DNA from: Rhodanobacter humi
GTDB lineage: Bacteria > Pseudomonadota > Gammaproteobacteria > Xanthomonadales > Rhodanobacteraceae
Length of the DNA stretch: 64,000 nt
Direction of reading: 5' to 3'
NCBI RefSeq assembly: GCF_041107455.1
Contig: NZ_JBGBPY010000001.1
Coordinates: 3,410,001 to 3,474,000 of the forward strand
A program made the translations under genes and the position numbers. Under the pieces are notes generated by a model, which was given only the letters and a program-made list of their open reading frames with translations, had not been told where the DNA came from and did not search any database. Positions 1-64,000 of this stretch are shown one piece after another; position 1 is the stretch's first letter, and every line of letters begins with the position of its first letter.

Positions 1-1294
1 CGTTCAACGCGGCCAGCGTGGTCGTGTCCACCGTTTCCCGGCTCAGTTCGATGCCGGTGCTCAGGTTGTGCGTGACCGAACCGGTGGCGAAGTTGGCGGT
101 GAGGTTGAGCTGGTTCGCGACGATGCGGTTGGTCTGGTCCTTGAAGTTCGGATTGCTGCGGGCAATCGTCCAGGTCGAAGGATCGCCGGGGTTCGGCGTC
201 AGCAGGTTGGCGGCGTTGCCCATGAACGAGGTGAGCAGGTAATCCTCGTGCGTGCGGCCCCAGCGCAAGGTGTCGTGCAGCGCCATGTCCGGCGAGAAAT
301 CGTGCTGCAGGATCGCGGTGAACATGTCCTCGACGACGTGGTCATGGTCCTGGTCGGTGCCGTAGAAGTTGCCGTGGTCGACCTTCGGTGCGTTGCCGAT
401 GAAGGGGCGCGTCGGATCGGGCGAGGCGTAGCCGGGCAGGCCGATGGTGGGGATGCCGCCGTCGGGCACGTTGTCCTGTTTCACGTGCAGGTAGTCGAGG
501 TAGACGCGGGTGGGCGTGCCCAGCCCGAAGGCCAGCGAGGGCGCCACGCCCCAGCGCTTGTTCTTCACTTCGTCGCGGCCGGGCACGCCGCTGTCCTGGC
601 CGAGCACGTTGAGGCGGAAGGCGGTGTGGTCTGCGATCTGCCGGTTCCAGTCGGCGGTGGCGCGCTTCTGGTCGGCGCTGCCCCCGGACAACGAGCCGGA
701 CACCGCGTTGCCGAGCTGCGGCTGCTTGCTCACCATGTTGATCGCGCCGGAGGGAGCCGTGCGACCGTACTCCGTGCTGTCCGGACCCTTGGTCACCTCG
801 ACCTGCTCGATGTTGAACACGTCGCGCGAGATCGTGCCGAGATCGCGCACGCCGTCCACGAAGATGCTGCCGGAAGTGTCGAAGCCGCGCATGAAGATCG
901 CGTCGCCGGTGCTGGTGGAGCCGTTCTCTCCTGCGAAGAACGTGCCCACGCCGGGGGTGTTGCGCAGCGCCTCGGTGAGCGTGGTGGCGCCCTGTTCGTG
1001 AAGCAGCTCATTGCTGATGACCATGATGGTCTGCGGCGTGTCCACCAGCGGCTGGGTGAACTTGGGCGACGACACCTGATCGACCTTGTACGGAACGATC
1101 GTGCCTTCCACGGTGACGCCCGGCAGGTGCCTGGCCGTGGCGACCTGGGCATCGGTGGCGGGCGCCGCGGCATCGGTGGTTGCCGCCATGGCCGGCAGTG
1201 CCAGCGCGAGGCTGGTCGCCAGCGTGGCGGCGGTGAGCGCGGGGGCGGATGCGCGGCGCGCCACCGGGTGCTTGCGGCTCTTGACGAAGTCCAT
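1..1294 (-). CDS. TonB-dependent catecholate siderophore receptor, Fiu-like (3' end outside window)
   Basis: Outer-membrane receptor that would import ferric catecholate siderophores with energy from TonB-ExbBD. The first ~431 residues are in the window and the gene continues past base 1. The ATG at 1292-1294 has GGAG about 8 bases upstream. A basic start and an Ala/Leu-rich stretch form a signal peptide ending near residue 37. The plug domain follows, with SPKFTQPLVDTPQTI, EALRNTPGVGTFFAGENG, FMRGFDTSGSIFVDGVRD and VEVTKGPDSTEYGRTAPSG, wording very close to E. coli Fiu as I recall it. The barrel begins after about residue 215. A Fur-box-like sequence lies 160-180 bases upstream, consistent with iron repression. 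The substrate is inferred from the plug, not shown. Confidence 0.9.
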   Translation of the reverse strand, partial: MDFVKSRKHPVARRASAPALTAATLATSLALALPAMAATTDAAAPATDAQVATARHLPGVTVEGTIVPYKVDQVSSPKFTQPLVDTPQTIMVISNELLHEQGATTLTEALRNTPGVGTFFAGENGSTSTGDAIFMRGFDTSGSIFVDGVRDLGTISRDVFNIEQVEVTKGPDSTEYGRTAPSGAINMVSKQPQLGNAVSGSLSGGSADQKRATADWNRQIADHTAFRLNVLGQDSGVPGRDEVKNKRWGVAPSLAFGLGTPTRVYLDYLHVKQDNVPDGGIPTIGLPGYASPDPTRPFIGNAPKVDHGNFYGTDQDHDHVVEDMFTAILQHDFSPDMALHDTLRWGRTHEDYLLTSFMGNAANLLTPNPGDPSTWTIARSNPNFKDQTNRIVANQLNLTANFATGSVTHNLSTGIELSRETVDTTTLAALN

Positions 1295-1454
1295 CAGGAA
1301 AACTCCACGGCATTTCTGGAAGGGGATGGCTGGGAGCCTGGGCATTGCGAGCAGCCGAATGCCCGGGGGCAGGCGTCGGCGTCGTCGCAGCGATCGGCGA
1401 ACCTTGCGCATGGGAGGGCGCAGCGGGCCCTCGGCGAACCGGCGGCAAGATAAA

Positions 1455-1476
1455 GCAAACGAGAATGATTCGCAAT
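1455..1476 (-). promoter_or_regulatory. Fur-box-like operator upstream of the siderophore receptor
   Basis: Read on the minus strand the sequence is ATTGCGAATCATTCTCGTTT, an imperfect inverted repeat around GAATCATTCTC that matches the usual gammaproteobacterial Fur-box pattern. It is upstream of the receptor gene and faces it, so iron-dependent repression is expected. A possible AT-rich -10 (TTTATC) follows at about 1450-1455. The divergent panE-like gene starts only ~105 bases away and could also be affected. Confidence 0.7.
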
Positions 1477-1581
1477 ATGTTGACATGCCATGATGCCGCC
1501 TCGCGCCGACGAAAGTCGGCTCGGCAGCGCTGGAACGCGGCGCTACTCTGAGAGAAATGTCGTCACAAGGAGAGCAAAGCG

Positions 1582-2544
1582 ATGCGCATACTGGTTGTGG
1601 GTGCCGGCGCCACCGGTGGTTACTTCGGCGGGCGCCTGCTGCAGGCGGGACAGGACGTGACCTTCCTGGTGCGCGAAAAGCGCGCGGCGCTGCTGGCGCA
1701 GCACGGCCTGCACATCCGCAGCGCACTGGGCGATGCCGACATCGCCGCGCCGCCCACCGTCACCGCGGCCACGCTGCGCGAACCGTTCGACCTCGTGCTG
1801 CTGAGCTGCAAGGCCTGGGACCTGCCGCAGGCGATCGAGGACATCGCGCCGGCCGTGGGCGAACACAGCGCGGTGCTGCCTATCCTCAACGGCATGCGCC
1901 AGCTCGACCTGCTGGATGCGCGTTTCGGCGCCGATCGGGTGCTGGGTGGGCAATGCGTGATCGCCGCCACGCTGGACGCCGACGGCACCGTGCGCCACCT
2001 CAACCGCGCGCACAGCCTGGGGTACGGCGAGCGCGACGGCGGTGATTCGGCGCGCGTGCAGCGCATCGCGCAGGCGCTGGCCGGCGCGGATTTCGAGTCG
2101 CGTGCGAGCAGCCACGTCGTGCAGGACATGTGGGACAAGTGGGTCTTCCTGGCCAGCCTCGCCGGCATCACCTGCCTGATGCGCGCGCCGGTGGGCGACA
2201 TCGTGGCCGCGCCCGGCGGCCGTGACGCGGCGCTGGCCCTGCTCGACGACTGCCGCCGTGTTGCCGCCGGCTGCGGCCACGAACCGCGGGAGACGGTGAT
2301 CGAACGCGCCCGCGGGATGCTCACCGAGGCCGGCTCCACATTCAGTGCCTCGATGATGCGCGACCTGGAACAAGGCCACCGCGTCGAGGCCGACCACGTG
2401 ATCGGCGACCTGCTGGCGCGCGGAGAGGTGCAGGGGGTGGAGACGCCGCTGCTGCGCCTGGCGTATGCGCACCTGAAGGCGTACGAGGCGCGCCGGGCGC
2501 GATCCACGGATGGATCGCTCGCGGATCAAGCACCTCGTGCTTGA
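1582..2544 (+). CDS. panE: 2-dehydropantoate 2-reductase family protein
   Basis: Predicted NADPH-dependent cytosolic reductase of the ketopantoate reductase (ApbA/PanE) family, which makes pantoate for CoA synthesis. The 320-residue length is normal. The N terminus has a Rossmann nucleotide loop, GAGATGGYFGGRL (residues 7-19). Further on are the VLLSCKAWD strand (about residues 73-81) and the LPILNGMRQ motif (about 97-105); the C-terminal helical domain is complete. AAGGAG about 12 bases upstream supports the ATG at 1582. It stands alone and divergent from the siderophore receptor. Genomes often carry several PanE-like paralogues, so a different 2-keto acid substrate is possible. Confidence 0.85.
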   Translation: MRILVVGAGATGGYFGGRLLQAGQDVTFLVREKRAALLAQHGLHIRSALGDADIAAPPTVTAATLREPFDLVLLSCKAWDLPQAIEDIAPAVGEHSAVLPILNGMRQLDLLDARFGADRVLGGQCVIAATLDADGTVRHLNRAHSLGYGERDGGDSARVQRIAQALAGADFESRASSHVVQDMWDKWVFLASLAGITCLMRAPVGDIVAAPGGRDAALALLDDCRRVAAGCGHEPRETVIERARGMLTEAGSTFSASMMRDLEQGHRVEADHVIGDLLARGEVQGVETPLLRLAYAHLKAYEARRARSTDGSLADQAPRA

Positions 2545-2581
2545 TCCGTCGGAGCCGAGTCCAGGCTCTATCGGACTCGGC
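2523..2581. repeat. Two perfect hairpins at the 3' end of the panE-like gene
   Basis: GGATCAAGCAC (2523-2533) pairs perfectly with 2537-2547 across a 3-base loop and overlaps the last codons of the gene. GCCGAGTCC (2554-2562) pairs with 2573-2581. Together with the terminator that follows, they make three stem-loops within 93 bases. Confidence 0.75.
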
Positions 2582-2583
2582 GA

Positions 2584-2615
2584 GTTGAAAAAGGGCAGGA
2601 CAGCCCTTTTTCAAC
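2584..2615 (+). terminator. Strong intrinsic terminator, possibly bidirectional
   Basis: GTTGAAAAAGGGC (2584-2596) pairs over 13 perfect base pairs with GCCCTTTTTCAAC (2603-2615) around a 6-base loop. The A-rich and T-rich flanks allow termination in both directions. It separates the panE-like gene from the convergent end of the aryl-polyene operon. Confidence 0.8.
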
Positions 2616-2693
2616 ATCAGAACGCAGCTGTTGCTGTTGCTGCCAGCTTCGACAACCGCACGCCACCTGACAGGCGGCGGGCAGCCTGCGCCG

Positions 2694-3134
2694 TCACTGC
2701 ACCTTGGCGAGCTTCGCCTTCAGCTCCACGCCCGACATCAGGAAGCCCACGTGGCATTCGTAGTTCTGGCTGTCGCGGTATTCGCTGCCGTTGTAGTTGC
2801 TGACGATGTCGGTGACGGCGTTGGCGCCGGCCTTCTTCGCGTCGTCCTGCAGGGCGATCAGGGCGGATTGCAGTGCCCAGTCGCAGGTGGCCTGGTCCTT
2901 CTTGCCGAAGGCGTTGGTCTTGCGGGTCACGTCCACGTTGTCGTTCACCACGGTGAGCTGGCCGGCGGGCGTGGTGCCGGCGAGGTAGAACTTCACGCTG
3001 CCGTCCAGCTTGCCGCTGGCGGTGGCGGCCTGCACCGCGTTGGCGAAGGCGAGGTGCACCACCTTGTCGGCGGCGTGACTGGCCATCGGTGCGGCGGCGA
3101 GCAGGGCGGCGAGGGCGAGGGTCTTGGCATGCAT
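2694..3134 (-). CDS. Small exported protein at the end of the pigment operon
   Basis: 146 residues with a clear Sec signal peptide (positive start, LALAALLAAAPMASHAA, cleavage near residue 21), so probably periplasmic. The mature part begins DKVVHLAFANAV and has two cysteines (about 84 and 127) that could form a disulphide. It also contains a KKAGANAVTDIVS segment that resembles the small YbjQ/heavy-metal-binding fold found in proteins sometimes misnamed excinuclease subunits. It is the last gene of the aryl-polyene operon, about 50 bases after the ketoreductase gene. GCAAGGAGCAAC provides a good ribosome site. I do not recognise a firm function. A role in pigment transfer across the periplasm is only a guess from position. 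Confidence 0.75.
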   Translation of the reverse strand: MHAKTLALAALLAAAPMASHAADKVVHLAFANAVQAATASGKLDGSVKFYLAGTTPAGQLTVVNDNVDVTRKTNAFGKKDQATCDWALQSALIALQDDAKKAGANAVTDIVSNYNGSEYRDSQNYECHVGFLMSGVELKAKLAKVQ

Positions 3135-3184
3135 GCGGTGTTGCTCCTTGCGAGTTGGTGGCTTGCGGGTTGGGAAAACGGGAA

Positions 3185-3913
3185 TCAGCACAGCCCGCCG
3201 TTGACGGCGAGCACCTGGCGGGTGATGTAGCCGGCTTCCTGGCTCACCAGGAAGGCCACGGCGGCGGCGACTTCCTCCGGCGTGCCGGCGCGCTGGGCGG
3301 GGATGGCTCTCAGGATTTCCTCCACCGGCACGTCGGCGTCCAGCATGTCGGTGTCGATCAGACCCGGCGCCACGCAGTTCACCGTGATCTTCCTTTTCGC
3401 CAGTTCCACCGCCAGCGCCTTGGCCGCACCGATCACGCCGGCCTTCGACGCGCTGTAGTTGACCTGGCCGCGGTTGCCGATCAGGCCCGACACCGAGGTG
3501 ATGCAGACGATGCGGCCCGGCGCACGGCGGCGGATCATCGGCATCACCAGCGGGTGCAGCACGTTGTAGAAGCCGTCGAGGTTGGTGCGCAGCACGCGGT
3601 CCCAGTCCTCGTCGGTGAGCGCGGGAAACGCGCCGTCGCGGGTGAGTCCGGCGTTGCACACCACGCCGTAGGGCGCACCGTGTCGTTCCACGTCCGCTTC
3701 CAGCGCGGCGCGGCAGGCTGCACGATCGGCAATGTCGAACTGCAGCACGCGCGCGGCGCGGCCCATGGCCTCGATCTCCGCGCGCACCGCCTCGGCCTCG
3801 TCGCGCTTCGCGCGGCAATGCAGGATGAGGTCGTGGCCGGCCTGCGCCAGCCGCAGCGCGATCGCGCGGCCGATGCCGCGGCTGGAGCCGGTGACCAGGA
3901 TGGTGTCAGCCAT
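3185..3913 (-). CDS. 3-oxoacyl-ACP reductase (FabG-like, ApeQ-type)
   Basis: SDR-family ketoreductase (242 residues) expected to reduce the beta-keto group of the growing polyene on its ACP with NADPH. It has the TGSSRGIG cofactor loop (8-15), NAG (87-89) and the Ser140-Tyr153-Lys157 catalytic set within ITSVSG and YSASK. The ATG at 3911-3913 overlaps the end of the dehydratase gene, so translation is probably coupled. The neighbours (ketosynthase, dehydratase) make aryl-polyene elongation more likely than housekeeping fatty-acid synthesis. Confidence 0.92.
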   Translation of the reverse strand: MADTILVTGSSRGIGRAIALRLAQAGHDLILHCRAKRDEAEAVRAEIEAMGRAARVLQFDIADRAACRAALEADVERHGAPYGVVCNAGLTRDGAFPALTDEDWDRVLRTNLDGFYNVLHPLVMPMIRRRAPGRIVCITSVSGLIGNRGQVNYSASKAGVIGAAKALAVELAKRKITVNCVAPGLIDTDMLDADVPVEEILRAIPAQRAGTPEEVAAAVAFLVSQEAGYITRQVLAVNGGLC

Positions 3914-4388
3914 GGCGAGGTTCCGTTGCAGGTGATGGGGGCTTGCCGTCTTGAAACAGGGCGCTGGCGTCCGGCGGGCTGAACACGGTGAGCCGTGCCT
4001 CGGCCAGCACGCCGGGCGCCTCGATGCGGCAGGCGAACACGCCCATGCCGCTGTCGTCGTGGAAGTCGCGCCGCGCCTCGATGCGCAATTCGCTGCCCGG
4101 CGCGAACGCGGCCACGTTGCAGACGTAGTGGCGGGTGCCGAGCAGGAAGCCCAGCCGTACCGGCTCGCCCGCGGCTTTCGCCTGGCAGCCGGCCCAGGCG
4201 GCGATGGCCTGCGCCATCAGCTCCACGCCCATCCACGCGGGCAAGCTGCCGTCGGCATCGTGGAACAGGCCGGCGGTCGGGACGCGCCGGCTGCATACGG
4301 CATGCTCGGAGCCGTGCTCCAGCACCGCGTCGAGCAGGATCATCTCGCCCGCGTGCGGCAGCAGTTCCGCGATGGGCCAGACCGTCAT
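3906..4388 (-). CDS. 3-hydroxyacyl-ACP dehydratase-like hotdog protein (ApeP-type)
   Basis: 160 residues. It opens with WPIAELLPHAGEMILLD, where His12 is the expected catalytic histidine of the hotdog dehydratase half, followed by LPAWMGVELMAQAIAAW on the central helix. It should remove water from the 3-hydroxyacyl-ACP made by the adjacent ketoreductase, giving the conjugated double bonds of the polyene. The start shares ATGA with the stop of the upstream ketosynthase and the end overlaps fabG by 8 bases. A second dehydratase lies at 8068-8427; E. coli ape clusters also have two (ApeI and ApeP). Confidence 0.85.
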   Translation of the reverse strand: MTVWPIAELLPHAGEMILLDAVLEHGSEHAVCSRRVPTAGLFHDADGSLPAWMGVELMAQAIAAWAGCQAKAAGEPVRLGFLLGTRHYVCNVAAFAPGSELRIEARRDFHDDSGMGVFACRIEAPGVLAEARLTVFSPPDASALFQDGKPPSPATEPRHG

Positions 4389-5566
4389 GCGGCATCTCCC
4401 AGGATCAGGCAGGCATTGTTGCCGCCGAAGGCGAAGGAACTGCTCATCAGCCGGCGCGGGCCGCCGTCGGGCAGGCGCGCGCCGGCTTCGACGAAGCGCA
4501 GTGCGGGCAGCTCGGGGTCGGCCATGCCGTCCCAGTGTTGCGGCGGCAGCCGGCCGTAGCGCAGGCTCAGCCAGCAGAACGCGGCTTCCAGTGCGCCGGC
4601 GGCGGCGAGCGTGTGGCCGGTGAGCGGCTTGGTCGAGGAACACGGTACGCCGTGCGGGAACACCGCGGCCACCGCCTGCGCCTCCATCGCATCGTTGTGC
4701 GTGGTGGCCGTGCCGTGCAGGTTGAGGTAGTCGATCTGCGCGGGTTCCAGCCCGGCTTGCGCCAGCGCAGCGCGCATGGCCTGCTGCGCGCCCAGGCCTG
4801 CCGGATCGGGCGAGGACATGTGGTACGCATCCGAGCTGGAGCCCGCGCCGAGCAACTGCACGGGGCCGCGCTCGCGCGTCATCAGGAACAGCGCCGCGGC
4901 CTCGCCGATGTTGATGCCGCGGCGCTCGCGCGAGAACGGGTTGCAGCGCGCGGGATCCATCGCGCCCAGCGCGTGGAAGCCGTTCAGCGGCAACCGTGCC
5001 AGCGTGTCCACGCCGCCGCACAGCACGGCATCGCACAGCCCGGCGTCGAGCAGCCGTTGTGCGCTCGCCATCGCGCGCGCGCCGGCGGTGCAGGCGGTGG
5101 AGATCGTGTAGCAGGGGCCGGCGAGCTCCAGCCATTCGGCGAGGAACTCGGCGGGGCCGGCCAGCTCCTGGTGCGCATAGCGGTAATCCACGGGCCAGGC
5201 ATCGTCGCGGCGTTGCGCGGCGAGGCCGCGGGTGGCTTCCTCGATGCCGCCGGTGCTGGTGCCCAGCACCATGCCGACGCGCGCGCCGCCGTGGCTCGCG
5301 ATGGCCGCGCGGATGTCTGCTTCGATCTCCTGCGCCGCGGCGAGCAGCAGGCGGTTGCAGCGGTTGTCGCGCGTGGCGGCCAGCGGTTCGGGGATGGCGG
5401 GCAGCGGCATGCGCACCGCGCCCAGTGGCGGGGCATGTTCCGGAATCCAGCCGGATTCCGCGCGCAGGCCGTGCGCGTTGCCGGCGAACAGCGCCTCGGC
5501 CACCGCAGCCTTGCCCGCGCCCAGCGCGCAGACCACACCCAGCGCGTTGAGGTAGGCGGCGCTCAT
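4385..5566 (-). CDS. Beta-ketoacyl-ACP synthase (aryl-polyene ketosynthase 3)
   Basis: 393-residue condensing enzyme of the FabF/FabB class. The catalytic triad is intact: Cys159 in STACTAG, His284 in NLHGTAT and His318 in LTGHTL. The protein starts MSAAYLNALG at the ATG at 5564-5566, which overlaps the methyltransferase stop, and it ends in a 4-base overlap with the dehydratase. It is the most divergent of the three active ketosynthases in the operon and sits with its own dehydratase and reductase, so it may handle a distinct step such as initiation. Confidence 0.9.
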   Translation of the reverse strand: MSAAYLNALGVVCALGAGKAAVAEALFAGNAHGLRAESGWIPEHAPPLGAVRMPLPAIPEPLAATRDNRCNRLLLAAAQEIEADIRAAIASHGGARVGMVLGTSTGGIEEATRGLAAQRRDDAWPVDYRYAHQELAGPAEFLAEWLELAGPCYTISTACTAGARAMASAQRLLDAGLCDAVLCGGVDTLARLPLNGFHALGAMDPARCNPFSRERRGINIGEAAALFLMTRERGPVQLLGAGSSSDAYHMSSPDPAGLGAQQAMRAALAQAGLEPAQIDYLNLHGTATTHNDAMEAQAVAAVFPHGVPCSSTKPLTGHTLAAAGALEAAFCWLSLRYGRLPPQHWDGMADPELPALRFVEAGARLPDGGPRRLMSSSFAFGGNNACLILGDAA

Positions 5567-6276
5567 GCGGGCTTGCGCGCGGCCACGTTCACCAGGGTTT
5601 CCTCGCGCTGGCCCGGCGGTGGCGGCGCGCGCAGGCCCCAGCGTTCGAGCAGGCCGAAGTCCTTCGCGCGGCTCCACCAGAGATACGGCAGCGAGACGTT
5701 GGCGTCGCCGAACCGGAAACCTTGCGCGCGCAGCATCGCGAGATAGCCATCGGCGCTCTTCTGCACGTGCATCGGGTGACGGAAGAACCAGCGGATCACC
5801 CAGCTGTCGATGTAGGTCTTGGTAGACTCGGCGAACAGCAGCCGGCCGCCGGGTTTCAGCACGCGCCAGAATTCGGCCAAGGTGCGCTCCTGCTCGACGA
5901 GGTGGTGGAAGGTCTGGTGGCAGAACAGCACGTCCACGCTGGCGTCGGGCAAGTCGATGCGCGCGCAGTCGGCGGCGATCAGGTCCACCGCGATGCCTTC
6001 GCGCTGCGCCTCGGCGCGCGACAGCGCCAGGCTGTGCGGGTCGGCGTCCAGCCCGATCAGCCGGTCCGGCGCGAAGGCGTCGCGCAGCAGGCGGAACGAC
6101 TTGCCCTGGCCGCAGCCGGCATCGAGCAGCACGCCACCGCGCGGCAGCGGCTCGCCGACGAGGCGCTTCAGGTCGTTGATCGCCACGCGCAATACATGGT
6201 GCTGCCAGGTATGCGTGGCGAGGAAGCGGAAACCGAGGCGGGTTTCTTCGACGTAGGTGGGGCTGGCGTAGGTCAT
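5563..6276 (-). CDS. SAM-dependent methyltransferase of the aryl-polyene operon
   Basis: 237-residue class I methyltransferase. Motif I is LLDAGCGQGKS (about residues 50-60). It also has an acidic IGLDAD loop and a DVLFCHQTFHHL segment in motif IV. Aryl-polyene head groups are often methylated or O-methylated, so a ring or head-group methyltransferase is the likely role; the site cannot be read from sequence. I chose the ATG at 6274-6276 because the frame upstream runs into a repeat-filled spacer and the homologous start MTYASPTYVEETRLGFRF is typical. The stop overlaps the next gene's start. Confidence 0.82.
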   Translation of the reverse strand: MTYASPTYVEETRLGFRFLATHTWQHHVLRVAINDLKRLVGEPLPRGGVLLDAGCGQGKSFRLLRDAFAPDRLIGLDADPHSLALSRAEAQREGIAVDLIAADCARIDLPDASVDVLFCHQTFHHLVEQERTLAEFWRVLKPGGRLLFAESTKTYIDSWVIRWFFRHPMHVQKSADGYLAMLRAQGFRFGDANVSLPYLWWSRAKDFGLLERWGLRAPPPPGQREETLVNVAARKPA

Positions 6277-6356
6277 GGGGTTTGCTGCGTCAGGTTGGCG
6301 CCGATGCCCGGCTTCAAATCGCCGTTCGCGCTGAGCGTTGTGAATTTTTGCTTTCG

Positions 6357-6480
6357 CTTCCCCCGCGCAGCGGGGGAAGCTGCCCGGAGGGCTGAAGGGG
6401 GCACTTTTCCGTCGTGCAAAGCAAGATCTAAGGACGCCCCCATCCGCCTTCGGCACCTTCCCCCGCTGTGCGTGGGAAGG
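6357..6480. repeat. Inverted pair of REP-like palindromes
   Basis: CTTCCCCCGC/GCGGGGGAAG is a perfect hairpin followed by a G-rich tail ending at 6402. The same unit recurs in reverse orientation at about 6434-6480, giving a BIME-like head-to-head pair. It fills the centre of the 387-base spacer between the thioesterase and methyltransferase genes, where I see no gene. It could stabilise or attenuate the operon transcript. Confidence 0.7.
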
Positions 6481-6545
6481 AAAAATCGGGATCCAAGCCG
6501 TTCGTTGAAATTTTTACAGACTCTGAGCGTAGCTTGCGCCGGCAA

Positions 6546-6596
6546 GCGTACGCGGGGAGCCGCCAGGGATGGCGCCGGCATTGAGGAGCGGGGAAG
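6546..6596. repeat. Dispersed intergenic repeat, copy 1
   Basis: This ~50-base sequence, beginning GTACGCGGGGAG and ending TTGAGGAGCGGGGAAG, matches 55138-55188 closely (most positions identical by eye). Both copies lie in spacers, so it is probably a genome-wide repeat family. The rest of the spacer to 6663 holds a CCCTTCGACT...CAGGGCGAACGG palindromic stretch and no gene. Confidence 0.65.
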
Positions 6597-6663
6597 TCGA
6601 AGCGCTGCCGGGACGGCCCTTCGACTCCGGCGCCATGCGCCTACGCTCAGGGCGAACGGAGTG

Positions 6664-7125
6664 TCAGTCACGTGATGAGAGATGTGCAGGTGCAGGCGTG
6701 CCGGAAATACGACTTTCCACCGCATCGATAAAGCATGCCGGCGAAACCAGCTGCATCACACCATCGGCAAGGCGCACCGCCACCTGGACGGTGCTGGCGC
6801 GGGTGAGGCGTTCGCCGCTGGCGGCGTCGCTGATGAGGTAGTGGATCTTCAGGCGGTTCTCCCACTCCACGAGGTCGGCGCGCACTTTGATGCGCTGGCC
6901 GAAACGCGCGGCGCGCGCATAACGCAGCTGCAGGTCGATCACCGGCCACACGTAGCCGGCCGCCTTCATCTGCGCGTAGTTGTGGCCGATGCGGTCGAGC
7001 AGGGCGCAGCGGGCGATTTCCAGGTACTTCACGTAGTGGCCGTGCCACACCACGTCCATCGAGTCGACGTCGAAGAACGGCACGGTGACCTCGGTGTCCA
7101 CATGCAGCACGCCGCGGCTACGCAT
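6664..7125 (-). CDS. Acyl-CoA/ACP thioesterase, YbgC/4-hydroxybenzoyl-CoA type (ApeK-like)
   Basis: 153-residue hotdog thioesterase. FFDVDSMDVVWHGHYVKYLE carries the characteristic Asp (about residue 24) and the HGxY motif of the 4HBT family. In aryl-polyene loci this enzyme is thought to edit or release chains from ACP. The ATG at 7123-7125 overlaps the stop of the upstream acyltransferase by 8 bases. The ~390-base repeat-containing gap downstream makes it the last gene of the upstream half of the lower operon segment. Confidence 0.85.
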   Translation of the reverse strand: MRSRGVLHVDTEVTVPFFDVDSMDVVWHGHYVKYLEIARCALLDRIGHNYAQMKAAGYVWPVIDLQLRYARAARFGQRIKVRADLVEWENRLKIHYLISDAASGERLTRASTVQVAVRLADGVMQLVSPACFIDAVESRISGTPAPAHLSSRD

Positions 7126-8071
7126 CGACAGTTTCCCAGTACGGATAGAAATTGAACCACTGCTGCGGCGCCAGCAGGCACCACTCGGCGAGGCGGTCGG
7201 CGTAGCGCTGCACCCAGCCGGCGATGGTGGCGTCGCGCTGGCCGCGTTCCCATGCCGGCGCGTCGAGGAAGCGCTCCAGCCGGATCTCGCAGCGGCCGGC
7301 GATCTTCAGGCAGCACATCAGGTTCACCGGGCAGCCGAGCAGGCCGGCCAGCAGCCACGGACCCTGCGCGAACGCGGCGGGATGGCCGAGGAAATCCACC
7401 GCGACGCGGCGGCCGTCGTGCAGCGGCACGCGGTCGCCGGCCATCGCCAGCCATTCGCCGCGTTCCAGACGCTGCGACAGGTCGAGCATCAGCGCGGCAT
7501 CCAGCTCGCTGACCTGGATCAGCCGCATGCGCTGTTCGCCGGCTTCGCCGAGCAGGCGGTTGAGGTGCGCGACGTGGTGCGTGTGTACCAGCACGTTCAG
7601 CGGCACCTGTTCGCCCAGTTCGGCCAGCGCGCGGCAGACATCGAGATTGCCGAGGTGGGTGCCGACCAGGATCTGGCCGCGACCGCCGCGGCGGTTCGCC
7701 AGCAGTTGCGCGCGCAGGCCGTCGGGATCGACCAGGCGCACCTGTTCCAGCCGCAGCGCGCCGCGCCACACGTCGAGGCGGTCCAGCAGGCAGTCGGCGA
7801 AGGCCATGAACTGCGCGAACACGCGGCGGGGCGTCGGGCGCAGGTCGTCGCGCCCGCCCCAGTCGGCGAGGCGCTCCAGGTACTCGCGGATGCTGCGCCG
7901 CGCGCGCCGTCCGGTGAGGAAGAAGTACAGCACGATCAGGTGCAGCAGCGGCGACAGCAGGCGGCGGCCGCAGCAGCGCGCCACGAAGGCGGTGAAGCGC
8001 ATCAGCAGCAGGCTGCCGCGCTCGCGTTGCGCGGACCAGTGCTGCCGCGTAGCCAGCTGCGCCTCGCTCAT
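7118..8071 (-). CDS. LpxL/HtrB-like acyltransferase of the aryl-polyene locus
   Basis: 317-residue membrane-associated acyltransferase of the lysophospholipid/lipid A family. HLGNLD (His139 to Asp144) is the HX4D catalytic motif, and LLSPLLHLIVLYFFLTG near residues 38-54 is a membrane anchor. In this context it probably attaches the finished aryl-polyene acyl chain to a lipid or sugar-lipid carrier. The ATG at 8069-8071 shares ATGA with the preceding dehydratase stop. It is one of two acyltransferases here; the PlsC-type one is at 9253-10044. Confidence 0.85.
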   Translation of the reverse strand: MSEAQLATRQHWSAQRERGSLLLMRFTAFVARCCGRRLLSPLLHLIVLYFFLTGRRARRSIREYLERLADWGGRDDLRPTPRRVFAQFMAFADCLLDRLDVWRGALRLEQVRLVDPDGLRAQLLANRRGGRGQILVGTHLGNLDVCRALAELGEQVPLNVLVHTHHVAHLNRLLGEAGEQRMRLIQVSELDAALMLDLSQRLERGEWLAMAGDRVPLHDGRRVAVDFLGHPAAFAQGPWLLAGLLGCPVNLMCCLKIAGRCEIRLERFLDAPAWERGQRDATIAGWVQRYADRLAEWCLLAPQQWFNFYPYWETVDA

Positions 8072-8427
8072 GCGCGTGGCTCCAGCACGAGGCGGCCGGA
8101 GGAATAGGTGGCGTCGCCCTCGCGATACGCGAAGTGCAGCTTGCCGCGCGCGCGGTCGATGCGCAGCGTCAGCGTCACGCGGTCGCCCGGCTGCAGCAGG
8201 CGCTGGAACTTCAGCGCCTCCATCTCGCGGCAGTGCGGCGAGCTGCCCAGGCGCGCGGCCGCCAGCTGCAGCGCCCAGGCGACTTGCGTCGCGCCGGGCA
8301 GCACCGGCGCCTGCGGGAAGTGGCCGGGGAAATACGCGAGATCCGCGGGCACCTGCAACTGCAGCGTGCATTCGTCGCCGTCGCGGCGTTCGTCGAGGAC
8401 CACGGGCCCGGTGCGTCGCGTGTTCAT
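8068..8427 (-). CDS. 3-hydroxyacyl-ACP dehydratase-like protein (ApeI-type)
   Basis: 119-residue hotdog protein with YFPGHFPQAPVLPG (His36), the FabZ-like active-site loop, and LQPGDRVTLTL further on. In E. coli ApeI pairs with ApeP, which matches the presence of the gene at 3906-4388. Start and stop both overlap neighbours by four bases, so it is tightly coupled in the operon. Confidence 0.85.
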   Translation of the reverse strand: MNTRRTGPVVLDERRDGDECTLQLQVPADLAYFPGHFPQAPVLPGATQVAWALQLAAARLGSSPHCREMEALKFQRLLQPGDRVTLTLRIDRARGKLHFAYREGDATYSSGRLVLEPRA

Positions 8428-8969
8428 GCCTTCGCCCGCAGTCGTTTGCGCAGCAGCCATTCGCCCACGAACAGCGGGCCCATGATGAAGTACACGAGCA
8501 GGCCGTTGTACAGCGTCCACCACTTCAGCGGCGCCCACAGCGTGAGCGCGGCCGACATGGCGGCATTGAACACGAAGAAGCCCACCCACACCCAGGTGAC
8601 CTTGCGCGTGTACGGAATCGCCGCGTCCGGCAGCTCCGGCTCGCGCACGCGGGCGATGCGCTCCACCACCGGCGGGCCATAGACGAGGCTGAGTCCGAAC
8701 GTGAACAGCAGGAACAGGCTGATCAAGGTGGGGTACCAGCGCAGCAGCGAGGATTCGCCGCTCACCGCCAGCATGGCGCAATAGGCCAGCGCCACGCCCA
8801 GCATCCAGCGTCCGCCCGGCTCGCGCCACAGGAACGGCGCGCGCAGCAGCCACACCGCGGCCAGCGCCAGCGCGAACACCGGCGGCGCCACCGTTTCCAT
8901 GCCGAAATAGACCAGAAACGGATACAGCACGCCGACCACCGGCAGCAGAATGTTGACTAGCTTGCGCAT
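8424..8969 (-). CDS. Inner-membrane protein, COG4648-like, aryl-polyene locus
   Basis: 181 residues with about five hydrophobic segments: NILLPVVGVLYPFLVYF (6-22), VFALALAAVWLL (31-42), ALAYCAMLAV, TLISLFLLFTFGLSLV (81-96) and VWVGFFVFNAAMSAAL (127-142), then a final LLVYFIMGPLFVGEWLL before a basic tail. This small multi-span protein is a regular member of aryl-polyene operons, but its biochemical role is not established. A part in transferring the product within the inner membrane is plausible. It overlaps the ACP gene by 13 bases. Confidence 0.8.
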   Translation of the reverse strand: MRKLVNILLPVVGVLYPFLVYFGMETVAPPVFALALAAVWLLRAPFLWREPGGRWMLGVALAYCAMLAVSGESSLLRWYPTLISLFLLFTFGLSLVYGPPVVERIARVREPELPDAAIPYTRKVTWVWVGFFVFNAAMSAALTLWAPLKWWTLYNGLLVYFIMGPLFVGEWLLRKRLRAKA

Positions 8970-9256
8970 GCGGCCTGCTGGCTGGCGACGAAGGCGGCGA
9001 GGCTGGCCACGCTGGCGAAGTGGCGGCGCGCGTCCTTGTCGTCCGAGGCGATGCGGATGTCGTAGCGCTTCTGCAGTGCCAGCGCCAGTTCCAGCGCGTC
9101 CACCGAGTCCAGCCCCAGCCCTTCGCCGAACAGCGGCTGCTGCGGCGGGATGTCGGCGGGCTGCAGGTCTTCCAGGTTCAGCGTGTCGATGACGAGCTGG
9201 GCGAGCTCCTGCTCTAGCGCGGTATGGGCCAGCGCGGTATGGGTCGATGCGTTCAC
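8957..9256 (-). CDS. Acyl carrier protein (aryl-polyene ACP 2)
   Basis: 99-residue ACP. The phosphopantetheine serine is Ser51 in GLGLDSVDALEL. The gene starts with GTG at 9254-9256, sharing GTGA with the acyltransferase stop. An N-terminal extension of about 12 residues precedes the first helix. Two distinct ACPs in one operon match the ApeE/ApeF pair of known aryl-polyene systems. Confidence 0.9.
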   Translation of the reverse strand: MNASTHTALAHTALEQELAQLVIDTLNLEDLQPADIPPQQPLFGEGLGLDSVDALELALALQKRYDIRIASDDKDARRHFASVASLAAFVASQQAACAS

Positions 9257-10044
9257 GTGGCGGCGAGCTCCCTGTGGAAGAGTTGGTGCAGATGGTCGTT
9301 GAGGCGGCGCGAGGCGATCGGCAGCGCCGCATCGGTATTGAACGGCGCGGGATCGATGTCCGCGCCCACGTGCAGACGCACGCGGAAACGGCAAGGCGGG
9401 ATGTGGTGCCACGGCCGGCCCTTGGTCAGCGTGGGCGGGTCGACGGTGATGAACACGGGTGTCACCGTGCGTGCGCCGCGCAGCGCGATGGCCGCCGCGC
9501 CGCGATGGAAGCGCGGTGGCTGGCCCGGCGCCGTGCGCGTGCCTTCGGGAAACACGATCAGGCACTGGCCTTCGCGCAGCACGTCGGCGGCGCGTTCCAG
9601 CATGTCCATGCTGCCGTCGTTGCCGATGTACTGCGCGGTGCGCACCGGGCCGCGGGTGCACGGATTGTCGAACAGTCCCTGCTTCACCACGCAGTTCGCG
9701 TCGCGGATCTGCGCGGCCAGGAACACCACGTCGATCAGCGAGGGATGGTTCGCCACCACCAGCTGGCCGGGACGCCCCAGCCGCTCGGCGCCGTCGATCG
9801 CGAAGTCCAGCACGCGGGTGCGATACATGAACTGCACGTGCAGGTGGAAGGCGCGGCTGATCGCGGCGCGCGCGCGCCGGCGCCGCGTCGGCGCGTCGCC
9901 GGGCAGGCAGGCCAGCAGCGGTAGCACCACCACGCGCAGCAGCAGGCCGCCCACGCCGAACAGCACGAAGCTGGCGCCGGTGGCCACGAGGCGCCAGGCC
10001 CAGGCGTCGCGGCGTTGGTTCAGCGGGTACGTTGCCAGTTCCAT
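9253..10044 (-). CDS. PlsC-type acyltransferase
   Basis: 263 residues of the 1-acylglycerol-3-phosphate acyltransferase family. NHPSLID (His100 to Asp105) is the HX4D motif and FPEGTR is the substrate-binding motif. A hydrophobic stretch at about residues 20-48 anchors it to the inner membrane. The start at 10042-10044 lies 25 bases inside the upstream gene. It probably transfers the aryl-polyene chain, or a fatty acyl group of the lipid anchor, rather than making bulk phospholipid. Confidence 0.85.
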   Translation of the reverse strand: MELATYPLNQRRDAWAWRLVATGASFVLFGVGGLLLRVVVLPLLACLPGDAPTRRRRARAAISRAFHLHVQFMYRTRVLDFAIDGAERLGRPGQLVVANHPSLIDVVFLAAQIRDANCVVKQGLFDNPCTRGPVRTAQYIGNDGSMDMLERAADVLREGQCLIVFPEGTRTAPGQPPRFHRGAAAIALRGARTVTPVFITVDPPTLTKGRPWHHIPPCRFRVRLHVGADIDPAPFNTDAALPIASRRLNDHLHQLFHRELAAT

Positions 10045-10766
10045 CGGCGGGTCTTCCAGTCGTGTCGGATCGAGGTTTCGCGGGCATGCAGGGCGCGCAG
10101 GAAATCCAGTGCGTGCGGCCAGGCGCAGGCCACCGCACCGTCGCCGCGCGACTGCGCCAGCCGCCAGTCGCCCCCCGCGGGCGTTGCCGTGCCTGCATCG
10201 ATCTTCCCCAGTCGCAGCGCGACAGCATAGGAGAACGGCACGTCGGCGATCCACTGCGCATAGACGGGCGGTGGCAGCTCCTCGGCCACCACCACCAGGG
10301 CGGCGTGCGCGCCGGCGGCCAGTTGCAGCGCGCCTTCCAGCACGGCGTGCTCGAAGGTGTCGGCCTCGCCCGCGATCGCCACCGATTCGCCGCGCTGGCC
10401 GCGCAGGATCGACCACTGGCCCGCGATCGCGTTGTGCACCGACAGGCCGAAGGCGGTGGGCGACAGCGGCTGGCCATCGGCGACCTCGACTAGCAGTTGC
10501 CAGGTGCGCGGCGTTTCGCCGTGGCGCGAGCCGAACACGAACGGGAGTTGCTCGGCGTCGCCGCACAAGGGCCACGCGGTCTCCATCGTCATCCGCGCCA
10601 GCCGGCTCAGCCGACGACGCTGCAGCGCGGGCAGGAAGGCGCAGGCCGGTTGCGCCTGGCCGTCGTCCGCCACGGCTTGCGGCGATCCGGCCCAGGCCTG
10701 CCAATCCGCGCTGTCCGCCAGACCCGGCGCCCAGGCGCGCCACGCTTCGATGCGCAGCTCGATCAT
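10020..10766 (-). CDS. Ketosynthase-like chain-length-factor protein (ApeC-like)
   Basis: 248 residues, about the length of the N-terminal half of a ketosynthase. It shows FVFGSRHGE and FGLSVHNAIAGQWSI, a ketoacyl-synthase-2 family pattern in which no catalytic cysteine or histidine pair is seen. Such proteins partner an active ketosynthase as a chain-length factor. It follows two active ketosynthases with 4-base overlaps, so a heterodimer with one of them is expected. The C-terminal half of a normal ketosynthase is absent, as in this family generally, so it is not a truncation artefact. Confidence 0.82.
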   Translation of the reverse strand: MIELRIEAWRAWAPGLADSADWQAWAGSPQAVADDGQAQPACAFLPALQRRRLSRLARMTMETAWPLCGDAEQLPFVFGSRHGETPRTWQLLVEVADGQPLSPTAFGLSVHNAIAGQWSILRGQRGESVAIAGEADTFEHAVLEGALQLAAGAHAALVVVAEELPPPVYAQWIADVPFSYAVALRLGKIDAGTATPAGGDWRLAQSRGDGAVACAWPHALDFLRALHARETSIRHDWKTRRWNWQRTR

Positions 10767-12010
10767 GCGGCGGCTCCGGCGTGGCGCTTGAACAGCAGGG
10801 CGGCGCAGCTGCCGCCGAAGCCGAAGCTGCTGCTGAGCGCGGCGTCGATGGGCTGCTCGCGGTTCGCGGCAAGCAGGGAGGAATCGGCGAAGGCCGGGTC
10901 GGGATCGTCCAGCGGTGCGCCGGCGGCAAGGAAGCCGTGTTCCAGCATCAGCAGGCACGCGATCGCGTCCAGTGCGCCGGCGGCGCCGGGCGCATGGCCG
11001 AGCAGGCCCTTGATCGAGGAGATCGGCGGCAACGGCATGCCGCGCTCGGCGAACACGGTGGCGATGGCCTGCCATTCGGCGAGGTCGCCCGGGGTGCCGC
11101 AGGCATGCGCGTTGACGTAACCGGGGCACGCCCCGGAACGATCCAGCGCCTGGCGCAGTGCGCAGGCGATGCCGCCGGCGCCGGGGCCGACCATGCTGGC
11201 CGCATCGGTGGCGCTGCCGTAGCCGGCGAGTTCCGCCAGCACGCGCGCACCGCGGGCCTGTGCGTGTTCCAGCGATTCCAGCACCAGCACGCCCGCGCCC
11301 GCCGCCAGCGCGAAGCCGTCGCGCTCGCGATGGAACGGGCGCAAGGCGCGCGCCGGTTCCGCCTGCGGGGACAGCGCACCCATCGCGTCGAACCACATCG
11401 CGGTGCTGGGATGCAGTTCCTCGGCGCCGCCGGCGATCACCACCTGCTGCCGGCCGAGCTGGACCAGTTCCAGCGCATGGCCGATCGCGTGTGCCCCGCT
11501 GGTGCAGGCCGAGCTGATCGTGTAGCTGCTGCCGCCGATGCCGAAGGCCTGGGCGAGGCCGGCCGACGGCGCGCTGCTCATGCCGCGCGGCACGAGGAAG
11601 GGTGACAGTTTCGCGATGCCGCGGGCGCGATGGTTTTCCAGCGCTTGCTCGTGTTCGCTGAGCGCGGCGCCGCCGCCCAGCACCAGGCCGCAGTCGGCTT
11701 CGGCCAGGCGTTCCGGTGGCAGCCCTGCCTGCGCCAGCGCCTCGTTGGCCGCATGCCAGGCGTACAGCGCCGGGGCGGGCAGGAAGCGGCGCAGCTTGCG
11801 CGGCGGCTCCGGTGGCAGCGCGGCTTCGTCCACCGGACCGCCCACCTTGCCGCGCATGCCCAGCGCGGCGAAGGCGTCCATCGTGCGCAGGCCGTGGCGG
11901 CGCGTGCGCAGTGCATCGAGCAGGGCTGACGTGCCCGTGCCCACGCAGCTCACCGCGCCCATGCCGGTGACCACCACGCGCGGCAGGCCGCGTGCGTCGA
12001 CCAGGCGCAT
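10763..12010 (-). CDS. Beta-ketoacyl-ACP synthase (aryl-polyene ketosynthase 2)
   Basis: 415-residue condensing enzyme. Cys169 lies in TISSACTSG. His302 lies in NAHACGTPGD, an unusual variant of the HGTGT loop. His339 lies in KGLLGHAPGAAG, so the Cys-His-His set is kept. The start at 12008-12010 shares one base with the stop of the upstream ketosynthase (TGATG). It probably elongates the polyene together with its neighbours. The altered first-histidine loop sets it apart from the other two ketosynthases. Confidence 0.9.
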   Translation of the reverse strand: MRLVDARGLPRVVVTGMGAVSCVGTGTSALLDALRTRRHGLRTMDAFAALGMRGKVGGPVDEAALPPEPPRKLRRFLPAPALYAWHAANEALAQAGLPPERLAEADCGLVLGGGAALSEHEQALENHRARGIAKLSPFLVPRGMSSAPSAGLAQAFGIGGSSYTISSACTSGAHAIGHALELVQLGRQQVVIAGGAEELHPSTAMWFDAMGALSPQAEPARALRPFHRERDGFALAAGAGVLVLESLEHAQARGARVLAELAGYGSATDAASMVGPGAGGIACALRQALDRSGACPGYVNAHACGTPGDLAEWQAIATVFAERGMPLPPISSIKGLLGHAPGAAGALDAIACLLMLEHGFLAAGAPLDDPDPAFADSSLLAANREQPIDAALSSSFGFGGSCAALLFKRHAGAAA

Positions 12011-13233
12011 CAATCGGCCGCCTTGAAGATCAGCGAGGTGTTGATGCCGCCGAACGCGAAGTTGTTGTTCATCACCACGTCGGTGGCGATGACGCGACCC
12101 GCGCCGGTGAGGTAATCCAGCTCGGCGCAGTCGGCGGCGCGTTCGTCGAGGTTCAAGGTGGGCGCGAACCAGCCCTCGCGCATCATCCGGATCGCCCACC
12201 AGGACTCCAGCGCGCCGCAGGCGCCCAGCGTGTGGCCCACGTAGCTCTTCATCGTGCTGATCGGCGTGCGCGTGCCCAGCACTTCGGCGGTGGCGTGGCT
12301 CTCGGCCACGTCGCCGCGGTCGGTGGCGGTGCCGTGGGCGCTGACGTAGCCGATGGCGCTGGCCGGTAGCTGCGCGTCGTCCAGCGCGAGGCGCATCGCC
12401 GCCGCCATCGTTTCGGCCGTGGGCTGGGTGATGTGGGCACCGTCGGAGTTGCAGCCGAAGCCCACCACCTCGGCGTGGATCGTGGCGCCGCGCGCCTTCG
12501 CGTGTTCGTACTCCTCGAGCACCAGGGTGCTGGCACCTTCGCCCACCACCAGGCCGTCGCGCCGCGCATCGAACGGGCGCGGGGTGAGCCCGGGCTCGTC
12601 GTTGCGCGTGCTGGTGGCGAACAGCGTGTCGAACACCGCGGCGCCGGGGCCGGAGAGTTCCTCGGCGCCGCCGCACAACATCAGTTTCTGCCGGCCGTAG
12701 CGGATCGCCTCGTAGCCGTAGCCGATCGCCTGGCTGCCCGAGGTGCAGGCGCTGGAGGTGGGGATCACGCGGCCCTTCAGGCCGAAGAACACGCCCACGT
12801 TCACCGCCGTGGTGTGCGCCATCATCTGGATGTAGCTGGTGGCGGTGACGCCTTGCATCGAGCCGGTGTCCAGCATGCGTCCCATCACCCGCACCGGCTC
12901 CACGCTGCCACCGGAGGAGCCGTAGGCCACGCCCATGCGGCCGTCGCGGATGCTTGCGTCGTCGAGCAGGCCGGCATCACGCAACGCGTGTTCGCTGGCG
13001 GCCACGGCGAACTGCGACACGCGGCCCATCGAGCGGGTCTTCTGGCGCGGCCACGCCGGCGGCGCGAAGTCGTCCACCGGGCAGCCGAGGCGGCCGTTCA
13101 GCGCGTCGAAGTAGTCCCACTCATGCATGCGGCGCACGGCGTTGCGGTGTTGGCGGAGGCGCGCGGCGATGGTGGGCCAGTCGTGGCCCAGCGGCGTGAT
13201 GCCGCCCATGCCGGTGATGACGACGCGTTTCAT
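12010..13233 (-). CDS. Beta-ketoacyl-ACP synthase (aryl-polyene ketosynthase 1)
   Basis: 407-residue FabF-like enzyme with Cys163 in PTSSACTSG, His300 in SAHGTATD and His334 in KSYVGHTLGACG. It starts MKRVVITGMGG at 13231-13233. GGAGCTCC a few bases upstream supplies a ribosome site. It is the first gene after the 700-base repeat-bearing spacer, so translation restarts here without overlap. It resembles the E. coli ApeO/ApeR class and is the best candidate for the main elongating ketosynthase. Confidence 0.92.
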   Translation of the reverse strand: MKRVVITGMGGITPLGHDWPTIAARLRQHRNAVRRMHEWDYFDALNGRLGCPVDDFAPPAWPRQKTRSMGRVSQFAVAASEHALRDAGLLDDASIRDGRMGVAYGSSGGSVEPVRVMGRMLDTGSMQGVTATSYIQMMAHTTAVNVGVFFGLKGRVIPTSSACTSGSQAIGYGYEAIRYGRQKLMLCGGAEELSGPGAAVFDTLFATSTRNDEPGLTPRPFDARRDGLVVGEGASTLVLEEYEHAKARGATIHAEVVGFGCNSDGAHITQPTAETMAAAMRLALDDAQLPASAIGYVSAHGTATDRGDVAESHATAEVLGTRTPISTMKSYVGHTLGACGALESWWAIRMMREGWFAPTLNLDERAADCAELDYLTGAGRVIATDVVMNNNFAFGGINTSLIFKAAD

Positions 13234-13311
13234 GCGCGGAGCTCCTTGGTTGGCGCGCTTGGGCGCGCCAAGTTGTTCTTTGGCAATACGCGGCGGCTGA
13301 TGAATCCTGGA

Positions 13312-13923
13312 TAGGCGTTTCGTCCGCCTGCCGGCGGGCGAGTTACTTCTCTTTGCGTGCCCAAAGAGAAGTAACCAAGAGAAACGGCACCCCGCGGACG
13401 CGCCCTCCGGGCATCCTGCCCTGCGGGTGCGCGGGTGGATTCCGGGGTTTTTCGGCAGCACGTCCTGTGCTGTCGAAAAACTGGCCGACCTCCTGTCGGC
13501 CACCCTGCGGGCTGGTCCTCCATCCACCCGCCGCGTCCGAGGGGCCCCGGGTAGAGCGGCGCGCTTCCTGCGCGCACTCGGGTCGCCGCTGCGCGACGAA
13601 GGAGCGAGAGTGTGCAGTGTTCGTGCTTTTGCTTGAGCTTTTGTTGTGGCTTTTCTGAAGAATGCGCGCAGGAAGCGCGCTGCTCTGCCGGGGCCCCTGT
13701 GCGGCGGTGAGGCTCGGACGAAAAGGCCCGCAGGGTGTGCGGCAGGGATGCCGCACACTTTTCGCCGGGGCAGGAGCCCCGTCGAAAAGCCCGGCCGAGA
13801 CTCACGCACCCGGAGGGCAGGATGCCCGTAGGGCGCCGCACCGGGGTGGCCTCTCTTTTGGTTACTTTTCTCTGGCCACGCAGAGAAAAGTAACTCGCGC
13901 CCCGACAGGGGCACGAAACCCCG
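13312..13923. repeat. Large imperfect inverted repeat inside the pigment operon
   Basis: The 718-base gap between ketosynthase 1 and the exporter is filled by two diverged copies of one sequence in opposite orientation. Each arm carries a 14-bp perfect hairpin: GTTACTTCTCTTTG at 13342-13355/13362-13375, and GTTACTTTTCTCTG at 13861-13874/13881-13894. Further in, 13387-13431 matches the complement of 13805-13850, and 13504-13590 matches the complement of about 13660-13740. Frames inside are open but look like products of the repeat's composition. No gene is called. Confidence 0.8.
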
Positions 13924-13951
13924 GCCGTAGGCCGGCCATCTCGCCAAGAGC

Positions 13952-16312
13952 TCATGGCAATACCTCATCGCCAGCCCGGCTAGCCGGAACAAGCAACGCG
14001 GTAAACGCGATGCCCAGCAGCAGCGTCAACCCGAAATCCCTCAGCGCCGGCAACGAAGAAAGCGACAGCAAGCCGAACGAGAGCAACGCGGTGAGCGCGG
14101 AAAGCAGCACGCTCGCGTACATCGCCCCCGGCCGATCCGCCGTGTGCGGCTCCCCCTCGTGCAGGAACACCGCGTAATTCGCGCCCACGCCCAGTACCAG
14201 CATCAGCGCCATCCAGTGGAACAGGGTCAACGGCTGGCCGAGGTAGCCCAGCGCAGCGAGGGTGAGCGCGATGCCCAGCACCGGCGGTGCCAGCACACGC
14301 GGCGCGCGGCGCCAGCCGTAGCGCCAGCCGAACACCGGCACGATCAGCAGCATCGCGGCAAGCAGCCACACGCTGGCGTAGCCGCGGTAGCGGCCGAACA
14401 GCGCCGACACGCTGGCAGGCTTGTCCACCAGCTGCACGCCGGGCAGGCCGGTGGCCGCCTGCGCCAGCAAGGCGTCGCCGGCATCGCCTTGCGGCAGCAC
14501 CAGCGAGGCGCAGCCCTGCGCGCGGCAGCCCATCCACAGCTGGCGGAACGGGGTGGACAGCGGCGTCTTCAGCCAGTCGTCCAGTTGCAGCGGCGTGCCG
14601 GGCCAGGCGGCGAGGTACGCGTCGATGGCGTCGGCGCGGAAGCCGGCATCCGCCAGCACTTTGCGCAGGCGCGCGGGATCGTCGAACAGCCGCGCGAGCA
14701 GGGCGTGATCCCGCGCCTGTCGCGTCTGCGAGGGCACCATGCCGGCGAGGCCCAACCATCCGTCCAGCTTGCCGTCGTCGACCAGGGCCTGCAGGCGCGT
14801 CTCCAGCGCTTCCTCGCGCTGCAGGGTCTGCTCGCTGTCCTTGCCTTGCACCAGGTAGAACTGGCTGCCGTTGCCCAGCCCGGTGATTTCGCGAATCCGT
14901 GCTTCCTGTGTGGTGAGCGCGGCGGGCTGGGCGATCAGGTTGTGCACGTCGTCGTCGTGGCGCAGTTGCGTCCAACCGGGCAGGGCGATCAGCAGCAACA
15001 GCAGCGCCACCAACGCGCCGCGCCAGCCGCTCGCCGGTTTGGCCAGCACGTGCTGCAGCGCGCGCGCGCCGTGTACCAGCGCGGGCGCCATCGGTTTCGA
15101 CGGGCGCTGCAGCAGGGCAGGCAGCAACCAGAACACGCTGAGACAGGCGGCACTCATGCCACTGATTGCGAACACCGCCATCTGGCGCAGCGCGGGGAAC
15201 GGCACCAGCCCCAGCAGCGCATAGCCCAGCAGGGAGGTGGCCAGCGCCAGCAGCAGGGCGGCGCGCACCTGGCGCAGGCCTGCACCTGCTTGCCAGTGCG
15301 CGCCGGCGTTGGCGCGCGCGCTGAGGTACTGGATCGAGTAGTCCACCGCTTCGCCGAGCAGTGCCGCGCCGAACACCAAGGTGAGCAGGTAGATCTGGCC
15401 GAACACCAGCAGCGACACGGTGGTGGCCGCGGCCACGCCCACCGCCGTGGAGAGGAAGGCCAGCAGCAGCGGCCGGGGCGAGCGGAACACGGCCAGCAGC
15501 AGCAGGGCGATGCCGATCGAGGAGATCCAGCCGACCATGTGCACGTCGCGCTCGGCGCCGGCGCGCGCGGCGGCGGCGTAGAACACCGCGCCGGTGCGCA
15601 GCAGGCGGGTGCCGGGGTAGTCGCGTTCAATCTGCTGTTCCGCCGCACGCAGGGCGCCCAGCGCGCGGCGCTGCACGTCGTCGTCGTAGGACGAGCCGTC
15701 GAGTGTGGCGGTGACCAGCACGCAGGTGGTGTCGTCGCGATGCGCGACCAGCAGGTTGTCCTCCGGCAGCAGCGGCGAGCGGCTCCACGGCTGCTGCGCC
15801 AGCCAGTGCTGCAGCCAGCCGAACGGATCGGCGGCGAGCGGCACGCCCACGCCGGTGAGGAAGGGCTCGTTGAGGCGTTGGGCCAGCGCTTGCGCGGCGT
15901 CGTAGTCCGGCTGCGCCAGCGCGGCGCGGTCGGCGTCGGTGAGCAGCCAGTCGCGGTGCGCCAGGTAGGGGGCGAGCAGTTGCTGCAGGTCGAACGGCGG
16001 CAGCTCGGTGGTGACCGCGCCGAACACCTTCTGCGCAGCCAGCGCCTTGCCCAGCGCACGCGCGGCGTCCTTGGCGCGCGCGTCGTCGGCGTTTTCCACC
16101 ACCAGCACCATGCGGTCGCCGTTGGCGTGGGCCAGCCGTTCCACCGCGGCCTCGGCCAGCGGGTTCTGCTCGGTGGCGGGCAGCATCGCCAGCAGGTCGG
16201 TCTGGATCGGCAGCGGGCCGCGGCCGAACAGCAGCCAAGCGCCCAGTGCGGCGACCAGCACGGTGGCGACGGCGAACAGGCCGGCGCGCAGCTTGAGCGT
16301 GCGCGGCGTCAT
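13952..16312 (-). CDS. MMPL/RND-family exporter (ApeM-like)
   Basis: 786-residue inner-membrane transporter with one N-terminal span, a periplasmic domain, a block of about five spans near residues 250-400, a second periplasmic domain and a final block of spans near 640-780. This is the usual two-fold RND layout. It contains FGAALLGEAVDYSIQYL and, in the second half, LVLGVGANYAVFL, the MMPL-type span-4 motifs. It probably moves the lipid-linked aryl polyene out of the inner membrane, handing it to the LolA-like protein encoded just upstream. The start at 16310-16312 overlaps that gene's stop. Confidence 0.88.
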   Translation of the reverse strand: MTPRTLKLRAGLFAVATVLVAALGAWLLFGRGPLPIQTDLLAMLPATEQNPLAEAAVERLAHANGDRMVLVVENADDARAKDAARALGKALAAQKVFGAVTTELPPFDLQQLLAPYLAHRDWLLTDADRAALAQPDYDAAQALAQRLNEPFLTGVGVPLAADPFGWLQHWLAQQPWSRSPLLPEDNLLVAHRDDTTCVLVTATLDGSSYDDDVQRRALGALRAAEQQIERDYPGTRLLRTGAVFYAAAARAGAERDVHMVGWISSIGIALLLLAVFRSPRPLLLAFLSTAVGVAAATTVSLLVFGQIYLLTLVFGAALLGEAVDYSIQYLSARANAGAHWQAGAGLRQVRAALLLALATSLLGYALLGLVPFPALRQMAVFAISGMSAACLSVFWLLPALLQRPSKPMAPALVHGARALQHVLAKPASGWRGALVALLLLLIALPGWTQLRHDDDVHNLIAQPAALTTQEARIREITGLGNGSQFYLVQGKDSEQTLQREEALETRLQALVDDGKLDGWLGLAGMVPSQTRQARDHALLARLFDDPARLRKVLADAGFRADAIDAYLAAWPGTPLQLDDWLKTPLSTPFRQLWMGCRAQGCASLVLPQGDAGDALLAQAATGLPGVQLVDKPASVSALFGRYRGYASVWLLAAMLLIVPVFGWRYGWRRAPRVLAPPVLGIALTLAALGYLGQPLTLFHWMALMLVLGVGANYAVFLHEGEPHTADRPGAMYASVLLSALTALLSFGLLSLSSLPALRDFGLTLLLGIAFTALLVPASRAGDEVLP

Positions 16313-16920
16313 GGCAGGCCGAGCGCGCGCTTTTCCAGCGCGACCAGCGGGCCGGCGTCGCGGGTGTGCGCGAAGCGGATCTCGGTGCGGGCGCCGCCCT
16401 GCATGGCGATGGTGATGCCTTGCAGGTAGTCGTTCCCCTGCAGCTCGATGCTGCCCAGCACGCGCGCCACGCGTTCCTGCTTCGGTACGAAACGCAGCGT
16501 CCACTGCGCGGGCGTGCCGCTGGCCTCGACGTTGAACTGGCGCAGCGCCTCGTCCACTTTGCCGCCCAGCATGCCTTGCAGCATCTGCGAAACCTGGCTG
16601 ACGCCACGCTCGCCGCGCATGGGATGGGCGTTGCCGTCGGGATCGATGCGCGCGCTGCGGCTGCCGGTGAGCGCGATGGTTTCCTGGTAGGGCGAAACGG
16701 TTTGCCACAGCATGCCGTGGCCCAGTACGAACAGCAGCCGGCCTTCGCTCACCTGCGGCTTGGCCAGCGCGGGATTGCTGCGGGTCTGGGTGAAGTCGGC
16801 GCGTACCGCGGCGTGCCGGCCCAGCTCGGCCAGCACGTTCTGCAGCAAGGTGTTGTCGGTCTGTGCATGGGCGAACGGCACGAGGCAGCCGAGCAACAAC
16901 AGAAACATCAGGCGACGCAT
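16309..16920 (-). CDS. LolA-like periplasmic carrier (ApeL-like)
   Basis: 203 residues. The signal peptide MRRLMFLLLLGCLVPFAHA is followed by a LolA-type domain with RADFTQTRSNPALAKPQ, GRLLFVLGHGMLWQTVSPY and a C-terminal EIRFAHTRD strand. LolA-like proteins bind a lipid tail in the periplasm, so this one probably carries the pigment to the outer membrane in partnership with the exporter encoded next to it. It overlaps both neighbours (4 bases with the exporter, 13 with the glycosyltransferase). Confidence 0.87.
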   Translation of the reverse strand: MRRLMFLLLLGCLVPFAHAQTDNTLLQNVLAELGRHAAVRADFTQTRSNPALAKPQVSEGRLLFVLGHGMLWQTVSPYQETIALTGSRSARIDPDGNAHPMRGERGVSQVSQMLQGMLGGKVDEALRQFNVEASGTPAQWTLRFVPKQERVARVLGSIELQGNDYLQGITIAMQGGARTEIRFAHTRDAGPLVALEKRALGLP

Positions 16921-17681
16921 GCGCGTTCTCCACGAAGGCGGCGCCACAACAATCGCGGCGCCCGGGGCAGCATGCCAAGCAACAGCCGCGTGTGCATCGC
17001 CGAGATGCGCAGGTTGTCGCGGAACATGCGGAAGTGGGACAGCCCGTTTTCCGGATAGATCACCCGGGTCGGCAGGTTCACCACCGGCACGCCGCGCCAG
17101 ACCAGGCGCACCGCGGCCTCGGTGTCGAAATCCATGCGCGCGGGCAACGGCTTGCGCGCGATCTCGGCACAGGTGGCCGCGAGCGGGTACAGGCGGTAGC
17201 CGCACATCGAGTCGCGGATCGCCAGCGACAAGGTTTCCAGCCAGACGCAGGCATGGGTGACGTAGCGCCCGTACAACCGTGCCCGCGGCACGCTGGCGTC
17301 GTAGATCGGGGCGCCGCAGACCAGCGCCCCGGGCTGCGCGCGCGCCTCGGCAAGGAAGCGCGGCACGTCGGCGGCGTCGTGCTGGCCGTCGGCGTCGATC
17401 TGCAACGCGTGGCTGTAGCCGGCCGTGCGGGCGGCGAGCAGGCCCGTGCTGAGGGCGCGGCCCTTGCCCTGGTTGTGCGGCAGGTGCAGCAGACGCACGC
17501 CATCGGCCTCCTGCGCCAGCGCGTCGAGCACGGCGCGCGTGGCGGCGTCGCTGCCGTCGTCGACGATCAGCACGGGCAGTCCATGCGCACGCAACGCCCG
17601 CACGGTGGCCGCGATCGTGCTGCCGTGGTTGTAGATCGGGATCAGCGCGCAGGGGGCGAAGCGGCCGCAGGCATCCGGCAT
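16908..17681 (-). CDS. Family 2 glycosyltransferase
   Basis: 257 residues with a GT-A fold signature: ALIPIYNHG at the N terminus, LIVDDGSD (about 38-45), LPHNQGKGRALSTGL and IDADGQHD holding the DXD-type metal site. It resembles dolichol-phosphate-mannose-synthase-like enzymes without the C-terminal membrane part. Glycosyltransferases of this type are standard in xanthomonadin and aryl-polyene loci and may build the sugar link to the lipid anchor. The start at 17679-17681 is 8 bases after the ACP stop. Confidence 0.87.
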   Translation of the reverse strand: MPDACGRFAPCALIPIYNHGSTIAATVRALRAHGLPVLIVDDGSDAATRAVLDALAQEADGVRLLHLPHNQGKGRALSTGLLAARTAGYSHALQIDADGQHDAADVPRFLAEARAQPGALVCGAPIYDASVPRARLYGRYVTHACVWLETLSLAIRDSMCGYRLYPLAATCAEIARKPLPARMDFDTEAAVRLVWRGVPVVNLPTRVIYPENGLSHFRMFRDNLRISAMHTRLLLGMLPRAPRLLWRRLRGERACVA

Positions 17682-17689
17682 GGCCCGGC

Positions 17690-17959
17690 TCAGCGTTCGA
17701 GCAGGCCGCGCACCGTGCCCACCACGTCGCCCACGGTGCGCACGTTCTTGAAATCCTCCGGCTTGATGCGCATGCCGGTCATCTCCTGCACCTGGATCGC
17801 CAGGTCCACCGCGTCGATGCTGTCCAGGCCGAGGTCGGTGAACAGATGGGCGGACGGCGTGACCCGCGCCGGCTCGATCTCGAAGGTGTCGCGCAGCACC
17901 TCGCGCAGACGTTCGAGGATGTCCGTGTCGCTGATGCCGGTTGCCAGGATGGTGCTCAT
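17690..17959 (-). CDS. Acyl carrier protein (aryl-polyene ACP 1), first gene of the operon
   Basis: 89-residue ACP with Ser47 in DLGLDSIDAVDL as the phosphopantetheine site. It is the most upstream gene of the pigment operon in this window. The 309 bases before it hold no gene, only a 10-bp dyad and the leucine-dehydrogenase terminator, so the operon promoter should lie at about 17970-18200. In many aryl-polyene loci an acyl-ACP ligase gene is nearby; here none is. Confidence 0.9.
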   Translation of the reverse strand: MSTILATGISDTDILERLREVLRDTFEIEPARVTPSAHLFTDLGLDSIDAVDLAIQVQEMTGMRIKPEDFKNVRTVGDVVGTVRGLLER

Positions 17960-18057
17960 ATCGCGTTCTGCTCTTGTTGTTCCATGCGTGTCGTGACGCC
18001 TTCCGGGGCGGCTGTTCCGTGCGGGACGGGCGGCCGCCACCGGCGGCACCTTGCCCG

Positions 18058-18080
18058 GACCGGCATCGGCGATGCCGGTC
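18058..18080. promoter_or_regulatory. Perfect dyad upstream of the aryl-polyene operon
   Basis: GACCGGCATC (18058-18067) and GATGCCGGTC (18071-18080) form a perfect 10-bp inverted repeat with a 3-base spacer, about 100 bases upstream of the first ACP start. It could be an operator or a 5'-leader hairpin. No poly-T tract follows in the operon direction, so a terminator is unlikely. Confidence 0.5.
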
Positions 18081-18203
18081 TTCCCGACGAGATGGATCCC
18101 CTGTGTCGCGGATGCTGACCGGGCCGGCGCGCCGCCACATCGAGCATTGTAACAGAGCCCTGCCGCCGACCGGGCATGACGGACGGCAGGGCGGCGGCAA
18201 CGA

Positions 18204-18227
18204 AAAGGCCGCCTTGCGGCGGCCTTT
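18204..18227 (-). terminator. Intrinsic terminator after leucine dehydrogenase
   Basis: AAAGGCCGCC (18204-18213) pairs perfectly with GGCGGCCTTT (18218-18227) around a TTGC loop. On the minus strand the stem is followed by TTCGTT. It lies about 40 bases past the stop of the dehydrogenase gene and insulates the pigment operon. Confidence 0.8.
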
Positions 18228-18268
18228 CGTGCAATCCGGGCGGTGGAAGCCGCCTGGGGCAAGGCGGC

Positions 18269-19372
18269 TTACTGGCCGCGCATGCGGCCCTGGAAACGGG
18301 TGCCGTTGTTGCCCATGTGCGGCAGCTTGATCTTGCCGATGGCGTTGATGCGTTCCTCGGCCAGGCGGTCGGCGGCCTTGTAGGTGGGCACGTTCTGGGT
18401 CTTGCTGATCTCGAAGATGCGGCCCAGGTTGTAGTAGATCGTGCGCATCATGCGCATCGCGCGCTCGCGGTTGTAGCCGTCGATCTCCAGCGACACGTTC
18501 ATCACGCCGCCGGCGTTCACCGCGTAGTCCGGCGCGTACAGCACGCCGCGCTTCTGCAGCTCGTCGCCGATCGCGTCGGTGGCCAGCTGGTTGTTCGCCG
18601 CGCCGCAGATGATCTTCGCCTTGATGCGGTCGATGGTCTGCTCGTTGACGGTGCCGCCCAGCGCGCACGGGCTGTACACGTCGGCATCCACGTCGTAGAT
18701 CTCGTCCAGGCCCACGGCCTCGCAGCCCAGCTCGTCCACGCAGCGCTGCACGGCATCCTTGTTGATGTCGGTGACGAACACCTTGGCGCCCTGCTCGCGC
18801 AGCAGCTTGATGAACTCGCTGCCCACGTGGCCGCAGCCCTGCACGGCGAAGCTGTACTTGCCCACGTCCTCGTTGCCGTGCTTGAAGTGCAGCGCGGCCA
18901 TCAGGCCCTGCAAGGTGCCGAACGCGGTGAACGGCGAGGGGTCGCCCGAGCCGCCGTGCACCTGGTGCACGCCGGTGACGTACTCGGTCTCGCGGAACAC
19001 GTATTCCATGTCGTTGACGTCGATACCCACGTCCTCGGCGGTGATGTAGCGGCCGTTCAACGAGTTGACGAAGCGGCCGAACGCGCGGAACAGCGCCTCG
19101 GACTTGTCCTTGGAAGGATCGCCGATGATCACCGCCTTGCCGCCGCCCAGGTTCAGGCCGGCCACGGCGTTCTTGAAGGTCATGCCGCGCGACAGGCGCA
19201 GCACGTCGTTCACGGCCTCCTGCTCGGTCTTGTACGGCCACATGCGCAGGCCGCCGAGCGCGGGGCCCAGCACCGTGTTGTGGATCGCGATGATGGCCTT
19301 CAGGCCGGCGTCCTTGTTGTGGCAGAAGACGACTTCTTCGTGACCCGTGTTGGCGATGGTTTCGAAAATCAT
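18269..19372 (-). CDS. Leucine dehydrogenase (Glu/Leu/Phe/Val dehydrogenase family)
   Basis: 367 residues, the normal length for NAD-dependent leucine dehydrogenase, which deaminates branched-chain amino acids to 2-keto acids. The active site is readable: GGLRMWPYK (40-48), Lys67 in MTFKNAVAGL and Lys79 in LNLGGGKAVI, the equivalents of Bacillus Lys68 and Lys80. The Rossmann half has VQGCGHVGSEF. ATG 19370-19372 starts MIFETIANTG; the upstream frame stays open but has no family similarity. It is transcribed in the same direction as the pigment operon but ends in its own terminator. Confidence 0.92.
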   Translation of the reverse strand: MIFETIANTGHEEVVFCHNKDAGLKAIIAIHNTVLGPALGGLRMWPYKTEQEAVNDVLRLSRGMTFKNAVAGLNLGGGKAVIIGDPSKDKSEALFRAFGRFVNSLNGRYITAEDVGIDVNDMEYVFRETEYVTGVHQVHGGSGDPSPFTAFGTLQGLMAALHFKHGNEDVGKYSFAVQGCGHVGSEFIKLLREQGAKVFVTDINKDAVQRCVDELGCEAVGLDEIYDVDADVYSPCALGGTVNEQTIDRIKAKIICGAANNQLATDAIGDELQKRGVLYAPDYAVNAGGVMNVSLEIDGYNRERAMRMMRTIYYNLGRIFEISKTQNVPTYKAADRLAEERINAIGKIKLPHMGNNGTRFQGRMRGQ

Positions 19373-19843
19373 TGGTACGGCGACTCCATGGAGAGGTGCC
19401 CGCAGGCATCCAGGACGACGGCATCGCAGCGATGGCCGCCGGGGAACAGCAACTGCACGAATGCGTCGCTCCGGACGGGCCGGTGCGACGAACCAAGTCG
19501 AACATTCTAGTACGGCGCCCCGCGCGGGCCGTGCGGCGGCGCAGCAAGACCGGGGTCTGTGCATGGCCCGAAACGTGAATGCTTGCTGAATGTTTCCGGT
19601 GGGCGTGCCTGTCTTTCACGCGTCGCTGCGCATTGGGTAGTGAGAGGAAAACTCGGCGGCGATCGTTCCGCCGCACCGGCCATGCCTGCGCGTGCCGGTG
19701 TGGCATGCGCCCCGGGATCAGGCTCGGCGGGGAACCGGAGCGCACGAGGCCATCGTGCGCCTGAGTCCTCCCTGCGGCAGTTCGCGTGCACGGCAAGCCG
19801 GCACCTTGCAATCAGGCAGTACCTACGTCCCGGGAGACATCGC
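19373..19843. other. Divergent promoter region between leucine dehydrogenase and the T6SS operon
   Basis: 471 bases with no convincing gene. It should hold the promoter of the dehydrogenase (minus strand) and of tssB (plus strand). The clearest structure is a hairpin of GCGCACGA (19740-19747) with TCGTGCGC (19753-19760), about 85 bases before tssB. I looked for a sigma-54 GG-N10-GC pair and found none with correct spacing. Confidence 0.5.
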
Positions 19844-20362
19844 ATGGCCAAGCAGAGCAGTCAGAAGTTCATCGCGCGGAACCGCGCGCCGCGGGTGCAG
19901 ATCGAGTACGACGTCGAGGTCTATGGCGCACAGAAGAAGGTCCAGGTGCCGTTCGTGATGGGCGTGATGTCGGACCTGTCCGGCAGCAACAACGCCGAGT
20001 TGCCGCCGATCGAGGAGCGCAAGGCGCTGGAGATCGACGTCGACAACTTCGACAACCGCCTGCAGTCGATGAAGCCGCGCGTCTCCTTCGCGGTGCCGAA
20101 CACGCTCACCGGCGAGGGCAACCTCAACGTGGACATCACCTTCGAGAGCATGGACGACTTCTCGCCCGCCGCGGTGGCCCGCAAGGTGGGCGCGGTGGCC
20201 AAGCTGCTGGAGGCGCGCACCCAGCTCGCCAACCTCGGCACCTACATGGACGGCAAGGCCGGCGCGGAGAAGCTGATCGCGCAGGCCATCAACGATCCGG
20301 CGCTGCTGCAGTCGCTGGTGTCCGCAGCCAAGCCCGGCGATGCCGGCAAGGACGGGGAGTAA
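19844..20362 (+). CDS. tssB: T6SS contractile sheath small subunit TssB/VipA
   Basis: 172 residues. It assembles with TssC into the contractile sheath around the Hcp tube. Family wording is clear: APRVQIEYDVE, FVMGVMSDLSG, RKALEIDVDNFD and the C-terminal YMDGKAGAEKLI helix. The ATG at 19844 has GGGAGA about 8 bases upstream; the open frame extends further back but without sheath similarity. It begins the first T6SS transcription block, three bases before tssC. Confidence 0.95.
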   Translation: MAKQSSQKFIARNRAPRVQIEYDVEVYGAQKKVQVPFVMGVMSDLSGSNNAELPPIEERKALEIDVDNFDNRLQSMKPRVSFAVPNTLTGEGNLNVDITFESMDDFSPAAVARKVGAVAKLLEARTQLANLGTYMDGKAGAEKLIAQAINDPALLQSLVSAAKPGDAGKDGE

Positions 20363-20365
20363 GCC

Positions 20366-21859
20366 ATGGCAACCGAGAAACTGGCCGAACAGGGCGGTGC
20401 AACCCAGACCCTGGTACCCGACGATTTCGCCGCGCTGCTCAGCAAGGAATTCAAGCCCAAGAGCGACCGCGCGAAGGAAGAGGTGGAATCCGCCGTCCGC
20501 ACGCTCGCCGAGCAGGTGCTGAACAAGGCCGACATCGTCTCCGACGACGTCACCCAGACCATCAACGCGTACGTGGCCGAGCTGGACCGCAAGATCAGCG
20601 AGCAGCTCAACCTGGTGATGCACCACGCCGACTTCCAGAAGCTGGAAAGCGCCTGGCGCGGCCTGCATTTCCTGGTCAACAACACCGAGACCGACACGCA
20701 GCTGAAGATCCGCGTGATGAACATCTCCAAGAAGGAGCTGGGCAAGACGCTGAAGCGCTACAAGGGCACGGCGTGGGATCAGAGCCCGATCTTCAAGAAG
20801 ATGTACGAGGAAGAGTACGGCCAGCTGGGCGGCGAGCCCTACGGCTGCCTGGTCGGCGACTACTACTTCGACCACAGCCCGCCCGACGTGGAGCTGCTCG
20901 CCGGCATCGGCCAGGTGGCCGCGGCCGCGCACGCGCCGTTCATCGCCTCGGCCAACCACACCCTGATGGGCATGGACAGCTGGAGCGAGCTGGCCAACCC
21001 GCGCGACCTCGCCAAGATCTTCTCCACGCCCGAGTACGCCTCCTGGCGCTCGCTGCGCGAGTCCGACGATGCGAAGTACCTTGGCTTGGCCATGCCGCGC
21101 ACGCTGGCGCGCCTGCCGTACGGCGCTGCGACCGACCCGGTGGAGGAGTTCGACTTCGAGGAGGACACCTCCGGCGCCGATTCGTCCAAGTACACCTGGC
21201 AGAACGCCGCCTACGCGATGGCGGTGAACATCAACCGCTCGTTCAAGGAATACGGCTGGTGTTCGCGTATCCGCGGCATCGAGTCCGGTGGTGCGGTGGA
21301 AGGCCTGCCGGTGCACACCTTCCCGACCGACGACGGTGGCGTGGACATGAAGTGCCCCACCGAGATCGCGATCACCGATCGCCGCTCGGCCGAGCTGGAC
21401 AAGATGGGCATGATGCCGCTGGTGCATCGCAAGAACTCCGACATGGCGGCGTTCATCAGCGCGCAATCGCTGGCCAAGCCGGAGGAGTACGACGATCCGG
21501 ACGCCACGGCCAACGCGGCACTGAGCTGCCGCCTGCCGTACCTGTTCGCAGCCAGCCGTTTTGCGCATTACCTGAAGTGCATCGTGCGCGACAAGATCGG
21601 TTCGTTCAGCAGTCGCGAGCAGATGCAGAGCTGGCTGACCAACTGGGTCATGCAGTACGTCGACGGTGATCCGACCAACTCCAGCGAGGAGACCAAGGCG
21701 CGCAAGCCGCTGTCGGCGGCCGAAGTGGTGGTGGAGGAAGTGGAGGGAGCGCCGGGGTACTACACCTCGAAGTTCTATCTCAAGCCGCATTACCAGCTGG
21801 AAGGCCTCACCGTGTCCTTGCGGCTGGTGTCGCGGTTGCCGTCGGCAGCCAAGGCCTGA
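20366..21859 (+). CDS. tssC: T6SS contractile sheath large subunit TssC/VipB
   Basis: 497 residues, full length. It contains the WRGLHFLVNNTETD segment, GDYYFDHSPPDVELL, the conserved AAYAMAVNINRSFKEYGWCSRIRG stretch in two halves, and the C-terminal SAAEVVVEEVEGAPGYY region that forms the ClpV-accessible end of the sheath. GGGGAG precedes the ATG. It is translationally linked with tssB. Confidence 0.96.
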   Translation: MATEKLAEQGGATQTLVPDDFAALLSKEFKPKSDRAKEEVESAVRTLAEQVLNKADIVSDDVTQTINAYVAELDRKISEQLNLVMHHADFQKLESAWRGLHFLVNNTETDTQLKIRVMNISKKELGKTLKRYKGTAWDQSPIFKKMYEEEYGQLGGEPYGCLVGDYYFDHSPPDVELLAGIGQVAAAAHAPFIASANHTLMGMDSWSELANPRDLAKIFSTPEYASWRSLRESDDAKYLGLAMPRTLARLPYGAATDPVEEFDFEEDTSGADSSKYTWQNAAYAMAVNINRSFKEYGWCSRIRGIESGGAVEGLPVHTFPTDDGGVDMKCPTEIAITDRRSAELDKMGMMPLVHRKNSDMAAFISAQSLAKPEEYDDPDATANAALSCRLPYLFAASRFAHYLKCIVRDKIGSFSSREQMQSWLTNWVMQYVDGDPTNSSEETKARKPLSAAEVVVEEVEGAPGYYTSKFYLKPHYQLEGLTVSLRLVSRLPSAAKA

Positions 21860-21880
21860 CGGTCCGATCCCGGCTGCGGT

Positions 21881-21908
21881 CGCCCATGCGGTCACACCTG
21901 CATGGGCG
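21881..21908 (+). terminator. Hairpin between tssC and hcp
   Basis: CGCCCATGC (21881-21889) and GCATGGGCG (21900-21908) form a 9-bp perfect stem with a 10-base loop, about 20 bases after the tssC stop. There is no U tract, so it may act as a weak terminator or a 3'-end stabiliser rather than a full stop. The 205-base tssC-hcp gap is the longest in this block and could also hold an extra promoter for hcp. Confidence 0.45.
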
Positions 21909-22064
21909 GCAGGAGACAGAACGACACCGTCGGACATCGGCGGAAATGCAAGGCATCGTCTGCGCGGCATCGCGGGGAGGGTGGCGACGGGCACGAGGCG
22001 ATCGGCAAGGGCGCAGCCCAGCCGGGCAAATCAATTCATCAACAGGTGATCGAGGAGAAGGTTC

Positions 22065-22568
22065 ATGGCATTCGACATGCACATCAAGTTCGGCAAGGGC
22101 AAGGTCGAGATCAAGGGGGCATCCAACCACAAGGTGCACAAGGGCGACGTGCCGATCCTGGCGTGGTCGTGGGGCGTGAGCAACACCGGCGATCTGCATA
22201 CCGGCGCGGGTGCGGCCAGCGGCGGCAAGGCACACGTGCAGGACATCTCCCTCACCAAGTACGTGGACGGCTGTTCCAACGCGCTGCTCAACGCCTGCTG
22301 CACCGGCGGCCGCCTCGAGAACGCGTGGCTGTACGTCACCAACGCCACCGGCGAGCAGACCGACTTCCTCACCATCGAACTCTCCGAGGGCGTGCTGGTG
22401 ACCTCGGTATCCACCGGCGGCAGCGGCGGCGAGGACAAGCTCACCGAGAACATCACCCTGCACTTCGGCAAGTTCAAGTACTCGTTCCAGCCGCAGGACG
22501 ACAAGGGCGCGAAGGACGGCGGTACCAAGGACTTCACCTACGACATCCAGAAGGTGGCCAGCGCCTGA
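22065..22568 (+). CDS. hcp: T6SS tube protein Hcp (TssD)
   Basis: 167 residues of the Hcp family (COG3157). It forms the hexameric rings of the inner tube and carries small effectors. It has MAFDMHIKFGKGKVEIKG, the ISLTKYVDGCSNAL segment matching the usual SITKxxDxxSP loop, and the C-terminal FTYDIQKVAS. GAGGAGAAGG just upstream is a strong ribosome site, suiting a highly made structural protein. In P. aeruginosa H1, Hcp is also the carrier for Tse1-type amidases, which fits the Tae1 gene found further on. Confidence 0.95.
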   Translation: MAFDMHIKFGKGKVEIKGASNHKVHKGDVPILAWSWGVSNTGDLHTGAGAASGGKAHVQDISLTKYVDGCSNALLNACCTGGRLENAWLYVTNATGEQTDFLTIELSEGVLVTSVSTGGSGGEDKLTENITLHFGKFKYSFQPQDDKGAKDGGTKDFTYDIQKVASA

Positions 22569-22627
22569 GCCTGATCGGCACCTTGCAGTTCCTCGTTCCA
22601 TCCATCTTCCACTAGCCGGGTGTGTGC

Positions 22628-23419
22628 ATGACCCCAGAGAACATGCTGAAAGAAGGCCGGTTGGACGAGGCGCTGCAAGGCCTGACCGCGCAGGTGCGCG
22701 GCAACCCCGCGGATGCGAAGGCGCGGGTGTTCCTGTTCCAGTTGCTGGCCGTGCTGGGGCAGTGGGAGCGGGCGCAGAACCAGCTCAAGGTGAGCGGCGA
22801 GCTCGACCCGCTCAACACGCTGATGGTGGAAGCCTACAGCCGTGCACTGGCCGGCGAGCTGGAGCGGCAGCAGGTGATGGCCGGCACGCGCTCGCCGATG
22901 GTGATCGGCGAGCCCGCGCAATGGCTGGCGCTGCTGCTGCAGTCGCTGAAATTGCAGGCCGAGGACCGGCATGCGCAGGCGCAACCGCTGCGCGAGCAGG
23001 CCTTCGAACAGGCCGAGGCGGTGGGTGGCGAAATCGACGGCACGCCGTTCGAGTGGATCGCCGATGCCGATCCGCGCTTTGGCCCGTGCCTGGAGATGAT
23101 CGTCAACGGCGGCTACGCCTGGGTGCCGTTCACGCGCCTGAAGAAGCTGGTGTTCGAGGCGCCTGCCGACCTGCGCGACAAGGTGTGGGCGCCGGTGCAG
23201 GTGACCTGGAGCAACGGCGGCCAAGCGGTGGGTTTCGTGCCGTGCCGCTACCCCGGTTCCGAGCGGGCAGCGGACGGCGAACTGGTGCTGGCGCGGCGCA
23301 CCGATTGGAGCGATCTCGGTGGCGAATGCTTCGCCGGTTGCGGCCAGCGCATGCTGGCCACCGATGCCGGCGAGTACCCGCTGCTGGACATCCGCAGCAT
23401 CACGTTCAACGCGGCCTGA
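22628..23419 (+). CDS. tagJ: T6SS accessory protein TagJ/ImpE
   Basis: About 263 residues. The N-terminal part is TPR-like (MLKEGRLDEALQGLTAQVRGNPADAKARVFL, given here across two turns), followed by the ImpE domain with GGYAWVPFTRLKKLVFEAP and WAPVQVTW. TagJ/HsiE binds the TssB N terminus and tunes sheath disassembly by ClpV. Its place between hcp and tssE is exactly the P. aeruginosa H1 order. A GTG at 22622 is an alternative start two codons upstream; I prefer the ATG. Confidence 0.9.
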   Translation: MTPENMLKEGRLDEALQGLTAQVRGNPADAKARVFLFQLLAVLGQWERAQNQLKVSGELDPLNTLMVEAYSRALAGELERQQVMAGTRSPMVIGEPAQWLALLLQSLKLQAEDRHAQAQPLREQAFEQAEAVGGEIDGTPFEWIADADPRFGPCLEMIVNGGYAWVPFTRLKKLVFEAPADLRDKVWAPVQVTWSNGGQAVGFVPCRYPGSERAADGELVLARRTDWSDLGGECFAGCGQRMLATDAGEYPLLDIRSITFNAA

Positions 23420-23423
23420 AAGC

Positions 23424-23927
23424 ATGGCCGAGCTGACCACCCAGGAACGTCTGCAGCCCTCGCTGCTCGACCGCCTCACCGATGACGAGCCCGGCAAGGC
23501 CGACGAGAGCCGCGAGAAGCGGGTGATCTCGGCCACGCGCCTGCGCGACTGCGTGACGCGGGACATGTCCTGGCTGCTGAACTGCGTGAACCTGGGCGCC
23601 GAGGCCGAACTGGCGGATTACCCGGAGGTGGCGAGCTCGGTGCTCAACTTCGGCATTCCCGACCTCACCGGTGCGGCGCTGTCCGGCATCAAGGCCGACG
23701 CGCTGCAGCGCAAGGTGCGCGACGCCATCCTCGCGTTCGAGCCGCGGCTGACGCCCGGCACCTTGCAGGTCACCGTGCAGGCGGACAGCCGGCGCATGGA
23801 CCACCAGTCGCTGGTGTTCAACATCGCCTCCGAGATGTGGGCGCAGCCGATTCCCTTGAACCTCTACCTCAAGACCGAGGTGGATCTGGAGACCGGGCGG
23901 TTCAACGTCTCTGAGAGCTTTGGTTGA
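23424..23927 (+). CDS. tssE: T6SS baseplate protein TssE (gp25-like)
   Basis: 167 residues of the gp25-like lysozyme-fold family, a baseplate wedge component that starts sheath polymerisation. It begins MAELTTQERLQPSLLDRLTDD, with the typical LLDRL motif, and has SSVLNFGIPDLTG and LYLKTEVDLETGRF near the end. The ATG at 23424 follows the tagJ stop by 4 bases. A longer in-frame reading from within tagJ exists but is not conserved. Confidence 0.94.
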   Translation: MAELTTQERLQPSLLDRLTDDEPGKADESREKRVISATRLRDCVTRDMSWLLNCVNLGAEAELADYPEVASSVLNFGIPDLTGAALSGIKADALQRKVRDAILAFEPRLTPGTLQVTVQADSRRMDHQSLVFNIASEMWAQPIPLNLYLKTEVDLETGRFNVSESFG

Positions 23928-23932
23928 GCGTC

Positions 23933-25816
23933 ATGGACCCGCGCCTGCTCCGTTACTACAACCGCGAGCTGCAGCACGTCCGCGAGATGGGCGGCGAGTT
24001 CGCGCGCGAATACCCCAAGATCGCCGGCCGCCTCGGCCTGGAAGGCTTCGAGTGCGCCGATCCCTACGTGGAGCGGCTGCTGGAGGGTTTCGCCTTCCTT
24101 GCCGCGCGCATCCAGTTGAAATTGGACGCGCAGCACCCGGTGTTCACCCAGCATCTGCTGGAGATGATCTACCCGCATTACCTCGCACCGGTGCCTTCGA
24201 TGGCGGTGGTGCAGCTGAACCCGGACATCAAGGAAAGCGCGCTGGCCACCGGTCCGGTGGTGGCGCGGCAGACCGCGCTGCGCGGGCTCACCGGTCACGA
24301 CGAGCGCACCGCCTGCGAATACCGCACCGCGCACGACGTCGCGCTGTGGCCGCTGGAACTGGCCGAGGCGAAGTACTTCGAGACGCCGGCCGCGCTGGCC
24401 GCCGCGGGCGTGCCGCTGCCGGCGAACAAGACCGTACGCGCCGGCCTGCGGTTGAAGTTCACCGTCACCGCCGGCGCGCAGGCGAACATGCTGGCGCTGG
24501 ACGAGCTGCCGCTGTTCATCGCCGGCACCGACGAATTGCCCAAGCGCCTGTACGAGCAGCTGCTCGGCAACGCGGTGGGTTACCTGGTGCGCACGCCGGG
24601 GGCGGGCGGGCTGGTCAGCGAGTTCTTCGACGGCAGCTGCATCCGCGACAAGGGCTTCGCCGACGACGAGGCGCTGCTGCCGTACACCGACCGCTCGTTC
24701 AGCGGCTACCGCCTGCTGCAGGAATACTTCGCCTGCCCGGAGCGCTTCCTGTTCGCGGTGTTCACCGGGCTGAAGCCGGTGCTGGCGCGCTCGTCGGCCT
24801 GCGAATTCGAGATCGTGACGCTGTTCGACCGCAGCGTGAGCCGCCTGCACAACGCGGTGGACGCGGGCAACTTCCGGCTGTTCTGCACGCCGGCGATCAA
24901 CCTGTTTCCGCGCCGCGCCGACCGCATCCACCTGCAGCCGGGGCGCACCGAGTACCACATCCTCGCCGACCGCACCCGGCCGATGGATTTCGAGATCCAC
25001 AGTGTCGCCGACGTGGAAGGCTTCGGCGACCGCCAGGAGCCGGAGCAGCGCTTCCAGCCGTTCTACGGCAGCGACGAGCGCACCTGGCACAGCGGCGCCG
25101 CCGCGTTCCATACCATCCGCCGCGAACCGCGCCTGCTGTCCGCGCGCCAGCGCCTGCACGGCGCGCGCTCCAGCTACGTGGGCAGCGAGGTGTTCATCGC
25201 GCTGGTCGACGCCAACGACGCACCGTATGCCACGCAGTTGCGCCAGATCGGCATGCGCCTGCTGTGCACCAACCGCGACCTGCCGCTGCAGATGCCGGTG
25301 GGCAAGTCGCGCACCGATTTCACCCTGGACACCGGCGCGCCGGTGGCCTCGATCCGCTGCGTGGCCGGTCCCACCAAGCCGCGCGCGCCGACCGCGAACG
25401 GCGAAACCGCGTGGCGGCTGATCAGCCACCTGCAGCTCAACTACGTCTCGCTGCTGGGCGACGGCGGCGAAGAGGGCGCGTCGGCGCTGCGCGAGATGCT
25501 CACGCTGTACTGCGACGAATTCGATGCCGCCGCGCGCCGCCAGATCGAGGGCATCAAGGCGGTGGGTTCGCAATCGGTGGTGCGGCGCATCCCGGTGCCG
25601 GGGCCGATCAGCTTCGGCCGCGGACTGGAGATCACGCTGACCTGCGACGACGGTGCCTTCGAAGGCACCGGCGCCTTCCTGCTCGGCGCGGTGATGCAGC
25701 ACTTCTTCGCGCGGCACGTCTCGGTGAACTCCTTCACTGAAACCGTGCTGCGCACCCTGGAACGCAACGAGGTGGCCCGATGGCCGGCACGGCTCGGCAA
25801 GCGCCAGATCCTGTAG
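23933..25816 (+). CDS. tssF: T6SS baseplate protein TssF
   Basis: 627 residues (ImpG/VasA family). It starts with the hallmark MDPRLLRYYNRELQHVREMG and continues with FLAARIQLKLDAQ and HYLAPVPSMAVVQ. It forms the wedge of the baseplate with TssG, TssE and TssK. A TTG at 23924 could add three residues, but the ATG at 23933 gives the standard family start. The 3' end overlaps tssG by 37 bases. Confidence 0.95.
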   Translation: MDPRLLRYYNRELQHVREMGGEFAREYPKIAGRLGLEGFECADPYVERLLEGFAFLAARIQLKLDAQHPVFTQHLLEMIYPHYLAPVPSMAVVQLNPDIKESALATGPVVARQTALRGLTGHDERTACEYRTAHDVALWPLELAEAKYFETPAALAAAGVPLPANKTVRAGLRLKFTVTAGAQANMLALDELPLFIAGTDELPKRLYEQLLGNAVGYLVRTPGAGGLVSEFFDGSCIRDKGFADDEALLPYTDRSFSGYRLLQEYFACPERFLFAVFTGLKPVLARSSACEFEIVTLFDRSVSRLHNAVDAGNFRLFCTPAINLFPRRADRIHLQPGRTEYHILADRTRPMDFEIHSVADVEGFGDRQEPEQRFQPFYGSDERTWHSGAAAFHTIRREPRLLSARQRLHGARSSYVGSEVFIALVDANDAPYATQLRQIGMRLLCTNRDLPLQMPVGKSRTDFTLDTGAPVASIRCVAGPTKPRAPTANGETAWRLISHLQLNYVSLLGDGGEEGASALREMLTLYCDEFDAAARRQIEGIKAVGSQSVVRRIPVPGPISFGRGLEITLTCDDGAFEGTGAFLLGAVMQHFFARHVSVNSFTETVLRTLERNEVARWPARLGKRQIL

Positions 25817-26817
25817 TGCCGGCTCGCGTCGAGCTCGAGCTCGCGCTGCGGGAGCAGCCGCAGGGCTTCGAGTTCTTCGAGGCGCTACGCCGGCTCGAGT
25901 GCGCGCATCCGGAGCGGCCGCGGCTGGGCGAATCCGCCAAGCCGGCGGAGGATGCCGTGCGCCTGTGCCACACGCCCTCGCTGGCGTTCGCGCCAAGCGG
26001 TGTCGAACGCTACGAGCCCGCCGCCGAAGGCCGGCCGGCCCGGCTGCACGGCCTGTTCTTCGGCCTGTTCGGGCCGAACGCGCCGCTGCCGCTGCACCTC
26101 ACCGAATACGCGATGGATCGCCAGCGCAACGCCAAGGATTCCACCCTGGTCGCGTTCGCCGACATCTTCCATCACCGCATGCTGAGCCTGTTCTACCGCG
26201 CCTGGGCCAGCGCGCAGCCCACCGTGCAGCTCGACCGCCCCGACGAGGACCGCTTCCGCCTGTACATGGGTGCGCTGGTGGGCTTGTCCACGCGGGGGCT
26301 GGAGGCGCGCGACGCGCTGCCCGACCAGTACAAGCGCTTCTTCGCCGGCCGCCTGGTGGCGCAGGCGCGCAATGCCGAGGGGCTGCGCGGCCTGCTGGAA
26401 CATTTCTTCCGCATTCCCGTACGCGTGCTGGAGTTCGTCGCGAGCTGGATGCGCCTGCCGCACGAAGCGCACCTGCGACTGGGTGCCTCGCCCGAGGTGG
26501 CCGGCCTGGGCAGCACCGCGGTACTGGGCGAATACGTGTGGGGCTCGCAGCAGCGCTTCCGCTTGCGGCTCGGGCCGCTGACGCGCGCCGAGTTCAACAA
26601 CTTCCTGCCCGGCGGCGAGGCGCTGCGCCAGCTGGTGGCGGCGGTGAAGACCTACGTGGGCGAGGAGAAGGCCTGGGACGTGCAGCTGGTGCTCAAGCGC
26701 GCCGAGGTGCCGACCACGAAGCTGGGCCAGTCCGGGCGCATGGGGCTTTCCACCTGGATGGGCGAGCCGCGCCGGGATGCCGATGCGGACCACGTGATCC
26801 TGCAGCCGGTGGGCTAG
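25780..26817 (+). CDS. tssG: T6SS baseplate protein TssG
   Basis: 345 residues (ImpH/VasB family) with FEFFEALRRLE near the start, FFGLFGPNAPLPLHLTEYA, RMLSLFYRAWASAQP and LLEHFFRIPVRVLEF, all usual family blocks. It is a wedge partner of TssF. The start lies inside tssF in another frame, so the two are coupled. A REP-like pair separates it from clpV. Confidence 0.95.
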   Translation: MAGTARQAPDPVVPARVELELALREQPQGFEFFEALRRLECAHPERPRLGESAKPAEDAVRLCHTPSLAFAPSGVERYEPAAEGRPARLHGLFFGLFGPNAPLPLHLTEYAMDRQRNAKDSTLVAFADIFHHRMLSLFYRAWASAQPTVQLDRPDEDRFRLYMGALVGLSTRGLEARDALPDQYKRFFAGRLVAQARNAEGLRGLLEHFFRIPVRVLEFVASWMRLPHEAHLRLGASPEVAGLGSTAVLGEYVWGSQQRFRLRLGPLTRAEFNNFLPGGEALRQLVAAVKTYVGEEKAWDVQLVLKRAEVPTTKLGQSGRMGLSTWMGEPRRDADADHVILQPVG

Positions 26818-26856
26818 GCGATGGGCTTCGACTTTTCGCACCGAGCCGGTTTTTTT

Positions 26857-26962
26857 CTCCTCCCCCTGCGTGCAGGGGGAGGTCGGGAGGGGGTGAGCTT
26901 TGGGCCGTTGGCCGAAAAGCACCCCACCCCAACCCTCTCCTGCAAGCAGGGGAGGGAGCCCG
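26857..26962. repeat. Inverted pair of REP-like palindromes between tssG and clpV
   Basis: CCTCCCCCTGC (26859-26869) pairs with 26872-26882, and CCCTCTCCTGC (26933-26943) pairs with 26946-26956 with one mismatch. The G-rich tail of the first hairpin mirrors the C-rich lead of the second, giving a head-to-head pair. It is a different family from the pair at 6357-6480. It fills most of the 200-base gap and may uncouple clpV expression from the upstream genes. Confidence 0.75.
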
Positions 26963-27018
26963 CTTTCGTCGCGGCCGCGATCGCGCAGCCGCCATCACCA
27001 CTTCAGGGGTAGAGATCC

Positions 27019-29763
27019 ATGGCAGAAATCAGTCGCAGCGCGCTGTTCGGCAAGCTCAACAAGCTGGCGTACCGGGGCATCGAGAGCGCCACCGTGTTCT
27101 GCAAGTTGCGCGGCAACCCGTACGTGGAGCTGGTGCACTGGATCCACCAGATCCTGCAACTGCAGGACTCGGACCTGCACCGCATCGTCAAGCAGTTCAA
27201 CCTCAACCCGTCGAACCTCGCGCGCGACGTCACCGACGCGCTGGACCGGCTGCCGCGCGGTTCCACCAGCATCTCCGACCTTTCCAGCGACGTGGAGGAA
27301 GCCGTCGAGCGTGGCTGGGTGTTCGCCACCCTGATGTTCGGCGAGGCGCAGGTGCGCACCGGCTATCTCATGGTGGGCGTGCTGCGACTGCGCCATCTGC
27401 GCAATACGCTGCTCGGCGTCTCGAAGGAGTTCGAGAAGATCAAGCCCGAGGCACTGGTGGAGAAGTTCGCCGAGGTGGTGGCCGGCTCGCCCGAGGACGG
27501 CCAGAGCGCCAGCGACGGCTTCCACATGGGTGGCGCCGCACCGGGCGAGGCCAGCGGCGCGATGTCGCCCGCGCAGATGGGCAAGCAGGAGGCGTTGGCG
27601 CAATTCACCATTGACCTCACCGAGCAGGCGCGCAGCGGCAAGATGGATCCGATCGTCGGTCGCGACGACGAGATCCGTCAGCTGGTCGATATCCTGATGC
27701 GCAGGCGCCAGAACAACCCGATGCTGGTCGGCGAAGCCGGCGTGGGCAAGACCGCGGTGATCGAGGGTTTCGCCATGCGCATTGCCATCGGCGACGTGCC
27801 GCCGCCGCTGAAGGACGTGCAGTTGCGCGTGCTCGACGTCGGCCTGCTGCAGGCCGGCGCCAGCATGAAGGGCGAATTCGAAAACCGCCTGAAGCAGGTG
27901 ATCGAGGAAGTGCAGTCGTCCACCAGGCCGATCATCCTGTTCATCGACGAGGCGCACACCCTGGTCGGCGCTGGCGGTGCCGCCGGCACCGGCGATGCCG
28001 CCAACCTGCTCAAGCCCGCGCTGGCGCGCGGCAACCTGCGCACGATCGGTGCCACCACCTGGGCCGAATACAAGAAGCACATCGAAAAAGACCCGGCGTT
28101 GACCCGCCGCTTCCAGACCGTGCAGATCGACGAACCCAGCGAGGAGAAGGCGATCCTGATGATGCGCGGTGTCGCCAGCGTGATGGAGAAGCACCACAAG
28201 GTGCAGATCCTCGACGAGGCGCTGGAGGCCGCGGTCAAGCTGTCGCACCGCTACATCCCAGCCCGCCAGCTGCCGGACAAGTCGGTCAGCCTGCTCGACA
28301 CCGCCTGCGCCCGCGTGGCGATCAGCCAGCACGCCGTGCCGGCCGAGGTGGACGACACGCGCAAGCGCATCCAGGCGCTGGAAACCGAGCTGGGCATCAT
28401 CGCCCGCGAGAAAAATGTCGGCGTGGATGTCAGCTCGCGCGAGGAAGCCGCCAGCGAGAAGCTGGCGACGCAGAAGGCGCGGCTGGAAACGCTGGAAGCG
28501 AACTGGGTGACCGAGAAGGCACTGGTCGAGAAGGTTCTCGACATCCGCTCGAAGCTGCGCGGCTCGACGGCGCCGGTCGAAGGCACCGGCAGCGCGTTGG
28601 AGGAGTCGGCCAACCAGGAGGCCGAAACCAAGCCCGCGCCGGTGGCGGGTGATGCCCCGCTGGATGGCGCCGAACGCGCGGCGGCGCTCGAGCAATTGAA
28701 GGGCCTGCAGGCGCAGCTCGCCGAACTGCAGGGCGAGCACCCGCTGATCCTTGCCTCGGTCGATCAGCAGGCGGTGGGCTCGGTGGTGTCGGACTGGACC
28801 GGCATCCCGGTCGGGCGCATGGTCAAGAGCGAAGTCGAGACGGTGATGAACCTGGCCAAGCTGATGGGCGCCCGCGTCATCGGCCAGGACCACGCAATGG
28901 AGATGATCGCCAAGCGCATCCAGACTTCGCGCGCCGGCCTGGTCGATCCGAACAAGCCGATCGGCGTCTTCATGCTCGCCGGTACCTCCGGCGTGGGCAA
29001 GACCGAAACCGCACTGGCGCTGGCCGAAGCTTTGTACGGCGGCGAGCAGAACATCATCACCATCAATATGAGCGAGTTCCAGGAAGCGCATACCGTTTCC
29101 ACGCTCAAGGGCGCGCCTCCCGGCTACGTCGGCTACGGCGAGGGCGGCGTGCTCACCGAAGCCGTGCGGCGCAAGCCGTACTCCGTGGTGCTGCTGGACG
29201 AAGTCGAGAAGGCCCATCCCGACGTCCACGAGATCTTCTTCCAGGTCTTCGACAAGGGCGTGATGGAGGACGGCGAAGGCCGCAGCATCGACTTCAAGAA
29301 CACCTTGATCCTGCTCACCACCAATGCCGGTACCGAGCTCATCGCCAGCATGTGCAAGGACCCGGAACTGATGCCCGAGCCCGACGGCATGGCCAAGGCC
29401 TTGCGCGAGCCGCTGCTGAAGATCTTCCCGCCCGCCTTGCTTGGACGCTTGGTCACCATCCCGTACTACCCGCTCAGCCCTGAAATGCTGGGCAAGATCG
29501 TCAAGCTGCAGATCAACCGCATCAAGAAGCGCGTCGAGGCGCGCTACAAGATCCCGTTCGAGTACAGCGAGGACGTGGTGAAGCTGGTGGTCGCGCGCTG
29601 CACCGAGACGGAATCGGGCGGGCGCATGATCGATGCGATTCTGACCAACTCGATGCTGCCGGATATTTCGCGGGCGTTTTTGACGAAGATGATTGCGGGT
29701 GAGCAGATTGCGAAGGTGCAGGTGGGGGTGACGGACGGGGAGTTTTCGTATGGGTTTGGGTGA
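27019..29763 (+). CDS. tssH: T6SS sheath-recycling AAA+ ATPase TssH/ClpV
   Basis: 914 residues. The N domain (1-160) recognises the contracted sheath. AAA1 has GEAGVGKTA (about 237) and LFIDEAHTL; a coiled middle region follows; AAA2 has GTSGVGKTETA (about 655) and VVLLDEVEKAH. It disassembles contracted TssBC for reuse. The last ~35 codons switch from C-ending to T- and G-ending codons, and a second, degraded version of this 3' end follows directly (29796-29950). The protein end (EQIAKVQVGVTDGEFSYGFG) is still a plausible ClpV tail, so the gene looks functional. Confidence 0.96.
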   Translation: MAEISRSALFGKLNKLAYRGIESATVFCKLRGNPYVELVHWIHQILQLQDSDLHRIVKQFNLNPSNLARDVTDALDRLPRGSTSISDLSSDVEEAVERGWVFATLMFGEAQVRTGYLMVGVLRLRHLRNTLLGVSKEFEKIKPEALVEKFAEVVAGSPEDGQSASDGFHMGGAAPGEASGAMSPAQMGKQEALAQFTIDLTEQARSGKMDPIVGRDDEIRQLVDILMRRRQNNPMLVGEAGVGKTAVIEGFAMRIAIGDVPPPLKDVQLRVLDVGLLQAGASMKGEFENRLKQVIEEVQSSTRPIILFIDEAHTLVGAGGAAGTGDAANLLKPALARGNLRTIGATTWAEYKKHIEKDPALTRRFQTVQIDEPSEEKAILMMRGVASVMEKHHKVQILDEALEAAVKLSHRYIPARQLPDKSVSLLDTACARVAISQHAVPAEVDDTRKRIQALETELGIIAREKNVGVDVSSREEAASEKLATQKARLETLEANWVTEKALVEKVLDIRSKLRGSTAPVEGTGSALEESANQEAETKPAPVAGDAPLDGAERAAALEQLKGLQAQLAELQGEHPLILASVDQQAVGSVVSDWTGIPVGRMVKSEVETVMNLAKLMGARVIGQDHAMEMIAKRIQTSRAGLVDPNKPIGVFMLAGTSGVGKTETALALAEALYGGEQNIITINMSEFQEAHTVSTLKGAPPGYVGYGEGGVLTEAVRRKPYSVVLLDEVEKAHPDVHEIFFQVFDKGVMEDGEGRSIDFKNTLILLTTNAGTELIASMCKDPELMPEPDGMAKALREPLLKIFPPALLGRLVTIPYYPLSPEMLGKIVKLQINRIKKRVEARYKIPFEYSEDVVKLVVARCTETESGGRMIDAILTNSMLPDISRAFLTKMIAGEQIAKVQVGVTDGEFSYGFG

Positions 29764-29776
29764 GGCATCGGCAGAT

Positions 29777-29797
29777 AGTGAGCCTGACCCCGTTTTT
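29777..29797. repeat. Short mosaic-boundary motif, copy 1
   Basis: AGTGAGCCTGACCCCGTTTT is the first of several copies of a motif whose consensus is AGTGAACCTGACCCCGTTT (reverse AAACGGGGTCAGGTTCACT). It lies between the intact clpV stop and the clpV scrap. Confidence 0.75.
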
Positions 29798-29950
29798 GAT
29801 CGACGCCATCCTGACCAACACCATGCTGCCGGATATCTCGCGAGAGTTCCTCAACCGGATGATCGAGGGCGTGCGATGACGGGGGTGAAGGTTGGGGCGG
29901 GGATGCCGGATTTTCGTATGCGTTTGCTTGAGGTGGCGATTCATAAGTGA
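29796..29950 (+). pseudogene. Duplicated 3' fragment of clpV
   Basis: From 29796 the frame reads LIDAILTNTMLPDISREFLNRMIEGV, a close match to the ClpV segment MIDAILTNSMLPDISRAFLTKM encoded about 170 bases upstream, then stops. After a short break it resumes GVKVGAGMPDFRMRLLEV, similar to the last ClpV residues in nucleotide sequence (GTGAAGGTTGGGG...GATTTTCGTATG). It is a remnant of a second clpV 3' end left by recombination at the cargo-bay border, not a gene. Confidence 0.8.
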
Positions 29951-29964
29951 ACCTGACCCCGTTT
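29946..29964. repeat. Short mosaic-boundary motif, copy 2
   Basis: AGTGAACCTGACCCCGTTT closes the clpV scrap. Copies 1 and 2 therefore bracket the duplicated fragment in direct orientation. Confidence 0.75.
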
Positions 29965-30028
29965 CTCGCTGGTGACAATTTCTCCTATACGGTTGCCTGA
30001 AGCAAAGGGTGAGCGGCCGTTTTGGTAC

Positions 30029-30853
30029 ATGTTGACGATAAGGATTCCCTTAGTCATGCCGGAAATCGAAGCACGTCACGCTGGTGAGGCCGTCTTCAAC
30101 CTTGCGACGGCGCTGGAAGGCGCCGATGGCTGGAAGGTGTCCGAAAAGGACGCCACTATCTATCGCTTGCTCGGCAAGGATCTGAAAAGCTGCCTGTTCG
30201 TAAGCCGAGGGCCGGGCGATTGGGATGCCCTTGAGCCGACCTATCGGCAGGCATGGCTCGATGAGATCAAGCGGCGACTCAAGGGGCGAGAACTGCAGCT
30301 CCTGAATGATAAGTCCATCGCTGACGAGACGCGCTACGTTCTGAAGAAAGCTTCGCATTTTGCCGGAAGCGCCATGCCTAGTGTGTTGTTCTTCTCGCAA
30401 TACAAGTGTAACGCGCATTTTCAGTCGGCCTACGACGATTCCCCAGGATGGATTGCCGGAAAACCTCTGGTCGAAGTGGCGAAAAAGCTTCAGGAGGATG
30501 TCGACAGGAGCGTCGACTTTCGCATTTCCGTGTCCTGGATCGGTTGTCGCTGGATCGCGTGGAACAATCGTGGCTTTACCACGCATTGCCTTGCCAACGT
30601 GATGCCCCTGCGCATCGTGCCCAATCCTCGGCCCTCGGTGGCCGAGCAGGCGCGGCTTGGGGAGTTGATGCATGGCATCAACTATTCCGCTGCGGTGCCG
30701 GCCGATCGGCGTGATCCTGGTCATTGGGAAAGTACCGCGCCGTGTACGGTGATTTCGATTGTTGACGGCGGACAGGGTACGGATGTGCTGTACACGGTTA
30801 AAAGCGGTTTCTGCCGTGACAACGGCAATGCGACCGTGTTGAATACGGTCTGA
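30029..30853 (+). CDS. Unknown protein in the T6SS cargo bay
   Basis: 274 residues if read from the ATG at 30029. A GTG at 29972 and an ATG at 30056 (with AAGGA 11 bases before it) are alternatives. There is no signal peptide, membrane span or recognised domain. Visible features are a charged middle (YRQAWLDEIKRRLKGRELQ), LVEVAKKLQEDVDRSVDF, and a WIGCRWIAWNNRG segment. Base composition is clearly less GC-rich than the T6SS core genes, and boundary motifs flank it, so it was probably acquired. By position it could be an immunity, adaptor or effector protein for the PI-PLC-like gene, but nothing in the sequence decides this. Confidence 0.6.
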   Translation: MLTIRIPLVMPEIEARHAGEAVFNLATALEGADGWKVSEKDATIYRLLGKDLKSCLFVSRGPGDWDALEPTYRQAWLDEIKRRLKGRELQLLNDKSIADETRYVLKKASHFAGSAMPSVLFFSQYKCNAHFQSAYDDSPGWIAGKPLVEVAKKLQEDVDRSVDFRISVSWIGCRWIAWNNRGFTTHCLANVMPLRIVPNPRPSVAEQARLGELMHGINYSAAVPADRRDPGHWESTAPCTVISIVDGGQGTDVLYTVKSGFCRDNGNATVLNTV

Positions 30854-30863
30854 GACTCCGCTG

Positions 30864-30911
30864 CAAAACAGGTCAAAACAGGGGTCGAAACAGGGGTTAG
30901 AGTGCACTTTT
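30864..30911. repeat. Degenerate boundary-motif cluster
   Basis: Three overlapping runs of the form CAAAACAGG(GG)TC occur in tandem, ending GGGGTTAGAGTGCACTTTT. This looks like partial copies of the motif seen at 29777, 29946, 31267 and 32646. The following bases to 31027 hold no gene. Confidence 0.55.
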
Positions 30912-31027
30912 GAAAGGCGGGTTCGTTTGGTTATTGAGTGGGTGGCGAGTTGTCGGGGCGGTCGCGATTGCGCACCTTATGCCGTTTCCAAAACCGCCAT
31001 CGCATATCAGTCGATGAGGAATGAAGC

Positions 31028-31240
31028 ATGCCTGGACACAGCAGTTGTTATCTGGTTATCAACGCGGGCGCCAATACATATTGGCGCTACATCAAGAAAT
31101 ACTCTGATGCTCAGGAAAAGGCGTTCATCGTGGATGCCAAGCTGGCGGAGGTGGGTGGAAGTGTGGCATTGGTCAATACCGTTCGCGTGGGCACAATCCA
31201 GCGGAAGAACACCGAGCCGACCAACGGCGTCGAGATCTGA
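31028..31240 (+). CDS. Small unknown protein in the cargo bay
   Basis: 70 residues starting MPGHSSCYLVINAGANTYW, with GAGGAATGAAGC giving a reasonable ribosome site. It is not membrane-bound and not recognised. It is in the same reading frame as the PI-PLC-like gene 246 bases downstream, and two boundary motifs lie between them. It could therefore be the detached N-terminal piece of an ancestral longer effector, which is inference. AT-rich sequence follows it. Confidence 0.45.
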   Translation: MPGHSSCYLVINAGANTYWRYIKKYSDAQEKAFIVDAKLAEVGGSVALVNTVRVGTIQRKNTEPTNGVEI

Positions 31241-31262
31241 AGGTCGCGCTGCTTGCAAGACA

Positions 31263-31313
31263 GCCAAAACGGGGTCAGGTTCACTTATATATTTAATGTT
31301 TATTGGCTGAATG
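31263..31313. repeat. Direct repeat flanking the PI-PLC cassette, left copy
   Basis: The copy begins GCCAAAACGGGGTCAGG, continues TTCACTTATATA and ends ATGTTTATTGGCTGAATG. The right copy at 32641-32690 shares the order GCCAAAA, GGGTCAGG, TCACTTAT, ATGTTTATTGGCTG and then ATG, with small gaps. The two lie in the same orientation on either side of one gene. Confidence 0.75.
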
Positions 31314-31486
31314 AAAGTAACTAAACCTGCCTCCGTTGGCATTCGTCCCGGACATAGAGGTCGATACCTGCGGACTTCCTTCAAAGCTGGGTCCAAAAAC
31401 AGGGTCGGATTCGCTTCCTTGTCTGTGATGGATAACTCAACCTGGCCCCGGGTTCGTGTCATTCGAGCCTCAATAACTTCAACGGA

Positions 31487-32617
31487 GTGCGTGCCTTGAC
31501 TGCCTTCCTCAAGAATTACACCAGCAAGCAGCTCAACCAAATCGTCTTCCCGGGCTCGCATGACGCCGGCATCTACGGTCAGGGCAAGAGCAACGTCATC
31601 ACCCAGAGCCTGAACATCGGCGAGCAGGCCAATGCCGGTGTGCGCTTCTTCGACATGCGCATTGCCACCGTCAAGCGCAGCGACGGATCTCTCGACCAGA
31701 AGTCCTACCACCTTGGCAAGGGTGTCATCGACAACAAGCACATGGGTGCCAAGCCCGGTGAAGTCCAGTCGCACCAGAACGTGTCCCACCTGGGCGGCTG
31801 GGGCCAGGACACGCTGTCGGACATGCTCACGCAGGCCAAGACCTATGTGGTGGCGAACCCGTCGGAGTTCCTGATCCTGAAGTTCTCCAAGTGCTACAAC
31901 CTGAAGGACGTGGTCGACACCTGCGTGCGCGTGCTGGGTGACACGCAGTTCAACTACAACAAGTCAGGTGGCGCGGCGATCAACCTCAACACGCGCACGG
32001 TCGGAAGCTTGGCGGGCAAGGTCATCACGCTGTTCGATCCCAAGGAACTGGAGAAGCTCGGCTTCGTCATTCGCGGCCAGATCTACAGCGGCTGCCTGTC
32101 CTTCGGCGAGCTCTTCAACAAGGAGACCAAGACGTCGCGCCAGTACCAGAAGGAGTTCCACGGCCTGCAGTACTTCGGCAAGTTCAGCAACACCGACGAC
32201 ATCAAGAAGAACACCAAGAAGCAGGCGGCGACGATGGGTGGCGGCACCTCGTGCGACCGTGACGCCATGGGCATGATGTACTGGACCACCACTGGCATGC
32301 TGGGCGACATCAAGGCCCGCAACGACAAGATGTGGACGGGCGTGAATGTGCAGGCCCTGCGTGACGTGTGGGAGGCCGGCTACAAAAAGGCCATGATCAA
32401 CCAGCTCGGTGCGCTGAGCTTCAAGGACCTCTACACCAAGAACAGTCGCTACTACGTGGCCAACAAGAACAGTTGGACGAGCTTCACGCCCAACATCGTC
32501 ATGATCGACTTCGCCGACTACCAGAAGTGCGTGACGGTCTACAACCTGAATCGCGTCAGGAGCGAGATGCTCGAGACCTTGATGCAGCAATCGGGTCATG
32601 CCATCGAAAATCTCTGA
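31487..32617 (+). CDS. PI-PLC-like phosphodiesterase, candidate T6SS lipase effector, possibly 5'-truncated
   Basis: About 376 residues of the phosphatidylinositol-specific phospholipase C X-domain superfamily. VFPGSHDAGIYGQG supplies the first catalytic histidine, GVRFFDMRI the acidic strand, and FLILKFSKC and IVMIDFADYQKC later barrel strands. Members cleave phosphodiesters of phospholipids. It has no signal peptide or membrane span, as expected for a T6SS cargo. The first start is a GTG at 31487, but the frame is open from 31436 and gives sensible protein (LNNFNGVRALTAF), so the true N terminus may have been lost where the boundary motif sits. It lies in the vgrG/PAAR cargo bay between direct repeats. 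Confidence 0.75.
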   Translation: MRALTAFLKNYTSKQLNQIVFPGSHDAGIYGQGKSNVITQSLNIGEQANAGVRFFDMRIATVKRSDGSLDQKSYHLGKGVIDNKHMGAKPGEVQSHQNVSHLGGWGQDTLSDMLTQAKTYVVANPSEFLILKFSKCYNLKDVVDTCVRVLGDTQFNYNKSGGAAINLNTRTVGSLAGKVITLFDPKELEKLGFVIRGQIYSGCLSFGELFNKETKTSRQYQKEFHGLQYFGKFSNTDDIKKNTKKQAATMGGGTSCDRDAMGMMYWTTTGMLGDIKARNDKMWTGVNVQALRDVWEAGYKKAMINQLGALSFKDLYTKNSRYYVANKNSWTSFTPNIVMIDFADYQKCVTVYNLNRVRSEMLETLMQQSGHAIENL

Positions 32618-32640
32618 CCACGGCGGTACGCGGGCCACTG

Positions 32641-32690
32641 GCCAAAAACTAGGGTCAGGTCACTTATCTCGGATGTTTATTGGCTGGATG
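32641..32690. repeat. Direct repeat flanking the PI-PLC cassette, right copy
   Basis: Matches 31263-31313 with a few substitutions and gaps; it ends ATGTTTATTGGCTGGATG. It falls just after the PI-PLC stop and ~75 bases before the PAAR gene. Recombination between the two copies would remove the cassette cleanly. Confidence 0.75.
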
Positions 32691-32764
32691 GATCCTCAAA
32701 AAGAGGGTGTAGTGACCAGATTTCCAGCGTGATTGCGCATTGATGGCTGGAGGAGTCCATACCT

Positions 32765-33061
32765 ATGCAACCCGCCGCCCGCCTTACCGACATGCATGTC
32801 TGCCCGATGGTCACACCGGGGGTCCCACCCATTCCGCACGTGGGCGGGCCTATCGTGTCGCCCGGAGCACCCACCGTGTTGATCGGTGGCCTGCCAGCGG
32901 CACGCTTGGGCGACATGGCGGTGTGCGTAGGTCCGCCGGACAGCATCGTCATGGGCTCGCCCACGGTGCTGATCGGCGGGCAGCCCGCCGCGCGGCTGGG
33001 TGATTCCTGTGCGCACGGCGGCACGATCGTGCTGGGCTGCTTCACCGTGCTGATCGCGTGA
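32765..33061 (+). CDS. PAAR-domain spike tip protein
   Basis: 98 residues, a stand-alone PAAR protein that caps the VgrG spike and can recruit effectors. Three repeats are visible: VLIGGLPAARLGDMAVC, VLIGGQPAARLGDSCAH and a terminal IVLGCFTVLIA. Metal-binding His and Cys are present (MHVCP, SCAHGG). GGAGGAG before the ATG is a strong ribosome site. It shares GTGA with the TPR-methyltransferase gene and so starts a four-gene effector operon. Confidence 0.93.
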   Translation: MQPAARLTDMHVCPMVTPGVPPIPHVGGPIVSPGAPTVLIGGLPAARLGDMAVCVGPPDSIVMGSPTVLIGGQPAARLGDSCAHGGTIVLGCFTVLIA

Positions 33062-34458
33062 GTCGGCGCATGCACCGCGACTCGGCGCAGGTTGTCGTCC
33101 GTCCGTCGGCCGCGCGCACGGCGGCGCCGGACTGGCGCGTCGTGCTGCAACAGGCGATGCAGGCACACCAGGTCGACGATCTCGACACCGCAGAGCGACT
33201 GTACCGCGAGGTGCTGGACCTGCGCGTGGCACAACCCGACGCGCTGCATTACCTCGGTGTGCTGTGCCATCAGTGCGGACGCAGCGACGAGGGCGTGGAG
33301 CTGATCCGCACCGCGCTGCAGGTCACGCCGAAGCACCCGGACGCGCACAACAACCTCGGCAACATCCACAAGGAATGCGGTCGTCTGCGCGAGGCGGAGG
33401 CCTGCTACCGCAAGGCGCTGGAGTGCGGTCCGCAGCATCACAATGCCTTGAGCAATCTCGCCGTGGTGCTGGAGGCGCAGGAGCGCCCGCAGGAAGCCTT
33501 CGAGGCCTACGAAAAGCTGCTGCGGCAGGCACCGCGCTACGCGCAGGGGCACTACCTGCTGGGGCTGTTCCTGCGCAACCACGCGCAGAACCTCGAGCAC
33601 ATCGAGCAGTCGGTGGCGCGCTTCCGCGAGGCCTACGCGCTGGAACCCCGTTTCGTGCAGGCATTGGAGGCGCTGAGCGTGTCGCTGTACGTGCTGGGGC
33701 GCACCGACGAAGCCGTGCAGGTGTATCGCGACTGGGTGGCGCGCGAGCCGGACAACCCGATCCCGCGCCACATGCTGGCGGCCTGCGGCGGCGCCGAGGC
33801 GCCGCAGCGCGCGGGCGACGCCTATGTGCGCGACATCTTCGACCGCTTCGCTGACAGCTTCGACGAACAACTGCTGCACAACCTCGACTACCGCGCGCCG
33901 CAGGTGCTGGTGGATGTGCTGGGCACGGTGTTGCCGGCGCCTGACGCCGCACTCGACGTGCTGGATGCCGGCTGCGGCACCGGCCTGTGCGCACCGTTGC
34001 TGCGTCCCTATGCGCGCCGGCTGGTGGGCGTGGACCTTTCCGGCGGCATGGTGGAGAAGGCGCGCCAGCGTGGCGGCTACGACGCGCTGGACGTGGCGGA
34101 ACTCACCGCCTACCTGCAGCAGCCCGGCGCCTGGGATGTGGTGCTCTCGGCCGACACGCTGGTGTATTTCGGCGAGCTGGGCACGGTGCTGGCAGCAGCC
34201 CACGCGGCGTTGCGGCCGGGCGGCTGGCTGGCGTTCTCGCTGGAGGCGGAAGAGGGCGAGGGAGATCGCGTGACGCTCACCGCCAGCGGGCGCTACCGTC
34301 ACTCGCGCGCCCACGTGCTGCACGCACTGGAACGAGCGTGCTTCCACGATATCCGCATCTCCGAGGACAGCCTGCGCAAGGAATTCGGCCAGCCGGTACG
34401 CAGTTGGGTGGTGCTGGCGCGCCGCGGCGGCGATGCGGGCCCGGCGAGCGCGACGTGA
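33058..34458 (+). CDS. TPR-methyltransferase fusion protein in the effector operon
   Basis: 466 residues. Six or so TPR-like repeats cover residues 30-235 (for example DALHYLGVLCHQCGR and AHNNLGNIHKECGR). A class I SAM methyltransferase domain follows, with motif I at VLDAGCGTGLCAPLL (301-315) and VGVDLSGGMVEKA. The start is GTG 33058 overlapping the PAAR stop, or ATG 33070. Its place between PAAR and the Tae1 gene suggests an adaptor or effector-modifying role, perhaps using its TPRs to hold the PAAR protein or amidase. No function is established and its substrate is unknown. Confidence 0.8.
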   Translation: MSRRMHRDSAQVVVRPSAARTAAPDWRVVLQQAMQAHQVDDLDTAERLYREVLDLRVAQPDALHYLGVLCHQCGRSDEGVELIRTALQVTPKHPDAHNNLGNIHKECGRLREAEACYRKALECGPQHHNALSNLAVVLEAQERPQEAFEAYEKLLRQAPRYAQGHYLLGLFLRNHAQNLEHIEQSVARFREAYALEPRFVQALEALSVSLYVLGRTDEAVQVYRDWVAREPDNPIPRHMLAACGGAEAPQRAGDAYVRDIFDRFADSFDEQLLHNLDYRAPQVLVDVLGTVLPAPDAALDVLDAGCGTGLCAPLLRPYARRLVGVDLSGGMVEKARQRGGYDALDVAELTAYLQQPGAWDVVLSADTLVYFGELGTVLAAAHAALRPGGWLAFSLEAEEGEGDRVTLTASGRYRHSRAHVLHALERACFHDIRISEDSLRKEFGQPVRSWVVLARRGGDAGPASAT

Positions 34459-34883
34459 GCGCGCCTCCCGAATCCGCCATTGAAACGGTATCGCGGCGGG
34501 AATGGCCCCGCTGGAAGAGCGACTGCAGTGGCTTCGTCCACGCGGTGGCCGAGGATCTCGGCATTGCCCTGTCGGGCAACGCCAATGCGATGGTCGACGC
34601 GATGGGTGCCAAGGCCAGCGGCTGGATCGATCTGGGCAGCGATCCCGCGCTGGCGATCAGCTACGCCAACCGCGGTTTCTTCGTGGTCGCCGGCCTCAAG
34701 GCGTCCGGGCACGGGCATGTGGTGGTGATCGTTTCCACGCCAGCAGGCAGCCGATATCCCGTCGGCTACTGGGGGCGGCTGGGCGGTGTGGGACGGGAGA
34801 AGACGGGGATCAACTGGTCGTGGAATCATCGCGACTTGCCCAAGGTCGACTATTACGCGAAGCCCGTGCCGGAGGGGCGCTGA
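34455..34883 (+). CDS. tae1: T6SS amidase effector, Tae1 family (Tse1-like)
   Basis: 142 residues from a GTG start that overlaps the TPR-methyltransferase stop. Wording follows P. aeruginosa Tse1: KSDCSGFVHAVAEDLGI (catalytic Cys24), GNANAMVDAM, GFFVVAGLK and GHGHVVVI (catalytic His88), ending DYYAKP. Tae1 enzymes cut the gamma-D-Glu-mDAP bond of peptidoglycan in the target periplasm. There is no signal peptide, as expected for delivery through Hcp or the spike. The next gene, sharing TGATG, encodes an exported protein fitting Tai1 immunity. The assignment rests on recalled family motifs, but they are extensive. Confidence 0.88.
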   Translation: MSAPPESAIETVSRREWPRWKSDCSGFVHAVAEDLGIALSGNANAMVDAMGAKASGWIDLGSDPALAISYANRGFFVVAGLKASGHGHVVVIVSTPAGSRYPVGYWGRLGGVGREKTGINWSWNHRDLPKVDYYAKPVPEGR

Positions 34884-35341
34884 TGCGAGTTCCCGGTCGC
34901 CTGCTGATCCTTGTCCTGGCGCTGGCCCCGGCCGCTGCCGGTGCCTGCCATCTGGCGCCCATGGGCATCGTCGGCGGCGTGGGCAGGCTGGGCGACGTGT
35001 CGGTGGCGTTCGGCGCGGCCGACGATGCGCTGCATCCGACCGCATGGCAGGGGCCGCTGCGGATCACGACGGGCAGTGCGCCTGCCTGCACCGTCAGCGA
35101 CGAGGTAGCCATCGTCGAGGCCCCGGTGGCGCTGGGCGGCGGCATCCTGTACGTGCCGACGTATTCGGGCGGCAACAACCGCCTGTACGCGGTGGACACG
35201 AAGAGCTGTCGCGTGTTGTGGCGCAGCCACCCTTTCAATGGACCGACCCGTCTCGGGAACGACCGCCTCACGATCGGCGGCCGACGCGTGCCGCTGGACC
35301 GGAAGTGCCGCCCAGCGGCCATGGCGGGGGAAGGTCGATAG
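34883..35341 (+). CDS. tai1: Tai1-like periplasmic immunity protein
   Basis: 152 residues. The signal peptide MRVPGRLLILVLALAPAAAGA (cleavage near residue 21) sends it to the periplasm, where self-delivered or sibling-delivered Tae1 would act. The mature part has GGGILYVPTYSGGNNRLYAVD and SCRVLW, a beta-propeller-blade pattern compatible with the Tai1 fold, plus several cysteines. It is adjacent to the amidase gene with overlapping TGATG, the standard effector-immunity arrangement. The role is inferred from position, export and fold hints. Confidence 0.78.
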   Translation: MRVPGRLLILVLALAPAAAGACHLAPMGIVGGVGRLGDVSVAFGAADDALHPTAWQGPLRITTGSAPACTVSDEVAIVEAPVALGGGILYVPTYSGGNNRLYAVDTKSCRVLWRSHPFNGPTRLGNDRLTIGGRRVPLDRKCRPAAMAGEGR

Positions 35342-35464
35342 GGCAGGTACGGCGCGGTGCCTGGCGACGGTCGCGGCGGCAGGGTTCGTTGCCGGCGTTC
35401 GCGCTGCCGGAAAAGCCTCGTCGGTCAGGCGGTTGGGTCGACGCCGGGGCGATTTTCACGGCGC

Positions 35465-35687
35465 GTGACCCGAAATGCCGCTCAATTGCGCATTACAGGG
35501 GGAGGAGTTCCCATGCCGCCCGTCGCTCGCCTTGCCAGTTCGCATGTCCGCCCCGTGTTCCGGCGGCGCTTCCGTTGCCCTGCATCCCTGCGCTGCGGGC
35601 CGTCCGGGCGAGGCGCGCGGGAGGCACGGCCTTGCGGGAATACCGCTGGCATGACCGGCTCCGACCATTTCCCAGGAGCGTAGTCGC
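35465..35687 (+). pseudogene. Broken 5' remnant of a second PAAR gene
   Basis: From about 35465 the sequence follows the leader of the intact PAAR gene: GTGACC, ATTGCGCATT and GGAGGAGT occur in the same order and near-equal spacing as at 32712-32764. An ATG at 35513 then reads MPPVARLASSHVRPV, against MQPAARLTDMHVCPM in the intact gene. After about 15 codons the similarity is lost. The rest of the 346-base gap before vgrG holds no gene. Confidence 0.75.
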
Positions 35688-37688
35688 ATGAGCGATCCCA
35701 TCAAGATCACTTCCGGCAAATGCGACAACCTGCTGTTCGTCGGCATGAGCGCGGACGAGGAACTGGGCGAGCTGTTCCGGTTCGAGCTGCAGTTCGAGAG
35801 CACGGACGCGGGCATCGACCTGACCTCGCTGCTGGGTTCGTCGATGACCGTGACGCTGACCCTGGAAGACGGTTTCAAGCGCCATTTCAACGGCATGGTC
35901 TGCGAGGCCTCGCAAACCGGCGTCGCCACCGTCGACACCCTGGTCTACGCGCAGTACGCGGTCACCCTGGTGCCCAGGCCGTGGCTGCTGGAACAGATCG
36001 TCGACTGCCGCATCTTCACCGAGATGACCGCCCCGGACATCATCCAGAAGCTGCTGGAGGAATCCGGCTACACCGACGTGAAGAACAGTCTCACCGGCAA
36101 TTACGCGCAGCGTGACTACTGCGTGCAGTACCGCGAAGACTGCCTGAGCTTCATCCATCGCCTGATGGAACAGGAAGGCATCTACTACTACTTCACCCAC
36201 GACAGCAGCAAGCACACCATGGTGCTGGCCGATGGCGTGGGTGCGCATGCCGCCATCGACGAATTCAAGAAGGTGCCGTTCGCGGCCGGTGCAGGCGGTG
36301 CGCTGGGCAAGGCGGCGACGGTCGCCACGTTCGGGGCGGTGCGCGGCGTGGACGGCGCCACCTTCAAGCTGACCGACTACAACCCGCTCACGCCCAAGGC
36401 CTCGCTGCTCTCCTCGCACACCAGCGACGGCAACCAGCCGACGACGACCCACACCGCCTTCGACTTCCCCGGCGCGCACGGGGACGCGAGCGTGGGCCAG
36501 CACTACGCCAGCGTGCGCGCCGAGGCGCTGACCGCCGCGCGCTCCGGTTACCACGGCACCACCGACGCCTGCGGCGCGGAGGCCGGCAACCTGTTCACCC
36601 TGAGCGACTACTCGCGTCAGGAGCTCAACCAGGAATACCTGCTGACCGCCACCCAGAGCTATCTGCGTGGCGCTGGCCACGCCTCGGGCAGCGGCAACCA
36701 TCTCGAGTTCCAGTGCCAGTTCCGCGCCATCCCGGGCAGCATTCCGTTCCGCAAGGAAATCAGGACGGCGAAGCCGAAGGTCGCCGGCCTGCAGACCGCC
36801 ATCGTCACCGGCAGCGACACCGACGAGGACATCGCCGTCGACCAGTACGGCCGGGTGCAGGTGAACTTCCACTGGAACATGCCGGACAAGCCGAACGCGA
36901 AGTGCTCCTGCCCGGTGCGCGTGGCCTCGCCGTGGGCCGGCAAGGGCTGGGGCGCGGTGAGCATCCCGCGCGTGGGCCAGGAAGTGGTGGTGAGCTTCCT
37001 CGAAGGCGACCCGGACCGACCGCTGATCATCGGCAGCGTCTACAACGCCGCGAACACCGTGCCCTACGGCCTGCCCGACAGCAAGACCCAGAGCGGCATC
37101 AAGAGCCGCAGCCTGCTTGGCGGCACCGACGACTTCAACGAGCTGCGCTTCGAGGACAAGCAGGGCAGCGAGGACTTCATCATCCACGCGCAGAAGGACA
37201 TGCACGAGGAGGTCGAGAACGACCACGTGGTGACGATCGACCACGACGAGACGGTGGAGGTGAAGAACAACCAGACGCTCACCGTCGACAACGACCAGAC
37301 CGAGACGATCAAGCACGACCGCAAGGTCACCGTGCAGAACGACGACAAACTCGACGTCACCGCCAACGGCACCACCACGATCGGCCAGAAGTTCAAGCTC
37401 GACGCCGGCACCGAGATCGACCTGGTCTGCGGCGCCTCCAGCATCACGCTGAAGGCGTCGGGCGACATCGAGATCAAGGGCGTCAACATCAAGATCACCG
37501 GCGACGCCACGGTGAAGATGGCCGGGCAGGCCACGGTGGACATCGGCGCCGGCGCCAGCGTGAAGGTGCATTCGGACGCGATGATGAACGTGGAGGGCGG
37601 CGCGATGACCACGGTGAAGGGGGCGATGCTGACGTTGACCGGCGACGGCATGGCGAAGCTCGGCGGCGGCATCACGATGATCGGCTGA
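35688..37688 (+). CDS. vgrG: T6SS spike protein VgrG (TssI)
   Basis: 666 residues. It has a gp27-like N-terminal part (ELGELFRFELQFESTD), the YCVQYREDCLSFIHRLMEQEGIYYYF stretch in two halves, the OB-fold with YGRVQVNFHWN and SIPRVGQEVVVSFLEGDPDRP, then a repetitive beta-prism of K/D-V-T repeats. It ends GGGITMIG without a C-terminal effector domain, so effectors must ride on PAAR or Hcp. CCAGGAGCG lies just before the ATG. Confidence 0.96.
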   Translation: MSDPIKITSGKCDNLLFVGMSADEELGELFRFELQFESTDAGIDLTSLLGSSMTVTLTLEDGFKRHFNGMVCEASQTGVATVDTLVYAQYAVTLVPRPWLLEQIVDCRIFTEMTAPDIIQKLLEESGYTDVKNSLTGNYAQRDYCVQYREDCLSFIHRLMEQEGIYYYFTHDSSKHTMVLADGVGAHAAIDEFKKVPFAAGAGGALGKAATVATFGAVRGVDGATFKLTDYNPLTPKASLLSSHTSDGNQPTTTHTAFDFPGAHGDASVGQHYASVRAEALTAARSGYHGTTDACGAEAGNLFTLSDYSRQELNQEYLLTATQSYLRGAGHASGSGNHLEFQCQFRAIPGSIPFRKEIRTAKPKVAGLQTAIVTGSDTDEDIAVDQYGRVQVNFHWNMPDKPNAKCSCPVRVASPWAGKGWGAVSIPRVGQEVVVSFLEGDPDRPLIIGSVYNAANTVPYGLPDSKTQSGIKSRSLLGGTDDFNELRFEDKQGSEDFIIHAQKDMHEEVENDHVVTIDHDETVEVKNNQTLTVDNDQTETIKHDRKVTVQNDDKLDVTANGTTTIGQKFKLDAGTEIDLVCGASSITLKASGDIEIKGVNIKITGDATVKMAGQATVDIGAGASVKVHSDAMMNVEGGAMTTVKGAMLTLTGDGMAKLGGGITMIG

Positions 37689-37699
37689 GGAGGCAGGCC

Positions 37700-38257
37700 A
37701 TGTCCGCGATCTTGCAAGCATCGATGCAGATGGGCCTGTCGTCCGAGGCCAGCGCGCGGCTGCGCCCGGAGATGACGGCGCAGGCGGCGGTGCAGTCGCT
37801 GCTGGACGCCGGCGCGGCGCAGGACGCGCTGAAGCTGCTGGCGCGACTGCTGCCCAAGCGCTACGCGGTGGCGTGGCTGTGCCAGTGCGCGCGCGACCAG
37901 CCGCTGGAACTGGAGGACAAGGCCGGCGCCTCGCTGGCGGAGAAGTGGGTGCGCGAACCCACCGAGAGCAACCGCCGCGCCGCCTACGAGTTCGCGAATT
38001 CCGGTGGCTACAAGTCGCTGGGCGCGTGGCTCGCCGCGGCGGCCGGCTGGTCGGGCGGCAGCCTGGCGCCGAGCGCGCAGGAAACGCCGGTGCCGCCGCC
38101 GGAGCAGCTCACCGCCTGCGCCACGGTGGCGGCGATCAACCTGATGGCGGCGCTGGTGGCCGAACATTTCGCGGCACGCCGCGCCGAGTTCGTCGCCCGC
38201 GCCCTGAACCTGCTCGGCACCGGCGAAGCGGCCGGCGCGGGCGGCAAGGGAGCCTGA
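37700..38257 (+). CDS. Unknown T6SS-associated protein between vgrG and tagH
   Basis: 185 residues, soluble, alpha-helical in appearance (MTAQAAVQSLLDAGAAQDALKLLARLLPKR, here in two stretches). It has an AWLCQCARDQ motif and a conserved-looking WVREPTESNRRAAYEFANSG segment. It resembles the uncharacterised DUF6931-type proteins I associate with T6SS loci, but I cannot confirm that. It is not a TssA (no ImpA N-terminal pattern). AGGAGGC precedes the ATG, and the stop is two bases from the tagH start, so it belongs to the core operon. Confidence 0.7.
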   Translation: MSAILQASMQMGLSSEASARLRPEMTAQAAVQSLLDAGAAQDALKLLARLLPKRYAVAWLCQCARDQPLELEDKAGASLAEKWVREPTESNRRAAYEFANSGGYKSLGAWLAAAAGWSGGSLAPSAQETPVPPPEQLTACATVAAINLMAALVAEHFAARRAEFVARALNLLGTGEAAGAGGKGA

Positions 38258-38259
38258 GC

Positions 38260-39555
38260 GTGTCGATGCAGACGCTGACATTGGCGGTACTCGGCCGGCA
38301 GGCCGCGCAATTCGGCAGCCGCAGCCGGAAAGTCTTTCCGGAGGCTGGCGGCAGCATCGGCCGTTCCGAGGATTGCGAATGGGTGCTCGGCGCGCCCGGC
38401 GTGTCGCGCATCCACGCGATGGTGCGCTACCTCAACGGCATCTATTTCATCGAGGACCGCAGCACCAACGGCATGCTGCTCAACGGTGCGCCGCTGCCCA
38501 GGGGCGAACCCTCCGCGCTGAAGGACGGCGACCGCCTGCAGATCGACACCTTCGAGATCTCGGTGCAGGTGCAGGCGCCGGGCCAGGCCGCCGAGGCGCC
38601 GGCCGCACCCGCACCGGCGATGGCACCGGCGCCGCTGCCGGGCGATCCGCTGGATTTCGGCTTGTCCGACCTGCTGGCGCCGGCGCCGGCCGCCGCCGCC
38701 GCGGGCGCCAGCCTGATACCCGACTCCGCCGCGGCCGGCGGCGACCTCGACCCGCTGAGTTTCCTCGACGCGCCCTACGCGACGCCGGTGGCGGAGCCCG
38801 CGCCGCCGCAGTCGGCGCCGATTCCCAGCTGGAACCACACGGCTGGCAGCGCCGACCACTTCCGCCCGCCGGTGACCGACGTGCAACGCCAGGCGCAGGT
38901 GCTGCCGGAGAACTGGGACCTGACCATGGGCGATTTCGCGCCCAAGGCGGAGCCGGCCGCGCCTGTCGTGCCACCCGCCGCGCCACCGGCGGCCGCTGCG
39001 TTTGCCGCGCCGGCGGCGACGGCCTTGCCGGCAGAGCTGGAGCAGATCCTGCACATCGTGGCCGACGGCGTGATGGACGTGCTGCGTGCCCGCGCCGAGA
39101 TCAAGAACACCTTCCGCCTGCCGGTGACCATCATCCAGCGCTCGGAGAACAACCCGCTGAAGTTCGCGCCCACCGCGGACGAGGCGGTGCAGCGCATCCT
39201 GGCGCCCACCGGGCCGGCCTTCCTGTCCGGCAGCGCCGCGTTCCAGGACGCCTTCGAGGACATCCGCTGTCACCAGATGGCAATGCTGGCCGGCGTGCGC
39301 GCCGCCTTCGAATCGCTGCTGGTGCACTTCAATCCCGACCGTTTCGAGCACGAGGCCGACGGCGGCGCCAAGCGTGCGGCGTTCGGCGGCAAGGGCCGCT
39401 ACTGGGACCGCTATCGCGAGCACTTCGAGGAGTTGATGGGCAATCCCGACGAATGCTTCCGCCGCCTGTTCGGCGACGAGTTCGCGCGCGCCTACGAGGA
39501 ACAGCTGGCGCGATTGAAGTCGGTACGACGGGCGGAACAGGCGCGCCGCCCCTGA
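38260..39555 (+). CDS. tagH: T6SS FHA-domain protein TagH (Fha)
   Basis: 431 residues from GTG 38260 (ATG 38266 is possible; GGGAG spacing favours GTG). The N-terminal FHA domain has all phosphothreonine-contact residues: GR at 34-35, Ser49 and His52 in VSRIHAMV, Asn70-Gly71 in STNG. A long Ala/Pro linker (about 105-240) leads to the C-terminal TagH domain with the FSGS-type LSGSAAFQDAFEDIRCHQMAML block. It should read kinase-made phosphothreonines and switch on assembly. TRV-like motifs in both kinases and in TssL are candidate ligands. Confidence 0.93.
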   Translation: MSMQTLTLAVLGRQAAQFGSRSRKVFPEAGGSIGRSEDCEWVLGAPGVSRIHAMVRYLNGIYFIEDRSTNGMLLNGAPLPRGEPSALKDGDRLQIDTFEISVQVQAPGQAAEAPAAPAPAMAPAPLPGDPLDFGLSDLLAPAPAAAAAGASLIPDSAAAGGDLDPLSFLDAPYATPVAEPAPPQSAPIPSWNHTAGSADHFRPPVTDVQRQAQVLPENWDLTMGDFAPKAEPAAPVVPPAAPPAAAAFAAPAATALPAELEQILHIVADGVMDVLRARAEIKNTFRLPVTIIQRSENNPLKFAPTADEAVQRILAPTGPAFLSGSAAFQDAFEDIRCHQMAMLAGVRAAFESLLVHFNPDRFEHEADGGAKRAAFGGKGRYWDRYREHFEELMGNPDECFRRLFGDEFARAYEEQLARLKSVRRAEQARRP

Positions 39556-39594
39556 CCCGGGGCAAATCGGAACAACCATGAGCGAGCGAGCGGC

Positions 39595-40935
39595 ATGACG
39601 CAGAACAACAAGGTGATCTGGAGCGAAGGGCTGTTCCTCAGGCCCCAGCACATGCAGCAGCAGGAGCGCTACCTGGAGCGCTTCGTCGAGCTGCGCGCCG
39701 GCAACCTGCGCCCCCATGCCTGGGGCTTCCACGAGCTGGAGCTGGAGGCCGACTTGCTGGCGATCGGCAAGCTCGGCATCAAGCGCGCGCGCGGCATCTT
39801 CCCCGACGGCACGCCGTTCGCGATGCCTGGCGACGACCCGCTGCCGCCGCCGCTGGAGGTGGACGCGAACTGGCGCGACCAGACCGTCTACCTCACCTTG
39901 CCGCTGCGCTCGCCCACCCAGCCCGACAGCGGGCGGCCGGAAGCGCCGGCGGAAAAACTCTTTCGATTCCGCGTGCGCGAAGCCGAGGTGCGCGACGCCT
40001 CCGGCAGCACCGACGGCGCGACGCCGCTGGAAGTGGGTGGCATGAGCAGCCGCCTGCTGCCGCAGTCGCAGCCGATGGAAGGGCTCACCCGCATGCCGCT
40101 GGCGCGCATTGTCGAATGCCGCAGCGACCGCCGGGTGACGCTGGACGATGCGTTCATGCCCACCGGCCTGTCCTGCCAGGCGGTGCCGCGGCTGGTGACC
40201 TTCCTCACCGAGCTGCTCGGTCTGCTGCACCAGCGCGGCGAGGCGCTGGCCAGCCGCGTCGCGCTCACCGACCGCGGCGGCGCGGCGGAGATCGCCGACT
40301 TCCTGCTGCTGCAGGTGGTGAACCGCTGCCAGCCGCTGGTGGCGCATCTGGCCGAGGCACCCTTGCTGCATCCCGAAGAGCTGTACCGCACGCTGGTGGC
40401 GATGGCTGGCGAACTGTCCACGTTCACCGCGCCGGGCAAGCGGCCGCCCGCGTTGCCGCCGTATCGCCACGAGGCGCTGCGCGAGAGCTTCGAGCCGCTG
40501 ATCGCCGCGCTGCGCGCCAGCCTCAGCGCGGTGCTGGAGCAGACCGCCATCCCGATCCCGCTGCAGGAACGCAAGTTCGGCGTGTGGGTGGCGGTGGTGC
40601 CGGATCTCACCCTGCTCGACAACGCCGCCTTCGTGCTGGCGGCGAAGGCCGACGTGAAATCCGAAGAGCTGCGCCGGCAACTGCCTGCGCAGTCGAAGAT
40701 CGGTCCGGTGGAGAAGATCCGCGACCTGGTGAACCTGCAGCTGCCGGGCATCCCGGTGTCGCCGATGCCGGTGGCGCCGCGGCAGATCCCGTACAACGCC
40801 GGCTACCTGTATTTCGAATTCGATCGCCACGCCGCGATGTGGCGCGAGCTGAAGACCTCCGGCGGCATTGCGTTCCACTTCGGCAGCGGCTTCGCCGGGC
40901 TGGACCTGCAGCTCTGGGCGATCAGGGGCGGCTGA
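39595..40935 (+). CDS. tssK: T6SS baseplate-membrane connector TssK
   Basis: 446 residues with the signature VIWSEGLFLRPQHMQQQERY at the N terminus and PYNAGYLYFEFDR near the C terminus. TssK trimers join the baseplate to the TssL/TssM cytoplasmic parts. In P. aeruginosa H1 the lipoprotein gene tssJ lies just before this gene; here only 39 bases separate it from tagH, so tssJ is missing from its usual place. Confidence 0.96.
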   Translation: MTQNNKVIWSEGLFLRPQHMQQQERYLERFVELRAGNLRPHAWGFHELELEADLLAIGKLGIKRARGIFPDGTPFAMPGDDPLPPPLEVDANWRDQTVYLTLPLRSPTQPDSGRPEAPAEKLFRFRVREAEVRDASGSTDGATPLEVGGMSSRLLPQSQPMEGLTRMPLARIVECRSDRRVTLDDAFMPTGLSCQAVPRLVTFLTELLGLLHQRGEALASRVALTDRGGAAEIADFLLLQVVNRCQPLVAHLAEAPLLHPEELYRTLVAMAGELSTFTAPGKRPPALPPYRHEALRESFEPLIAALRASLSAVLEQTAIPIPLQERKFGVWVAVVPDLTLLDNAAFVLAAKADVKSEELRRQLPAQSKIGPVEKIRDLVNLQLPGIPVSPMPVAPRQIPYNAGYLYFEFDRHAAMWRELKTSGGIAFHFGSGFAGLDLQLWAIRGG

Positions 40936-40936
40936 A

Positions 40937-42289
40937 ATGAATACTCCGAAAGGTCCGTTTGACGACGATCCGATGCGCGACGCCACCGTGGTGCGCCCGC
41001 GTGGCGCCGCGCCCGCGCCGATACCTGCGCCCGCGCCGGTCGCGCCGCCGGTGGCCGCGCCTGCGCCCGCGCCGCGCGGCGTGGCCGCTACGCCGGCCGA
41101 GATCAGCGCCTTCCTCGGCGGCGGCATGAACCCGCTGGTGCAGGCGGCCAGCCCCTTGCTGCTGCTCGCGGTGCAGCTGCGCCACAGCGCCACGCCGCCG
41201 GACGCGACCCATCTGCGCGAGCAGGCGGTGGCCCAGGTGCGCAAGTTCGAGGCCCACGCGCAGCAGGCGAACATCGCCCAGCAGACCGCGCTGGCCGCGC
41301 GCTACGTGCTGTGCACCATGCTCGACGAGGCGGTGCTCAATGCGCCGTGGGGCGAGCAGAGCGGCTGGGCGCAGCAGACCTTGCTGGTGACCTTCCACGG
41401 CGAATCCTACGGCGGCGCGAAGTTCTTCCAGATCCTCGAACGCCTGTGCGCGGATTTCTCGCGCCACCTCGACCTGATCGAGCTGATGTACATCTGTCTC
41501 GCGCTGGGCTTCGGCGGGCGCTACCTGATCGAGGCGGGCGGGCGCGCCAAGCTGGCCGACATCCAGGAAGACCTGTACCGGCGCATCCGCGCGCAGCGCG
41601 CGCCGGCCGCACAGGAACTGGCGCCGCACTGGCGCGGCATCCAGGACAAGCGCAATCCGCTGATCCGCTACGTGCCGCTGTGGGTGATCGTGGCCGCGGC
41701 GGCCTGCGTGCTGCTGGGTGCCTACCTGTATTTCCACACGCGATTGAACACGGGCTCTGCACCGGTCAGCGCCGAGCTCGCGCAGATCGGGCTGGAAGGC
41801 GCCACGCCGCCGGCCGCCCAGCAGCTGGACAAGACCAATCCGCCGCCGGCGCATCCCACGCTGAAGCAGCTGCTGGCGCCGGAAGAGCAGGCCGGCCAGC
41901 TCGCCATCGTCGAACAGGGCAACGGCCGCGAGCTGGTGCGGCTGTCCGCCACCGGCATGTTCACCTCCGGCGGCGTGGACGTCGCCGATACCGAGTTGCC
42001 GTTGCTGCACAAGATCACCGCGGCGCTGAACCAGGTGCCGGGGCGGGTGATCGTGGTGGGGCATACCGACGACCAGCCGATCCGCTCGCTGAAGTTCAAG
42101 GACAACTTCGCGTTGTCCGCGGCGCGCGCGCGTGCAGTGCAGCAGGTGCTCGGCGAAGGCCTGGACAACCCCGGCCGGCTCGAGGCCAGCGGCGCCGGCG
42201 ACTCGCAACCGATCGCACTGCCGCCGAACCTGCCGGCGAATCGTGCGCGCAATCGGCGCGTGGAGCTCATGTATATCCCCGAGGGTTGA
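40937..42289 (+). CDS. tssL: T6SS membrane protein TssL/DotU with OmpA-like domain
   Basis: 450 residues. A disordered Pro/Ala N terminus contains RDATVVRPRG with Thr17. The DotU domain covers about 55-240 (NPLVQAASPLLLLAVQLR, LCTMLDEAVLNAPWG). One span, LWVIVAAAACVLLGAYLYF, lies at about 248-266, and an OmpA-like peptidoglycan-binding domain at about 330-450 (VVGHTDDQPIRS, NRARNRRVEL). In Agrobacterium TssL an N-terminal threonine is phosphorylated by PpkA and bound by Fha; Thr17 is the obvious equivalent here. Confidence 0.95.
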   Translation: MNTPKGPFDDDPMRDATVVRPRGAAPAPIPAPAPVAPPVAAPAPAPRGVAATPAEISAFLGGGMNPLVQAASPLLLLAVQLRHSATPPDATHLREQAVAQVRKFEAHAQQANIAQQTALAARYVLCTMLDEAVLNAPWGEQSGWAQQTLLVTFHGESYGGAKFFQILERLCADFSRHLDLIELMYICLALGFGGRYLIEAGGRAKLADIQEDLYRRIRAQRAPAAQELAPHWRGIQDKRNPLIRYVPLWVIVAAAACVLLGAYLYFHTRLNTGSAPVSAELAQIGLEGATPPAAQQLDKTNPPPAHPTLKQLLAPEEQAGQLAIVEQGNGRELVRLSATGMFTSGGVDVADTELPLLHKITAALNQVPGRVIVVGHTDDQPIRSLKFKDNFALSAARARAVQQVLGEGLDNPGRLEASGAGDSQPIALPPNLPANRARNRRVELMYIPEG

Positions 42290-42293
42290 ACCA

Positions 42294-45200
42294 GTGGCCA
42301 AGATTCTGAGTTTGCTGAAAACCGGCTGGTTCATCACCCTCGTCGGCATCGTGCTGCTGGCGGTGCTGATCTGGGTGGGCGGTCCGTACCTGGGCATCGG
42401 CGCATCGCAGCCGCTGGCCGGCGTGGCGGCGCGCCTGCTGCTGATCGTGCTGATCGTGGTGGTGTGGCTGGCGATCCTGCAGATCCGCGCATGGCGCGCG
42501 CGCGGCAAGGCGCAGCAGATGTCCGGCGAACTGGCCGGGCAGGGTGCCCAGGCCGGCGACGGCGACCAGCGCAGCGCGGCCGAGCGCAGCCAGCTGCAGG
42601 CGCGTTTCCAGGAGGCGGTGGATACGCTGCGCAAGACCCGCCGCGGCGGCAACCTGTATGCGCTGCCGTGGTACGTGGTGATCGGCCCGCCGGGCTCGGG
42701 CAAGAGCACCTTGCTGCAGAACTCCGGGCTCAACTTCCCGCTGTCCGAACGCTTCGGCAAGGAGGCGCTGCGCGGCGTCGGCGGCACCCGCAACTGCGAC
42801 TGGTGGTTCACCGACGAGGCGGTGTTCCTCGACACCGCCGGCCGCTACACCATGCAGGATTCCGACCGCGCCGCCGATGCCTCGGCATGGGGCGAGTTCC
42901 TGCAGTTGCTGCGCAAGTACCGCAAGCGCCGGCCGATCAACGGCGTGGTGATCGCGATGAGCATGTCCGACCTGCTCACGCTGGACGAGGCCGGCCTCGC
43001 CGAACACATCCAGGCGATCCGGCGCCGGCTGGACGAGCTGGCCACGCACCTGCGCATCGGCGTGCCGGTGTACCTCAGTTTCACCAAGTGCGATCTGGTC
43101 GCCGGCTTCGGCGAGTTCTTCGACGACCTCAACCCGGAACTGCGCAGCCAGGTGTGGGGTTTCTCGTTCCCGCTGGACGCGACGATGGACGGCAGCGCGC
43201 CCAAGCGTTTCGGCGAGGAGTTCGACCTGCTGCTGCGCCAGCTCGATACGCGCATCCTCGACCGCCTGCATGCCGAGCGCGACCGCAACCGGCGCGCGGC
43301 GATCCTCTCGTTCCCCCAGCAGCTGGCCGCGCTGCGCGAGATCGCGCGGCGCTTCGTGGAAGGCGTGTTCACCGGCCACGCCTATGCCGCGCCGCCGCTG
43401 CTGCGCGGCGTCTACCTCACCTCGGGCACCCAGGAAGGCACGCCGATCGACCGCATGATGGGTGCAGTGGCGCGCACCTTCGGCGTGGACGCGGCGCAGC
43501 TGCACGTGCCCGGCGCGCAGCGGCGCACCTTCTTCGTCGAGCGGCTGCTGAAGGAAGTGCTGTTCGGCGAGTCGGGCTTCGCCGGCACCAATCCCGCGCT
43601 GGAGCGGCAGAAGGTGCTGCTGCAGATCGCCTCCTACGCGGGCGTGCTGCTGCTGACCGTGCTGCTGCTGGTCGGCTTCGGCACCAGCTACGGGCGCAAC
43701 CGCGATTACCTCGGCCAGGTGCAAACCGCGCTGCAGGCTTACCCGGCGAAGAGCGATGTCGCCGGCGCCACGACCCAGAAGGAATATTTCGCCCGCGTGC
43801 TCGCTCGGCTGGAAGGCCTGTCCGCCGTGCAGGACGCGGCGAACAAGTACCAGGCGCACGTGCCGATGGGCATGCGTTTCGGCCTTTACCAGGGCGGCGC
43901 GGTGGGCGAGGAGGTGCACGACGCCTACCTGCGCGAGTTGAACGGCCTGCTGTTGCCGGGTGTGGCCGCGCAGTTCCGCAGCGGGCTCACCGGCAACGCC
44001 GGCGATCCGCAGGCGCTGTACTACTACCTCAAGGGCTACCTGATGCTGGGCGAACCGCAGCACCAGAACGCCGACGAGCTGGCCGCGCTCACCGACATCG
44101 AGTGGCGCAAGGTGTTCCCGGGCGACCCGGTGCTGCAGCAGGCGCTGGCGAAGCACTTCCATGCGCTGGTGGCCGAGCCGGGCCGGCTGCGTGCGCTGAG
44201 CCTGGACCAGACCCTGGTCGAGCAGGCGCGCAACACCTTGCGCACCGCCGACCTGCCCACCCTGATCTACGGCAGCCTCAAGCTCGGCGCGGGCAGCACG
44301 GACTACCCGCCGCTGCAGCTGGACAAGGCGCTGGGCCTGCTCGGCAACGTGTTTGTCCGCAAGAGCGGCGCGGCGTTGTCCGAGCCGATCCCGGCGCTGT
44401 ACACCCAGCCGATGTTCCAGTACGAGGCGAGCAAGGGCGTCGCGCAGGCGGTGGACCAGTTCGCCAAGGACGACTGGGTGTTCGGCGCCACGAAGATCGA
44501 CGCCCTGCAGAAGGCCCGGCTCACCCAGCAGGTGCTGGCGCTGTACGAGCAGGACTACATCAAGGCCTGGGACGGGTTGCTCGCCGACCTCGAATTGCAG
44601 CCGGTCGCCAGCATCCAGGATGCGAGCGCGATCGCCGCCAAGCTGTCCGGGCCCAGCTCGCCGCTGAAGGCGCTGCTGAACACGGTGCGCGAGAACACCA
44701 GCGACATGCTGAAGGCGCCGCCGCAGAGCGGCGAGGACAAGGCGCTGGCCGGCGCACAGCAGGCGGCGGAGAAGAAGGCGGCGCAGAAGCTCACCCAGAA
44801 CGCGCTGGCCCGCGCGCTGGCCTCGTCGGGCGGCGGTGCTGCCGCCGCGCCCGCGGAGCAGCCGGGCGCGGCGATCAGCGCGCACTTCGCCACGCTGGAC
44901 CAGTTGAGCGCCGGTGCGCCGGGCGCCGCGCCGATCGACCAGACGCTGCAGGCGCTCGACCAGTTGAGCAAGACGCTGCTGACCATGACCGATTTCAGCA
45001 ACGCCGCCGGCCAGCCCAACCCGCAACTGCTGCTGGCGCAGCAGCAGGCGTCGCAACTGCCGGCCCCGGTGTCCGGCTGGGTGGCTTCGCTCACCGGCAA
45101 GAGCGCCTCGCTGGTGGCCAGCGGCACCAAGGGCGCGCTGGGCGACCAGTTCCAGCAGGCGGTGGGCAAGGATTGCGCGAGCTTCGTGCGCGGTCGCTAC

Positions 45201-45818
45201 CCGTTCGCGCCGGACAGCCGCACCGACATCCCGCTGCAGAACTTCGGCGAGCTGTTCGGCAACGGCGGCAGCTTCGACAGCTTCAACAAGCAGACCCTGT
45301 CCAAGTTGGTCGACGCCAGCGGCCGCAACTGGCAGTGGAAGACCGGCCCCGGTGCGGTGGCCGGCCCGCCGGGCATCCTGGCGCAGGCGCAGATGGCCGA
45401 CGACATCCGCCAGATGTATTTCCGCAACGGCAACCAGCCCGAGGTGGATTTCACCGTGCAGGCGCCGCTGCTGGATCCCGGCATCGGCAAGCTGGAGTTC
45501 GATGTGGACGGCCAGAAGTTCACTTACCAGCCCGGCGGCGCCACCAGCATGGCGATGAAATGGCCGGGGCCGCAGCCGGGCCATGTCACGGTCTCCGCCT
45601 GGGACAGCTCGGGCACCCTGCTCAGTACCTTCGACTACCAGGGCGACTGGGCGTTCTTCCGCGCGTTGCAGGCGGCGCACTTGCAGAAGCAGTCGGACCT
45701 GAGCTTCCTCGCCAGCTTCAACTTCGGCGGCAAGACGGCGAAGCTGACGATCCAGGCCAGCAACCTGAAGAACCCATTCCTCAACACCGAAGTGCAACGT
45801 TTCCGGTGCGGGGGGTGA
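42294..45818 (+). CDS. tssM: T6SS membrane protein TssM/IcmF
   Basis: 1174 residues from the GTG at 42294, with GAGGG just upstream inside the tssL end. Two N-terminal spans (about 10-30 and 42-62) precede a cytoplasmic NTPase-like domain with Walker A GPPGSGKST (about 132) and FLDTAGRYT. A third span, AGVLLLTVLLLVGFG (about 447), leads to the large periplasmic part. The C-terminal domain, which normally contacts TssJ, is present (MKWPGPQPG, WDSSG, DWAFFRAL). Confidence 0.95.
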   Translation: MAKILSLLKTGWFITLVGIVLLAVLIWVGGPYLGIGASQPLAGVAARLLLIVLIVVVWLAILQIRAWRARGKAQQMSGELAGQGAQAGDGDQRSAAERSQLQARFQEAVDTLRKTRRGGNLYALPWYVVIGPPGSGKSTLLQNSGLNFPLSERFGKEALRGVGGTRNCDWWFTDEAVFLDTAGRYTMQDSDRAADASAWGEFLQLLRKYRKRRPINGVVIAMSMSDLLTLDEAGLAEHIQAIRRRLDELATHLRIGVPVYLSFTKCDLVAGFGEFFDDLNPELRSQVWGFSFPLDATMDGSAPKRFGEEFDLLLRQLDTRILDRLHAERDRNRRAAILSFPQQLAALREIARRFVEGVFTGHAYAAPPLLRGVYLTSGTQEGTPIDRMMGAVARTFGVDAAQLHVPGAQRRTFFVERLLKEVLFGESGFAGTNPALERQKVLLQIASYAGVLLLTVLLLVGFGTSYGRNRDYLGQVQTALQAYPAKSDVAGATTQKEYFARVLARLEGLSAVQDAANKYQAHVPMGMRFGLYQGGAVGEEVHDAYLRELNGLLLPGVAAQFRSGLTGNAGDPQALYYYLKGYLMLGEPQHQNADELAALTDIEWRKVFPGDPVLQQALAKHFHALVAEPGRLRALSLDQTLVEQARNTLRTADLPTLIYGSLKLGAGSTDYPPLQLDKALGLLGNVFVRKSGAALSEPIPALYTQPMFQYEASKGVAQAVDQFAKDDWVFGATKIDALQKARLTQQVLALYEQDYIKAWDGLLADLELQPVASIQDASAIAAKLSGPSSPLKALLNTVRENTSDMLKAPPQSGEDKALAGAQQAAEKKAAQKLTQNALARALASSGGGAAAAPAEQPGAAISAHFATLDQLSAGAPGAAPIDQTLQALDQLSKTLLTMTDFSNAAGQPNPQLLLAQQQASQLPAPVSGWVASLTGKSASLVASGTKGALGDQFQQAVGKDCASFVRGRYPFAPDSRTDIPLQNFGELFGNGGSFDSFNKQTLSKLVDASGRNWQWKTGPGAVAGPPGILAQAQMADDIRQMYFRNGNQPEVDFTVQAPLLDPGIGKLEFDVDGQKFTYQPGGATSMAMKWPGPQPGHVTVSAWDSSGTLLSTFDYQGDWAFFRALQAAHLQKQSDLSFLASFNFGGKTAKLTIQASNLKNPFLNTEVQRFRCGG

Positions 45819-45822
45819 CTGC

Positions 45823-47385
45823 ATGCCGAATCCGACAGGGGCGGGTTTTTTCGGCAAACTTCCAGGCACTGGCGACTTCGTGCAGCGCCGCTTGCCGGCG
45901 TCTTTCGTGGACGTGTGGGATCGCCACTTCGAGCAGGCGGTAAGCGCCAGCCGCGCGCGGCTGGGCGACGACTGGCCGCAGGCCTGGCGCGATGCCGCGG
46001 TGTGGCGCTTCGTGCTGGCGCCGGGCATCTGCGGCGAGCTGGCCTGGGCCGGCGTGACCGGGGCGGCGACGGACCGGGTGGGGCGCTGCTTCCCGATGGT
46101 GATCGCCGCGCCGCTCGCGGATGAAGCCGCCACCACGGCGGCATTGCGCAATGATGCCTGGTTCGCCGCCGCCGAACGCGCGCACCGCAAGGCGCAGGCG
46201 AGCGGCGAGGGCGTGGAGCCGTTCGATGCACGCGTCGTCGCGCTGCCGGACCTGCTTGCCGCGGCGGTTGCCGCGGATGCCGTCGTGCCGCAGCCCGACT
46301 GGGGCAGTGCGGGTCTCTGGCGCCTGCCGCTGCCGACGCTCGTCGATACGGCGTGGCTATCCGCGCTGTGGGCCGGGTTGTCGGCGTTGCCGGGGCATGC
46401 GCTGTGGTGGACCACGGGCGCGCCGCGGATGCCGCCCGGCGTGGTGGTCAGCCGCGGCCTGCCCGAGCCGGCCGCGCATGCCGGCATGCTCGACGCGGCG
46501 CATGCCGACGTGCCTTTGCAGACACCGGGTGCCGCCACCGCGTTGCGCACGCCGCCAGCGCCTGCGGCGCCGGCGACCGCGTCGATGCCGGCGGCCACGA
46601 TGCCGGCACCTACGCCGGTGCGCTTGCCCGACGACTTGTCCGAACTGTTCGCCGACCTGGCGCCGCATCTGGACGCGGTCGAACCCGGTGCGGCGGAGAC
46701 CACGCAGCGCGCCGCCGACGTGGGCGGCGCGCGCGTGCTGCATCGCTACGACTGCGCGCTGACCATGGTGGTGGCCGACGACGGCGCGCCCGATCCGCGC
46801 CGGCAGGCGGCCGCGTCGGTCAGCGAACTGATCGGCCGCTTCGTGCCCAGCGATTTCGTCGCCGGCATGCAGGCGCTGCGCACGCGCCTGCTGGTGCTGC
46901 ACACGCGCCTGCGCCAGCTGGCCGAGGACCACGCCGAGCCGGTGCACGAGGACGGCGCGGTGATCGCGGTGCGCGTCACCGGGCGCTGGGCCGACCTGCT
47001 GCGCATCGGCACCGCGAGCGCCTGGCACTGGCGCGCCGGCCAGCTGCATCCGCTGTTCGCCGCCGGCGGCGACGAGTTGTCGGCCGATGGCGCGGGGCTG
47101 GGCGGCGAGCTGGACGACCTGCTGTTCAGCCGCACCTCGGCGGTGGCGCCGGGGCTGGGCGCGCCCGCGCAACCGATCTGCGACGAGATCGTCCGCGAGA
47201 TCGACACCGGCGACCGCCTGCTGCTGCTGGCCACCCGCAAGCTGGCGGAACTGCCGGCGTCGCTGCTGGCCGAGGCGCTGGCCTTGCCGTCGCCGCATGC
47301 CGCGTGCGCGCACATCGCCGCTGCGGCCGGGCTGGGAATCCACGCGGCCGGTTGGCCGCTGGCCGTGATCGAGGTGCAGCCATGA
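45823..47385 (+). CDS. tagF: T6SS regulator TagF with a degenerate PP2C-like C-terminal domain
   Basis: 520 residues, more than twice a plain TagF. Residues 1-200 are the TagF/ImpM domain (GFFGKLPGTGDFVQRRLP, then FPMVIAAP). After a Pro/Ala linker, residues 295-520 align with the neighbouring PppA block by block: VVADDGAPD for its VADGLGGHA, RIGTASAWHW for its VGDSRAY, and GDRLLLLATRKLAEL for its LLCSDGINKEL. The metal-binding aspartates are changed, so it should be a pseudophosphatase. TagF represses T6SS; in Agrobacterium TagF is fused to a PppA domain, which supports this reading. The stop overlaps pppA. Confidence 0.85.
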   Translation: MPNPTGAGFFGKLPGTGDFVQRRLPASFVDVWDRHFEQAVSASRARLGDDWPQAWRDAAVWRFVLAPGICGELAWAGVTGAATDRVGRCFPMVIAAPLADEAATTAALRNDAWFAAAERAHRKAQASGEGVEPFDARVVALPDLLAAAVAADAVVPQPDWGSAGLWRLPLPTLVDTAWLSALWAGLSALPGHALWWTTGAPRMPPGVVVSRGLPEPAAHAGMLDAAHADVPLQTPGAATALRTPPAPAAPATASMPAATMPAPTPVRLPDDLSELFADLAPHLDAVEPGAAETTQRAADVGGARVLHRYDCALTMVVADDGAPDPRRQAAASVSELIGRFVPSDFVAGMQALRTRLLVLHTRLRQLAEDHAEPVHEDGAVIAVRVTGRWADLLRIGTASAWHWRAGQLHPLFAAGGDELSADGAGLGGELDDLLFSRTSAVAPGLGAPAQPICDEIVREIDTGDRLLLLATRKLAELPASLLAEALALPSPHAACAHIAAAAGLGIHAAGWPLAVIEVQP

Positions 47386-48101
47386 CCCTGCATTACCAGT
47401 CCGCCGGCCGCACCGAGACCGGCAAGGTGCGCCGACACAACGAGGACTCGATCCTGCTGCGCGACGACGTCGGCCTGTGGGTGGTCGCCGACGGCCTCGG
47501 CGGCCACGCCGCGGGCGATTACGCCAGCCAGATGATCGTCGAGCGGCTGGGCGCGCTGCCGCGCACGGGCGGCGTGTTCGATTTCATCGAGGCGATCGAG
47601 GACTGCCTGCAGCAGATCAACGCCGACCTGATCGCCACCGCGCTGGAGCGCGGCAGCGACATCATCGGCTCCACCGTGGTGCTGCTGGTGCACGACAAGG
47701 ACTTCATGCTGTGCGGCTGGGTGGGCGACAGCCGCGCCTACTGCAACGAGGACGGCCAGCTGCGCCAGATCACCCGCGACCACGTGCACGGCACCAAGGA
47801 CGATGTCACCCAGTTCGGCGGCGGCACGGCGACGGCGCAGGCCGGCGCCGGCGTGCTCAGCCGCGCGGTGGGCGCCGAGGAGCGCCTGTTCATGGACTGG
47901 GTGGTGGCGAGCAACCGCCCCGGCACGCAGTTCCTGCTCTGTTCCGACGGCATCAACAAGGAGCTGGGCGACGAGGAGCTCGACCGCGAATGCCGCCAGC
48001 TGCCCGACCCGTCGATGCTGCTGGCGCGCCTGTTCGACCTGTCGCTGCAGCGCGCCGCGCGCGACAACATTTCCGCCGTGATCGTGCGGCTGCAGGATTG
48101 A
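47382..48101 (+). CDS. pppA: T6SS PP2C-type protein phosphatase PppA
   Basis: 239 residues, an active-looking PPM phosphatase: RRHNEDS, VADGLGGHAAGD, VGDSRAY, SDGI and DNISAV supply the metal-binding aspartates. It should remove phosphates put on threonines by the two kinases encoded downstream and so switch the T6SS off. The ATG overlaps the tagF stop by 4 bases. The first kinase gene starts 17 bases after its stop. Confidence 0.94.
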   Translation: MTLHYQSAGRTETGKVRRHNEDSILLRDDVGLWVVADGLGGHAAGDYASQMIVERLGALPRTGGVFDFIEAIEDCLQQINADLIATALERGSDIIGSTVVLLVHDKDFMLCGWVGDSRAYCNEDGQLRQITRDHVHGTKDDVTQFGGGTATAQAGAGVLSRAVGAEERLFMDWVVASNRPGTQFLLCSDGINKELGDEELDRECRQLPDPSMLLARLFDLSLQRAARDNISAVIVRLQD

Positions 48102-48117
48102 TGGACGGGTCGCGCCG

Positions 48118-50151
48118 ATGACGGCTCTGCTCCGACTGCTCGACGACTTCCAGGCCCGGCGGCTCACGCTGCCGGGGCTGTTCGATGCGCTCGGTGCACG
48201 CGGTGCGGCGACGGCGGACGAGCATCGCGCCGAGCTGGAGCAGGTCGAGGCGATGGCGGCCGACGGCCGGCTGGACCCGGCGATCGCCAAGGCAGTGGTC
48301 GCCAGGCTGCGCACGCTGCAGGCGCCGGTCGACGACGAGGCCACCCGGGTGCAGGTCGATGCGCATGCCGCCGACCTGCCGCGCGACGCCGAAGCCACCC
48401 GGGTGGAGCCGGCATCGCGGCCTGCCGGACCGCCTGCCGAGCCATCTGCCGGGGACGTCACGCGGGTGGCGCCCGTGGCCACGACGCCACCGGATGCGTC
48501 GGTCGGCGCGGCCACCGGCACGCACCCGACCGCCTCCATCGGCAGCTTCAGCCGTACCGATCTGGAGCGGATGGTGGCGGCGGATGCCGAGGTCGCCGCC
48601 GTCGGCATGCTGCTGAAGGGCCGCTTCCTGCTGGAACGCGAGATCGGCCGCGGCGGCATGGGCGTGGTCTACCTTGCGCGCGACGAACGCAAGGTGGAGG
48701 CGCGCGACCGTGATCCCTACGTGGCGGTGAAGGTGCTGAACGACGAGTTCCGCCGCCATCCCGATTCGCTGATCGCGTTGCAGCGCGAGTCGCGCCGCGC
48801 GCAGCTGCTGGCGCACGACAACATCCTGCGCGTCTACGACTTCGACAAGGACCGCACCATCGTCTTCATGACGATGGAGTACATCGACGGCACCGATCTG
48901 CGCACGCTGATCCGCGAGCGCGCCTACCACGGCCTGCCGCTGGCCGAGGCGCGCCCGTTGATCGAGGGCATGGCCCATGCGCTGCAGCGCGCGCACGCGG
49001 CCGGCATCGTGCATTCCGACTTCAAGCCCGGCAACGTGATGGTGACGCGCGAGGGCGTGCCCAAGGTGTTCGACTTCGGCATCGCGCGGGCGGCCAAGCG
49101 GCTGGGCGAAGCCAGCGGCGAGGAGACGGTGTTCGACGCCGGCACGCTGGGTGCGCTCACTCCCGCCTACGCCAGCCTGGAGATGACCCGGGGCAAGGAG
49201 CCGTCGCCCTCCGACGACATCTACGCGCTGGGTTGCGTGGCGTTCGAGCTGCTCACCGGCAAGCACCCGTTCGACAAGGTCAGCGCCGAGGTCGCGTTGA
49301 AGGAAGGACGCAAGCCGCCGCCGGTATCGGGCCTGACCCGGCGCCAGTACAAGGTGCTGTGCGACAGCGTCGCGTTCCATGCCGGGCAGCGGCCGAAGAG
49401 CGTCGAAGCGCTGGTCGAGGGCCTGCGCGACATCCGCCTGCGCGAACGCGCCGGCCGACCGCTGGCCTATGCGCTGGCCGGCATCCTGCTGCTGCTGGCC
49501 GGCGGCTGGTTCGCGCTGGGCCAGTGGCGCGCCCGGCAGATGGCCGAGGTCGTCGCCGGCTTCCAGCCCGGCGATGCCCATCGCTACGCGAACGAGACCC
49601 AGGCGTTCGCCGCGCTGGCCGGCCTGGGCGAGGACGGGCGACGGCAGCTGGTGCTGGCGCATGGCGACGTGGTGCAGTCGTACCTGCTCGAGCGCGTGGA
49701 TGCGTACTGGAATCCGGCGCGGGGGCGGCACGATTACGCCGCGGCCAGCCGGGTCTTCGCGTTGCCCGCGGAGTTGCACCTGTTCCTGCCGCAGCTGGAG
49801 CTCAGGCGCCTCGCGGTGGACAAGGAAAAACACGACCTGGACCAGCCGAAGCAGTCGGCGACGCCGGCAAATCCATCGTCCCCGCCGGTGGCCGCCGCCG
49901 CTTCGCCGCCGGCCGCGACGCCAGCCGCGGTCGCGGTACGTCCCGACGCCGACGCGGCGCGGATGCGCAAGGTGGTGGCGGAGCTGCTGCGGGAAGGCGA
50001 GCAGAACTACGCGCAACAGAAGTATTCCGCGGCGATTGCCAACGCGAAGGCCGCACTGCAGATCGCTCCCGGGGATACTGGGGCCAGGCAACTGCTGCAA
50101 CGTGCCCAGCAGGCGCAGCAGCGGGCGATGAGCAACATCACGATCAACTGA
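48118..50151 (+). CDS. ppkA: T6SS membrane Ser/Thr kinase, PpkA-like
   Basis: 677 residues. A short helical N domain (1-70) is followed by a linker with three motifs, ATRVQV (Thr76), ATRVEP (Thr94) and VTRVAP (Thr115). The kinase domain runs from about 168 to 440: EIGRGGMGVVYLA, Lys205 in VAVK, HSD at 299-301 in place of HRD, and DFG at 319. One span (about 449-467) follows, then a periplasmic part ending in TPR-like helices (AQQKYSAAIANAKAALQIAP). The HSD variant makes it a non-RD kinase. It is expected to phosphorylate itself and TssL and recruit TagH. Confidence 0.9.
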   Translation: MTALLRLLDDFQARRLTLPGLFDALGARGAATADEHRAELEQVEAMAADGRLDPAIAKAVVARLRTLQAPVDDEATRVQVDAHAADLPRDAEATRVEPASRPAGPPAEPSAGDVTRVAPVATTPPDASVGAATGTHPTASIGSFSRTDLERMVAADAEVAAVGMLLKGRFLLEREIGRGGMGVVYLARDERKVEARDRDPYVAVKVLNDEFRRHPDSLIALQRESRRAQLLAHDNILRVYDFDKDRTIVFMTMEYIDGTDLRTLIRERAYHGLPLAEARPLIEGMAHALQRAHAAGIVHSDFKPGNVMVTREGVPKVFDFGIARAAKRLGEASGEETVFDAGTLGALTPAYASLEMTRGKEPSPSDDIYALGCVAFELLTGKHPFDKVSAEVALKEGRKPPPVSGLTRRQYKVLCDSVAFHAGQRPKSVEALVEGLRDIRLRERAGRPLAYALAGILLLLAGGWFALGQWRARQMAEVVAGFQPGDAHRYANETQAFAALAGLGEDGRRQLVLAHGDVVQSYLLERVDAYWNPARGRHDYAAASRVFALPAELHLFLPQLELRRLAVDKEKHDLDQPKQSATPANPSSPPVAAAASPPAATPAAVAVRPDADAARMRKVVAELLREGEQNYAQQKYSAAIANAKAALQIAPGDTGARQLLQRAQQAQQRAMSNITIN

Positions 50152-50164
50152 AGGAGGAGCGGTC

Positions 50165-50854
50165 ATGCATGCACACGAATTTCGCGGCACGGGACTCCCG
50201 GCGATGGCGATCGCGGTGACCCTGCTCGGCGGCTGTGCCGACATGGGCGGCCTCGGCACGCCGGGTGCGGCCACTGCAAACGCCGGCACCGGCAGCACGA
50301 CGGCGCAGGAATGCAATCCGGTGGTGACCGGCGCCATCGGCGCGCTCGCCGGCTCGCTGTTCGGCAAGGGCAAGGGGCACCTGGCGGGCGCGGCGATCGG
50401 CGCCGGCGTCGGCGCGTTCGCCTGCATGGCATACAACTACCACAGCCGGCGGGTTCGCGACGCGCAGGCGGTGGAGGCGCAGTACCGGCAGCAGCGCGGT
50501 GCCTTGCCCGCGGCCAACACGATCGATTCCTACCAGAGCGCGCTGGTTCCGGGCGGCACGGTGCAGGGCGGCGGCAAGGTGGAGATGCAATCGCGCGTCA
50601 CCCTGTTGCGCGGTGCGCACGACGTGCCGCCCCAGCTGAAGGAACAGCTGACCCTGTACTCGCCCGACGGCAAGCAACTGGCCACCGCCACCAAGGACGT
50701 CGACGCGATCAACGGCACCGGCGAGTACGAGAGCAGCTTCGGTTTCAACCTGCCCAAGGGCATCCAGGAAGGTCGCTACAAGATGAGCTCGACGCTGTAC
50801 ATGGACGGCCAGAAGGTACGCACCAACGACGTGCCCATGCTGGTGGTCGGCTGA
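50165..50854 (+). CDS. Lipoprotein between the two kinases
   Basis: 229 residues. The N terminus ends in a lipobox, LLGGC, with Cys24 as the lipidation site. A glycine-zipper stretch, VVTGAIGALAGSLFGKGKG and GAAIGAGVGAFACMAYN (about 53-88), could pack in a membrane. The C-terminal half (GKVEMQSRVTLLRGAHDVP to the end) looks like beta-rich secreted protein. AAGGAGGAGCGGTC is a very good ribosome site. It is not recognisably a TssJ, yet it is the only lipoprotein gene in the cluster, so it is the first candidate for an outer-membrane anchor or for a sensor partner of the kinases, like TagQ. Confidence 0.75.
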   Translation: MHAHEFRGTGLPAMAIAVTLLGGCADMGGLGTPGAATANAGTGSTTAQECNPVVTGAIGALAGSLFGKGKGHLAGAAIGAGVGAFACMAYNYHSRRVRDAQAVEAQYRQQRGALPAANTIDSYQSALVPGGTVQGGGKVEMQSRVTLLRGAHDVPPQLKEQLTLYSPDGKQLATATKDVDAINGTGEYESSFGFNLPKGIQEGRYKMSSTLYMDGQKVRTNDVPMLVVG

Positions 50855-50948
50855 TGCGCGGAACACGCACATGGTTCGGCGCGCATTCCGCGGCGACGCC
50901 CCCGACACGATCCCCCCATCCCTGGACTGACATGCAAGACCGCTGCCC

Positions 50949-53900
50949 ATGAGTTCCATCGCCGAACTGATTGCCGACTACCAGACCAAGCGGCTCTCGC
51001 TGCCAGGGCTGTTCGAGGCGCTGGCCGCGCGCGGCGCGCTGCCGGACGATGCCCTGCGCGAGGAGCAGGCGCTGCTCGACGCGATGGCGGCCGATGGCCG
51101 GATCGAGCCGACGCTGGCGCGCGCGCTCGTCGCGAAGCTGCGCAGCCTGCAGCCGCCGTCCTCCGCGCCGCCCGTGGTGCCGGACGACGAGGTGACCCGG
51201 GTGCAGGTGGGGAGCCACGCGGCCGCGCCGCCGCCGGATGCCGAGATGACGATGGTGCAGCCCGCCTCGCGTCCGCCGGCGCCATCGGCTGACGCGGATG
51301 CCACCGTGGTCGCGCCCGCCTCGCGTCCGCCCGCGGCCGATGCGCCGCAGGCCACCGCCGTCACCGGCACCCAGGGCACCGCCTCCAGCAGCAGCTTCAA
51401 CCGCTCCAGCTGGGAAAAGGTGGCCGAGGCCGAAGGCGGCGACTACGCCACCGTGGGCATGCTGCTGAAGGGCCGCTTCCTGCTGGAACGCGAGATCGGC
51501 CGCGGCGGCATGGGCGTGGTCTACCTTGCGCGCGACGAGCGCAAGGTGGAGGCGCGCGACCGCGATCCGTACGTGGCGGTGAAGGTGCTGAACGACGAGT
51601 TCCGCCGCCACCCCGATTCGCTGATCGCGCTGCAGCGCGAGTCGCGCCGCGCGCAGCTGCTCGCGCACGACAACATCGTGCGCGTCTACGACTTCGACAA
51701 GGATCGCACCATCGTCTTCATGACGATGGAGTACATCGACGGCACCGACCTGCGTACGCTGATCCGCGAGCGCGCCTACCACGGCATGCCGCTGGCCGAG
51801 GCGCGCCCGCTGATCGAGGGCATGGGCTGGGCGCTGAAGCGCGCGCACGCGGCCGGCATCGTGCATTCCGACTTCAAGCCCGGCAACGTGATGGTGACGC
51901 GCGAAGGCGTGCCCAAGGTGTTCGACTTCGGCATCGCCCGCGCCGGCAAGCACCTCAGCGAGGCTACCGGCGAGGAGACGGTGTTCGACGCCGGCACGCT
52001 GGGCGCGCTGACGCCGGCCTACGCCAGCCTGGAGATGATTCAGGGCAAGGAGCCGTCGCCCTCCGACGACATCTACGCGCTGGGCTGCGTCACTTTCGAG
52101 CTGCTTACCGGCAAGCACCCGTTCGACAAGGTCAGCGCCGAGGTCGCGTTGAAGGAAGGGCGCAAGCCGCCGCCGGTGCCGGGCCTGACCCGGCGCCAGT
52201 ACAAGGCGCTGTGCGACGCGGTGGCCTTCCATGCCGAGCAGCGCCTGCAGAACGCGGGCGCGCTGATCGACGGCCTGCGCGAGATCGGCCTGCGCGAGCG
52301 GCTGGTGCCGTGGCTGGGCTACGGCGCGGTCGCCGCCGTGGTGATCGCGGGCGGCACCTGGGGCACGCTCAGCTACCTGCACCAGCACCACCTGTCGCAG
52401 GTGATTGCGCGCTTCGCCGCCGGCAACCCGCACCACTACGCGAACGAGAACGAGGCGATGCAGGCGCTGGACGGCCTCGGCGAGGACGACCGCAAGCGGC
52501 TGGTGCTGGACCAGGGCGAGGCGATCCAGAACTTCCTGCTCGCACGCATCGACGCCTACTGGAATCCGGCCCAGGGGCGCTACGACTTCCCCGGCGCCCA
52601 GCACGTGTTCCAGCTGCGCGACCAGCTGAAGCTGTATTCGCCCAAGCTGGATACCCGGCGCACCGCGGTGACCCAGCAGAAGAACGACCTGCTCAACACG
52701 CTGGACACCGAGCTGTCGCAGCGCATCGCCGCCGGCGCGATCTTCGAGAGCCAGCCCGACAACGCGGTGGCCACGCTGGACCGCATCCGCGCGATCGATC
52801 CGCACAGTGCGCTGCTGCACAACGCCGAGCTGGAGCTGAAGTACGACATCGCGATCGGCCAGTCGCTGAGCGCCGACCACGTGGACGAGGCGCGCCAGCG
52901 GCTCGCGCTCGCCACGCGGTTGTTCCCGGACTCGTCGCGGCTGAAGCAGCGCGGGGCGCAATTGGCCGCGCTCGCCGCCACCGCTGCACCGGCCGCGGCG
53001 GCGCCCGCGCCGGGTGCGCCGGTGCAGGGCATCCCGCAGGCGCGCAGCGCGCTGGCCGCGCTGGTGGCCGCGCCATCGGCGAATGCGCAGTGGCAGCAGT
53101 CGGTGTCCGCCGCGATGGCGGTGCTGCAGCATGACCAGTCGCCGGAAACGCGCAAGCTGGTGGATGCGCTGGGCGCCGCCATCGCCGGCAGTGCGGGCCA
53201 GCAAACCGATGCCATGCACCTGCCGCAGGACCTGGCGCTGGTGAACTTCGGCCTGCAGTACGCGCCGCAGTCGGCGCCGCTGCTGGCCCAGCGCGACAAG
53301 CTGACCGCGCTGCAGAGCCAGGCGCAGGCACAACTCGATCAAGAGGCAGCTACGGCCGAGGTGGCCACGCGCATCGAGTCGGTGCGGCGCGCGGCCGCGG
53401 CCGACGACAGCGCCAAAGCGCTGGAATCGCTGACGCGCATCCGCAGCCTGCAGCCGGACCATCCCTTCCTCGCCAAGGAGGGTCCGCAACTGGTGGCCTC
53501 GGCCTATCTGGGACAGGCCGACGATGCGTTCCAGCGCGGCAAGTACCAGGCCGCATCCAGCCTGCTGACGCAGGGCCTGAAGGCGCTGGGCAACCGCAGC
53601 GACCTGCGCAATGCGCAGGCGCGCTACGAACTGGCCGCCGCGCTGCTGAAGGCCAACGGCCAACCGCTGGCCGATGCCGACTACCAGCGCCTGCGCAGCC
53701 AACTGGCCGCCGCGCGCAAGGCCGATGCGCAGGGTCTGGATGAGCTGGAGTCCGAGCTGAAGCAGCACGGCCACCTGGCGCAGGGCAGCCTGGCCGCCTT
53801 GCTGGACAGCCTCAAGCCGAGCGCGACCGCTGCAGCGGCGGCGGCGGCGCCCGCCGCGCCCGTGCCGGCTGCGCCCACCGCACCGGCCGCCGTCGCGCCC

Positions 53901-54629
53901 GGCCATGCGCCAACCGAGGCGGCGGCGACCAAGGCTGCTCCGGGCGGCGCCGCCAAGCCCGCGGCCGCGACGGCCGGCAATGCGGCGCCGACCGCCGCCG
54001 TGGCCGGCAACGATCCCTGCGCGCGTCCGGACCTGGCCGGCAAGGGCCGCGCCTGCGTCGACACCCTGGGTGCCAGTGGCCGCGGGCCGGCCCTGGTGGT
54101 GATTCCCGGCATCGGCGGCGGCAAGCCGTATGCGATGTCGCGCACCGAGGTCACGGTGAGCGAATTCAACCGCTACTGCCGCGCCAGCCATGCCTGCGCC
54201 GGCGTGTCCGACAGCGACGGCCAGTTGCCGGTGAGCAACATCAGCCTGGCCCAGGCCAGGGCCTACGCGCAGTGGCTGAGCAGCACCAGCGGTTACACCT
54301 ACCGCCTGCCCAGCGACACCGAGTGGATGCACGCAGCGCACGCCAGTGGCGGCTGGAAGCAGTCGCCGGACAGCAACTGCATCCCGCCGTCTTCCAGCGA
54401 CGACAGCAGCGGCGGACCGATTTCCGCGCTGGGCCGCGAGCCGAATCCCTGGGGACTGGTGAACATGACCGGCAACGTCTGGGAGTGGGTGACCAGCGGC
54501 GGCGGCGTGATCGTGCGCGGCGGCAGCTACAACAGCTACTGGTCCGATTGCACGGTGGACAGCCATCGGAGCGACAATGGCGGTGCGCAGAAAGATGTCG
54601 GGTTCCGGGTGCTGCGGGAGCTGAAATGA
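50949..54629 (+). CDS. Ser/Thr kinase fused to a formylglycine-enzyme-like domain
   Basis: 1226 residues. The N domain and kinase domain (about 175-447) are nearly identical to the kinase encoded at 48118, including HSD (306-308) and DFG (326). The linker again holds three threonine motifs: VTRVQV (Thr83), MTMVQP (Thr101) and ATVVAP (Thr119). A span at about 455-475 is followed by ~450 residues of periplasmic helical repeats, an Ala/Pro hinge, and a C-terminal FGE/SUMF1-type domain (about 1045-1226) with SRTEVTVSEFNRYC, YRLPSDTEWMHAA, WGLVNMTGNVWEW and VIVRGGSYNSYWSDC. The last is probably a ligand-binding or structural use of the fold rather than a true formylglycine enzyme. Confidence 0.88.
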   Translation: MSSIAELIADYQTKRLSLPGLFEALAARGALPDDALREEQALLDAMAADGRIEPTLARALVAKLRSLQPPSSAPPVVPDDEVTRVQVGSHAAAPPPDAEMTMVQPASRPPAPSADADATVVAPASRPPAADAPQATAVTGTQGTASSSSFNRSSWEKVAEAEGGDYATVGMLLKGRFLLEREIGRGGMGVVYLARDERKVEARDRDPYVAVKVLNDEFRRHPDSLIALQRESRRAQLLAHDNIVRVYDFDKDRTIVFMTMEYIDGTDLRTLIRERAYHGMPLAEARPLIEGMGWALKRAHAAGIVHSDFKPGNVMVTREGVPKVFDFGIARAGKHLSEATGEETVFDAGTLGALTPAYASLEMIQGKEPSPSDDIYALGCVTFELLTGKHPFDKVSAEVALKEGRKPPPVPGLTRRQYKALCDAVAFHAEQRLQNAGALIDGLREIGLRERLVPWLGYGAVAAVVIAGGTWGTLSYLHQHHLSQVIARFAAGNPHHYANENEAMQALDGLGEDDRKRLVLDQGEAIQNFLLARIDAYWNPAQGRYDFPGAQHVFQLRDQLKLYSPKLDTRRTAVTQQKNDLLNTLDTELSQRIAAGAIFESQPDNAVATLDRIRAIDPHSALLHNAELELKYDIAIGQSLSADHVDEARQRLALATRLFPDSSRLKQRGAQLAALAATAAPAAAAPAPGAPVQGIPQARSALAALVAAPSANAQWQQSVSAAMAVLQHDQSPETRKLVDALGAAIAGSAGQQTDAMHLPQDLALVNFGLQYAPQSAPLLAQRDKLTALQSQAQAQLDQEAATAEVATRIESVRRAAAADDSAKALESLTRIRSLQPDHPFLAKEGPQLVASAYLGQADDAFQRGKYQAASSLLTQGLKALGNRSDLRNAQARYELAAALLKANGQPLADADYQRLRSQLAAARKADAQGLDELESELKQHGHLAQGSLAALLDSLKPSATAAAAAAAPAAPVPAAPTAPAAVAPGHAPTEAAATKAAPGGAAKPAAATAGNAAPTAAVAGNDPCARPDLAGKGRACVDTLGASGRGPALVVIPGIGGGKPYAMSRTEVTVSEFNRYCRASHACAGVSDSDGQLPVSNISLAQARAYAQWLSSTSGYTYRLPSDTEWMHAAHASGGWKQSPDSNCIPPSSSDDSSGGPISALGREPNPWGLVNMTGNVWEWVTSGGGVIVRGGSYNSYWSDCTVDSHRSDNGGAQKDVGFRVLRELK

Positions 54630-54958
54630 GCGAGCGGGAACGACGGGTCAACCAGGGGCTGCGTGTCCTCGACGAGGCCCACTACAGCGGGCGGATCAAC
54701 CGCGAGGAATACCGCAAGCGGCGTCGCCAGCTGCTCGGCTCGCTGTGCGACAGCCACGGCATCACCGCCCGCAACACCTTGCGTACCCGGGTCACCCAGC
54801 AGGGCGGGCGCGTGGCCCAGGCGGCGGTCGCGCCGGCCGAGTCCCAGCCGGCGCCCTTCGCCGCCCGACATGCCGTGGCCTGGAAACCGCTGCTGGCCTT
54901 CGCGCTCGGCCTGGTGCTGTGCGCGCTGCTCGTGTACTGGCTGCTGCGGGCGAACTGA
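54626..54958 (+). CDS. Small tail-anchored membrane protein after the kinase
   Basis: 110 residues. A basic helical cytoplasmic part (ERERRVNQGLRVLDEAHYSG, RINREEYRKRRRQLLGSL) is followed by a single C-terminal span, PLLAFALGLVLCALLVYWLL, ending RAN. The ATG shares ATGA with the kinase stop, so it is co-translated with it. Function is unknown; an accessory to the kinase in the inner membrane is the simplest idea. It is the last gene of the T6SS block. Confidence 0.75.
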   Translation: MSERERRVNQGLRVLDEAHYSGRINREEYRKRRRQLLGSLCDSHGITARNTLRTRVTQQGGRVAQAAVAPAESQPAPFAARHAVAWKPLLAFALGLVLCALLVYWLLRAN

Positions 54959-55035
54959 GGAGCACTCCGCAACTCGCGCATCCGGTCCGCGCGGCGTGAC
55001 CGGAAAAGCCGCCGTTTTGCGCATTTGAATATCAA

Positions 55036-55368
55036 GGGATGCTCTGGTCTACCCCAGTGCAGGCGTCACCGGTCTGTCTGTTCGCAGCCCGCAGGCACGT
55101 CGTCGAAGGCAGGCTGGTTGCCTGTCGAGACGGCGGGCCGTACGCGGGGAGTGGCCATGGATGGCCACGGCCTTGAGGAGCGAGGAAGGGATGCGGGCAG
55201 ACAGACCGGCCTCAACTTCTTGAATGCAAATGACGAGGTGATGCCCAGAGGGTCCGCATATCGCCGCGCGCGTCTTGCCAGACCACCAGTCTGGACTGCG
55301 CCACGCACGACCATCTGCGAACCCTCTGGGCATCATGCCGCCTGCGCTGGGGTTGATCAGAGCATCCC
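55036..55368. repeat. 333-bp inverted-repeat element before the two-partner secretion genes
   Basis: The outer arms 55036-55064 and 55340-55368 match over 26 of 29 positions in inverted orientation. Inner arms at 55240-55261 and 55313-55334 match over 19-20 of 22, with a CCAGAC/GTCTGG hairpin at the centre. A second copy of the 6546-6596 repeat, with a perfect GTGGCCAT/ATGGCCAC dyad, sits between the left arms at 55138-55188. The rest of the 554-base gap shows no gene. Confidence 0.75.
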
Positions 55369-55512
55369 CGGGACGGTCTGGTTTCGACGATCGTGGATCC
55401 GGACCGGAGGCGGTCCGGCGCCCGCCATCGAGCCCTCATGGCCGAACCACGGGATGGCACGGGCGCCGCCGGCACCCGTGCATGTGCGTCATCGATCATC
55501 AAGGGGAATGCC

Positions 55513-57543
55513 GTGCGCAGGGTCTGTCTGGCAGCAGCGTTGGCGCTGGTCCTGGGAACCGGGGAGGCCTGGGCGCAGGCGGCCGGGGGAAGTCCGCCGC
55601 AGATCCTCGTCAGCGGCGTGTCGGCTGCGGCGGGAGCTGCCGCGCAGACCGCCGTGCAGGGCATCATCGACCGCGAATACCAGCAGACGCTGGCGGCGGA
55701 CGGCCATCCGGCCGCGCTGACCATGGTGCAGCTGCAGGCCCTGGCCGACCGGATCACCTTGGCCCTGCACAAGGCCGGCTATCCGGACGCGCACGCCTAC
55801 CTGCCCGACCAGGTGGTGGCCTACACCGTGCATGGAGCAGCGGCGGCCGGCCAGGCGGCCGTCGCGGCCGCGGCGCAGACGCCGGCGGTTGCCACGCCGC
55901 CAGCCGCAGCGCCGGTGCCCGCGGCGCCCTCCGACCGGGTGGTGCCGCCGCTCAAGGACCGCGATGTCGGCAGCGCGCAGACGCAGCAGATCGCGGTGAG
56001 CGGCTTCCACGTGGACGGCGTGGGCGAGCACAAGGATGCCGGCATCACGCCGGCCAGCATGCAGGCGCTGGCGGATGCGCAATTCGGCAAGCTCGGCGGC
56101 GGCGCCGGGCAGCCGGCGAAGCTCGGCTTCGACCAGTTGCAGGGCGTGGCCGACGCGATCACCCAGCGCTACCGCAAGGCCGGCTTCATCGTGGCCACCG
56201 CCTTCCTGCCGGCGCAGACGGTGGGCGACGACCGCATCGTGCGCATCCAGGTGCTGGAAGGAAAGATCGGCCGCATCATCGTCAAGGGCACCAGGCGCTA
56301 CCACCCCGGCGTGATCGCGGCGCCGGCGGAGAAGCTGCGCGGCAAGGCGCTGCAGAAGAGCGACGTGGACACGGCGCTGCTGTACGACCGCGACCTGCCG
56401 GGCGTGTCGGTGACCTCCACCTTCCAGCCGGGCGAACAGACTGGCGCCACCGACCTCATCATGGTGGCGCGCGAGGCGCCGCGGCCGTACACCATCACGC
56501 TGGGCGCGAACAACTACGGCACCGCGCTCACCGGCCGCTACCGCGCCGAGGCGGGCATCACCTGGAACAGCCCGCTGGGCATCGGCGACAGCCTCGCCGC
56601 CAACGTCAACTACGCGCTGGACCCCAGCCAGAACGTCTACGGCTCGCTGGTCTACCGCGCGCCGACGGTGGTGGTGCCGGGCCTCAGCGCGGTGGCGGGT
56701 GCCACCCGCAGCGAGCTGCAGATCAACTCCGGCCAGTTCGCCAGGCTCAACGTGAAGGGGCCGAGTTCGTCGTATTTCACCGGCGCCGACTGGAAGTTCG
56801 TCAACACCGACGACCTGAAGCTGCTCGGCTCGCTGCACTACATCCGCGAGGAGTCGAAGCTGAAGCTGGGCGGCTTCGACTTCCCGTTGTCCGACGAACG
56901 CTTCGACGTGGCCGAGCTGGGCTTCGGCATGGAACACACCGACAAGCGCTTCCACGGTGTGGACCTGCTGCAGGTGGCCGTGCGCAAGTCGATCAGCGAC
57001 GACTCGAAGCAGCCGGACCTGGTCAGCCCCGACCATGCCAGCAGCTTCCTGTCCGAGCGGATCTCGTACACCCGCCTGCAGTTCCTCGCCCCCACGCAGC
57101 GGCTGTATTTCAAGTTCAACGGGCAGTACAGCAACGACGTGCTGGCGCCGCTGGAGCAGTTCGCGATCGGCGGCCCCGACAGCGTGCGCGCCTATCCGAT
57201 CGCCGACGCACTGAGCGCCCGCGGCTACTACACCGCGCTGGAATACCACGTCGACGCGCCGGGCTTCGCCAACAAGACCTCGCCGTTCCGCGGCCGGCCG
57301 TGGCGCGAGCTGCTGGAGCTGGAAACCTTCCTCGACTACGCACGCGGTTTCCCGGTGGCGAAGGAACGCGCCACCGGCCTCAAGCCGGTGACCTACAGCG
57401 GCGTCGGCGCGGGCTTCATCTTCCGCCTGCCGTACTGGCACCACCTCCAGTTCCACTTCGACGGCGCGGTGCCGCTGGGCAACCAGGATGCCTCGGACCG
57501 GCACGGCTATCACGTCTACGGACGCTTCGACCTCACGTTCTGA
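55513..57543 (+). CDS. Two-partner secretion outer-membrane transporter (TpsB, FhaC/ShlB-like)
   Basis: 676 residues from the GTG at 55513, which has AAGGGG 6-7 bases upstream and gives an immediate signal peptide (CLAAALALVLGTGEAWA). An ATG at 55393 would bury that signal. Two related POTRA-like segments follow (LVSGVS...YLPDQVV and IAVSGFHVDGVG...FLPAQTV), joined by an Ala/Pro linker, then a 16-strand-type barrel with the SVRAYP motif. It should export the TpsA protein encoded 30 bases downstream across the outer membrane. Confidence 0.9.
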   Translation: MRRVCLAAALALVLGTGEAWAQAAGGSPPQILVSGVSAAAGAAAQTAVQGIIDREYQQTLAADGHPAALTMVQLQALADRITLALHKAGYPDAHAYLPDQVVAYTVHGAAAAGQAAVAAAAQTPAVATPPAAAPVPAAPSDRVVPPLKDRDVGSAQTQQIAVSGFHVDGVGEHKDAGITPASMQALADAQFGKLGGGAGQPAKLGFDQLQGVADAITQRYRKAGFIVATAFLPAQTVGDDRIVRIQVLEGKIGRIIVKGTRRYHPGVIAAPAEKLRGKALQKSDVDTALLYDRDLPGVSVTSTFQPGEQTGATDLIMVAREAPRPYTITLGANNYGTALTGRYRAEAGITWNSPLGIGDSLAANVNYALDPSQNVYGSLVYRAPTVVVPGLSAVAGATRSELQINSGQFARLNVKGPSSSYFTGADWKFVNTDDLKLLGSLHYIREESKLKLGGFDFPLSDERFDVAELGFGMEHTDKRFHGVDLLQVAVRKSISDDSKQPDLVSPDHASSFLSERISYTRLQFLAPTQRLYFKFNGQYSNDVLAPLEQFAIGGPDSVRAYPIADALSARGYYTALEYHVDAPGFANKTSPFRGRPWRELLELETFLDYARGFPVAKERATGLKPVTYSGVGAGFIFRLPYWHHLQFHFDGAVPLGNQDASDRHGYHVYGRFDLTF

Positions 57544-57572
57544 CGTACCACGATCTCGGACGGACAACGATC

Positions 57573-60500
57573 ATGAACACGATTTCCCGCACGGCCCAGC
57601 GCAGCTCCCGTCAGCAGGCCGGGGCAATGCCGCCGATGGCCCTGCCGCGGCTGCGGCAGCAACGGCTGGCGCTCAGCCTGGCGGTGGCGCTCGGTTCGGT
57701 GTCGTTCTGCGGCGGCGCACTGGCCGCCGTTGCCGGCGGCGTGGCGCCCGGCACCACGCCCATCGGCGGCGTGGTGGTCGGCGGTTCGGGTTCGATCGCG
57801 CAGAACGGCGTGAATACCGTGATCAACCAGAACTCGGCGCTGCTGGCGCTGAACTGGCAGAGCTTCAACGTGGGCAAGGACGCCACGGTGCTGTTCAACC
57901 AGCCCTCGTTCAACGCGGTGGCGCTCAACCGCATCCTCGACCAGAGCCCCAGCCAGATCTTCGGCCACATCAACTCCAACGGCCAGGTGTTCCTGATCAA
58001 CACCCACGGCATCATCTTCGGCAGCAGCGCGCAGCTGAACGTGGGCGGCCTGGTGGCGAGCACGCTGGACCTCACGCCGAGTGATTTCCTGTCGAACCAT
58101 TTCAACCTCGACGCACACGGTGGCAGCGCCGGCGTCGTCAACCACGGCACCATCCAGGCCGCCAGCGGCGGTTCGGTAAGCCTGGTCGGCGGCAAGGTCG
58201 AGAACGACGGCCTGATCGTGGCGAACTACGGCCGCATCAACCTCGACGGTGCCGACAAGGCGGTGCTGGATTTCGACGGCAACGGCCTGATCAACGTGCA
58301 GATCACCGGCGCGTTGCAGCAGCGCCTGAGCAACGACGAAGCCGCGGTGGCGAACAACGGCCGCCTGCAGGCCGACGGCGGCACCGTGGTGCTGCAGGCC
58401 TCGGCCGCGAAGGACCTGTTCACCAACCTGGTCAACAACACGGGCGTGATCGACGCCCACGGCATCAGCACCGATGGCGGCGTGGTGCGCCTGGTCGGCA
58501 GCGGCGGCAACACCGTCAGCAGCGGCAGCATAGACGCCAGTGGCGTGCACGGCGGCAGCGTGCAGCTGCTGTCCGACCAGAACGTCGGCGTGATGGGCGG
58601 CAGCATCGACGCTTCCGGCTCGCAGGGCGGCGGCAGCATCCGCGTGGGCGGCGGCTGGCAGGGCGGCGAAGGTTTGCAGACCGCGGCGGTCAGCTACGTC
58701 GGGCCCGACGCGAGACTGGACGCCGATGCCACGCAGTCCGGCAACGGTGGCTCGGTCGTGGTGTGGGGCAACCAGGGCAACAATTTCCACGGCAGCATCA
58801 GCGCGCGGGGCGGCGCAACCGGTGGCGATGGCGGCCGGGTGGAAACCTCGGCACACGATGGCCTGAACGTGCAGGGGCGAGTCGATGCCTCCGCGCCCGG
58901 CGGCAAGGCCGGCACCTGGCTGCTCGATCCCTACAACGTGACGATCGCGACGGGCGGTACGGCATTCAGCAACCCGTTCACCGCTGCCGCCACGTCCACC
59001 ATCGACCCGGCCAACATCGACACCGCGCTCAGCGGCAACACCAATGTGTTCGTGTTCACCAACACGAAGGCGAACGGCACCGTTGATGCCGGCAACATCA
59101 CCGTCAACAGCCCGATTACGGCTACGGGAGCCGGTTCGCTGTACCTGCAGGCAGTCGGCAGCATTTTCCTCAACGCGAACATCGGCAGCGACGGCACGCA
59201 TCCGCTCAACGTCAACCTGTGGGCGAACTACGGTGGAGCCGCCCAGGCGACCTCCTATACCAGCAACGCAACCTGCGCGAGTTGCCAGGTGATCATCGGC
59301 GACACGACTTCCGCCAGCATCACGACAACCGGCGGCAGCGTGAACATCCAGACGGGCGACAGCACGCATGCGGGCGGCAGCCTGCAGCTGGGAAGCAGCG
59401 GAACCATCACCGGCAGCATTGACACCTCGGGCACCTCGAACGGCGCTCTCAACGTGATCGCCACCGGCATCGCCCAGCAGGCCAGCGGAGCCAGCACCAT
59501 CACGGCGGGGGTGGCCAGCCTCGATGCCGGCGCAGGTGCCATCACGCTCGGCAATGCGAACGACTTCACCGGTGCGGTGGGCTTGAACAACAGCGGCGCG
59601 AACAACGTGACGCTGAGCAACGGCAGCAATGCCCTGGTGCTGGGTGCGTCGAACGTCGGCAGCGGCACGCTGACGGCGAGCGGAGTGGGGATCAGCCAGA
59701 CAGGCGCGATCATGCAGGCGAGCGGTGCCGGCACGGCGACGTTCAACGCGGGTGCCGGGGCGATCACGCTGGGCAGTGCGAACGCCTTCACCGGTGCGGT
59801 GAGCCTGAGCAACAGCGGTGCCAATGCGGTGGCGCTGAACAACGGCAGCAACGCGTTGGCGTTGGGCCTTGTGAACGTCGGCAGCACGCTGGGTCTGACC
59901 TATGGCGGTTCGCTCACGCTGGACGACAGCATCACGCTCGTCGGCCCATTGAGTTTCAGCACGCCCGTGCTGCTGGGCAACGACATCACGCTCACGAGTG
60001 GCAATGGCAACGTGAGCTTCGGCGGCACGGTCGACAACGCCACCGGCACGGCCCGGGCGCTGACGGTGAATGCCGGCACCGGCGCAGTGACGTTCGGCGG
60101 CGCGGTGGGCGGCGGCACCAACGGCGCACTGGCGAGCCTGGCCGCGACCGGAGGCAGCCTCACGCTCGACGGCAACGTCACCACCAGCGGCAACCAGACC
60201 TACACCGGCGCAGTGCAACTGGGCGGCAACGTGACGCTGGACAGCAGTGCGGGCAACGGTGCGGTAGGCTTCACCAGCACGGTGGACAACGCGGCCAGCG
60301 GTACGCCGGAAGCATTGACGGTAAACGCGGGCACCGGCGCGGTGACATTCACTGGCGCCGTGGGCGCAGGTGCCAATGGCGCGATTGGCGGGCTGACCGT
60401 GAACGGCAACGGCGCGACGAGCCTGGGCGCAGTGAACGCGGCCAGCCTGGCCACGAACACCGGCACGACCACGCTCAACGGCAACATCACCACCGCGAGC

Positions 60501-63500
60501 ACGCAGACTTACACCGGCGCGGTGCTGCTGGGCAGTGGCGTGGCGTTGAATACCACCAACAACGCCGTGGATTTCAAGAGCACGGTGGACAACGCGGCCA
60601 GCGGCACGCCGGAAGCACTGACGGTAAACGCGGGCACCGGCGCGGTGACGTTCACCGGCGCCGTGGGCGCAGGTGCCAATGGCGCGATTGGCGCGCTGAC
60701 CGTGAATGGCAACGGCGCGACGAGCCTGGGTGCAGTGAACGCGGCCAGTCTGGCCACGAACACCGGCACGACCACGCTCAATGGCAACGTCACCACCACG
60801 AGCATGCAGACTTACAACGGCGCGGTACTGCTGGGCAGTGGCGTGGCGTTGAATACCACCAGCAACGCCGTGGATTTCAAGAGCACGGTGGACAACGCCG
60901 TCATCGGCACGCCGGAAGCACTGACGGTAAACGCGGGCACCGGCGCGGTGACGTTCACCGGTGCCGTGGGCGCAGGTGCCAATGGCGCGATTGGCGGGCT
61001 GACCGTGAATGGCAGCGGCGCGACGAGCCTGGGTGCAGTGAACGCGGCCAGCCTGGCCACGAACACCGGCACGACCACGCTCAATGGCAACGTGACCACC
61101 ACCGCGGGGCAGACCTACAACGGCGCGGTGCTGCTGGGTACGAGTGCCACGCTGGCGAGCACCGGGGGCGGTGCGATCGGGTTCGGCTCGACGGTGGACG
61201 GCGGGTTCGGCCTGACCGTGAGCACCAGTGGCACGGCCAGCTTTGGCGGTGCAGTGGGCGGCACGACGACGCTGACCAGTCTTGCCAGTGTCGGCACCGG
61301 CGCGGTCACACTGGGCGGCAACGTGACCACCAGCGGTGCGCAGAGCTATACCGGTGCGGTGACGCTGGGCAACAGCATCGCGCTCACCTCCAGCAATGCC
61401 GGAGTAGGTTTCACCGGCACAGTGGACAATGCGACGAGCGGCACGCCGGAAGTGCTGACCGTCAATGCGGCCAACGGCCTCGTGTCGTTCGGCGGTACGG
61501 TGGGTGGCGTCAACGGCGCACTGTCGGGCCTGACTACCAGCAGCAAGATGTTCAGCGCGAACGCGCTGAACATCGGTGGCGGCGGCCTGTCGGTGACGAC
61601 GACGGGTGGCATCGGGCAGGGCGGTGCCTTTACCGTCACCGGAATATCGACCTTCAATGCCAGTGGCGCACTCGCGCTGAACAACAACGGCAACGACTTC
61701 ACCGGCGCGGTGACGGCGACCGGCGCCGGCGTGTCGATATTCGACAAGAACAACCTCGATATCGCCGGCGTGACCGACAACGGCAACGGCGCCGTGAGCC
61801 TCACGGCCGCAGGTACGCTCACGCTGCCCAGCAGCGCGATCAATGCCGGCACGGGTGCGCTCACGCTGGCGTCCAACGGCGGCTCGTTGACGACGAACGG
61901 TGCGCTGAGCGGCGGCGCCGTGTCGCTGACCGGCAGCAGCGGCATCACGCTGGCTGGCAGCGTGACGGGTAGCACGCTGCAACTGGCTAGCACGAACACG
62001 CCAATCAACCAGACGGCTGGCATCCTGACCGTCTCGAATACCGCCAGCGTGGCAGCCGGCAGCGGTGCCATCACGTTGAACGGACTCAACGCGTTCACCG
62101 GCGCGGTGAGCCTCACCGGCGGCACCACGCAGATCACCAACGGCGGTGCGCTGACGCTGGGCTCGTTGAGCACGGGCGCACTGACCGCGACCAGCCTCGG
62201 TGGCGGCGTGAACCTCGGGCAGGGCACAGTCGGCGGTGCGCTGGTCGTCACGGCCGCGGGCGACATCACCGAAACCGGTGCGCTGGGTGTGACCGGCGCT
62301 TCCGGGTTCACGGTGACCGGTGGCCAGCACGACGTCCTGTTGAACACGGTCGCCACGCCGAACAATTTCGGTGGTCAGACGGTCACGGTGAACGCCAGCG
62401 GTGGCGGCAGCATCGGCACTCTCAGCCTGGGCGACAGCAATGCCGCCGCGCTGTTCCCGATCCTCACGGTCGCACCGACCAACCTGGTGTTGAATTACAC
62501 CCAGGCGGGCATCGCCGTGACTTCGCCGCTGACGCTGGGCGGTACCCTCGACCTCACCGCCGGCGGCGGCATCGCACTGAATGGCAGTGTGAACACGGGC
62601 GGCACGCAGACTTACCACAGCGCGGTGCTGCTGGGTGGCGCCAGCACGCTGACGGCCAGCACCGGCAACGTGAGCTTCGGCGGCACGGTGAATAATGCAG
62701 GCGCCACGCCGGAAGCGCTGACCGTGAATGCCGCCAACGGCCTTGTATCGTTCGGTGGTGTCGTGGGCGGCGGCGCCAACGGCGCGCTGGCCAGCCTGAC
62801 CACCAACAGCGGCTCCTTCAGCGCGAATGCCCTGAGCGTCGGCGGTGGCGGGCTTTCGGTGACGACCACCGCAGGTGGCATCGCCCAGGGCACCGGCGTG
62901 TTCACGGTGACGGGACCGTCGACCTTCAGTGCGGTTGGCCAGTCGATCAGCCTGACCAACAACAACGTCTTCGGCGGTACGGTCACGGCCAGCGGCACCG
63001 GCATCGCGATCACGGCCGCGGGCGATCTGTCGATCGCTTCGCTGACCGATGGCACCAACGGCGCGGTGAGCCTGATCGCCGGCGGCAACCTCATCCTGTC
63101 GGGCGCACCCATCGACACCGGTACGAGCGACTTGACCTTGTCCTCCGGCGGCACGCTGACGACCACCAGCGACATGAAAGGCGCTGACGTCTACCTCACC
63201 GGCACCAACGGGCTGAGCCTGGGCAGCAATGTCACGGCGACGACCACGCTCGGCCTCCACAGCAGCAACGGCTCGATCAACCAGACCGCCGGCGCGCTCA
63301 CGGCGGGCACGCTGGTCGGCAACTCGAACGGCAGCACCACGCTGGGTGACCTCAATGCGATCGCCAGCCTGGGCGCGTTCAGCGCGAACGGCTTCAGCCT
63401 GAGCAATGCGGGCGCGCTGACGGTGGCTGGTGCGGTGGCGGGCGGCACGGGCGCCACCACGATCACGACGGGTGCGGGAAGCAACCTCACGCTGGCCGCG

Positions 63501-64000
63501 ACCGGCAGCGTCGGTGGCAGCGGGGTGACACTGAACTCGGGCGGTGCGATAGCCGCGGCGGCGGGCAGCGTCGTCAACAGCAACAACGGTGCGCTGACCC
63601 TGGGCGGCGGCGCGTTCACGCTGGACGGCGCGTTGAACGCCGGCACGGGCACGGCGACGCTGGATGCGACGGGCGCGATCACGCAGGCGGCGGCCACGGG
63701 CGTCATCACGGCGGGCACGTTGACCGGTCATTCGACCGGCGCGAGCACCAGCCTGCTGGGCGTGAACCAGGTGGGCACGCTGGGTGCGTTCAACGCGAAC
63801 GGCTTCAGCCTGAGCAATGCGGGTGCGTTGACGGTGGTTGGTGCGGTGGCGGGCGGCACGGGCGCCACCACGATCACGACGGGTGCTGGAAGCAACCTCA
63901 CGCTGGCCGCGACCGGCAGCGTCGGTGGCAGCGGGGTGACGCTGAACTCGGGCGGTGCGATAGCCGCGGCGGCGGGCAGCAGCGTGAACAGCAACAACGG
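57573..64000 (+). CDS. Large two-partner secretion exoprotein (TpsA), 3' end outside window
   Basis: At least 2142 residues, open to the end of the window. An extended signal region (~52 residues with FCGGALA) precedes the TPS secretion domain: INQNSALLALNWQSFNVG, FNQPSFNAVALNRIL and GQVFLINTHGIIFG are the filamentous-haemagglutinin-type hallmarks. GTWLLDPYNVTIATGG (about residue 448) ends the conserved part. The remainder is Gly/Thr/Asn/Ala-rich beta-helix repeat, with DNA-level repeats of 303 and 411 bases. Likely a surface adhesin or, if a toxin tip lies beyond the window, a contact-dependent inhibition protein. The 57543-57573 spacing couples it to the transporter gene. Confidence 0.92.
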   Translation, partial: MNTISRTAQRSSRQQAGAMPPMALPRLRQQRLALSLAVALGSVSFCGGALAAVAGGVAPGTTPIGGVVVGGSGSIAQNGVNTVINQNSALLALNWQSFNVGKDATVLFNQPSFNAVALNRILDQSPSQIFGHINSNGQVFLINTHGIIFGSSAQLNVGGLVASTLDLTPSDFLSNHFNLDAHGGSAGVVNHGTIQAASGGSVSLVGGKVENDGLIVANYGRINLDGADKAVLDFDGNGLINVQITGALQQRLSNDEAAVANNGRLQADGGTVVLQASAAKDLFTNLVNNTGVIDAHGISTDGGVVRLVGSGGNTVSSGSIDASGVHGGSVQLLSDQNVGVMGGSIDASGSQGGGSIRVGGGWQGGEGLQTAAVSYVGPDARLDADATQSGNGGSVVVWGNQGNNFHGSISARGGATGGDGGRVETSAHDGLNVQGRVDASAPGGKAGTWLLDPYNVTIATGGTAFSNPFTAAATSTIDPANIDTALSGNTNVFVFTNTKANGTVDAGNITVNSPITATGAGSLYLQAVGSIFLNANIGSDGTHPLNVNLWANYGGAAQATSYTSNATCASCQVIIGDTTSASITTTGGSVNIQTGDSTHAGGSLQLGSSGTITGSIDTSGTSNGALNVIATGIAQQASGASTITAGVASLDAGAGAITLGNANDFTGAVGLNNSGANNVTLSNGSNALVLGASNVGSGTLTASGVGISQTGAIMQASGAGTATFNAGAGAITLGSANAFTGAVSLSNSGANAVALNNGSNALALGLVNVGSTLGLTYGGSLTLDDSITLVGPLSFSTPVLLGNDITLTSGNGNVSFGGTVDNATGTARALTVNAGTGAVTFGGAVGGGTNGALASLAATGGSLTLDGNVTTSGNQTYTGAVQLGGNVTLDSSAGNGAVGFTSTVDNAASGTPEALTVNAGTGAVTFTGAVGAGANGAIGGLTVNGNGATSLGAVNAASLATNTGTTTLNGNITTASTQTYTGAVLLGSGVALNTTNNAVDFKSTVDNAASGTPEALTVNAGTGAVTFTGAVGAGANGAIGALTVNGNGATSLGAVNAASLATNTGTTTLNGNVTTTSMQTYNGAVLLGSGVALNTTSNAVDFKSTVDNAVIGTPEALTVNAGTGAVTFTGAVGAGANGAIGGLTVNGSGATSLGAVNAASLATNTGTTTLNGNVTTTAGQTYNGAVLLGTSATLASTGGGAIGFGSTVDGGFGLTVSTSGTASFGGAVGGTTTLTSLASVGTGAVTLGGNVTTSGAQSYTGAVTLGNSIALTSSNAGVGFTGTVDNATSGTPEVLTVNAANGLVSFGGTVGGVNGALSGLTTSSKMFSANALNIGGGGLSVTTTGGIGQGGAFTVTGISTFNASGALALNNNGNDFTGAVTATGAGVSIFDKNNLDIAGVTDNGNGAVSLTAAGTLTLPSSAINAGTGALTLASNGGSLTTNGALSGGAVSLTGSSGITLAGSVTGSTLQLASTNTPINQTAGILTVSNTASVAAGSGAITLNGLNAFTGAVSLTGGTTQITNGGALTLGSLSTGALTATSLGGGVNLGQGTVGGALVVTAAGDITETGALGVTGASGFTVTGGQHDVLLNTVATPNNFGGQTVTVNASGGGSIGTLSLGDSNAAALFPILTVAPTNLVLNYTQAGIAVTSPLTLGGTLDLTAGGGIALNGSVNTGGTQTYHSAVLLGGASTLTASTGNVSFGGTVNNAGATPEALTVNAANGLVSFGGVVGGGANGALASLTTNSGSFSANALSVGGGGLSVTTTAGGIAQGTGVFTVTGPSTFSAVGQSISLTNNNVFGGTVTASGTGIAITAAGDLSIASLTDGTNGAVSLIAGGNLILSGAPIDTGTSDLTLSSGGTLTTTSDMKGADVYLTGTNGLSLGSNVTATTTLGLHSSNGSINQTAGALTAGTLVGNSNGSTTLGDLNAIASLGAFSANGFSLSNAGALTVAGAVAGGTGATTITTGAGSNLTLAATGSVGGSGVTLNSGGAIAAAAGSVVNSNNGALTLGGGAFTLDGALNAGTGTATLDATGAITQAAATGVITAGTLTGHSTGASTSLLGVNQVGTLGAFNANGFSLSNAGALTVVGAVAGGTGATTITTGAGSNLTLAATGSVGGSGVTLNSGGAIAAAAGSSVNSNN
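60279..61190 (+). repeat. 303-bp tandem repeats inside the TpsA gene
   Basis: Units begin at 60279, 60582 and 60885, each starting ACGGTGGACAACGC and encoding a 101-residue beta-helix module (STVDNAASGTPEALTVNAG and onward). The first two are almost identical in DNA; the third diverges in its last third, and the next spacing is 306 bases. The period is a multiple of three, so copy number could change without frameshift. Confidence 0.9.
63375..64000 (+). repeat. 411-bp repeat inside the TpsA gene
   Basis: The block starting GCGTTCAGCGCGAACGGC at 63375 recurs at 63786 almost unchanged for over 200 bases, up to the window end. The period is 411 bases (137 codons). More copies probably follow outside the window. 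Confidence 0.85.

What the first reader, a model, noticed from the sequence alone, without database searches (positions are those of the whole stretch)
40937..54629. Shared TRV-type threonine motifs link both kinases and TssL to the FHA protein
Each kinase has three spaced motifs of the form acidic-x-T-(R/M/V)-V-x-(P/V) before its kinase domain (Thr76/94/115 and Thr83/101/119). TssL has the same pattern near its N terminus (RDATVVRP, Thr17). The same locus encodes an FHA protein with intact phosphothreonine contacts. In Agrobacterium, Fha binding to phosphothreonine on TssL activates secretion. The sequence suggests a multi-dock scaffold: six kinase sites plus one TssL site competing for TagH.
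Basis: partly seen in the sequence, partly recalled or inferred. Interest (0 to 1): 0.8.

Follow-up and report, generated by a model that had tools for sequence, protein, structure and literature searches.

The report
Kinase tails share TssL's threonine motif
In a Rhodanobacter-like bacterium the two kinases that are thought to switch on a toxin-injecting nanomachine carry, in their tails, several copies of the same threonine motif found on the machine's membrane part, and relatives have kept those threonines while the surrounding tail drifted, which suggests that one phosphothreonine-reading scaffold can dock on all of them.

Summary
[DE]xT[RMV]Vx[PV] occurs at Thr76/94/115 of kinase 1, Thr83/101/119 of kinase 2 and Thr17 of TssL, and in none of eight neighbouring proteins scanned. 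It is not chance: 41 related kinase tails hold 83 hits against 0.15 in shuffles; in a relaxed pattern Thr is central in 93 of 93 matches. The rest of those kinases gives 0 hits in 40,084 residues. In an 11-sequence alignment only T76, T94, T115 and the +2/+4 residues of the last two are invariant in the tail. TssL carries a related motif in 67 of 71 loci whose FHA pocket keeps R, S and N, and in 1 of 12 that lost R or S. Among named relatives, 12 Xanthomonas loci lack the TssL site but keep both kinase sites invariant. Agrobacterium Fha binds the matching phosphopeptide DLPpTVVEI (PMC3953482, passages). Most likely, autophosphorylated kinase tails and TssL are alternative docks for TagH. Phosphorylation and binding are untested, competition is speculative, independent evolutionary events are few, and kinases of other lineages give mixed results.

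The parts
38260..39555 (+). FHA protein (TagH/Fha): FHA domain plus T6SS_FHA_C; pThr-pocket residues R35, S49, N70 present; no strict TRV motif of its own
   Evidence: Pfam PF00498 and PF20232; pocket read from alignment; motif scan
40937..42289 (+). TssL (DotU + OmpA domains)
   Evidence: Pfam PF09850, PF00691; the only DotU match found in the genome
40979..40999 (+). TssL motif DATVVRP, Thr17
   Evidence: related motif in 67 of 71 loci with an R+S+N FHA pocket
45823..47385 (+). TagF
   Evidence: Pfam PF09867
47382..48101 (+). PppA-type PP2C phosphatase
   Evidence: Pfam PF13672, PF00481
48118..50151 (+). Kinase 1 (PpkA-like Ser/Thr kinase): N-terminal helical region 1-68, tail about 69-162, kinase domain
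   Evidence: Pfam PF00069; low-confidence model: residues 3-68 helical at pLDDT 80-89, 71-145 coil at about 30
48337..48357 (+). Kinase 1 motif EATRVQV, Thr76
   Evidence: T76 invariant in 11 sequences, V78 nearly so
48391..48411 (+). Kinase 1 motif EATRVEP, Thr94
   Evidence: T94, V96, P98 invariant
48454..48474 (+). Kinase 1 motif DVTRVAP, Thr115
   Evidence: T115, V117, P119 invariant
50949..54629 (+). Kinase 2 (PpkA-like kinase with C-terminal FGE-sulfatase-like domain)
   Evidence: Pfam PF00069, PF03781
51189..51209 (+). Kinase 2 motif EVTRVQV, Thr83
   Evidence: aligns with K1 T76
51243..51263 (+). Kinase 2 motif EMTMVQP, Thr101
   Evidence: aligns with K1 T94
51297..51317 (+). Kinase 2 motif DATVVAP, Thr119
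   Evidence: aligns with K1 T115

Best explanation
This is a threonine-phosphorylation (PpkA-PppA-Fha-TagF) switch of a type VI secretion system in which the phosphothreonine-docking motif is carried by TssL (one site) and by the tails of two kinases (three sites each). Inferred cycle: an active kinase phosphorylates its own and its partner's tail threonines; the FHA domain of TagH docks on these phosphothreonines, gathering TagH at the kinase; the kinase phosphorylates TssL Thr17, and TagH passes to, or bridges to, the TssL membrane complex and licenses assembly; PppA resets the sites and TagF opposes. Shown here: the motifs, their Thr-only conservation inside fast-changing tails, the FHA pocket residues, the parallel with the known Agrobacterium ligand, and retention of kinase sites where the TssL site is missing. 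Inferred: phosphorylation of the kinase threonines, TagH binding to them, tail disorder, and the hand-over or bridging step.
For: Motif positions. 83 strict hits in 41 tails against 0.15 expected; T in 93 of 93 relaxed matches although the tails hold 408 Ser and 463 Thr. Only T76, T94, V96, P98, T115, V117, P119 are invariant among K1 residues 69-162 (7 of 21 motif columns, 0 of 73 others). Every scored locus with this kinase type has at least one kinase site, 35 of 35 and 47 of 47 in two overlapping sets, with no Ser version. TssL motif in 67 of 71 R+S+N-pocket loci, 6 of 12 R+S only, 1 of 12 R or S lost, 0 of 10 with no FHA found. In 12 Xanthomonas loci without the TssL site the kinase motifs are 14 of 14 invariant columns against 34 of 104 (gapped columns included) in the rest of the tail, with synonymous differences at four motif codons. 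Agrobacterium Fha binds DLPpTVVEI and shows no detectable binding to the unphosphorylated peptide (PMC3953482). In Acidovorax, kinase-dead PpkA binds Fha less, and Fha foci need an active kinase but not Fha T640 (PMC12607579), as expected if Fha reads an autophosphorylated kinase.
Against: No binding or phosphorylation data for these proteins. The association of TssL motif and pocket rests on few evolutionary events: 7 motif and 4 pocket changes on the TssL tree; 1 (R+S+N) or 3 (R+S) supported independent pairs, none contrary, none significant; for kinase-or-PppA presence against motif, 5 pairs, of which 4.2 on average show no difference, and against the R+S core 0.2 on average run the other way. 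Outside this kinase lineage, with Pro required at +4, kinases linked to a T6SS are no richer in the motif than unlinked ones (5 in 8,644 and 6 in 9,016 non-catalytic residues, against 7 in 13,020), and the 60 residues after the catalytic domain of unlinked kinases hold 4 against 0.14 shuffled, so part of the signal may be kinase preference rather than docking on TagH. The one affinity in the passage seen, for the Agrobacterium 8-mer and Fha7-309, is weak, printed as 2.15 mM. TagH has one FHA domain, so multivalency needs TagH oligomers. A Fha-PpkA contact could depend on catalytic residues for other reasons; the Acidovorax authors read it that way.
Confidence: 0.66

Rival explanations
1. The motif is only the kinase's preferred phosphorylation sequence: the tail threonines are autophosphorylation sites that tune kinase activity, and TagH reads TssL but not the kinase.
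For: The same kinase would phosphorylate both places, so a shared consensus is expected; unlinked kinases have such sites too, mostly near the catalytic domain; Thr-only use could reflect kinase choice. Retention in Xanthomonas fits this equally well.
Against: Conserved residues run to +4, and sites appear in up to 4 copies per kinase with varying number, more like a recruitment array than one regulatory site; kinase-dependent Fha-PpkA binding is reported in Acidovorax.
Confidence: 0.22
2. The tails do dock an FHA protein, but another one: the genome has two further FHA proteins, one encoded beside its own kinase.
For: Three FHA matches in the genome; L003 encodes an FHA protein with a GR...S..H...NG pattern next to kinase L007.
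Against: A TagH-type FHA gene was found in the fetched stretch of 33 of 35 order-set loci that have this kinase (the other two run out at the locus edge or were not resolved); the three other kinases of the genome lack the motif; TssL, a known Fha partner elsewhere, shares it.
Confidence: 0.07
3. Low-complexity linker repeats, copied by duplication, without function.
For: Pro/Ala-rich linkers; site number varies; kinase 1 and 2 are paralogues, 91% identical in the kinase domain.
Against: Shuffles give 0.15 against 83; no Ser version found; motif columns are invariant in Xanthomonas while the tail drifts; codons of the copies differ; TssL, an unrelated protein, has the same motif.
Confidence: 0.03

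Closest known systems
Agrobacterium tumefaciens PpkA - TssL pThr14 - Fha (PMC3953482 and PMC5995506, passages)
   Same: Kinase, TagF-PppA and Fha in the T6SS locus; phospho-site near the TssL N terminus in D-L-P-T-V-V-E-I, close to R-D-A-T-V-V-R-P here; the FHA pocket Arg and Ser matter (the double change abolishes Hcp secretion).
   Different: The passages seen describe one phosphosite, on TssL, and no docking array on the kinase; the authors found Thr14 not conserved in distant TssL proteins, whereas as a motif it recurs widely here.
PpkA - Fha switch: Fha1 Thr362 in Pseudomonas aeruginosa (PMC5995506 passage), Fha Thr438 in Serratia marcescens (PMC6082577 passage)
   Same: PpkA-PppA-Fha-TagF switch.
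   Different: The reported target is a Thr in Fha itself; the window's TagH has no strict motif. Unnamed f17 relatives carry QQTMIQP or QQTLVRP in Fha (T361 of 496 aa in L102), a plausible equivalent of Thr362 (inferred).
Acidovorax citrulli TssW-PpkA-Fha axis (PMC12607579, passages and section 7)
   Same: PpkA binds Fha, and binding is weakened by catalytic mutation; PpkA and Fha form foci.
   Different: No phosphothreonine docking sites on PpkA are described in the parts read; Acidovorax PpkA was not examined here.
Mycobacterial kinases docking FHA proteins through phosphothreonines near the kinase domain (recalled, not tested here)
   Same: Autophosphorylated kinase as an FHA landing site.
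   Different: Different pathway and motif; only sequence similarity of the FHA domain was seen here: best solved-structure matches are TB39.8 chains (entries 3po8, 3poa, 2lc1, 3oun), best E 2.1e-06.

Membership tests
T6SS threonine-phosphorylation pathway (PpkA-PppA-Fha-TagF) | Hanks-type kinase, PP2C phosphatase, FHA protein and TagF in one T6SS locus | tested here: met
   Pfam hits for all four plus DotU/TssL
T6SS threonine-phosphorylation pathway (PpkA-PppA-Fha-TagF) | Kinase phosphorylates a T6SS protein that FHA then binds | not testable with these tools
   needs biochemistry
Phosphothreonine-binding FHA domain | Pocket Arg, Ser and Asn | tested here: met
   R35, S49, N70 in TagH; aligned with TB39.8
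TssL docking site of the Agrobacterium type | Thr near the TssL N terminus in an acidic-x-x-T-V-V or acidic-x-T-V-V context | tested here: met
   T17 RDATVVRP against DLPpTVVEI
TssL docking site of the Agrobacterium type | Phosphorylated in cells and bound by Fha | not testable with these tools
   needs mass spectrometry and binding assays
Kinase-borne FHA docking array | Motif threonines conserved in an otherwise variable tail | tested here: met
Kinase-borne FHA docking array | Tail is disordered | tested here: inconclusive
   tail pLDDT about 30, but part of the kinase domain also modelled poorly
Kinase-borne FHA docking array | Specific to T6SS-linked kinases beyond this lineage | tested here: inconclusive
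   N-terminal tails: 12 against 0.48 shuffled in 34 linked kinases, 1 against 0.28 in 23 unlinked; but with Pro at +4 over all non-catalytic residues linked and unlinked do not differ
Kinase-borne FHA docking array | Phylogenetically independent co-change with the FHA pocket | tested here: inconclusive
   1 to 3 supported independent pairs of pocket and TssL motif, in the expected direction or unchanged

The most novel reading that the evidence does not exclude
One phosphothreonine docking code, roughly [D/E]-x-T-[V/R/I/Q]-[V/I/F]-x-P, is read by T6SS FHA scaffolds across Proteobacteria, and the kinase tail is a primary dock, not an accessory: self-phosphorylation turns the kinase into a multivalent landing pad that concentrates Fha/TagH and seeds assembly. 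The TssL dock can be lost (Xanthomonas) or doubled (Paraburkholderia), while the kinase dock persists. (Probability set at 0.35 rather than 0.4 after giving full weight to the mixed kinase controls.)
Probability: 0.35. Interest if true: 0.75.

Novelty: new variant of a known kind. Interest (0 to 1): 0.6.

Why it matters
How PpkA and Fha start T6SS assembly is described as elusive or limited in a paper read here (PMC12607579), and published targets (Fha in some species, TssL in others) look unrelated. A shared linear motif on TssL, on kinase tails and, in some lineages, on Fha itself would unify them, predict docking sites from sequence, explain why an active kinase is needed for normal Fha foci in Acidovorax, and supply natural variants (Xanthomonas) for separating the kinase dock from the TssL dock.

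Tried and rejected
Post-catalytic motif as a T6SS-specific feature: rejected. The 60 residues after the kinase domain hold 4 motifs against 0.14 shuffled in 23 unlinked kinases, and 3 against 0.28 in 34 linked ones. With Pro required at +4, all non-catalytic residues together show no difference: 5 in 8,644 (34 linked), 6 in 9,016 (15 linked, four of them re-fetched copies of the first set), 7 in 13,020 (23 unlinked).

Pocket-motif association as statistically independent evidence: Fisher p = 3.5e-9 by loci was not kept as a claim because on a TssL tree only 1 to 3 supported independent pairs exist. In one search a 75-residue cut and the need for an acidic or Asn residue upstream missed five TssL motifs (L078, L107, L132, L136, L143, seen); applies one wider rule to every locus, so that rule was chosen after seeing data; shuffled-tail expectations are given with it (6.1 of 71, 0.8 of 12, 0.3 of 12, 0.9 of 10).

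First pocket alignment misread L041, L050 and others because of long N-terminal ORF extensions; redone. L087 counts as 'lost' though its ORF begins at the locus edge, so the FHA domain may just be cut off. L062 and L063 count as 'no FHA', yet in L062 the end of an FHA gene sits at the locus edge and the named Xanthomonas melonis record with the contig length of L063 has FHA (L232); so at most 8 of those 10 are FHA-free cases.

Xanthomonas citri PknS (PMC13147305, passages) was considered as this kinase and rejected: 833 aa with an 83-residue N-terminal segment, acting on a sigma factor; the main kinases at the 12 Xanthomonas loci are about 1,200 to 1,350 aa as ORFs.

The structure model is of low confidence overall (mean pLDDT 60, pTM 0.34) and was not searched for folds.

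Rows dropped: seven of 54 named loci (L204, L215, L218, L220, L222, L224, L246) have no scored kinase, and weak kinase hits under 250 bits were left out; named second kinases are often cut by the flank, so site counts are lower bounds. In one search TssL counts of zero include L059, L060, L227 and L228, which have DATIM or DATVM (Met at +2). L204's TssL is cut at its N terminus. In one search the pre-kinase tails are a fixed 110 residues and may include a little upstream non-coding translation; the same holds for some phylum-set tails (for example L103, L155), and some of those kinases are cut by the locus edge. 60 places out of those listed were fetched.
Full report
What is there. The window is part of G000, a 4.15 Mb genome with one DotU/TssL match, three FHA matches and five Ser/Thr kinase matches. 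TssL is 98% identical to that of Rhodanobacter sp. C06. The locus runs FHA/TagH 38260-39555, TssK 39595-40935, TssL 40937-42289, TssM about 42294-45818, TagF 45823-47385, PppA 47382-48101, kinase 1 48118-50151, a small unknown ORF 50165-50854, kinase 2 50949-54629. Pfam supports FHA, TssL, TagF, PppA and both kinases; TssK and TssM are named from their place and recalled family features, not from a search.

The observation. All seven motifs are as reported, and no strict hit occurs in eight neighbouring proteins scanned, TssM included. Kinase 1 and 2 are paralogues with 91% identical catalytic domains but 56% identity in the tail, yet three motifs each.

Chance and conservation. In 41 related kinases beside tssL in the same order, the 110 residues before the catalytic domain hold 83 strict hits; shuffling gives 0.15 on average and at most 2 in 500 shuffles; 39 of 41 tails have one or more. 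With the relaxed pattern [DE].X.[VI].P the centre X is T in 93 of 93 matches although the tails hold 408 Ser and 463 Thr. From the catalytic domain on these kinases have 0 strict hits in 40,084 residues; TssL beyond its tail 0 in 19,004; FHA, PppA, TagF and TssK homologues 2 in 91,095. In an alignment of 11 kinases (both window kinases and nine from named loci, chosen by me) the only invariant columns among K1 residues 69-162 are T76, T94, V96, P98, T115, V117 and P119: 7 of 21 motif columns and 0 of 73 others. All 41 order-set kinases have 1 to 4 relaxed sites; the total per locus ranges from 1 to 7, and no Ser version occurs (35 loci). Of 53 kinases in 47 named loci, which partly overlap the first set, one has none, and no locus has none; that one, in L200, has near-matches with the acidic residue one place further up. 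So presence is conserved and number is not, as for clusters of short linear motifs.

TssL. The published Agrobacterium site is DLPpTVVEI, bound by Fha when phosphorylated, with no detectable binding otherwise; the 8-mer affinity in the passage is weak, printed as 2.15 mM (PMC3953482, passages). The authors saw no conservation of Thr14 in distant TssL proteins. As a motif it does recur: DATVVRP in Rhodanobacter and its neighbours, and DRTVIKP, EKTIIKP, DDRTQFMP, DRTVIMP, DDKTVIL and others elsewhere. With one rule for all loci it is found in 67 of 71 loci whose FHA pocket has R, S and N, in 6 of 12 with R and S only, in 1 of 12 that lost R or S, and in 0 of 10 with no FHA found (two of which do have FHA nearby); shuffled tails would give 6.1, 0.8, 0.3 and 0.9.

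FHA without a kinase. Eighteen FHA-bearing loci have no kinase or PppA hit in the fetched stretch: 12 have neither intact pocket nor motif, 2 have a motif without the Asn, 1 has the pocket only's narrow rule (L143, whose TssL has ERTVFQP), and 3 have both (L082, L104, L137). For L104 and L137 a kinase lies further out on the same contig. Eight of the 12 (L139, L141, L142, L144-L147, L149) have an eroded pocket, and two of those genomes, G481 and G607, have no Pkinase match at all. On a tree of the TssL domain these patterns come down to 7 motif and 4 pocket changes; 1 (R+S+N) or 3 (R+S) independent pairs are supported, none of which runs the wrong way, and none of this can reach significance; tests against kinase-or-PppA presence (5 pairs each) mostly show no difference, and for the R+S core an average of 0.2 pairs run the other way.

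A natural experiment. Each of their kinases keeps two sites. Among 54 named loci, 12 Xanthomonas records have no TssL motif but carry DATVVMP and DITRVQP in the kinase (FHA found in 11; the flank of L235 is cut short); Xanthomonas bonasiae and Xanthomonas sp. AmX2 have sites on both proteins. Across the 12, all 14 motif columns are invariant, against 34 of 104 columns in the rest of the tail, with synonymous differences at four motif codons, which points to purifying selection. The kinase sites are therefore kept for a reason that does not need the TssL site. Paraburkholderia and Burkholderia show the reverse balance: 10 of 13 such loci have two TssL sites under one pattern.

Other kinases, a mixed result. 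In 34 kinases found beside FHA genes across the phylum, the N-terminal tails hold 12 relaxed motifs (no Pro required) against 0.48 shuffled, such as DKTVV, DRTVI, DKTRI and DKTQF; 23 unlinked kinases hold 1 against 0.28. Three of the 12 belong to one kinase, L110, whose tail repeats DKTVFAP-like units with Phe at +2 while its TssL has DKTVFRQ, also Phe at +2: a second array whose flavour matches its TssL. Against this, with Pro at +4 and all non-catalytic residues counted, linked and unlinked kinases do not differ, and the stretch just after the catalytic domain is enriched in unlinked kinases too. The array is thus firmly established only in the window's kinase lineage.

Mechanism. FHA domains read phosphothreonine (established knowledge), which fits the Thr-only rule. 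The FHA domain of TagH has the pocket residues and matches TB39.8 chains best among solved structures by sequence. In Acidovorax, normal Fha foci require active PpkA but not the Fha phosphosite, and kinase-dead PpkA binds Fha less (PMC12607579, section 7); an Fha dock on the autophosphorylated kinase would explain both, although the authors suggest that catalytic residues stabilise the contact. I therefore favour kinase tails and TssL as alternative TagH docks, with hand-over or bridging as the working step. The main rival is that the motif is merely the kinase's substrate preference; sequence alone cannot exclude it, and the mixed kinase controls moved a little weight towards it.

Novelty. 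Ten full-text searches listed no paper whose title or abstract start, as shown, describes FHA docking sites on a T6SS kinase. Most listed papers were seen only as listings; passages of seven were seen, and one section of one of them; many journals are not held. The pathway is known; the kinase-borne array and the breadth of the TssL motif appear new within those limits.

Noticed in passing
L003/L007 (G000:C1:63498-67515): A second FHA gene lies directly beside a Ser/Thr kinase gene elsewhere in the genome; that kinase ends in ...QPTRIIQPPDAG..., a loosely similar threonine motif at its C terminus.
   Followed up: partly
48118-50151 and 50949-54629: Both kinases read HSDFKPGN where most Hanks kinases have HRD (non-RD type; naming recalled). 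The D, K and N are invariant in alignment A1.
   Followed up: no
50165-50854: Small ORF between the two kinase genes with a lipoprotein-like start (...LLGGCADMG) and a Gly-rich stretch; no Pfam match.
   Followed up: no
54626-54958: 110-aa ORF overlapping the last bases of kinase 2, charged start and hydrophobic C-terminal segment; no Pfam match.
   Followed up: no
L139, L141, L142, L144-L147, L149: FHA proteins of T6SS loci without a nearby kinase hit have lost the pThr pocket (Arg, Ser, Asn), so their FHA fold may no longer read phosphate.
   Followed up: yes
L113, L114, L131: TssL N terminus reads GGFVPPNPGG, like NRTFVMPSPGG of L086-L088 but with Gly in place of Thr; the pocket Asn of the FHA is also replaced there.
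   Followed up: partly
L100, L102, L103, L104, L137: Fha proteins carry QQTMIQP, QQTLVRP, SQTMIKP or DRTMIRP; T361 of 496 aa in L102 sits about where the published Fha1 Thr362 would be.
   Followed up: partly
L110: Kinase tail with repeated DKTVFAP/DATRFSP units and a TssL with DKTVFRQ plus DGTVVRP: Phe at +2 in both proteins.
   Followed up: partly
L179, L187-L190, L194: Unlinked kinases in other genomes also hold single motifs such as EATVVAP, EPTRMAP or DETLVAP, mostly close to the catalytic domain; they may be general kinase or FHA-docking sites.
   Followed up: no
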